From positions 1 to 21,203 of IMG/VR virus record IMGVR_UViG_3300038418_000527: 21,203 bases of DNA. One strand, written 5' to 3'. Positions 1 through 21,203 of this stretch are shown in pieces. A program made the position numbers and the translations under genes. The stretch is from a virus. Position 1 is the stretch's first letter. The number at the start of each line of letters is the position of its first letter. The notes beneath the pieces were generated by a model. The model had not been told where the DNA came from, did not search any database, and saw only the letters and a list, made by a program, of their open reading frames with translations.

Positions 1-11
1 TTTAAACCCAA

Positions 12-38
12 TTGATCAGTGACCAGTGATCAGTTTTT
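12..38. repeat. Heptamer (TGATCAG/TGACCAG) array
   Basis: This is a short array of 7-bp units in the GATCAGT orientation on the plus strand, followed by a T-run. It is the left member of a duplicated segment (compare 137-163). It belongs to the same family as the arrays at 298-427, 4790, 7843, 9734, 10931, 12616, 13065, 13813, 14920 and 17098. Confidence 0.8.
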
Positions 39-91
39 TACATTTTGGAAAATTCCTGAGCTCCGCGAGCTGCTCAGCACTTTACATTTTC

Positions 92-121
92 GTAGGGCGG
101 GAAAGCGCAGCGCATCCCGCC
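92..121. repeat. GTAGGGCGG palindromic repeat
   Basis: An inverted repeat with GGCGGGA/TCCCGCC arms around an AT-poor loop. The same variant (GGCGGGA, AGCGCAGCGCA-type loop, TCCCGCC) occurs at 9424-9457 and, inverted, at 11797-11836. It belongs to the dispersed GTAGGGGCGG family of this window. Confidence 0.8.
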
Positions 122-136
122 ATTTTTTAAACCCAA

Positions 137-163
137 TTGATCAGTGGCCAGTGGCCAGTTTAT
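137..163. repeat. Heptamer (TGGCCAG) array
   Basis: Second copy of the duplicated segment at 1-40, with TGGCCAG units where the first copy has TGACCAG and TGATCAG. The TGGCCAG unit has no stop codon in any frame, unlike TGATCAG. Confidence 0.75.
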
Positions 164-297
164 AAAATGCCCCGTAGGAGGGATTCCCCCTACCCTAAAG
201 GCCACGGGGCCACGGCCTACGCCATTAGCGCCATCTTCCCCGACGCCCCTGCCCAACCACCCTGGCGCTCTCTTTGGATCAATTTTGGTTTTTCCGT

Positions 298-427
298 TCT
301 GCTCACTGCTCACTGCTCACTGGCAACTTTCTTTTGCTTTTGCCTTTACTGGCAACTGGCAACTGATAACTGGGAACTTCATAAGCCTTTTGCCTTTACT
401 GGCCACTGGCCACTGACCACTGACCAC
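298..427. repeat. Long composite heptamer array
   Basis: Three blocks of 7-bp units (GCTCACT; TGGCAAC/TGATAAC; TGGCCAC/TGACCAC) are separated by copies of the TTTTGCCTTTACT spacer. This is the largest heptamer tract in the window. It lies directly 3' of the last minus-strand gene (stop at 428-430), in the same orientation relative to transcription as most other arrays here. Confidence 0.85.
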
Positions 428-787
428 TTAAAAAACATGGATCTTAAAGCTTACCACCTCGGTGCGGCCGCCCGTGGTGATGATGGTGTTGGTCACGTTG
501 TAAGTGGTCCCGGGCGCTCCCCCGGAGAGCCAGGTCGAGGCCTTGGTCTTGCTGGAGCCGAGGACCACGGGGGTGCTGGTGATCCCGGTATCGCAGACCC
601 AGGCGCTGGTGCTGATGGTGTCGCCGGCCAGCCAGAGGCTCCAGTCCACGGTGTAGTCCAGGACCGCGGCGGCAGGCTTGTCCGGGGCGTGCCAGCCGTC
701 GGAGCGCAGGGTGAAGTCGGCGCCCCGGGCGGCTCCCGCCAGGGCCGCAACCAATATCAGCGTCAGGATGAGGGCTCGCCGTCTCAT
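428..787 (-). CDS. Secreted phage Ig-like/fibre-type protein
   Basis: A 119-aa protein with a clear Sec signal peptide (basic MRRR, hydrophobic core to about residue 20, probable cleavage after ARG). The mature part has the pattern VLDYTVDWSLWLAGDTIST...STWLSGGAPGTTYNVTNTI. I recognise this as a common small phage-encoded beta-sandwich family, often annotated only as a hypothetical phage protein. That family normally lacks a signal peptide, so export is the odd feature. It abuts the stop of the 865-aa repeat protein with no gap and is the last gene of the minus-strand operon in the window. The function is unknown; a surface or virion-accessory role is inference. Confidence 0.75.
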   Translation of the reverse strand: MRRRALILTLILVAALAGAARGADFTLRSDGWHAPDKPAAAVLDYTVDWSLWLAGDTISTSAWVCDTGITSTPVVLGSSKTKASTWLSGGAPGTTYNVTNTIITTGGRTEVVSFKIHVF

Positions 788-3385
788 TTAAAATATTCCC
801 GCGGGCACGGACAGCACCCGGCTTTCCGCGGCCAGGGACAGCGCCCGGTTCTCCAACGCCATTGCCAGCCCCCGGTTTTCCGCCTCCGGGGCCAGGTCCC
901 GGTTTTCCGGGGGCACGGCCAGATTGCGGTTTTCCGGCCCCAGCAGCAGCACGCAAAGGTAGCGGAGCAGGCGCTGGAAGAAGCTGCCGGAGAGGCGGCA
1001 GCTGATTTGCTCCACGGTTGCAGTCAAGGCCGCGGCCACCCCATGCCCGGCGGAGAAGGCGGCGCTGACCTGGCCGGTCAGGGCGTTTAAGGTGGCGCTG
1101 ACGCTGCTCCCGGAAAATGAGGACATCACCTGGCCGGTCCAGGCCGCCAAAGTGCCGCCGACCCCATGCGCCCCTGCAAAGCTGGCGGTGGCCTGGGCCA
1201 GGGTGGCGGACAGACTGGCCGCTATCGCCTGGATTGAGGTAACGGAACCTGAAAGCACCGCGCTTACCTGGGATAAGGCGGCGGAAAGCTGGGCCGCGAC
1301 CCCATGCGCGCCGCTTAAAGAGGCCGTGACCTGGGAGAGGTTGGCCGCCAGGGAGCCGGCGAAATCGACAATTCCCCCGGAAAGGCTGGCCGATGCCTGG
1401 GTCAGCGCCGCCGCCAGGGTGCCGGCGACCCCATGATTCGCACTTAAAGAGGCTGTAGCCTGGCTGATTGCGGCGGCCAGATTCCCGGCATAATTAACGA
1501 TGCCCCCCGAGATGGAAGCCGTGACCTGGGAAAGGTTGGCCGCCAGGGAGCCGGCGAAATCGACAATTCCCCCGGAAAGGCTGGCCGATGCCTGGGCCAG
1601 CGTGGCAGATAAGGCGCCCACCAGCGAAGAGCCACTCAGGGAGGCTGAGGCCTGGGTCAGGGTTGCCGCCAGGGAACCGGCGAAATCGACGATGGTGCTG
1701 CTGAGCGCGGCCGAGGCCTGGGCGACGGCGCCCGAGAGGACAGCCACCAGCGAAGAGCCGCTCAGGGCCGCCGAGACCTGGGTCAAGGCCGCGGAGAGGA
1801 CGCCGGCCACGCCGTGTTTTCCCGTCAGGGCGGCGCTGGCCTGGGTCAGGGTGGCGGATAAGGCGGCCACCAGCGAAGAGCCACTCAGGGAGGCTGAGGC
1901 CTGGGTCAGGGTTGCCGCCAGGGAACCGGCGAAATCGACGATGGTGCTGCTGAGCGCGGCTGAGGCCTGGGTCAGGGTGGCGGCCATGGTCCCCGCGACC
2001 CCATGATTGCCGGTGAGGGCCGCCGACGCCATGGTCAGCGTGGCGGATAAGGCGGCCACCAGAGAAGAGCCGCTCAAGGCCGCCGAGACCTGGGTCAAGG
2101 CCCCCGACAGTGTGGAGACAATGGAGCTTCCGGATAGAGACGCCGAGGCCTGGGTAAGGCTTCCAGCCAGCGCCGCAGTAAAAGCGGGCGTATAATCCAC
2201 ATAGGCCCACAGGTCCGCAATCCTGGCGTAGTTGGTGGCCCCGGTGCTGATGATCGCTCCGATCTGCATGGTGCCGATAGTGGTCGGAGTCCAGGCCGAG
2301 CCGGTGGGATCGAGATAGGAAGTTATTGGCGAAGTTCGTGGAGTTGCGTTGGCATTTCTTTGATAGGTCGTGGAGTTGGGGGTGATGGCGCTGCTGGTGG
2401 TCTTGGCGCCGCCCGTGGCCTTTTCCAGTTCCAATTCAAAGGAGCTATCACTGGAGGCGGAAGACCCCGCATACCAGCAGTTTAAATTAACCACGTTAAC
2501 CGTGGCCCCGGAAGGGACGACCGATTGTGTGACCGTGTATAAATCTATGGCAGAGGTAGTTTTGCCTTCAATATAGGTGGAAGAGCTGGGCGGGATTTTA
2601 TCGACCAGGGTGTAGTTGCTGGTGGTGCCGGAGCCGCCCGAATTGGTCAGCCAGGTATTGCTATCCCCGGCCCCGGCAGGAAGCAGCAGGCCAATGTTGC
2701 CCGCGCCGGCCCAGGTGTTCTGAGAGCTGCCCTGGTCATCGTTTACTGCGATGTCGTCGATATACCATTGGCCGGCGGTAGGCTTGTTGGTCTGATAGTC
2801 GCCGCCGAAGAAAACCGAGTTGACCGCAACACCCGTGGTCCCGGTTCCGGTGCTTATCTGGGCTCCATCTATTTTCAGGGTTTCAGTGCCGCTTGTATAG
2901 CCGTAACAATATTCTACACAATGAGGAACGTCCTTGGTTAATGCGGAGCTTGCCGTCTGGGCGTTTAACTGCAATGTTCCAGAAGTAGTAAGGGATAATG
3001 CAACAGGACTGCCAGAATTGAGATATGAAATAAGAACAAAACCATCAACACTCGTCGGGTAGGTATGCACCTGAAGATTAAATCGCACGTAGTAAGTGCG
3101 GCCGCTCGCCATCGTCGGGATGGTGAAATTGCAGCCGCCATCGGTCCCTCCTGCCGCGGCTACGAACATCCCTGAATAGCTGCCGCTGATGGCGGTGCCG
3201 CTCTGGACGGAGAAGCCGGGATTCCCTATGGTGCCATAGTTCGTATCCCACTCCACCCCCGCGGTGACGGAGTTGAGTTCAAAGCCGGAGGTGAGGAGGC
3301 GCCCGGCCTGGGCCGCAGGGGTCAATCCCAGCAGCAGGATCAACCCCAGGGCCAGGGTCGCGGCTATTTTGAGCAGACGTCTCAT
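788..3385 (-). CDS. Large secreted LamG-like protein with Ala/Ser repeats
   Basis: An 865-aa protein. Residues 1-27 form a Sec signal peptide ending AAQA. Residues about 30-215 look like a LamG/concanavalin-type jellyroll (FELNSVTAGVEW start, WYIDDIAV near its end). Residues about 230-400 resemble phage virion modules (TWLTNSGGSGTTSNYTLVD, IPPSSSTYIEG). Residues about 405-795 hold 19 imperfect copies of a roughly 21-residue unit with core LxQxSAxLSG, rich in Ala, Ser, Leu and Thr. The C-terminus carries about five short ENRxLA/S repeats (residues about 817-863), a motif seen at the ends of some phage structural proteins. The repeat block has near-identical DNA copies, so its length may vary. 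It starts one base after the previous stop. A fibre-like adhesin or surface protein is plausible but unproven. Confidence 0.8.
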   Translation of the reverse strand: MRRLLKIAATLALGLILLLGLTPAAQAGRLLTSGFELNSVTAGVEWDTNYGTIGNPGFSVQSGTAISGSYSGMFVAAAGGTDGGCNFTIPTMASGRTYYVRFNLQVHTYPTSVDGFVLISYLNSGSPVALSLTTSGTLQLNAQTASSALTKDVPHCVEYCYGYTSGTETLKIDGAQISTGTGTTGVAVNSVFFGGDYQTNKPTAGQWYIDDIAVNDDQGSSQNTWAGAGNIGLLLPAGAGDSNTWLTNSGGSGTTSNYTLVDKIPPSSSTYIEGKTTSAIDLYTVTQSVVPSGATVNVVNLNCWYAGSSASSDSSFELELEKATGGAKTTSSAITPNSTTYQRNANATPRTSPITSYLDPTGSAWTPTTIGTMQIGAIISTGATNYARIADLWAYVDYTPAFTAALAGSLTQASASLSGSSIVSTLSGALTQVSAALSGSSLVAALSATLTMASAALTGNHGVAGTMAATLTQASAALSSTIVDFAGSLAATLTQASASLSGSSLVAALSATLTQASAALTGKHGVAGVLSAALTQVSAALSGSSLVAVLSGAVAQASAALSSTIVDFAGSLAATLTQASASLSGSSLVGALSATLAQASASLSGGIVDFAGSLAANLSQVTASISGGIVNYAGNLAAAISQATASLSANHGVAGTLAAALTQASASLSGGIVDFAGSLAANLSQVTASLSGAHGVAAQLSAALSQVSAVLSGSVTSIQAIAASLSATLAQATASFAGAHGVGGTLAAWTGQVMSSFSGSSVSATLNALTGQVSAAFSAGHGVAAALTATVEQISCRLSGSFFQRLLRYLCVLLLGPENRNLAVPPENRDLAPEAENRGLAMALENRALSLAAESRVLSVPAGIF
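1010..2170 (-). repeat. Tandem coding repeats of the 865-aa protein
   Basis: DNA encoding the 19 LxQxSAxLSG units. Two segments are perfect direct repeats: 1618-1711 equals 1867-1960 (94 bp, 249 bp apart, 83 codons), and 1338-1401 equals 1533-1596 (64 bp, 195 bp apart, 65 codons). Both offsets are whole codons, so recombination would delete or add units without breaking the frame. Confidence 0.9.
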
Positions 3386-3386
3386 G

Positions 3387-3845
3387 TTAGCTGCCGATGG
3401 GCACCGTGATCGTGCCGCTCAGGGAACAGGGGCCCCCTGAAACGATGCTAAGAGTGTTCAGGGTTAAACTGCCGGAGGTGGCGCTGCAATCGCCGTCGAA
3501 AAGCGCCGTGCTGCCGTCAGATTCGGTAATCCGAAAATAGGCTGCGGTGTTGGTGGCGGAGGCATTGACATTGGTCACCGCGCCTAAAGTAGTGACCCCT
3601 CCGGTATCCGTATTGGAAGCATTAAGCGTCCAGTCGATCAGGAGAGTGCCGGTAACGGCGTTCTGCACGCCGGGGTCGGAGCCGGAATAGACTCTCAGAT
3701 GCCCGGAGCCTATATTGGTGGCGATGGTGGCCCCGCAAGCGTGGCGCTGGATGGTGGACATGGTGAAGCTGGTGGCGTAGCTGGAAACCGCCAGGGCCAG
3801 GGCCAGGGCTACCGCCAATAGAGATACCTGCCATTTGCGGTTCAT
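3387..3845 (-). CDS. Secreted phage-type beta-rich protein
   Basis: A 152-aa protein with a signal peptide (residues 1-24, ending SSYA). The mature region reads HLRVYSGSDPGVQNAV..TGTLLIDWTL...TGGVTTLG, then AAYFRITESDGSTALFDGD and a series of short beta strands. I recognise this layout from small hypothetical proteins in phage structural regions, where it usually lacks a leader. Three cysteines in the mature part could form disulphides after export. Its ATG overlaps the TGA of the upstream small membrane protein, which indicates translational coupling. The biochemical function is unknown. Confidence 0.75.
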   Translation of the reverse strand: MNRKWQVSLLAVALALALAVSSYATSFTMSTIQRHACGATIATNIGSGHLRVYSGSDPGVQNAVTGTLLIDWTLNASNTDTGGVTTLGAVTNVNASATNTAAYFRITESDGSTALFDGDCSATSGSLTLNTLSIVSGGPCSLSGTITVPIGS

Positions 3846-4054
3846 TTGCGTTCTCCTGCTTGGTTGGGTTGATTAGTAAAGGTTGCGGGCGGCAGCACCA
3901 GGTTAAGCTGGGCCCGGACCATCGGGATTTTGCTCTGGCGGTCGAGGTAGAGCTGCCGGCCCACCATCACCGTGACGATCAGGCCCACCAGCAGCAGATA
4001 CGCCTTCCCCAGATAGAGCAGCCCGCGCAGGATTTTTTTCATTTTATCCGGCAT
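3842..4054 (-). CDS. Small single-pass membrane protein
   Basis: A 70-aa protein with one strong hydrophobic segment (about residues 12-31, LLYLGKAYLLLVGLIVTVMV) after a basic start, and a hydrophilic tail ending QPNQAGERK. A second in-frame ATG is four codons in (MKKIL). The first start has GGGGGCAG a few bases upstream. It sits between two signal-peptide proteins in the same operon and overlaps the next start. Not recognised; the topology suggests a membrane anchor or a small holin-like protein. Confidence 0.65.
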   Translation of the reverse strand: MPDKMKKILRGLLYLGKAYLLLVGLIVTVMVGRQLYLDRQSKIPMVRAQLNLVLPPATFTNQPNQAGERK

Positions 4055-4068
4055 ATAATCACTGCCCC

Positions 4069-4773
4069 CTAATAGAGCTGTTGGGCGATAATGCTTGCTT
4101 CCACTACGTTCAAGGCCCCGGCGCTGGGGGTGGCGGCCACCGAGCCATAGAGGGCGATGGCGTCATTGGCATTGGCGGTGGTGTAAACCACTTCATTGAT
4201 CACCCAGGCCAGGGTGCCGGTGGCGGTGGTGACCACGGCGGCCACCGCGGTGGCCGGGGAGTTGCTCAGGTCCGCGGCCGTATTGTTGGTGCGGTGCAGC
4301 TTTAGTGTGGCGGTCTCACTGGCCGCGAAGGTGGCTCCGGCGTATTCCACGTGCGCCCGGTAGCGGATCAGATAGGTGCCGGCCGCGGGCAGCGTCAGGG
4401 CCGGTGACGTGGTGCCGAAGGTCACCGCCGCGGGCGTGGCCGTCAGGGCATAGGCGGTCCCGGCGGCATAGACGGTCACCGGCACGGCATCGAGCGCCCC
4501 GCCGTTGGCGGCCGGCAAGATGCCGGAGACGTCCGCGGTCAGGCTGACCTGGCCGCCGATGACCCCGGTGGCGGCATTGTAGGTCAGGCCGGTAAAGGCG
4601 CTGGAGATGGCGGCCCGGGCCCGGGCATTGGTATAATAGAAGTTGGTCGAACCCTCGGGGACGGCGTCGGTGGTGGGCCCGCTCTTGGCAGGGATCTTTT
4701 GCAGGGCATACGCCGCGGGGAGGGCCACGCAGATGGCCAGGATTATGGCCAGCAAAGCTAATGAGCGTTTCAT
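4069..4773 (-). CDS. Secreted protein with phage fibre EGSTNFYYT motif
   Basis: A 234-aa protein with signal peptide residues 1-23 (ends PAAYA). Residues about 38-60 read AVPEGSTNFYYTNARARAAI, a motif I know from phage tail fibres and receptor-binding proteins. The rest is Ala/Thr/Val-rich with predicted beta strands (YRAHVEYAGATFAASETATL, LYGSVAATPSAGALNVVEAS) and looks like a fibre tip or jellyroll. Fibre proteins are normally cytoplasmic until assembly, so the leader is unexpected. A heptamer-repeat hairpin (4790-4861) separates it from the gene upstream, and AACGGGAG precedes the start. A cell-surface receptor-like or decoy role is only inference. Confidence 0.75.
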   Translation of the reverse strand: MKRSLALLAIILAICVALPAAYALQKIPAKSGPTTDAVPEGSTNFYYTNARARAAISSAFTGLTYNAATGVIGGQVSLTADVSGILPAANGGALDAVPVTVYAAGTAYALTATPAAVTFGTTSPALTLPAAGTYLIRYRAHVEYAGATFAASETATLKLHRTNNTAADLSNSPATAVAAVVTTATGTLAWVINEVVYTTANANDAIALYGSVAATPSAGALNVVEASIIAQQLY

Positions 4774-4789
4774 GACAACTCCCGTTTAG

Positions 4790-4861
4790 AGTGATCAGTG
4801 ATCAGTAATCAGTAAAAGCAAAGGCAAAAAACCGATCACTGATTACTGATTACTGATTACT
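4790..4861. repeat. Inverted pair of heptamer arrays (hairpin)
   Basis: Plus-strand GTGATCAGTGATCAG units, then the AAAAGCAAAGGCAAAA spacer, then ATCACTGATTACTGATT units. The two halves are mutual inverted repeats, so the transcript can fold into a stem of 20 or more base pairs. The minus-strand reading shows the upstream gene's codons TTC CAG followed by TAA, the stop being supplied by the array. This is the only array in the window present in both orientations at one junction. Confidence 0.85.
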
Positions 4862-5195
4862 GGAAGTAAGTGACCGCCAGGCTGCCGGTGCCGCTGGCGG
4901 CGATGGCCTGGAACTGGCTGACCTCCGCCGGGCTTTCCAGGTTGGCGCCGCCGCCGGGGTAGATGGTATCGCCGGTGCTGGTGGTGGGCGCGCCCCCGTC
5001 CACCCGGAAATAGATGAGGACCGTGCCGATGTTGGTCACCCGGGCCGCCTTCACCACCATCCCGTTGAAGCCTACGCGGGGCAGCGCCACCGCCCCGGTG
5101 CTGGGCACGCTGACGGTGTCGTAGCCGCAGGGCAGCAGCCCCAGCAGCAATGCCGCCAGGACCACCACCAATAATAGTTTTACTTTCCGCATCAT
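4857..5195 (-). CDS. Small secreted protein of unknown function
   Basis: A 112-aa protein. The N-terminus MMRKVKLLLVVVLAALLLGLLPCG is a signal peptide or membrane anchor; the Cys after LLP is not a good lipobox. The mature part (VGFNGMVVKAARVTNIGTVLIYFRVDGGAPTTS...) looks like a small beta-sandwich similar to phage hypothetical proteins with the pattern FRxDGxxPTTSxGxxIxPGG. GGAGG lies just upstream of the ATG pair. The last codons, TAC TTC CAG TAA, run into the heptamer array, which provides the stop. Function unknown. Confidence 0.7.
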   Translation of the reverse strand: MMRKVKLLLVVVLAALLLGLLPCGYDTVSVPSTGAVALPRVGFNGMVVKAARVTNIGTVLIYFRVDGGAPTTSTGDTIYPGGGANLESPAEVSQFQAIAASGTGSLAVTYFQ

Positions 5196-5205
5196 GGCCT
5201 CCTGC

Positions 5206-5231
5206 TGTAGGGGCGGCTTCTAGCCGCCCGG
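5206..5231. repeat. GTAGGGGCGG palindrome
   Basis: GGGCGGCTTCTAGCCGCCC-type inverted repeat in the 40-bp gap between the o-spanin-like gene and the 112-aa gene. It is nearly identical to 5867-5891. It could act as an mRNA-stabilising hairpin, but no T-run follows. Confidence 0.85.
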
Positions 5232-5235
5232 GCGA

Positions 5236-5475
5236 TTATCTTTTCAAATAGTCGTCATACACTGCATCTGATTGCAGTTTGAAGTCGTGCAGGGCCTCTT
5301 TGAGGACCACCGGGTTGTCCGCATCCCTGGCCTGAATATGCACCAGCGGCCGGGGCAGATGGGTCTTAGCCACCGCCTCCGGGCTCATTTTCGCCCTTGG
5401 CGGTAATGATGCCGTCCCGGCGCAGCTGCTCAGTAGCAGCAGCGTCAGGATCAGCAGCAGCGGCCACCTTTTCAT
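5236..5475 (-). CDS. Rz1-like outer-membrane lipoprotein (o-spanin)
   Basis: A 79-aa protein. The start at MKRWPLLLILTLLLLSSC gives a lipoprotein signal with Cys at residue 18. The upstream extension of this frame is only Arg-rich shadow sequence. The tail (SLPPRAKMSPEAVAKTHLPRP) is moderately Pro-rich, as in Rz1 proteins. The start lies inside the i-spanin-like gene in a different frame and the gene runs past its end, an overlapping Rz/Rz1 arrangement. GAGGAC lies 8 bases before the ATG. By family knowledge it would bridge to the i-spanin across the periplasm and fuse the membranes at lysis. The assignment rests on architecture, since spanins diverge too far for motif proof. Confidence 0.65.
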   Translation of the reverse strand: MKRWPLLLILTLLLLSSCAGTASLPPRAKMSPEAVAKTHLPRPLVHIQARDADNPVVLKEALHDFKLQSDAVYDDYLKR

Positions 5476-5647
5476 GGTCGCGGTCCTCCCGGGCTTGCAC
5501 CCTGGCTTGAATCTCCTGGATCTCGTGCGCCTTCTCTTCAACGGCCGCGGCCTCCTCCTTCTGCCCTTCGGCCTGATAGGCCGCCACGGCCGCCTCTTCC
5601 TTCCGGTAGCCAAAAAGCCCTAAAAGCCAGAGGAGCAGCTTAGTCAT
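5366..5647 (-). CDS. Rz-like inner-membrane spanin candidate
   Basis: A 93-aa protein with a short hydrophobic N-terminus (LLLWLLGLFGY, about residues 4-14), then a long charged helical region rich in Ala, Glu and Gln (about residues 15-60), consistent with a periplasmic coiled coil. The o-spanin-like lipoprotein starts within it in another frame. The membrane segment is shorter than usual for Rz, which lowers certainty. The ATG overlaps the stop of the small upstream frame (ATGA). It is separated from the endolysin by several genes. Confidence 0.55.
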   Translation of the reverse strand: MTKLLLWLLGLFGYRKEEAAVAAYQAEGQKEEAAAVEEKAHEIQEIQARVQAREDRDHEKVAAAADPDAAATEQLRRDGIITAKGENEPGGGG

Positions 5648-5760
5648 TGGTCCAGCACTCCCGGCGGGATATAATCCATGCCGAAATCCTGCTCGTCATG
5701 GCCCAGCCCTTTAAGGAGTCCGCCCAGATTCTCCAGGTCGAGATTGACCTCAAAGTGCAT
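5644..5760 (-). CDS. Small 38-aa protein upstream of spanins
   Basis: The frame from ATG at 5758-5760 reads MHFEVNLDLENLGGLLKGL followed by a Gly/Asp-containing tail ending PPGVLDQ, and its TGA overlaps the next ATG. The residue pattern looks like real protein. The frame is open further upstream (RNGQDAWDDPEISGSS) through a 22-bp palindrome, but without an ATG, GTG or TTG start, so an upstream start would have to be non-standard. The ribosome site before the ATG is weak. It could be the 3' remnant of a longer gene cut by the palindromes. Confidence 0.45.
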   Translation of the reverse strand: MHFEVNLDLENLGGLLKGLGHDEQDFGMDYIPPGVLDQ

Positions 5761-5766
5761 GGAGCT

Positions 5767-5788
5767 TGACCCCGAAATTTCGGGATCA
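5767..5788. repeat. 22-bp near-perfect palindrome
   Basis: Core CCCGAAATTTCGGG is a perfect 14-bp palindrome, extended to TGA...TCA at the ends with one mismatched pair. It lies within or just upstream of the 38-aa reading frame. Similar CCCGAAATTTCGGG palindromes are common dispersed repeats; an operator function cannot be excluded. Confidence 0.75.
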
Positions 5789-5866
5789 TCCCAGGCGTCC
5801 TGGCCGTTCCGGGTGGGCGCGGCCCTGGGCCACGACAGCTGCCCGGGCCCCGCGCCGCCTCCCGCC

Positions 5867-5891
5867 GTAGGGGCGGCTTCTAGCCGCCCTA
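5867..5891. repeat. GTAGGGGCGG palindrome supplying a stop codon
   Basis: GGGCGGCTTCTAGCCGCCC inverted repeat. Read on the minus strand, its outer TAGGGCGG gives the TAG stop of the 189-aa lipoprotein gene. Confidence 0.85.
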
Positions 5892-6458
5892 AGAAGTAGG
5901 GACCGCCGCGGCCGCCGCCGCGGGCGCCGGCAGGTTGGTCTGGCCGGCCACATAGGCCTGGTAAAGTACCGCTACTGCCGGGTTGGCCAGCACCGTGGTC
6001 TTCAGGACCGGGAGCGCCGTGGTGGTGGAGTTGACGGCGTTCTGCACGTCAGCCGCGGTCACCGGGGAGTTGGCCGTGGGGTTCTGATTATAGGCGATGG
6101 CCTTCCCCAGGACGCCCAGGTCGGTATCCGCCGCGGCGATATAGGGCAGCGCCGCATCCATCTGGGCCTGGGTGACCTTCACCCCCACCACCTGCAAAGA
6201 CCCCCGGACCAGGGCGCTCCAGAAGGGATAATCGGCCTGGATGGCCGTCAGCCCCTTCTGGACGTCGGCGATCAGCGGGGCCAGGAAGGTCTCGACTTTG
6301 GCGATATCCGCCTTGGCCTTGGAGTTGAATACCCCGAACGCGGAGCAACCGCCCAGGGCCAGGGCCAGCAGCAGCATTGCGACCAGCAGTAATGCCCACA
6401 GAGACCTAAAATTGATCGGCCTCATTCCCTTCACTTGCCAGAACTTGATCCGTCTCAT
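5889..6458 (-). CDS. Phage-encoded lipoprotein, 189 aa
   Basis: The N-terminus carries a hydrophobic stretch ending in ALALGGC (Cys 38 from the first ATG, Cys 27 from the in-frame ATG at residue 12), a good lipobox. The body is helical and Ala-rich (AKADIAKVETFLAPLIADVQ; later MDAALPYIAAADTDLGVLGKA) with a low-complexity Ala tail. GGAGGATAAGGA precedes the first ATG; AAGGGA precedes the second, so either may be used. It follows the DUF1804 gene, where Mu-like phages would carry the large terminase. Function unknown; related phage lipoproteins occur in lysis or conversion roles. Confidence 0.7.
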   Translation of the reverse strand: MRRIKFWQVKGMRPINFRSLWALLLVAMLLLALALGGCSAFGVFNSKAKADIAKVETFLAPLIADVQKGLTAIQADYPFWSALVRGSLQVVGVKVTQAQMDAALPYIAAADTDLGVLGKAIAYNQNPTANSPVTAADVQNAVNSTTTALPVLKTTVLANPAVAVLYQAYVAGQTNLPAPAAAAAAVPTS

Positions 6459-6480
6459 TTCCTTATCCTCCGGTTGGGAT

Positions 6481-6536
6481 TGTAGGGGCGGCAGCTACAA
6501 AAAAGCCGCCCTGGGCGGGTAGAACCCGCCCCTACA
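6481..6536. repeat. Double GTAGGGGCGG palindrome
   Basis: Outer arms TGTAGGGGCGG and CCGCCCCTACA enclose two inner inverted repeats (GGGCGGC...GCCGCCC with a CTACAAAAAA loop, and GGGCGGGTAGAACCCGCCC). On the minus strand it lies between the DUF1804 stop and the next gene, and the inner arm is followed by TTTTTT, so it may also terminate or attenuate transcription. Confidence 0.85.
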
Positions 6537-6545
6537 AAAGCGCGT

Positions 6546-7001
6546 TTACTCCAATGACTGGAAATACGCCCGGATGCGCTCGCCGTGGAGCTGCAATTCG
6601 CCGGCCGGGATCTCCTGGGCCTTGAGGAAATCGGTATAATGCCGCATCACCTCCACGCTCATCATGCGGATATCGGCGCCCTGGCGCTCCACCGCCTTGA
6701 TGGCCGCCACCGCCTTGGAGATGCCGTCGAAGGTGGCGTGGTCCAGGACGCCCTTCTGCGCCTGCTCCTCCAGGGTTTTGAGATAGATATCCAGGGAGGC
6801 CCGCATGAGGGCTGCCAGGTCCCGGGGCGACGCCAGATGGGCCCGCCGCTTTTCCTCCCAGCCACCCTTCTTCTTCCAATCATAGAGGGTGTTCTCGCAG
6901 ACCGGGATCCCGCTGGCGATGATCTGCTTGATCGTCAGGTTTTCCTTGATGTAAAGCCTCTCGGCCTCGGGGAAATAGGCCTCTTCCTTCCTACCAGCCA
7001 T
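6546..7001 (-). CDS. DUF1804 family Mu-like small terminase-type protein
   Basis: A 151-aa protein. The N-terminal half holds a terminase small-subunit style HTH (EAERLYIKENLTIKQIIASG, then ENTLYDWKKKGGWEEKR, about residues 12-50). The C-terminal half is helical (ASLDIYLKTLEEQAQKG...). This matches DUF1804, the family of HI1498 in the FluMu prophage, thought to aid DNA packaging. It overlaps the preceding gene by 11 bases. In Mu-like phages the large terminase and portal follow, but here a lipoprotein does. Confidence 0.8.
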   Translation of the reverse strand: MAGRKEEAYFPEAERLYIKENLTIKQIIASGIPVCENTLYDWKKKGGWEEKRRAHLASPRDLAALMRASLDIYLKTLEEQAQKGVLDHATFDGISKAVAAIKAVERQGADIRMMSVEVMRHYTDFLKAQEIPAGELQLHGERIRAYFQSLE

Positions 7002-7254
7002 AGAATCCGGCCTTTTCCAACTCGGCCTTCAGGGGCCGGGCCTCCGCCAGCAGCTCCCGGAGCCCCCGGGCCGCCAGCAGGATCTCCTCATCCTTGATAT
7101 CGTCCAGGTTCCCCGGCAGCAGCATCAGGCTGGCCCGCTGGATGGTGGCCAGTTTGGAGTCGATTTCCGTGAGCAGCTCGCGGTAACGCTCCCTCTTCTT
7201 GGCCAGGGCGCCCTTCTGGGCCAGTTCCAGGATATCCCGGCTATCCATGCTCAT
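6991..7254 (-). CDS. Small helical phage protein
   Basis: An 87-aa protein starting MSMDSRDILELAQKG, chosen because its ATG overlaps the TGA of the upstream gene. It is almost entirely predicted helix with heptad-like charge patterns (AKKRERYRELLTEIDSKLATI; RGLRELLAEARPLKAELEKAG). No family recognised. It lies between the coiled-coil membrane protein and the DUF1804 gene, where Mu has small gp25/26-type proteins, so it is probably a packaging or late accessory protein. Confidence 0.7.
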   Translation of the reverse strand: MSMDSRDILELAQKGALAKKRERYRELLTEIDSKLATIQRASLMLLPGNLDDIKDEEILLAARGLRELLAEARPLKAELEKAGFYGW

Positions 7255-7646
7255 TTCCTCAACAGGGGCCAGCAAAAATAGGCCAGCAGGTGGACGGCCC
7301 CGATGAAGAAGGTGAAACCCCCGGCCCACCAGGACAGCCGCCGCCTGATCTTGCCGATCTCATCATCGAATTTTTCCTTCATGTCCAGGACCGGGCAGCG
7401 GTGGGCCGGGTCCCGGTGCACCGCGCAGGGGCAGTTTTCGATTCGTTGCAAGCGGCCCCCCTGCTTCTTAAGCTCGCTTTCCTGGTGCTTGATCTGAGTC
7501 TCCTGCTCGGCCAATTTCCCCCTGAATTGCAGGTCTATACGGTCCAGGTCGCTCCCCAGCAGGGTGTAAACCCGGTCCAGCAGAAAGGGCAGGTTCTTCT
7601 GCTCGTCGCCGTCCAGGCCCTCGAAGATCGAGGAAGGGCGCCCCAT
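7251..7646 (-). CDS. Coiled-coil protein with C-terminal membrane anchor
   Basis: A 131-aa protein. Residues about 30-70 form a coiled coil (LDRIDLQFRGKLAEQETQIK, then HQESELKKQGGRLQRIE). A Cys cluster follows (CPC at 72-74, HRC near 84), then residues 105-127 form a transmembrane helix (LSWWAGGFTFFIGAVHLLAY). The architecture recalls DUF2730-type Mu proteins and some i-spanins in reverse topology. Start and upstream stop overlap by one base (TGATG). It lies directly after the holin-like gene, so a lysis or membrane role is plausible. Confidence 0.7.
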   Translation of the reverse strand: MGRPSSIFEGLDGDEQKNLPFLLDRVYTLLGSDLDRIDLQFRGKLAEQETQIKHQESELKKQGGRLQRIENCPCAVHRDPAHRCPVLDMKEKFDDEIGKIRRRLSWWAGGFTFFIGAVHLLAYFCWPLLRK

Positions 7647-7834
7647 CAGGGCACCGGGGGCGCCGGGGGCTTGCTGCTGTTGGTCAGCACCAGGCCGCCG
7701 CCCAGGGCGAAGCCGCAGACGGCCATCCAGGTCTGGAGATCAATCGCCTTGAAGATCAGGGCCACGGTGGCCGCGATGGCCACACCGCCCATCACCGTAG
7801 TCTTCAGGTCGCCTTTGATGCCGCTCAGGTCCAT
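7646..7834 (-). CDS. Holin-like two-helix membrane protein
   Basis: A 62-aa protein with two hydrophobic segments (about residues 12-29, TTVMGGVAIAATVALIF, and 33-51, LQTWMAVCGFALGGGLVL) and a Pro-rich tail (KPPAPPVP). Size and topology fit a class II holin, though no motif is diagnostic. A good GGAGG site lies 7 bases before the ATG. It is the first gene after a strong terminator and a candidate promoter region, so it probably heads the late transcript. Confidence 0.65.
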   Translation of the reverse strand: MDLSGIKGDLKTTVMGGVAIAATVALIFKAIDLQTWMAVCGFALGGGLVLTNSSKPPAPPVP

Positions 7835-7842
7835 GTTAGCCT

Positions 7843-7877
7843 CCAGTAATCAGTAAACAGTGATCAGTGATCAGTGT
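7843..7877. repeat. Heptamer array in late leader
   Basis: Units of the CAGTAATCAGTAAACAGTGA type on the plus strand, in opposite orientation to most arrays here. It lies in the 5' leader of the holin-like gene rather than at a 3' end. Confidence 0.8.
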
Positions 7878-7961
7878 AGAGCCGATGATTCCTATTCAAG
7901 CACAAATGCAAGAACTTTGTTGTCCGCTATGACCGCTATGTCCGTTAAAGTGATGTGGGGG
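7878..7961 (-). promoter_or_regulatory. Candidate late promoter/activator region
   Basis: This is the only long gap in the middle-to-late minus-strand run. It contains 9-bp direct repeats, CCGCTATGA (7924-7932) and CCGCTATGT (7933-7941), followed by another CCG, which resemble an activator or repressor site. I see no strong sigma-70 -35/-10 pair, which fits an activator-dependent late promoter as in Mu (established for Mu C). It lies between a terminator and the holin-like gene. Confidence 0.45.
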
Positions 7962-7962
7962 C

Positions 7963-7986
7963 AAAAAAATGGCCCCGAAGGGCCGC
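7963..7986 (-). terminator. Intrinsic terminator with UUCG loop
   Basis: On the minus strand, stem GGCCC / GGGCC with a TTCG tetraloop, followed by A and seven T. It lies about 55 bases after the HTH gene's stop and would end the middle operon before the late promoter. Confidence 0.85.
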
Positions 7987-8044
7987 TGTAGGGGCGCACC
8001 CGCGTGTGCGCCCTCTGGAGGCGGACACATGGGTCCGCCCCTAC
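7987..8044. repeat. Double GTAGGGGCG palindrome supplying a stop codon
   Basis: Two inverted repeats (GGGCGCACCCGCGTGTGCGCCC and GGCGGACACATGGGTCCGCC) lie between TGTAGGGGCG and CGCCCCTACT ends. Read on the minus strand, the TAGGGGCGG edge provides the TAG stop of the HTH gene. Confidence 0.85.
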
Positions 8045-8250
8045 TCGGTGTTGAGGGAATGGAGATAGGCGTCTACATCGGATCGGTAGAACCTTATGCG
8101 GCGCACTCCCAAGGCAATTCCCGATAATTTGCCTTCCCGGAAAAGCCGCCGCACCTGCCGTGGCGAACATTGCAGCATCTTGGCCACCTGATCTGTCCGC
8201 AATAAGCGCTCCTGTTGCCCCGCCGCCGCCACTCCCGGATGCCAGGCCAT
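8041..8250 (-). CDS. Excisionase/MerR-type HTH DNA-binding protein
   Basis: A 69-aa protein. The core LLRTDQVAKMLQCSPRQVRR, then LFREGKLSGIALG and VRRIRFYRSDVDAYL, is the classic HTH_17/excisionase fold with wing. It is the last gene before the middle terminator, the position held by the late activator C in Mu. It could therefore regulate the repeat-bearing region at 7878-7961; that is inference from position. Excision control is less likely for a transposing phage. GGGGGATAAT lies before the ATG. Confidence 0.8.
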   Translation of the reverse strand: MAWHPGVAAAGQQERLLRTDQVAKMLQCSPRQVRRLFREGKLSGIALGVRRIRFYRSDVDAYLHSLNTE

Positions 8251-8251
8251 A

Positions 8252-8692
8252 TTATCCCCCTAAACTTTGAACTTTGAACTTTGAACTTTGAACTATCCAG
8301 ACCCTGGCCCTCTTCACCCCGAATTCCCGACACTCCCGCATCGTATGGCAATGGATATCCACCCGCGGCTTCTGCCACTTGGGGGGCATCAGGTCGTCGA
8401 ACACGAAGCAGCCGACGCCCTCCACCATAATACGGGTCCCGAAGCGATAATCATAAGTCCCCCGGCCGCTCTTGAGGCCCAGGCGCCGGGCCAGGGGCCG
8501 GGACAGCGCCAGGCAGCCGGGATAGACGCGTTTGCCGCTGGTGGTTCGTTGCCCCGCCAGGCAGTAGGCGGTAATGGTGGCTGTAGGGGCGGACCCATGT
8601 GTCCGCCCCGGGTGGGTAGAACCCACCCCTACGGGCGCGCCCAATGCGGCCCCCTGGAGGCTCAGCATGGCGCAGAGCAGCGCCGCCGCCAT
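8252..8692 (-). CDS. Secreted 3D-domain cell-wall protein
   Basis: A 146-aa protein with signal peptide residues 1-19 (MAAALLCAMLSLQGAALGA). The 3D domain spans about residues 40-115: TITAYCLAGQRTTSGKRVYPG, GTRIMVEGVGCFVFDD and a terminal VDIHC, a pattern of 3D/double-psi-barrel domains in lytic transglycosylase-type enzymes. The usual final Asp pair is partly visible (DD 99-100, D112). Residues about 20-37 are encoded by an inserted GTAGGGGCGG palindrome placed right after the leader, and the last residues by an AACTTTG array. Its ATG overlaps the endolysin stop, so the two are coupled and probably act together on peptidoglycan. Confidence 0.75.
   Translation of the reverse strand: MAAALLCAMLSLQGAALGAPVGVGSTHPGRTHGSAPTATITAYCLAGQRTTSGKRVYPGCLALSRPLARRLGLKSGRGTYDYRFGTRIMVEGVGCFVFDDLMPPKWQKPRVDIHCHTMRECREFGVKRARVWIVQSSKFKVQSLGG
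8263..8294. repeat. (AACTTTG)n heptamer array
   Basis: Four full copies plus AACT of the 7-bp unit AACTTTG. It encodes the C-terminal VQSSKFKVQS of the 3D-domain protein and ends 9 bases before its stop. It has the same 7-bp periodicity as the TGATCAC family but an unrelated sequence. Confidence 0.9.
8582..8633. repeat. Palindrome inside the 3D-protein gene
   Basis: Double inverted repeat (GGGGCGGACCCATGTGTCCGCCCC, and GGGTGGGTAGAACCCACCC) with TGTAGGGG and CCCCTACG ends. It is translated as part of VGVGSTHPGRTHGSAPTAT and keeps the reading frame open. Confidence 0.85.
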
Positions 8693-9411
8693 TATAAGGT
8701 GATCTCCAGGGCCGCCAGGGTGGCGGGGCCGCACTCGCCGTCCACCACCAGGCCGCCGTGTCCCCTCTGGAAGGCCGCCACCGCCTCTGCGGTCTCCGGG
8801 CCGTAGATCCAGTCGGTGCGGCCGGTGGGGAAATAGCCCAGGTTCTTCAGGCGGCATTGGATCTTGAAGACCGCTTCCCCTTTGCTGCCCAGGCGGTAAA
8901 CCGCCTGCGCCTGTAGGGGCGACCCGAACAGCGAAGCATAAGGGTCATAATCCTGGGCCGGATACCAGCCGCCGCTGAAAAGGCCCTCCTGGTCCGCCAC
9001 CGTGCACCGCTGCACGTGGTCGTAATCGCGGAAGCTGTGCGACCTCTTGGGAGTGCCCCAGTCGCCGCCCCAGATCAGGCCGTGTTTCTTGCCCAGGCGC
9101 CCCAGGAAGGAAAAGTCGCCGTCCCAGGAGGACTGGCCCTTGACCACCTTGACGATGTCGCAGGCCAGGCCATAGTGGTGCACCCCCACCGTCCGGAGCT
9201 GGGTGGCGCCCCGGTCGAACAGCAGGCTCTGGCGCTCCTGGCTGCGGTAGGTCTCAAAGACCATCAGCTCCAGCCCCGCGGCCAGGGAGTCCGCCAGGAT
9301 GGCCGCCACCGCCGCCCGGGTCACCGGCTCCAGCAGGTTCACGTCCCGGATCGCCGCGGTCGCCATAAACCGCGGGTCCTTCCTGATGACCTCCTCATAA
9401 AAATTTCCCAT
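8692..9411 (-). CDS. Endolysin: peptidase M15 plus peptidoglycan-binding domain
   Basis: A 239-aa protein. The N-terminal domain (about 1-140) matches peptidase M15_4/VanY-like L,D-peptidases: YRSQERQ (55-61), HHYGLACD (H78, D85) and DYDH (H132) give the zinc ligands. Residues about 170-237 form a PG_binding_1 domain (RLGSKGEAVFKIQCRLKNLGYF, AVAAFQRGHG, VDGECGPATLAAL). The order catalytic-then-binding is the usual phage form. The linker (ASLFGSPLQAQAV) contains a half copy of the GTAGGGGCG repeat. Start choice is supported by AAGGAGGAAGGAC before the ATG. It lacks a signal peptide, so it needs the holin. Confidence 0.88.
   Translation of the reverse strand: MGNFYEEVIRKDPRFMATAAIRDVNLLEPVTRAAVAAILADSLAAGLELMVFETYRSQERQSLLFDRGATQLRTVGVHHYGLACDIVKVVKGQSSWDGDFSFLGRLGKKHGLIWGGDWGTPKRSHSFRDYDHVQRCTVADQEGLFSGGWYPAQDYDPYASLFGSPLQAQAVYRLGSKGEAVFKIQCRLKNLGYFPTGRTDWIYGPETAEAVAAFQRGHGGLVVDGECGPATLAALEITL
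8912..8929. repeat. Half copy of GTAGGGGCG repeat in endolysin linker
   Basis: Only one arm (TGTAGGGGCGACCCG) is present, translated within the linker between the two endolysin domains. It is either a degenerate insertion or chance. Confidence 0.45.
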
Positions 9412-9423
9412 GTCCTTCCTCCT

Positions 9424-9457
9424 TATAGGGCGGGAAAGCGAAGCGCATCCCGCCTAT
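9424..9457. repeat. GGCGGGA palindrome supplying a stop codon
   Basis: Inverted repeat TATAGGGCGGGA / TCCCGCCTATA around AAGCGAAGCGCA, the same variant as at 92-121. Read on the minus strand, its TATAGGCGGG edge provides the TAG stop at 9454-9456. It fills the gap to the endolysin ribosome site. Confidence 0.85.
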
Positions 9458-9723
9458 ATCAGCCCCAGGGCCTTGGCCACCGCCCGGGACATGGTTTTGG
9501 CGTCATAAGAGAGAGCCTGCCTGCCTGCCTGAAGGCGTCTTCTGGGACCGCCTCCAGCGCCTCGGCCAATTCCAGCCCCGCTTCCCATTCCTTCAAGTTC
9601 GCCAGACATTCCAGCTCCCGCCCGGAGGGCTGCCCCTTGGTGAATTAAAATATCCTCATCAAAGGAGGCCCGGGCCGGAAAGAACCCGGCAAAAAAATCA
9701 TCCAGGTCAACGCCCTCAAGCAT
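9454..9723 (-). pseudogene. Small phage gene with two apparent frameshifts
   Basis: The open frame starts MLEGVDLDDFFAGFFPARAS and ends SYDAKTMSRAVAKALGLI, both protein-like, but its middle is Gly/Ala/Arg-rich nonsense. In another frame the middle reads FTKGQPSGRELECLANLKEW followed by EAGLELAEALEAVPEDAFRQAG, which is clearly protein-like. The switch in lies at an A/T run near 9645-9652; the switch back lies at four copies of AGGC (about 9515-9531), and a fifth copy would restore the frame to the C-terminus. So the gene is either disrupted, phase-variable at AGGC, or affected by sequence error. It sits between GemA and the endolysin. Function not recognised. Confidence 0.6.
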
Positions 9724-9733
9724 TGGAAGTTCC

Positions 9734-9766
9734 CCTGATCACTGATTACTGGCCACTGGCCACTTT
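9734..9766. repeat. Heptamer array at the GemA 3' end
   Basis: Units TGATCAC, TGATTAC and TGGCCAC. Read on the minus strand it encodes the last residues of GemA (VASGQ) and the TAA stop, then runs to the next start. Confidence 0.85.
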
Positions 9767-10198
9767 CCTCGCCGCCATGGCCTTCAGCCCGTTCAGCACC
9801 TTCTGGGCCTCGGACAGCGAGAGCCATTCCGGCGCGGCCACGTGGAAGCGGCGCCGCAGGAATCGCCGTAGGGCGCCCTCCCGCTCGTGGGGTAGGGCGG
9901 TGCTCAAGACGTCCCAGCGCCGCCGGATCTCGCGGAGCTGCTCCGCATTGGCGCGCCGGAGCCTGCCCCCGGTTTTCGTAGGGGCGGCTTCCAGCCGCCC
10001 ATGGCGGGTAGAACCCGCCCCTACGCATTCCTCCAGGTGCTCGATCACCATCCCCGCCCGGGCGAAACTCAGCTCCGAGCTGCTCTGCACCTTAAAGGCG
10101 CCCAGCATCTCCCGGTAGGCCCCGTCGTCGGCCCCGAAGAGCTGCCGCCGCATCACCTGGATCTTCTTCTGCTGGGGGCGGGATATGGGTTTCATCAC
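9746..10198 (-). CDS. GemA/Mu gp16 family (DUF1018) regulator
   Basis: A 150-aa protein. RPQQKKIQVMRRQLFGADDG, then YREMLGAFK, then the C-terminal ALRRFLRRRF...PEWLSLSEAQKVLNGLK fit the DUF1018/Mu gp16 (GemA) family, which affects host gene expression and replication in Mu. Residues about 59-76 (VGAGSTRHGRLEAAPTKT) are absent from the normal fold and encoded by an inserted GTAGGGGCGG palindrome, in a loop before the second helical half. The ATG overlaps the methyltransferase stop. The C-terminal VASGQ comes from the heptamer array. Confidence 0.85.
   Translation of the reverse strand: MMKPISRPQQKKIQVMRRQLFGADDGAYREMLGAFKVQSSSELSFARAGMVIEHLEECVGAGSTRHGRLEAAPTKTGGRLRRANAEQLREIRRRWDVLSTALPHEREGALRRFLRRRFHVAAPEWLSLSEAQKVLNGLKAMAARKVASGQ
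9978..10024. repeat. Palindrome inserted in gemA
   Basis: Double inverted repeat (GGGGCGGCTTCCAGCCGCCC and GGCGGGTAGAACCCGCC) with GTAGGGG/CCCCTAC ends, embedded in frame in the GemA gene. Confidence 0.88.
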
Positions 10199-10794
10199 TT
10201 GCGTTTCTTCCGAAACACCCAGAAATAACTATGGAATTTCCGGCAATGCACCTGCACCTTGTGCAAGGGGGAGATCATGCGGCCCTTGGCCAATAATATA
10301 AAGAGGTCTTTGGGCACGAACCCCAAGGTCAGGGCCATGGCGTAGATCTCCACGTGGCTGAAGTTATTGACCCCGGATGACACCATGTCCTGGCACTTGA
10401 AGACCAGCCAGCCGCCGGGGCGCAGCACCCGGTGCACTTCGAGCATGGCCAGATAATAAAACCCCAGCAGGTCCTTAAACTGCCCGTCGATTTTCCCAAA
10501 CCGCTCTTTCAGGATGGAATGGGAGCCGCTTTTCAGCAGGAAGGGCGGATCAAAAAAGACATTGGCGAGGCTGTTGTTTCCCAGGGGCAGGCAGCGCACG
10601 TCGGCCTGCATCACTTCCGGCTGCAGCGGCTCTATGTCGAAGCATAAGCGCGGCCGGGGCAGATGATGGTAAAAGCCGCCCCGGCCGTAGGTCACGTCAC
10701 ATTCGGGCGGTCCGGTATGCAGGAAGACGATGTTTTGCAAGATCTCGTCCTGGTTATAAGAAATGGAGCGAATTAGACCCATTTCAGAGCTCAT
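10195..10794 (-). CDS. SAM-dependent (DNA) methyltransferase-like protein
   Basis: A 199-aa protein. FFDPPF (residues 81-85 region) is the DPPF motif of N6-adenine/N4-cytosine methyltransferases. EVHRVLRPGGWLVFKCQDM is the following conserved strand-loop, and CFDIEPLQPEVMQADVRCLP forms part of the SAM-binding half. It is short and has no obvious target-recognition domain, so DNA specificity is uncertain; such proteins occur in Mu-like phages beside gemA and may protect DNA. The start overlaps the sigma-like gene by 11 bases. The basic C-terminus ends RKKRK. Confidence 0.78.
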   Translation of the reverse strand: MSSEMGLIRSISYNQDEILQNIVFLHTGPPECDVTYGRGGFYHHLPRPRLCFDIEPLQPEVMQADVRCLPLGNNSLANVFFDPPFLLKSGSHSILKERFGKIDGQFKDLLGFYYLAMLEVHRVLRPGGWLVFKCQDMVSSGVNNFSHVEIYAMALTLGFVPKDLFILLAKGRMISPLHKVQVHCRKFHSYFWVFRKKRK

Positions 10795-10966
10795 CCCAAA
10801 ACGGCTTCAAAAACCTGGCCCGGCTGGGATGGCGCAGCTTGGCCAGGGCCTTTGCCAAAATCCTTTTGATATATCCCCGGCTAACGCCCATTTCGTCAGC
10901 GATCTCCTGCAGGATGACCTCCTCGCCCTCAGCTTTTGCCTTTACTGGCAACTGATCACTGATCAC
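10784..10966 (-). CDS. Standalone sigma-70 region 4.2-like protein
   Basis: A 60-aa frame. EVILQEIADEMGVSRGYIKR, then ILAKALAKLRHPSRARFLKPFW, matches the RpoD region 4.2 HTH and its C-terminal signature (ALRKLRHPSRS). There is no region 2 or 3. The first codons (GTG ATC AGT GAT CAG TTG) and the next ten residues are pure heptamer-repeat sequence, so the start is uncertain: either GTG inside the array, or the repeat replaced the original 5' end. It overlaps the Gam stop. A region 4.2 module alone could bind -35 elements or the beta flap and alter host polymerase; this role is inference. Confidence 0.65.
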   Translation of the reverse strand: MISDQLPVKAKAEGEEVILQEIADEMGVSRGYIKRILAKALAKLRHPSRARFLKPFWDEL

Positions 10967-10976
10967 TGGCCACTAT
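10931..10976. repeat. Heptamer array shared by gam and sigma-like gene
   Basis: TTTTGCCTTTACT followed by TGGCAAC, TGATCAC, TGATCAC, TGGCCAC units. Read on the minus strand it gives Gam its last residues (VASDQ) and TGA stop, and gives the next gene its GTG start and N-terminus in another frame. Confidence 0.9.
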
Positions 10977-11474
10977 CCTTTCCCGGTTGATCTCATAGAA
11001 GAAGGCGTCCCCGGCCTGTTTGCGGAGGCCCACGGCCGCGAGCTGCGCCAGGTTTTTCTCGCCCAGCTTCTTGACCTCATCCTTGAGGATGGTTTCCTTG
11101 GTCTGGATGCACTGCCGCTGCTCCAGGGCCTTGAGCATGGTGAGCACGCCGGCCAGGGCGGCCTCGCTCCGGGGGAGCATGATCTTGGTGGACCAGCGGA
11201 ATCCCAGCACCCCGAAATTGAGGGCCTTCGATTTCTTGGGGCCGAGATCCGCCTGGCGCGCCTCGCAAAAGGCCTTCAATTCCAGGGCGGCCAGTTTGAT
11301 CTCGACCTGCAGCATCTTTACGTAGCTGGCCGCCTGCTCCTTGGCCTGGGCGATGGTTTCCTGCAGGGAGGCCTCGGCCAGCTCGATGCCCCGCTCCAGG
11401 CTGCCGATTTTGCGCAGCGCCGCGACGGCGCCTTCCCAATCCCGGATGGCGCCCTCAACCCGTTTCCGTGCCAT
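10956..11474 (-). CDS. Gam-family host-nuclease inhibitor
   Basis: A 172-aa protein. It contains a long N-terminal coiled coil, the central KSKALNFGVLGFRWSTKIML motif and a C-terminal domain (LAQLAAVGLRKQAGDAFFYE). These are typical of Mu Gam, which binds DNA ends like Ku and protects linear phage DNA from exonucleases. The ATG giving MARKRVEG was chosen: a TTG two codons upstream is also open but sits too close to the GGAG site. It lies in the middle operon, overlapping the zinc-ribbon gene. The last codons are repeat-derived. Confidence 0.9.
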   Translation of the reverse strand: MARKRVEGAIRDWEGAVAALRKIGSLERGIELAEASLQETIAQAKEQAASYVKMLQVEIKLAALELKAFCEARQADLGPKKSKALNFGVLGFRWSTKIMLPRSEAALAGVLTMLKALEQRQCIQTKETILKDEVKKLGEKNLAQLAAVGLRKQAGDAFFYEINRERIVASDQ

Positions 11475-11628
11475 GTTCAATCTCCTCGAAATAGGGCCGG
11501 AAGACGTCCTCGTCCAGCCGCAGCATCAGGCCGCCGCAGGCGACGCAGAGGGCGGTGGCGTCGTCCACCCCGGCCACCCGCTGATCCCGGCCGCCGCAGT
11601 CCACGCATTGGTAGTCATAGATCGGCAT
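11455..11628 (-). CDS. FmdB-type zinc ribbon protein
   Basis: A 57-aa protein. MPIYDYQCVDCG...LCVACGG has C8/C11 and C28/C31, the classic PxYxYxCxxCG FmdB putative regulatory ribbon. AGGT lies just before the ATG; the frame is open eight codons further upstream but without a ribosome site. The start overlaps the previous gene by 14 bases, and the 3' end overlaps gam. Such ribbons are frequent in phage middle operons and probably bind nucleic acid or polymerase, but the target is unknown. Confidence 0.8.
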   Translation of the reverse strand: MPIYDYQCVDCGGRDQRVAGVDDATALCVACGGLMLRLDEDVFRPYFEEIEHGTETG

Positions 11629-12085
11629 TAATACCTCGCTTTCGCGCCACATGGCGGCGTTGGCAGGCCCGCTTTTGTTCCACCCGTAACAGGCTTTGCG
11701 CCAGCAGGTGCTCGAAGCACAATCCCGATTTGCCCCAGCCCGGCAGCCCGCAGACGCGGCAGTCAGGCCTGATTGCCGGCTGGGGCGTGGGATGCACTCC
11801 TACAATGGCGGGATGCGCTGCGCTTTCCCGCCCTACGGGGCGGTTTGCGGTTGTAGGGGCGGGTTCTACCCGCCCCGGGCGACTGGAAGCCGCCCCTACA
11901 GAAGCAGGCCGGGAGGGGGGAGCCAGGATTGCAGCCCCATTCCGGCAGCCGAGACATTTTGCCCGCACATACAGCGGCCAGCCCAGCTCCTGCCACTCCT
12001 CCGCCTCCTGGTAATTACGCCCGCATTGCCCCGCCGAGAGCTGGATCTCCTTGCCCATGCGGGAGCACTTCACCAGTCCGTTCAT
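11615..12085 (-). CDS. Cys-rich protein split by palindrome insertions
   Basis: A 156-aa protein starting MNGLVKCSRMGKE, after GGAGGAGCAAAGAGC and with ATGA overlap. Residues 7-47 hold four Cys (7, 21, 44, 47) and residues 109-126 hold CRVC...CFEH, two likely zinc sites. Between them, residues about 62-97 (VGAASSRPGRVEPAPTT...SAAHPAIVGVHPT) are encoded by two adjacent GTAGGGGCGG palindromes, adding about 35 residues without breaking the frame. The C-terminus is basic (RVEQKRACQRRHVARKRG). Not recognised; a DNA-binding phage protein is likely. Confidence 0.7.
   Translation of the reverse strand: MNGLVKCSRMGKEIQLSAGQCGRNYQEAEEWQELGWPLYVRAKCLGCRNGAAILAPPSRPASVGAASSRPGRVEPAPTTANRPVGRESAAHPAIVGVHPTPQPAIRPDCRVCGLPGWGKSGLCFEHLLAQSLLRVEQKRACQRRHVARKRGINADL
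11797..11900. repeat. Tandem palindromes inside a Cys-rich gene
   Basis: The first element (11797-11836) is the GGCGGGATGCGC variant; the second (11852-11900) is a double inverted repeat from TGTAGGGGCGGG to CGCCCCTACA. Together about 104 bp lie within the 156-aa gene. Confidence 0.88.
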
Positions 12086-12450
12086 GCTCTTTGCTCCTCC
12101 TCCAGCTTCAACTGCCCCAGCAGCTCCGGCATGGTGATCCGCATGATGCTGGCGGCCTGGGAGAGCGACGTCAGGCCCCGGCGCTGGTGCCGGGCCGCGA
12201 ACTCCGCCAATTCCTCCGGGGTTTCCGCCATCCAGTACCCCGGGTCGTATTTGTCGCAGGTGGAGCAGATGGGGTGGCCCTGGCGCCGCAGCTTGCGGAT
12301 CAGCACCCGCAAGGGCGACGTGTCGTTGATCCGGTGATGGCAGGGCAGGTGGTAAACCTTGCGCCACAGTTCGGCCATGCCGATGCGCCGGGGATAGCCC
12401 CGGTGCCACTCCATCTCCGCCAGCAGCCGCGCCGCTAATTCTTCAGCCAT
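12082..12450 (-). CDS. Middle-operon protein with HTH-like region and CxxC
   Basis: A 122-aa protein starting MAEELAARLLAEMEWHRGYP. The middle (SPLRVLIRKLRRQGHPICST, then CDKYDPGYWMAET) looks like a winged-helix module seen in phage proteins, with C62/C65 in a CxxC. The C-terminal helix (LGQLKLEEEQRA) is charged. AGGGGG lies 6 bases before the ATG, and the stop overlaps the next gene (ATGA). A DNA-binding role is inferred from the winged-helix look; the family was not identified with certainty. Confidence 0.72.
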   Translation of the reverse strand: MAEELAARLLAEMEWHRGYPRRIGMAELWRKVYHLPCHHRINDTSPLRVLIRKLRRQGHPICSTCDKYDPGYWMAETPEELAEFAARHQRRGLTSLSQAASIMRITMPELLGQLKLEEEQRA

Positions 12451-12602
12451 AATGACCCCCTCTCGAAACGCAGCCGCCCCAGGCGCCGCAGCCGCCAGCG
12501 CCGCCGCCAACCGCGGCCCACCAGGGCCAGCCCGTAAAGGCCATAGAGCGCCAGGACCCAGATCGCCAGAACCACGCAGGCCGCCAGAATATCCGTTGCC
12601 AT
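12435..12602 (-). CDS. Very small basic membrane protein
   Basis: A 55-aa frame starting ATG GCA ACG GAT, after GAGAGGGAAAGACG. Residues 5-28 form one hydrophobic segment (ILAACVVLAIWVLALYGLYG), followed by an Arg/Trp-rich tail (RGWRRRWRLRRLGRLRFERG). The 3' end overlaps the next start by 16 bases. The good ribosome site and coupled spacing support it being real. Single-pass, N-out or N-in unknown; the function is not recognised. Confidence 0.6.
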   Translation of the reverse strand: MATDILAACVVLAIWVLALYGLYGLALVGRGWRRRWRLRRLGRLRFERGSLWLKN

Positions 12603-12615
12603 CGTCTTTCCCTCT

Positions 12616-12705
12616 CAGTTCCCAGTTATCAGTTCCCAGTTCCCAGAAATCTTTCCCTGCCGTTGCCTTTACTGGCAACTGGCAACTGGCAACTGGCAAC
12701 TTTTC
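12616..12705. repeat. Heptamer array, read-through type
   Basis: Units CAGTTCC, CAGTTAT, then the TTGCCTTTACT spacer and four TGGCAAC units. TGGCAAC is open in every minus-strand frame, so this array encodes a CQLPVAS-type repeat peptide rather than a stop, and extends the frame of the broken gene upstream. Confidence 0.85.
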
Positions 12706-12848
12706 TCAAATGCTCGCCCTCCGGCTCGTACATGCGCTGGCAGCCCTCCTCGAAGCAGCGCCGCAGCTTGCGCAGGCTCTTCCAGCTGGTCCCAGGACCA
12801 GCAGTAGAAGAGGGTGCGCCCGGCATTGACCCGGATCTTTTGGCTCAT
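12629..12848 (-). pseudogene. Small Cys-rich phage gene with a one-base frameshift
   Basis: From ATG 12846-12848 (overlapping the previous TGA) the frame reads MSQKIRVNAGRTLFYCWSWDQLE, then becomes an unconvincing Ala-rich tail. In the other frame the sequence continues SLRKLRRCFEEGCQRMYEPE. Removing one base at about 12777-12782 joins them as WDQLESLRKLRRCFEEGCQR, clearly the ancestral protein. The downstream frame then runs through the heptamer array (KVASCQLPVASKGN) to a stop at 12629. It is either a true mutation, a sequencing error or, less likely, programmed shifting. Confidence 0.65.
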
Positions 12849-13033
12849 GGCTTGGGTTCCTTGGGCTCATGGCGCTGGCAGATAAAGTTCGGCAAGGTAA
12901 AGAAATTTGGGAAGCTGAGACATCGCCGTAAGGGAGAATCCCTGTCGCTCACCATCTTCCCATAGCGGCCCATCTTTGCAGGAGGTTCTTTCCGGGACCA
13001 TTTTTTGCAGGTCCCGCAATTCTTTTCCGCCAT
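12845..13033 (-). CDS. Small zinc-finger-like protein
   Basis: A 62-aa protein. CGTCKKW (C6, C9) near the start and C38/C52 further on could bind one zinc. The form NCGTCKKW...MGRYGKM...C is common in small phage proteins. GGAGGGAAGC precedes the ATG, and part of that site comes from the adjoining GGGCGG palindrome. It is followed with ATGA overlap by the frameshifted gene. Function unknown. Confidence 0.7.
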   Translation of the reverse strand: MAEKNCGTCKKWSRKEPPAKMGRYGKMVSDRDSPLRRCLSFPNFFTLPNFICQRHEPKEPKP

Positions 13034-13043
13034 GCTTCCCTCC

Positions 13044-13097
13044 GGGCGGGTAGAAGCCGCCCCTACTGATCACTGGTTACTGATCACTGATCACTGC
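13044..13097. repeat. Palindrome abutting a heptamer array
   Basis: GGGCGGGTAGAAGCCGCCCCTAC (13044-13066) runs directly into TGATCACTGGTTACTGATCA units (to 13097). The two families meet here with no spacer. The array supplies the CAG TGA end of the 157-aa gene; the palindrome edge lies next to the ribosome site of the following gene. Confidence 0.88.
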
Positions 13098-13564
13098 CTG
13101 CGCCGCTTTTCAGCTCGCCGGTTCCAGACCGGGGCGGTGAGCTGCTCCAGCCCCGGGGCCAGCCGGAAAAACAGGGTGTGAAACTCGACCCCGGCGTGCA
13201 CCACCAGCTCGCGCCCCTCCAGAAATTCGGCGTATTTCTTGGCGTAATCCAGCGAGCAGCCGGCCAGCCGGGCCACGTCCGCGTAGCACCACGCCTCGGC
13301 CTTGCGGGCCTTGAGAATGATGGCCCGCCAGAGCTTCTCCTGCACCCGGTGCCGGCTCCGCTCCAGGCGGTAGAGGGGCGCCCCGGCCGTGAGGCTCACC
13401 TGGCCAGACTTCACCATGACGTGGAGGTAGTTGCGCACCCGGGCCCGGCCCTGCCAATCCGCCCTGGGGATATCGAGGGACTGGCAGATGTCCTCAAAGC
13501 TCGCCAGGCGCTGCCCCGCCAGCACCCCCTTGACCGCCTCGGCGGAGATCTCCGGGGCGCTCAT
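13091..13564 (-). CDS. Phage winged-helix-type DNA-binding protein
   Basis: A 157-aa protein starting MSAPEISAEAVKGVLAGQRL, chosen because its ATG overlaps the preceding TGA. Two HTH-like units are visible: about residues 20-58 (FEDICQSLDIPRADWQGRAR...LHVMVKSGQVSL) and 74-115 (LWRAIILKARKAEAWCYADV, then ARLAGCSLDYAKKYAEFLEG). This tandem winged-helix layout occurs in Mu-like phage proteins of unknown role. The last codons CGG CAG TGA come from the heptamer array. It is in the operon downstream of the MuB-like gene. Confidence 0.72.
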   Translation of the reverse strand: MSAPEISAEAVKGVLAGQRLASFEDICQSLDIPRADWQGRARVRNYLHVMVKSGQVSLTAGAPLYRLERSRHRVQEKLWRAIILKARKAEAWCYADVARLAGCSLDYAKKYAEFLEGRELVVHAGVEFHTLFFRLAPGLEQLTAPVWNRRAEKRRRQ

Positions 13565-13803
13565 TTGGGCGCCCTTTTTTCCTGGAGACGCTTGAGTCGC
13601 CGCTTGCATTCGGCACAATTATCTGGGCTGCCATCTCCCCCTTCCTCAAGAGCCCCGGCAAACATCATGCGCCCGCAAAGAGCATCGGCCGCAAAAAGCC
13701 ACTCACCACGGCTAGATTTGCCATAGATGAAATAATGCGCCTTCCTTGAATTAGCGGGCCAACCCCAACCCTCCCTTAATTTTTCCGCCATCTCAAACGC
13801 CAT
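13561..13803 (-). CDS. Small Cys-containing protein
   Basis: An 80-aa protein. KAHYFIYGKS...ALCGRMMFAG...NCAECKRRLKRLQEKR resembles small phage/actinophage zinc proteins with the H...CG...CxxC pattern (Cys 43, 62, 65; His 23). GGAGGGTGAA precedes the ATG. Coupled by ATGA to the next gene. The role is unknown, but the Cys/His set suggests one structural zinc. Confidence 0.68.
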   Translation of the reverse strand: MAFEMAEKLREGWGWPANSRKAHYFIYGKSSRGEWLFAADALCGRMMFAGALEEGGDGSPDNCAECKRRLKRLQEKRAPK

Positions 13804-13812
13804 TTCACCCTC

Positions 13813-13848
13813 CTTTGCCTTTACTGATCACTGATCACTGATCACTGT
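13813..13848. repeat. Heptamer array after the MuB-like gene
   Basis: TTTGCCTTTACT followed by three TGATCAC units. It starts five bases after the MuB-like stop, on the minus strand, and ends beside the next gene's ribosome site. The TGATCAC units close all six frames. Confidence 0.88.
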
Positions 13849-13852
13849 CTTT

Positions 13853-14620
13853 TCACCCTCCTCCCGCCGCGGCCCTGCGGGCCACCCGCCGCTGCTCCCG
13901 GTCCGCCGAGAGCTGCAGGTTCTTCAGGGCCTGGTTGATCCCGGCCCGGGTGATCTCCCCTTTTTCGCTGACGTTGGCCTTGGCCACCCCCTCCAGCTCC
14001 TCCAGGATCTTGATGGCCCGGCGAAAATTGCCCCCGGCCTGCTGCTGGATATAGGCGGCCAGGTCGGGCGTCAATCGCAGGTCCGCCAGGTCCCGGGCCG
14101 CGGCCTCGATCTCCGCGGCGGCCACCGGCCCGAAGGTGAGCACCTGCCCCACCCGGTCGGCAAACCGCGGCGATTTGCGGCAGATCGACCCCCAGGCCCC
14201 GGACTCTCCCACCAGGATCAGGGGCAGCCCGGCGTCGTGCAGCCCCCGCACCGTATCCAGGAGCCGGGTCGAGCGGATCACCCGGTCGGCCTCATCCAGG
14301 ATCAGCATGTGCAGGCCGCTTTTCAGGCCCTCCACCACCTGGCGCTTGTTGGCCTCAATGGAATGCCCCCGGGGGTGTCCCAGCGCTCCGGCCACGTCCC
14401 GCATCAGCCAGGAGGCGGTCCAGTCCGGGTCGGCTTCCAGGTAGTGCATCTCGGTGTTCTGGGTGTAGACCCATTCGGAGAAGCAGGTCTTGCCGGCCCC
14501 GGTCAGTCCCTCCAGGACCAGCAGGTTGCGTTTGGAGGCCTGGCCGCAGCGGCGCCTCAACTCGGCCACCGCGAACAGCCCCCGGCGGACGTTATCGGTG
14601 TGGATGATTCCCGGTCGCAT
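13853..14620 (-). CDS. MuB-like AAA+ ATPase, target selector for transposition
   Basis: A 255-aa protein. Walker A GLTGAGKT (residues 38-45), Walker B LHMLILDE (103-110) and sensor-like RFADRVGQVLTFGPV are those of MuB/TniB-type ATPases. MuB binds target DNA and activates MuA. The gene lies two genes from the transposase, as the A-B pair would predict, but a MazG-like gene intervenes. GGGAGGG precedes the ATG. It lacks an evident N-terminal HTH of the MuB type, and the C-terminus is short and basic (REQRRVARRAA). The assignment as the transposition ATPase is strong by family and context. Confidence 0.88.
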   Translation of the reverse strand: MRPGIIHTDNVRRGLFAVAELRRRCGQASKRNLLVLEGLTGAGKTCFSEWVYTQNTEMHYLEADPDWTASWLMRDVAGALGHPRGHSIEANKRQVVEGLKSGLHMLILDEADRVIRSTRLLDTVRGLHDAGLPLILVGESGAWGSICRKSPRFADRVGQVLTFGPVAAAEIEAAARDLADLRLTPDLAAYIQQQAGGNFRRAIKILEELEGVAKANVSEKGEITRAGINQALKNLQLSADREQRRVARRAAAGGG

Positions 14621-14905
14621 TTACCCTCCCGTTTTCCCTTTTCCGTTTTCCGTAGAAAGTAACGGGGCATAGGCTGCAATGAGATCCACGATAAACCTCA
14701 TTGCCATGGCCCCCACCTGGATCGCTTCTTCGCAGATTTCATCTGGCGTGGAACTCTTACTTTTGATTTTTTCCCAAAGCTCATCCATTTCTTCAAGAAT
14801 TACTGCATATCCCTCATGAGCAGAATTGAAAGGGCCAAACATATTCATGGCAACTTGGCATTCCTGCATCATTAATTCAGCCGCATCTTTTATTTCGTAT
14901 TTCAT
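14621..14905 (-). CDS. MazG-like (all-alpha NTP-PPase) small protein
   Basis: A 94-aa protein. EGYAVILEEMDELWEKI contains the EExxE metal-binding pattern, and EEAIQVGAMAMRFIVD gives the second acidic helix, both typical of MazG/dUTPase-like all-alpha pyrophosphohydrolases in phages. Such enzymes hydrolyse NTPs or ppGpp-like nucleotides; the substrate here is unknown. AAAGG lies 6 bases before the ATG and derives from the AAAGGC spacer of the heptamer array. It sits between transposase and ATPase genes, abutting the latter. Confidence 0.7.
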   Translation of the reverse strand: MKYEIKDAAELMMQECQVAMNMFGPFNSAHEGYAVILEEMDELWEKIKSKSSTPDEICEEAIQVGAMAMRFIVDLIAAYAPLLSTENGKGKTGG

Positions 14906-14919
14906 AATTTGCCTTTCTT

Positions 14920-14972
14920 TACTTTTGCCTTTTTACTTTTTCTGATAACTGGCAACTGGCAACTGATAACTA
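14920..14972. repeat. Heptamer array at the transposase 3' end
   Basis: TTTTGCCTTTTTACT-type spacer, then TGATAAC and TGGCAAC units. The transposase stop TAG (minus strand) overlaps the array edge GTAGTTATCAG. Confidence 0.85.
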
Positions 14973-16694
14973 CTCCACCACCGCCAACCTCGCCCGGGGC
15001 GCTTCCATCAGGCTCAGCATCTCGGCGTATTCCGCCCGGAACCAGGCCAGGAATTCGCCGTCGGCGCCCGTCAGCTTCTCGCCCCGGGCCTCGGCGCCCA
15101 CGATGGCCTCGTAACGCTCCAGGGGCGTGGCGAAGAGCTTCTCTTGATCGGTCGATCGATCGATCGATCGATCGATCAACTCCACGCCCGCGGCCAGCTC
15201 CTCCAGGGTTTGTAGGGGCGGACCCGTGTGTCCGCCCCCCTCCGGCATCTCGAAACCGCTCTCCCGCACCGAAGCGGCCCGGGGCGGCAGCGCCACCACG
15301 TTGGCGGGGAGCGGGCGCCCTAACTCCGTCCCCGGCGACCAATCCGGCAACGGCGGCCGGGTGTCCTTCCAGGGATCATCCTTCAATAGATTTTCCAGGG
15401 GGGTGTGCGCCACCGTCTTCCAATCGCTGGCCGCGGGGATCACGAAGGGCTGCGCCGCATATCTCCGGCCGTCCCGCCGGTCCTCCACCACGAGGGCCGG
15501 GCTGCCCTCCCGGGTGAGCTGCTGGTAGACGATCACCGGGCACGCCTGGATCTCCTTCACCTGGTAGGGCTTACCCTGAAAATCGAAGACCCCGGCGTCA
15601 TCCAGGGTGCGCCGGAAATCCCGGAAGACCGCCCCAAAGGCCCCGGGGTCGATATCCACGAGCCCCCCGCGCTCCCGGACGCTGGCCAGCCAGGCCTCCT
15701 CTTTGCTCCCCGGCAGGTGCCGGTGGTCCCGCTGGTTGGTGCCGCGCACGAACCACTGGAGCCGCTGCTGCACGTCGCTCAGCTTGATCTCCCGCGTCCG
15801 CCAATCCGGCAGCGCCATGAACAGGCTCTCGAAGCGCCGCCAGAAATCCCGCCAGCCCGTCTCCACCTTGCCGGTGGCCTGGGCCCGGTCCGGCTCGTGG
15901 GTGCGGATGGTGACCGCGCAATCCGCCGCGAAGCGCCGCACCGCGTGGTGCCGGGCCAGGACGCCGTTGTCCATGTAGAGGATCAGGGGGATGCCCCGCA
16001 GGGGCGCGTGGGCTTGTTCCTTGCACCAGGCGAACTGCAGGAAGTCCAGGCCGTCCAGGGCGCTCTCGCCCGGGGCCACCACCACCCGGGCCATGCGGCA
16101 GCCCGAAAAATCATCCACCAGCCCCCAGTACCACAGGCGCTGGCGCCCCTCGGGCGTCGGCTTGTTCTTGCGGGGCTTGGGCCGCAACTTCAAGATCCAC
16201 TCGCCGTTCGACCGGCGGTGCGGATAAAAATGCTCAGACCCCGAGGCGTCCACCTGGTGCAGGTGGTTGGCGTAGGGCGCCTCCCAGCGCACGCCGCGGC
16301 GGGGCTCGTCCCGCAGGCGCATCAGCCGGGCCAGGCGGTTGTAGCTGCCCTCCGGAACCAGGGCCGCCTCCGGGGGCACCCGGCCCCACTGCACCGCCAG
16401 GCTGATGGCGTCTGCGGTGGTCAGGGGGCGCACCCCCTTCTCGGGCGAATGTTTGAGAAGCATGATCTGTCGGCACCATTCCCGGCGCTCCGGCGCCTGC
16501 ACCAGGCCCCGGGTCGTCGGCATCTTGCGCTCGTAGTCCCGCCGGCCGCAGCGGGCCCGCCAGCGGAAGAAGGTGCCCTCCGAGATGCCCAGCAGCGCCA
16601 GGCGAGTCTCCAGGACCGCCCGCTTCTGGCCGTGGGGGGCCGCCTCGTAATCCTCGACGACCTGGGCCAGGACCCGCAGATCAGCTTCGGGCAT
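14970..16694 (-). CDS. DDE transposase/integrase (MuA-type, rve)
   Basis: A 574-aa protein, a little shorter than MuA (663 aa). Residues about 1-60 hold an HTH (LLGISEGTFFRWRARCGRRD). The rve core has D149 (HQVDAS), D242 (LYMDNG) and E278 (ATGKVETGW), a DD(35)E triad. Residues about 330-420 are the beta-barrel part (VFDFQGKPYQVKEIQACPVI). The C-terminal tail, where MuA meets MuB, carries two inserts: a palindrome (GGHTGPPLQ, near 488) and a TCGA tetranucleotide tract (LIDRSIDRSTDQ, near 507). It cuts and joins phage ends during transposition. The start overlaps the small membrane protein's stop. Confidence 0.92.
   Translation of the reverse strand: MPEADLRVLAQVVEDYEAAPHGQKRAVLETRLALLGISEGTFFRWRARCGRRDYERKMPTTRGLVQAPERREWCRQIMLLKHSPEKGVRPLTTADAISLAVQWGRVPPEAALVPEGSYNRLARLMRLRDEPRRGVRWEAPYANHLHQVDASGSEHFYPHRRSNGEWILKLRPKPRKNKPTPEGRQRLWYWGLVDDFSGCRMARVVVAPGESALDGLDFLQFAWCKEQAHAPLRGIPLILYMDNGVLARHHAVRRFAADCAVTIRTHEPDRAQATGKVETGWRDFWRRFESLFMALPDWRTREIKLSDVQQRLQWFVRGTNQRDHRHLPGSKEEAWLASVRERGGLVDIDPGAFGAVFRDFRRTLDDAGVFDFQGKPYQVKEIQACPVIVYQQLTREGSPALVVEDRRDGRRYAAQPFVIPAASDWKTVAHTPLENLLKDDPWKDTRPPLPDWSPGTELGRPLPANVVALPPRAASVRESGFEMPEGGGHTGPPLQTLEELAAGVELIDRSIDRSTDQEKLFATPLERYEAIVGAEARGEKLTGADGEFLAWFRAEYAEMLSLMEAPRARLAVVE
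15152..15177. repeat. (TCGA)6.5 tetranucleotide tract in the transposase
   Basis: Six TCGA units plus TC. It encodes the IDRSIDRS stretch. A gain or loss of one unit shifts the frame, so the tract could switch the C-terminal end. It also makes a dense run of GATC and CGATCG sites. Confidence 0.92.
15211..15237. repeat. Palindrome inside the transposase gene
   Basis: TGTAGGGGCGGACCCGTGTG inverted with CCGCCCC, the single-arm form of the element at 8582 and 7987. Encodes GGHTGPPLQ in the C-terminal tail, leaving the frame open. Confidence 0.85.
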
Positions 16695-16821
16695 CGTCGG
16701 GCTTCTCGGCGTGGGGAGAGGGCAGCTTGTCCACGATCAACAAGGCGCAGCAGACCCAGCCCATCAGGAAGGCCACGCCCAGCACCAGTAAAAGAAGGAT
16801 GATCTTAACCAGCATCCACAT
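16681..16821 (-). CDS. Small membrane protein before the transposase
   Basis: A 46-aa frame starting MWMLVKIILLLLVLGVAFLM, with one long hydrophobic helix (residues 4-29) and a Cys pair, followed by a short hydrophilic tail (DKLPSPHAEKPDDARS). GGAGGCGCAAG lies before the ATG. It overlaps both neighbours (the Cys-rich protein and the transposase). Not recognised; its small size and membrane helix suggest a regulator or antiholin-like peptide, but nothing proves it. Confidence 0.6.
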   Translation of the reverse strand: MWMLVKIILLLLVLGVAFLMGWVCCALLIVDKLPSPHAEKPDDARS

Positions 16822-17053
16822 CTTGCGCCTCCTCCTGGATAAGGCTATGCCAATTTTCCGGGGCAGTCTGCGCCCCGTCCACATATTTAGCCTTGGTTTT
16901 CCAAATCACTCCGCATTTACGACAGACCACGTAGGAAAACGGAGGCCAAGAGCCGTCAAAAGTTGAGTAGCAGCAAGCTCGTTGGATTACCCAGATATTA
17001 CAGGGACGGCACTTGCAACGTCGGCGGCAGCGCCCCCTAAATATGATCGCCAT
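16805..17053 (-). CDS. Cys-rich zinc-ribbon protein
   Basis: An 82-aa protein starting MAIIFRGRCRRRCKCRPCNI. It contains CRRRCKCRPC, then CC and CRKCG, a knot of nine cysteines suggesting two zinc sites. The start was chosen because GGA followed by ten G and AAG lies just before the ATG; a longer frame begins in the heptamer array at 17146 but is repeat-derived and has no site. The G10 tract in the ribosome site could slip. The DAG tail overlaps the next start. Confidence 0.68.
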   Translation of the reverse strand: MAIIFRGRCRRRCKCRPCNIWVIQRACCYSTFDGSWPPFSYVVCRKCGVIWKTKAKYVDGAQTAPENWHSLIQEEAQDVDAG

Positions 17054-17097
17054 CTTCCCCCCCCCCTCCGCGGGCGCCGCAGCGGCCCGCCAACCCT

Positions 17098-17149
17098 TCC
17101 TTTTGGCTTTGCCTTTACTGATCACTGGCCACTGATCACTGATCACTGT
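17098..17149. repeat. Heptamer array after the 87-aa gene
   Basis: TTTTGGCTTTGCCTTTACT spacer, then TGATCAC, TGGCCAC, TGATCAC, TGATCAC. It gives the 87-aa protein its SDQ end and TGA stop. Confidence 0.88.
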
Positions 17150-17399
17150 CCCCCTCCTCCGCGGCCGCGAGCTCCTGTGTTGATAGAACCCACTTTTCCG
17201 CCAGCATTTGGATGAAGAAAAATGCGTCCGCTATATTCGCTCGATTCCACCCTTTCGCATCGGGGCCGGGATCTACTTGGATATTGAAGATGACGCCAGC
17301 ATCATTTAACTTTATGATTAAGGCATCGATCTCTTCTTCCAGCTCTGCGGTTAAATGCCCGCGCTGCTGCCCTGTTTCGTAATATTTGTCCTCAAGCAT
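17136..17399 (-). CDS. Small acidic protein, 87 aa
   Basis: MLEDKYYETGQQRGHLTAEL is followed by a helix (EEEIDALIIKLNDAGVIFNI) and ANIADAFFFIQMLAEKW. It is acidic and mostly helical. No family recognised. The ATG overlaps the TGA of the DUF3102-like gene (ATGCTTGA). The C-terminal DSDQ is repeat-derived. In the early operon between the DUF3102-like and Cys-rich genes. Confidence 0.65.
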   Translation of the reverse strand: MLEDKYYETGQQRGHLTAELEEEIDALIIKLNDAGVIFNIQVDPGPDAKGWNRANIADAFFFIQMLAEKWVLSTQELAAAEEGDSDQ

Positions 17400-18267
17400 C
17401 TTGATCCTCCTCCGCGGCCGCCGCCAGCTCGCTGATCTCCGTCGACAGGTTCTCCAACACCCGGTAGGCCAGCCCCGAGAGCCCGTAGATGGCGTCCCGC
17501 ACCACCTGGGAGGTGGCGATGGTCCGGCGCTCCACGTTGCCCAGCATCCTGAGGCCGTCCAGCACCTTCTCTTCGGCGCGCCTGATCAGGGCCATGGCCG
17601 CGTCCACCGGCGTCTCGCCGGGCACCTGGGCCGCCAGGTCCCGGACCTGGTCCCGCAGCTCGGCGATCTCGCCGGCGGCCTTGGCCGTCTCCCGGCGCAC
17701 CGAGGCCTTCTCCTTCTCCCGGGCCCGGAGCAGGGCCTGGCGCATCTGCCGGGCGCTCATCAGGCGAAGATCTTCCGCGGTGTAGCCCAGCACGTCGCCG
17801 GTCGTCTCGAACTCCTGCACCTCTTCCCCGGAGCAGACCTCCAGCATGGTCAGGGCCTTGGAATAGCCGCCACTCGCCAGGGCGAACTGCTTGAAGTTGG
17901 GAAGTGCAGAGGCGGCGCGGGCGAATTTCATATAGGCATAGGCTCCGGCTCGACTGATTCCAGGAAAATGTTCCTCTAAAATCTGTCCAAACGTCTGGAC
18001 ACTTTCATGCCTATGAATTAAATTCAGCCCCAGGCCCGCCAGGTAGAAGCCGTGCACCCCCTGGGTGAAGCCCGCCTGGGTGCGCTCGATCACCCTGGCC
18101 TCATCGTAGGGCCGCCCTGCTGCAAATTCCGCCAGCTCCCGCTCCAGGTCCTCGTTCCCCTGTTCCGGTGGCACCGGCATCTTGCCTGCGCTCTTTCCCT
18201 CTGCCCCTGGTGGCACAGGCGTCTCGCCTGTGCGTTTCCCGATCCTCGCCACTGCCGCGGTTGCCAT
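17392..18267 (-). CDS. DUF3102-like early phage protein
   Basis: A 291-aa protein. Residues about 40-180 hold a DUF3102/ParB-like helical region (QTFGQILEEHFPGISRAGAY, then AYMKFARAAS, and YSKALTMLEVCSGEEVQEFE). The C-terminal half is a long coiled coil (KEKASVRRETAKAAGEIAEL...VRDLAAQV) and a second helical domain. Residues about 12-34 (TGETPVPPGAEGKSAGKMPV) are encoded by two GGTGGCACAGGCGTC palindromes at the N-terminus. It starts one base before the winged-helix gene's stop. The role is likely DNA-binding or replication-related, inferred from the domain type. Confidence 0.65.
   Translation of the reverse strand: MATAAVARIGKRTGETPVPPGAEGKSAGKMPVPPEQGNEDLERELAEFAAGRPYDEARVIERTQAGFTQGVHGFYLAGLGLNLIHRHESVQTFGQILEEHFPGISRAGAYAYMKFARAASALPNFKQFALASGGYSKALTMLEVCSGEEVQEFETTGDVLGYTAEDLRLMSARQMRQALLRAREKEKASVRRETAKAAGEIAELRDQVRDLAAQVPGETPVDAAMALIRRAEEKVLDGLRMLGNVERRTIATSQVVRDAIYGLSGLAYRVLENLSTEISELAAAAEEDQDA
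18167..18234. repeat. GGTGGCACAGGCGTC palindrome pair
   Basis: Two related inverted repeats (GCACAGGCGTCTCGCCTGTGC and a weaker GCACCGGCATCTTGCCTGCGC) separated by about 18 bases, both at GGTGGCAC. This palindrome is a known dispersed element in many bacterial genomes. Here it lies inside the coding region of the 291-aa gene. Confidence 0.85.
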
Positions 18268-18582
18268 CTATCTCTCCTTCAGGCCTGGCATCTTCAGCTT
18301 CACCCCATAACTTTTCGCCAGGCGGATAAAATATTCCTGCATAGACCGCAGGATTTCCAGAAACCCGGTGGCGGCCAGCCGAAAACCTCTTTTGCTCTGC
18401 TCGGCCCATTTACCTTTGGCCAGGGTATGCAAAAGGCGGAGGGCCTCATCGTTGCTGACCTCCGCCCCGGCCGCCACCTCCCGCACCGATTTCCAGCCCA
18501 GGACATCCCCCCGGCCCAGAAACTCCACCACCCGCATCGCCTTCTCCACCGCAGCAATGGAAAGGTCTCGTGCCTCGGCCAT
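18268..18582 (-). CDS. IclR-type winged-helix protein
   Basis: A 104-aa protein. AVEKAMRVVEFLGRGDVLG, then KSVREVAAGAEVSNDEALRL, then HTLAKGKWAEQSKRGFRLA form an IclR N-terminal HTH with wing, but there is no ligand domain. The tail is helical (FLEILRSMQEYFIRLAKSYG). In Mu-like phages a protein like this is found near the repressor and transposase genes. It abuts the Ner-like gene. It probably regulates early transcription. Confidence 0.78.
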   Translation of the reverse strand: MAEARDLSIAAVEKAMRVVEFLGRGDVLGWKSVREVAAGAEVSNDEALRLLHTLAKGKWAEQSKRGFRLAATGFLEILRSMQEYFIRLAKSYGVKLKMPGLKER

Positions 18583-18798
18583 CTATCCGGCCCTCCTGCC
18601 ATTGAATAGCCGCGCCGGCACCCCGGCCTCGATCAGCGCCTCCTGGATCCTGGGCACCCCGTAGCCTTTGGAGACCGCACCTGCGGTGATCTTCAGCTGC
18701 TTGGCGATATCCTTGGCATAGATGCCGCGCTTCACCATCTCCCCCCGGATCAGCCGCCGCCATTCCTTGCGCTTGGTGAATTTGTCCTTGCCCATCAT
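18583..18798 (-). CDS. Ner-like HTH regulator
   Basis: A 71-aa protein starting MMGKDKFTKRKEWRRLIRGE. The HTH (AKDIAKQLKITAGAVSKGYG, about residues 28-47) and its size and position, next to the early promoter, fit the Ner/Nlp group that represses the early operon in Mu. The recognition helix differs from Mu Ner, so the identity is by context. It overlaps the upstream gene by four bases. Confidence 0.65.
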   Translation of the reverse strand: MMGKDKFTKRKEWRRLIRGEMVKRGIYAKDIAKQLKITAGAVSKGYGVPRIQEALIEAGVPARLFNGRRAG

Positions 18799-19238
18799 TC
18801 CACCTCTAACTCGTTTTCCTGGCGCCGCCGTCTCCGGCTCAGCATCTTGATCTGCCGCTCCGTCTTGGCCAGGTCCAGCAGCCGCCCTTCCTCCTCATTA
18901 ATCAGCCGCAGCCGCAGGCAGCCGTTCAGCGCCGCCAGGGGCAGCGCCGACTCCGCCGCCCAGCACAGCACCGGGACCTCTGCGGTTTCCGGGAGGTTGC
19001 CCTTGCTGTCCGCGGCCCAGGCGTCCAGGCGGGGCACGCTCACCCGGTTGGGCAATCCCTCGGCCTTAAAGGCCAGGTTCATGCGCTCCGCGATCTGCGG
19101 CCGGCTGAATCGGCACCCCGCTAGCATCTGGCGGATCGCCTCCTTCAGCCGCGGCCGGGGGTTGAGGGGTGGCCGTTCCAGCCAGTTTCCCCCGGTGCCC
19201 GGCTCCTCAAACAGGTTTCGCTGCCGCACTTTGCTCAT
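18795..19238 (-). CDS. First early gene: Mu-type DNA-binding protein
   Basis: A 147-aa protein. The start at MSKVRQRNLFEEPGT was chosen for AAGGA 4 bases before the ATG; the frame is open for 26 more codons but without a ribosome site. Residues about 30-95 (LKEAIRQMLAGCRFSRPQIA, ERMNLAF, VSVPRLDAWAADSKG) form an HTH seen in early proteins beside transposase genes of Mu-like phages. The C-terminus is basic (RRRRRQ). It is probably an early regulator; the exact function is unknown. Confidence 0.72.
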   Translation of the reverse strand: MSKVRQRNLFEEPGTGGNWLERPPLNPRPRLKEAIRQMLAGCRFSRPQIAERMNLAFKAEGLPNRVSVPRLDAWAADSKGNLPETAEVPVLCWAAESALPLAALNGCLRLRLINEEEGRLLDLAKTERQIKMLSRRRRRQENELEVE

Positions 19239-19355
19239 CGCATCCTTGCTCCGCTCGTGGCCGTCCGAAATCTCTCCTTGAATTTCCACCTGCGCCGCGG
19301 TATGTTTGGTAAACAATTTGACTTGACAATCCGATATTGGAATATTAATATTTAT
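19239..19355. promoter_or_regulatory. Divergent early/repressor control region
   Basis: TTGACA (19323-19328), 17 bases, then TAATAT (19346-19351) form a good sigma-70 promoter for the plus-strand repressor. Transcription would start about at the ATG, and no ribosome site precedes the ATG, so a leaderless message is likely. A perfect 12-bp palindrome AATATTAATATT (19341-19352) overlaps the -10 box and is a candidate operator. TTTGGTAAACAA (about 19305-19316) is a second AT-rich element. The early minus-strand promoter is not obvious (TTGTCA with a poor -10). Confidence 0.6.
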
Positions 19356-19832
19356 ATGTCAAGAAAAAAATCCCTTTCTGGATTTTTTCCTGATCTGCAA
19401 GGAAAAATCAAGGGAATTCGGGGCGAATTAACTCAAACTGAATTTGGAAAAATTATTGGAGTAACCCAGGGGACCGTTTGGAAATATGAAACAGGCAGGA
19501 TTCCTGACAAGGAAACGCTGCAAAAAATTGCAGATTATGGCGAGGTTACAATAGAATGGCTTCTGCGGGTGGACGAAAAACCTGCACCCCAATTCCTGGA
19601 AGAAGTTCAGGAAAAATCCACCACCAGGCCGTCTGCTCTCAATTTCGAGACCTTGGCCCGGGCCATCTTCCTGGCCCGGCAATTTACCAAAAGAAAACCT
19701 CATCTATTATCTGATTTCGGCGAAGCACAACTGGCGGCTTACCTTTATGAATATTTGGATTCAGAGAAGAAAGACCCCGCCGCGGTAGTTATCCAGCGCC
19801 TGGCGGACTTAATTAGAAAACAGGAGGGTTGA
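19356..19832 (+). CDS. HTH repressor of the prophage
   Basis: A 158-aa protein. Residues about 14-72 are a Cro/CI-type HTH_3 domain (ELTQTEFGKIIGVTQGTVWK, YETGRIPDKETLQKIADYGE). Residues about 100-158 form a helical C-terminal part (FETLARAIFLARQFTKRKPH...), with no LexA-type protease motif seen, so induction would not be by self-cleavage. The upstream ORF extension is not used: the promoter covers it. It is divergent to the early operon and starts the lysogeny operon; it should bind the 19239-19355 sites. The sequence is AT-richer than the rest of the phage. Confidence 0.82.
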   Translation: MSRKKSLSGFFPDLQGKIKGIRGELTQTEFGKIIGVTQGTVWKYETGRIPDKETLQKIADYGEVTIEWLLRVDEKPAPQFLEEVQEKSTTRPSALNFETLARAIFLARQFTKRKPHLLSDFGEAQLAAYLYEYLDSEKKDPAAVVIQRLADLIRKQEG

Positions 19833-19835
19833 ACA

Positions 19836-20180
19836 ATGCAATTTAAAAAACTTCTTTTTGTCCTTTCCTTAGGTGCGTTTTTGGCTGTCCAGGGCTGTCT
19901 GGCTGCCGCAGTCGGCTATGGCGCCTATAAAATGAGCGGAGCCAAAACCGAATCCGCTGAAAAGGCCCAGCGCTCCGCCGATCTCAAGACTTATGCCACT
20001 TATAGGGTAGATATGGAAAAGGTCAACCTTGAAAGGGAGAAATTCGGCTTGCAGCCCAATCCGATCATGACCCAGGAGGAATGGATCGGCGCCCAAACCG
20101 CCGGGCGTCCAGCCATTGCGCCTTCGCCTCCCGCTCCGGCCGAGGCTTCTCCAGTAGCCGAAAAAAAGAATAATCCTTAG
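19836..20180 (+). CDS. Small lipoprotein of the lysogeny operon
   Basis: A 114-aa protein. Signal peptide to AVQGC (Cys 21) gives a probable lipoprotein, though Gln at -2 is unusual. After a Gly/Ala hydrophobic stretch (AAAVGYGAYKMSGAKTE) it has a charged helical part and a Pro/Ala-rich end (APSPPAPAEASPVAEKKN). It begins 3 bases after the repressor stop, so it is co-expressed in the lysogen. Lysogenic conversion or superinfection exclusion is plausible by context only. Confidence 0.72.
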   Translation: MQFKKLLFVLSLGAFLAVQGCLAAAVGYGAYKMSGAKTESAEKAQRSADLKTYATYRVDMEKVNLEREKFGLQPNPIMTQEEWIGAQTAGRPAIAPSPPAPAEASPVAEKKNNP

Positions 20181-20200
20181 GTAGATTAAACGAGGAAGCC

Positions 20201-20626
20201 ATGCAAAGACGGATTAGTAATTTCCTTATCGTTCTCTTGGTCGCCTGCCTGCTGGGCTGCGTTACCTCTGGACGCAAAATTGACCAGGCGGCCGCCGATC
20301 AAATTGAAAAAGGCAAGACCACCAAAGAACAGGTGGTCGCCCTCATCGGCTCCCCTGAGTCGATAACCCGCAGTAGCAATGGGGACACCACTTACACCTA
20401 TCGTTATGTTCGCGCCACCGCCAAGCCCATCAATTTTATTCCCGTGGTGGGCGCCTTCGCCGGAGGGGCCAACATGCAGCAGCAGATGTATCGGGTGACC
20501 TTCAATCCCAAAGGAATAGTTAAAGACTATTCCTCAACTTATGGGGCCTCTGAAGCGGATACCGGGCTGGCTGCCGGAGGCAAACCGGATATTCCGGCGG
20601 TCGAGGAAAACAAGCGGGCGAAATAA
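20201..20626 (+). CDS. BamE/SmpA-like lipoprotein
   Basis: A 141-aa protein. Signal peptide with lipobox CLLGC (Cys 20). Residues about 28-75 show IEKGKTTKEQVVALIGSPES, ITRSSNGDTTYTYRYV, the SmpA/OmlA (BamE-like) fold, followed by a longer tail (YRVTFNPKGIVKDYSS...). BamE itself helps outer-membrane protein assembly; small BamE-like lipoproteins of phages and prophages are of unknown role. It lies 20 bases from the previous lipoprotein, with GAGGAAGCC before the ATG, in the repressor operon. Confidence 0.8.
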   Translation: MQRRISNFLIVLLVACLLGCVTSGRKIDQAAADQIEKGKTTKEQVVALIGSPESITRSSNGDTTYTYRYVRATAKPINFIPVVGAFAGGANMQQQMYRVTFNPKGIVKDYSSTYGASEADTGLAAGGKPDIPAVEENKRAK

Positions 20627-20652
20627 AAAAACGGGGCGCCTCGCCGCGCCCC
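20625..20652 (-). terminator. GC hairpin after the lysogeny operon
   Basis: GGGGCGC (20633-20639) pairs with GCGCCCC (20646-20652). The seven-A run lies on the left, so the T-run follows on the minus strand and it can terminate leftward transcription entering from the right. Rightward transcripts meet only AAAATT, a poor signal. Confidence 0.65.
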
Positions 20653-20813
20653 AAAATTCCCACTTGTGCATTTGTTTGATTTTCTCCTCCCCTCTTTACT
20701 CCCTCCCCACGTTTTCCCCATCTTTTTTATTCCATTTCTCGCGTTTCCAGCTACTTATTCTCTCATCCCCCCTCAGCCCGCTTCCAGCCTTTACCGAAAA
20801 CCGAACCCCCCCC
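20653..20813. other. Pyrimidine-rich gap, possible prophage end
   Basis: Mostly C and T with no gene. It separates the lysogeny operon from the TPR gene. If the TPR gene is host, a prophage end (TG...CA type in Mu) should lie here or nearby. I could not identify a terminal sequence or a 5-bp target duplication. Confidence 0.4.
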
Positions 20814-20838
20814 AAAAAAAAGGCCCCGGGAAGGGGCC
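20814..20838 (-). terminator. Intrinsic terminator of the TPR gene
   Basis: On the minus strand, GGCCCC / GGGGCC stem with a TTCCC loop, then eight T. It lies 28 bases after the TPR protein's stop. Confidence 0.85.
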
Positions 20839-20865
20839 AAAATGGGGCGGCAGTTTAAGGATCGT

Positions 20866-21203
20866 TTATCTCAGGCCCTTGCCGGGGATGGGACTTGCTT
20901 CCATCATCCCTTTGACCATCTCGATGTTCATCTTGATTAAAGGGGCCAGTTCCTGATTCCCCGTTTTTCCGGTGACCGGGCTGAGGGCGATGCAGATGTT
21001 GCCCACGGTGCACACCCGGTTGACCTCAACCATGTAGCCTTGGGCCTTGGGTAGGGCCTGATTCAAATAGGTATCGGCCTTATCGAATTTTTTCATGCCG
21101 ACCATCACCGCGGCCAGGTTATTCAGGGCCAGAGGGTTGCCGGGGTCCTTGGCCAGGACCCCATCCAACAGTTTCTGGGCCTGGGCGTATTTTCCTTGAG
21201 AGA
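20866..21203 (-). CDS. Partial TPR-repeat protein (3' end)
   Basis: The frame is open to the window edge, so the 5' end is missing. The visible part reads GKYAQAQKLLDGVLAKDPGN, then PLALNNLAAVMVGMKKFDKA, DTYLNQALPKAQ, one tetratricopeptide repeat and the start of another, followed by a non-TPR tail (PLIKMNIEMVKGMMEASPIP). TPR proteins act in protein-protein contacts; the partner is unknown. It has its own terminator. It is probably host DNA at the prophage edge, but phage origin is not excluded. Confidence 0.78.
   Translation of the reverse strand, partial: SQGKYAQAQKLLDGVLAKDPGNPLALNNLAAVMVGMKKFDKADTYLNQALPKAQGYMVEVNRVCTVGNICIALSPVTGKTGNQELAPLIKMNIEMVKGMMEASPIPGKGLR

Follow-up and report, generated by a model that had tools for sequence, protein, structure and literature searches.

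Tailed phages are taught to be assembled wholly in the cytoplasm; to our knowledge no tailed phage has a Sec-exported virion protein, and none was found in the literature searched. Exported proteins of related kinds nevertheless serve as precedents: Llp of phage T5 is an exported receptor blocker (PMC4728585), the MAT proteins of Bdellovibrio are secreted and fibre-like (PMC10769870) and WceF is an exported tailspike-like protein (PMC7949094). The gene cassette reported here is a variant of known exported phage proteins and is itself new; no published description of such an exported phage fibre cassette was found in the literature. It lies in a 21,203-nucleotide stretch of viral DNA (the window), which covers part of the genome of a Mu-like phage. 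At the level of sequence, the analysis establishes one operon of genes with predicted export leaders, the passengers of which are of phage origin, have leaderless relatives and are exchanged between sister phages, together with a second lineage with such leaders. We conclude that the modules would be genuinely exported and would bind receptors or glycans, and that either of two mechanisms may apply: in the favoured one they act at the envelope, and in the other they are mounted on virions once exported.

Position of the cassette and its predicted leaders

The cassette runs on the minus strand from 5195 to 428 and comprises six genes (in order, 5195-4857, 4773-4069, 4054-3842, 3845-3387, 3385-788 and 787-428), bounded by spanin genes and by the position expected of the large terminase gene. 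Directly upstream is an inner-membrane, Rz-like spanin (5366..5647, minus strand), assigned from its anatomy, namely an N-terminal hydrophobic segment and a charged coiled coil with an overlapping lipoprotein in another frame; family-profile searches gave no match for it. The overlapping ORF (5236..5613, minus strand) contains the outer-membrane spanin lipoprotein (MKRWPLLLILTLLLLSSC...), also assigned by anatomy, and the host would therefore be a diderm. The same overlapping arrangement is found in G001, a sister phage of 44 kb. A late-region lipoprotein (5889..6458, minus strand; lipobox LGGC), 77% identical in G001, is probably context outside the cassette, and a small-terminase-like DNA-binding protein (6546..7001, minus strand; phrog_4151, E 4.5e-10), with weaker matches to terminase small subunits and 72% identity in G001, forms further upstream context. 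Genome scans with the transposase and the endolysin gave a single short contig in a Rhizobiales MAG and no host genome, and the cassette matched none of the defence-system and NCBIfam models.

Leaders were called with a detector based on rules for a charged n-region, a hydrophobic core and an A-x-A-type site, for which the chance rate of a single call is 3-12% in shuffled proteins. An earlier note on this DNA had placed five secreted proteins and a membrane protein in one operon; all five ORFs are present on the minus strand with a Sec leader called at the start of each, and the sixth gene (4054-3842) encodes the membrane protein and received no call. Among the ORFs between spanins and terminase in the window and G001, a leader is found in 8 of 9, versus 1 of 37 other phage ORFs when lysis and lipoprotein genes are set aside (hypergeometric p about 3e-7). 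By the detector the leaders are of SPI type, and only 4857-5195 has a Cys close to the cleavage site. Shine-Dalgarno (SD) sequences precede the starts at 5195, 4773 and 3845, the starts at 3385 and 787 lie 1 and 0 nt past the preceding stop codon (coupled; the latter directly follows a TAA), and no in-frame start downstream of the leaders is preceded by a plausible SD sequence, which upholds the reading of these N-termini as genuine leaders and not as products of misplaced starts. We infer that the predicted leaders are used in the cell.

Passengers and their leaderless relatives

The likeness to fibre or virion modules that had been proposed was borne out by matches to PF23148, phrog_3758 and phrog_14065 and by a fibre motif with a C1q/TNF-like fold. 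The first gene (4857..5195, minus strand; SD AGGAGG) encodes a 112-aa exported small beta protein, with a leader of about residues 1-25 and an 87-aa mature part, for which protein-family models gave no family match and the AF2 model (pLDDT 48) is too poor for use. Its homologue in G001 is leader-bearing and 63% identical (10/25 positions in the leader and 60/87 in the mature part). Export as a lipoprotein was considered for this protein and rejected, as the Cys of the LLPC position is absent from the homologue; the protein is probably not a lipoprotein.

The second gene (4069..4773, minus strand) encodes a 234-aa exported fibre with the leader MKRSLALLAIILAICVALPAAYA, with a predicted cleavage site before LQKIPA, a shaft motif EGSTNFYYTNARARAAISSAFTG that matches fibres of cyanophages and roseophages, and a C-terminal C1q/TNF-like jelly roll. 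Its AF2 model is of low confidence (mean pLDDT 51.6), with the C-terminal region better scored, and Foldseek with this low-confidence model returned PDB entries with a TNF/C1q fold (best E 3e-3), among them the tip of Bdellovibrio Bd2734 (8okw_B, E 0.02), and also phage proteins. In three virion fibres the motif lies at about residue 1882 of 2073, 2236 of 2538 and 147 of 616; because it stands only 12 residues past the cleavage site in 4069..4773, this protein lacks the usual N-terminal virion-anchoring part. The third gene (3842..4054, minus strand), the stop codon of which overlaps the next start (ATGA), encodes a 70-aa single-pass membrane protein without a match among family profiles.

The fourth gene (3387..3845, minus strand; SD GCAGGAG) encodes an exported protein of 152 aa that is homologous to a virion structural protein and has a leader ending in SSYA before TSFTM. 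Residues 36-145 match phrog_3758 'virion structural protein' (E 2e-15; profile positions 16-133 of 140), and residues 36-142, within the mature part, are 38% identical to the 'virion-associated protein' of Agrobacterium phage Milano (the Milano/7-7-1 protein of phrog_3758). The Milano gene, like the window gene, is grouped near a terminase gene, whereas the Milano protein and 14 of 14 Pseudomonadota relatives have no leader. The fifth gene (788..3385, minus strand) encodes an 865-aa exported LamG/minor-tail-like protein, with a leader ending in LTPAAQA before GRLLTSGFE, repeats of ~42 aa (126-bp tandem repeats in the DNA) and a C-terminal ENR-type repeat. Residues 29-494 match phrog_14065 from profile position 3 onward (E 5e-25), and minor tail or hypothetical proteins of Streptomyces phages are 29-31% identical from residue 26-29. 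Homology to the Streptomyces Hiyaavirus minor tail protein of this family (30% identity over 370 residues) begins at residue 3 of that protein but at residue 29 of the window protein, right behind the leader; in phage Keanu the match begins at residue 3 of gp13.

The last gene (428..787, minus strand) encodes a 119-aa exported protein with the leader MRRRALILTLILVAALAGAARG, with a predicted cleavage site before ADFTL, and a Gp77 fibre-tail adaptor domain at residues 37-116 (PF23148, E 8.4e-23, 81.1 bits with a cut-off of 27, profile positions 1-83 of 84). A solved relative is Gp77 of podophage GP4 (8jou_D, residues 7-90 of 93), and this protein and its Bcep22-like relatives (JC1 gp55 and BcepIL02 gp57) share the domain fold over the full length of the domain and, like the window copy, adjoin fibre genes. 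The known adaptors are leaderless proteins of about 90 aa with the domain from the start (residue 7 in 8jou_D), whereas the window copy carries a 22-aa leader; among Gp77 ORFs with a readable start in 17 Pseudomonadota genomes, a leader was called in none. No relatives came to light when viral contigs were scanned singly with the proteins of the fibre, LamG and Gp77 genes.

Sister phages and a second lineage

The order of lysis genes, cassette and large terminase is common to three phages, with differing passengers: a K1-lyase C-terminal domain in G001 and a beta-helix-like ORF in the sister phage G400. The single operon that had been proposed is borne out as a late one, the cassette directly following the lysis genes in a position conserved in the sister phages. 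Between the window fibre and the exported fibre of G001, 18 of 29 leader residues are identical but only 2 of the next 40, and DNA synteny with G001 stops at about window position 4690, within the fibre gene; the alignment shows the leader conserved while the passenger is exchanged. In G001 the exported fibre is encoded far from the tail genes: the cassette again lies between the spanin and terminase genes, some 18 kb away from the gene for the tip protein, and this tip protein and a collar fibre, both leaderless, are encoded as well. The exported fibre has no similarity to the collar fibre or tip protein of the same phage at E 0.01, and a decoy that is a simple copy of the phage's own receptor-binding protein, a form that the earlier suggestion of a decoy could have taken, is not supported on this ground.

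An unrelated lineage of podophages (C661, from G002, and G660) resembles the window in bearing Sec leaders on fibre or spike and small beta proteins, with the leader and N-terminus kept, and differs from it in its GP7-type capsid protein, its GP4-like character and the placement of these genes within the virion gene cluster, beside tail tubular genes. In its tailspikes a conserved leader and about 140 aa are followed by exchanged C-termini, the arrangement usually seen in tailspikes that carry an attachment domain. Searches of isolated phages by tblastn with the podophage small protein and the spike N-terminus found nothing.

Because they lie in the virion cluster, these leader-bearing spikes possibly end on virions, and they bear on the strongest rival explanation, an unlikely one that still deserves weight. 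In it, the exported fibres, adaptor and decoration-like proteins are accessory virion components that the leaders send to the periplasm to fold, some with disulfides, and that join tails or heads once lysis has brought the two compartments together. The spike layout and position are in keeping with it, as are the leaders on every long fibre or spike-type gene recognised in G660, but two other candidates in this phage, a protein of 301 aa and a K1-lyase-C protein, carry no leader. The adaptor (PF23148) and virion-structural (phrog_3758) families of the window point the same way, and the Gp77 relative JC1 gp55 was detected in purified virions (PMC9144972); however, the window fibre has no recognisable anchoring domain and G001 encodes ordinary leaderless tail proteins. 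Cys makes up 1.1% of the mature exported proteins and 0.43% of the virion proteins without leaders in these phages, an excess that would speak for disulfide folding but comes mostly from the podophages. The wider claim, that in some tailed phages receptor-binding fibres, adaptors and spikes are Sec-exported, matured in the periplasm and mounted on virions only at lysis, is more doubtful still; if true, virion assembly would be split between two cell compartments. The earlier note's reading is supported in part: the modules are of phage fibre or virion type and bear leaders, and a surface structure, decoy, exclusion system or adhesin would be a possible role.

Possible roles and relation to known systems

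Action of the exported modules at the host envelope is the best explanation, which we hold tentatively. Phage fibre, tail and adaptor modules would have acquired Sec (signal peptidase I) leaders, would be made late, together with the lysis genes, and would pass into the periplasm. They would work beyond the cytoplasm, at the host envelope, and would not be incorporated into tails as these are put together inside it. In the preferred mechanism, receptor-binding or glycan-binding modules would occupy or modify the receptor that the phage itself uses, both on the cell that makes them and on debris set free by lysis. Superinfection and the loss of progeny would be limited in this way, an effect that T5 obtains from Llp, an unrelated exported lipoprotein; single passengers could have a depolymerase-like or adhesin-like use. 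The passengers may bind envelope glycans or receptors, and their being of receptor-binding, glycan-binding or fibre kinds supports envelope action. Further support comes from the leaders with their fixed starts, the breakpoint between leader and passenger, the shared position in three phages, the missing anchoring part of the window fibre and the distance of the G001 exported fibre from the tail genes. On the other side, nothing in the passengers, neither a lipobox nor a beta-barrel nor any further kind of anchor, would hold them in the outer membrane; as soluble proteins of the periplasm they could reach glycans outside the cell only once lysis had occurred or if another step of secretion followed. 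A Gp77 adaptor and a homologue of a virion structural protein would be unexpected components of a receptor blocker, and the dissimilarity of the G001 exported fibre to its collar fibre and tip protein and the podophage spikes in the virion cluster also count against envelope action.

It is improbable that the cassette serves lysogenic conversion, the prophage supplying its host with exported adhesins or matrix-modifying enzymes for attachment or polysaccharide turnover. The combination of leader, fibre and exchangeable tip does resemble the MAT proteins that the predator displays on its surface (PMC10769870), the Foldseek matches of the low-confidence fibre model include the Bd2734 tip, and bacteria have exported tailspike-like enzymes (PMC7949094). 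However, the cassette lies between lysis and packaging genes, which is not a typical moron position, its products have no surface anchor, and a search for its own promoter or terminator gave counts at chance level (one promoter-like site against 1.9 expected, on the other strand). That the hydrophobic N-termini are not functional leaders, and reflect misplaced starts, gene decay or hydrophobic segments for anchoring in the virion, is very improbable in spite of the simple detector and its false-positive rate, as translation signals stand at the leader ATG, the leader is kept in homologous pairs with an A-x-A-type site in nearly all, the second lineage has the same leader type and the genes are open and long.

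With envelope action as the preferred reading, export leaders on fibre, adaptor and virion-type modules in two unrelated lineages would point to a second use of these modules at the envelope (exclusion, receptor masking, depolymerase or adhesin) or else to extracytoplasmic maturation of some virion parts, and the leader is a mark in the sequence by which such proteins can easily be recognised among those now annotated as tail fibres or hypotheticals. The proteins of the cassette share shaft and tip modules with virion tail fibres, which are cytoplasmic and leaderless, whereas the cassette proteins bear leaders and 4069-4773 lacks the N-terminal attachment part. The MAT fibres, as described, share with the window fibre a signal peptide and a fibre-like middle; their exchangeable binding tips on a trimeric fibre, of TNF-like, lectin or S74 type (PMC10769870), may have a counterpart in the C1q/TNF-like tip suggested by the low-confidence model. 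They are encoded by bacterial genes, are about 1,000 aa long and have a conserved beta-rich domain of ~130 aa behind the leader, whereas no more than about 12 residues separate leader and shaft in the window fibre. Llp of T5 and BF23 is, like the cassette proteins, exported, phage-encoded and made in the infected cell, with non-homologous versions in related phages; it is a small lipoprotein encoded beside the receptor-binding gene (PMC4728585), whereas the cassette encodes several SPI-type fibre-like proteins without an SPII lipobox signal between lysis and packaging genes and, in G001, is not beside the gene for the receptor-binding protein.

Gene layout and predicted leaders

The window, a virus contig of 21,203 bases, carries a Mu-like transposable phage on its minus strand, with transposase A (14970–16694, −, phrog_310), transposition protein B (13853–14620, −, phrog_296) and an endolysin (8692–9411, −), and with a repressor on the plus strand (19257–19832, +). 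Past the endolysin lie a small-terminase-like protein (6546–7001, −), a lipoprotein (5889–6458, −) and an overlapping spanin pair (5647–5366 and 5613–5236, −), which stands directly ahead of the minus-strand cassette (5195 to 428). Because one spanin of the pair is a lipoprotein, the layout points to a diderm host. The contig stops 427 bases beyond the cassette, and packaging and structural genes are therefore absent from the window.

An ORF adjoining the endolysin (8252–8857), kept in the 44-kb sister phage G001, has a possible leader followed by a TITAYC...TTSGKRVYPGCLALSRPLARRLGL...GTRIMVEGVGCFVFDDLMP region and looks like a 3D-type cell-wall domain. Two lipoprotein-like genes (19836–20180 and 20201–20626, +) lie on the opposite strand beyond the repressor, and the product of the first resembles a protein encoded behind the transposase of a further locus (L045, 3918–4220). 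Heptanucleotide tandem repeats (ACTGGCA, ACTGATC, GATTACT and AACTTTG types) occupy many intergenic gaps in the window (4834–4862, 8263–8294, 12671–12701, 13823–13847 and 17117–17148, among others) and in G001.

Five of the six cassette ORFs (5195–4857, 4773–4069, 3845–3387, 3385–788 and 787–428, all −) open with a predicted Sec leader, as called by a crude rule-based detector: the n-region is positively charged, the hydrophobic core is long, and small residues mark the cleavage site. The remaining ORF (4054–3842) encodes a membrane protein. When each protein was shuffled, a leader was called in 3–12% of whole-protein shuffles. Between the spanin and terminase genes of the window and G001, 8/9 ORFs were called leader-bearing, compared with 1/37 of the other phage ORFs, with lysis and lipoprotein genes left aside (hypergeometric p about 3e-7). 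The signal peptides that the earlier note ascribed to virion-like proteins are thus borne out, and the downstream starts that it considered are not: Shine–Dalgarno sequences precede 5195 (AGGAGG), 4773 (GGGAG) and 3845 (GCAGGAG), the preceding stop codon ends 1 base before the ATG at 3385 and 0 bases before that at 787, and no plausible Shine–Dalgarno sequence was found at in-frame starts downstream of the leaders in these ORFs. Judged from these signals, the start codons of the leader-bearing ORFs are secure.

Passengers and their leaderless relatives

The proposed likeness of the cassette proteins to fibre and virion modules was recovered in family searches. The 787–428 protein contains a Gp77 fibre–tail adaptor domain (PF23148; score 81 bits, cut-off 27) and is related to 8jou_D, a chain of a solved virion-associated phage protein; the 3845–3387 protein matches phrog_3758 ('virion structural protein') and a virion-associated protein of Agrobacterium phage Milano; the 3385–788 protein has matches to phrog_14065 and to Streptomyces phage minor tail proteins; and the 4773–4069 protein has a shaft motif as in cyanophage and roseophage fibres. 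In an AF2 model whose overall confidence is low, the C-terminal half of this last protein is similar to jelly rolls of the C1q/TNF type and to phage proteins. The 5195–4857 protein had no family match.

The predicted leaders are additions to proteins that have none elsewhere. The 3385–788 protein is homologous from its residue 29 onward to the Streptomyces phage Keanu protein, in which the match opens at residue 3, and homology to the Milano protein, which has no leader, begins at residue 36 of the 3845–3387 protein. With the same detector, no leader was called in readable Gp77 ORFs from 17 Pseudomonadota genomes or in phrog_3758 relatives (0/14). The fibre motif of three isolated phages sits well behind an N-terminal region, at about residues 1882 of 2073, 2236 of 2538 and 147 of 616, whereas 12 residues separate it from the predicted cleavage site in the window fibre; the predicted leader thus takes the place in which a virion-anchoring part would be expected.

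Three small (2–2.5 Mb) Pseudomonadota genomes (G041, G297 and G365; loci L024–L026, L032, L033, L036, L038 and L039) have 4–6 Gp77-like domain copies each, several inside 1250–1490-aa frames, and these may represent repetitive proteins of the cell surface or of prophages.

Related phages and a second lineage

The sister phage G001 was located via the transposase and its whole sequence was examined. The same lysis genes are followed by a 112-aa leader-bearing homologue (63% identical), a 453-aa fibre and a 114-aa leader-bearing protein. Large terminase, portal and capsid genes come next, then those for a siphophage tail, whose tip is lambda-J-like, and for a collar fibre without a leader. The leader of the 453-aa fibre is identical to that of the window fibre at 18/29 positions, the remainder at 2/40; DNA synteny breaks off in this gene, immediately past the leader-coding part. 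The C-terminus of this exported fibre is a K1-capsule-lyase C-terminal domain (PF24146, E 9e-14). The related contigs G400 and G401, 99.99% identical across 17.4 kb, have at the cassette position a membrane ORF, a beta-helix-like frame and a 134-aa leader-bearing protein, and then the terminase; the longer contig, G400, has one more leader-bearing protein behind the portal gene. The homologue and context search suggested in the earlier note found leader-bearing genes at the same position in G001, G400 and G401; position and predicted leader are thus kept while the passengers vary.

The transposases of the window and G001 (L002, 2225–3925) are only 47% identical, with flanking genes at 84–97%, and the transposition module looks exchanged. 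In L045 (with L048; 13142–16123 in joined-contig coordinates) and in L046/L049, a TAG closes a 52-aa membrane ORF, and past it the same frame stays open for >900 codons as a beta-helix-like protein with no ATG, GTG or TTG near the TAG; because two separate assemblies agree, the explanation is readthrough of the amber codon, an unusual start or a nonsense mutation that has become fixed.

In a Rhizobiales MAG, the controls revealed an unrelated podophage (G002:C661), with a GP7-type capsid protein and a head–tail connector, whose virion genes include a leader-bearing 162-aa protein and a leader-bearing 687-aa spike with tail-protein and pectate-lyase-like matches. A related virus, G660, has a homologue of each and two further long leader-bearing fibre/spike proteins (30470–33421 and 34398–35915, reverse-complement coordinates). 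Comparison of the two viruses, on metagenome contigs, shows 70% identity across the leader and first ~140 spike residues, beyond which the sequences differ. The small beta protein and spike lie at 9152–9640 and 10959–13022 (L066) and at 5052–5549 and 6853–8586 (L073), inside or near the virion cluster; both the small protein and the N-terminal part of the spike have conserved Cys pairs. Since this second, unrelated lineage shows the same design, the leader habit is more than an oddity of one contig.

Possible function and comparison with known systems

At the level of sequence, the leaders, late-operon position, phage passengers and exchange behind the leader are established. We infer that the passengers are really exported and that they bind envelope glycans or receptors. 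In the favoured reading, they would act outside the cytoplasm on the host envelope, occupying or altering the receptor, so that superinfection and loss of progeny to debris would be reduced. The window fibre lacks the virion-anchoring part, the cassette adjoins the lysis genes away from the tail genes, and G001 has ordinary leaderless tail proteins besides, all of which favour envelope action; however, the passengers lack an outer-membrane anchor, their set includes an adaptor and a virion-protein homologue, and the exported fibre of G001 resembles neither the collar fibre nor the tip of that phage. As the main rival, exported parts would be mounted onto virions once lysis mixes the compartments, a reading favoured by the location of the podophage spikes in virion clusters and by the detection of the Gp77 relative JC1 gp55 in purified virions (PMC9144972). 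Virion assembly split between compartments, which would be categorically new, is a possibility.

The MAT proteins of Bdellovibrio, which are bacterial exported fibres (PMC10769870), and WceF, an exported tailspike-like enzyme (PMC7949094), are examples of fibre and spike folds that are able to work once exported. Llp of T5, a phage-exported receptor blocker (PMC4728585), offers an analogue for receptor occupation or alteration by the passengers, with export in both, here as predicted from sequence. In the part of the literature covered, no description of a Sec-exported fibre cassette in tailed phages was found; export of phage receptor blockers and exported fibre or spike folds are already known, and such a cassette in a tailed phage would be a new variant of them.
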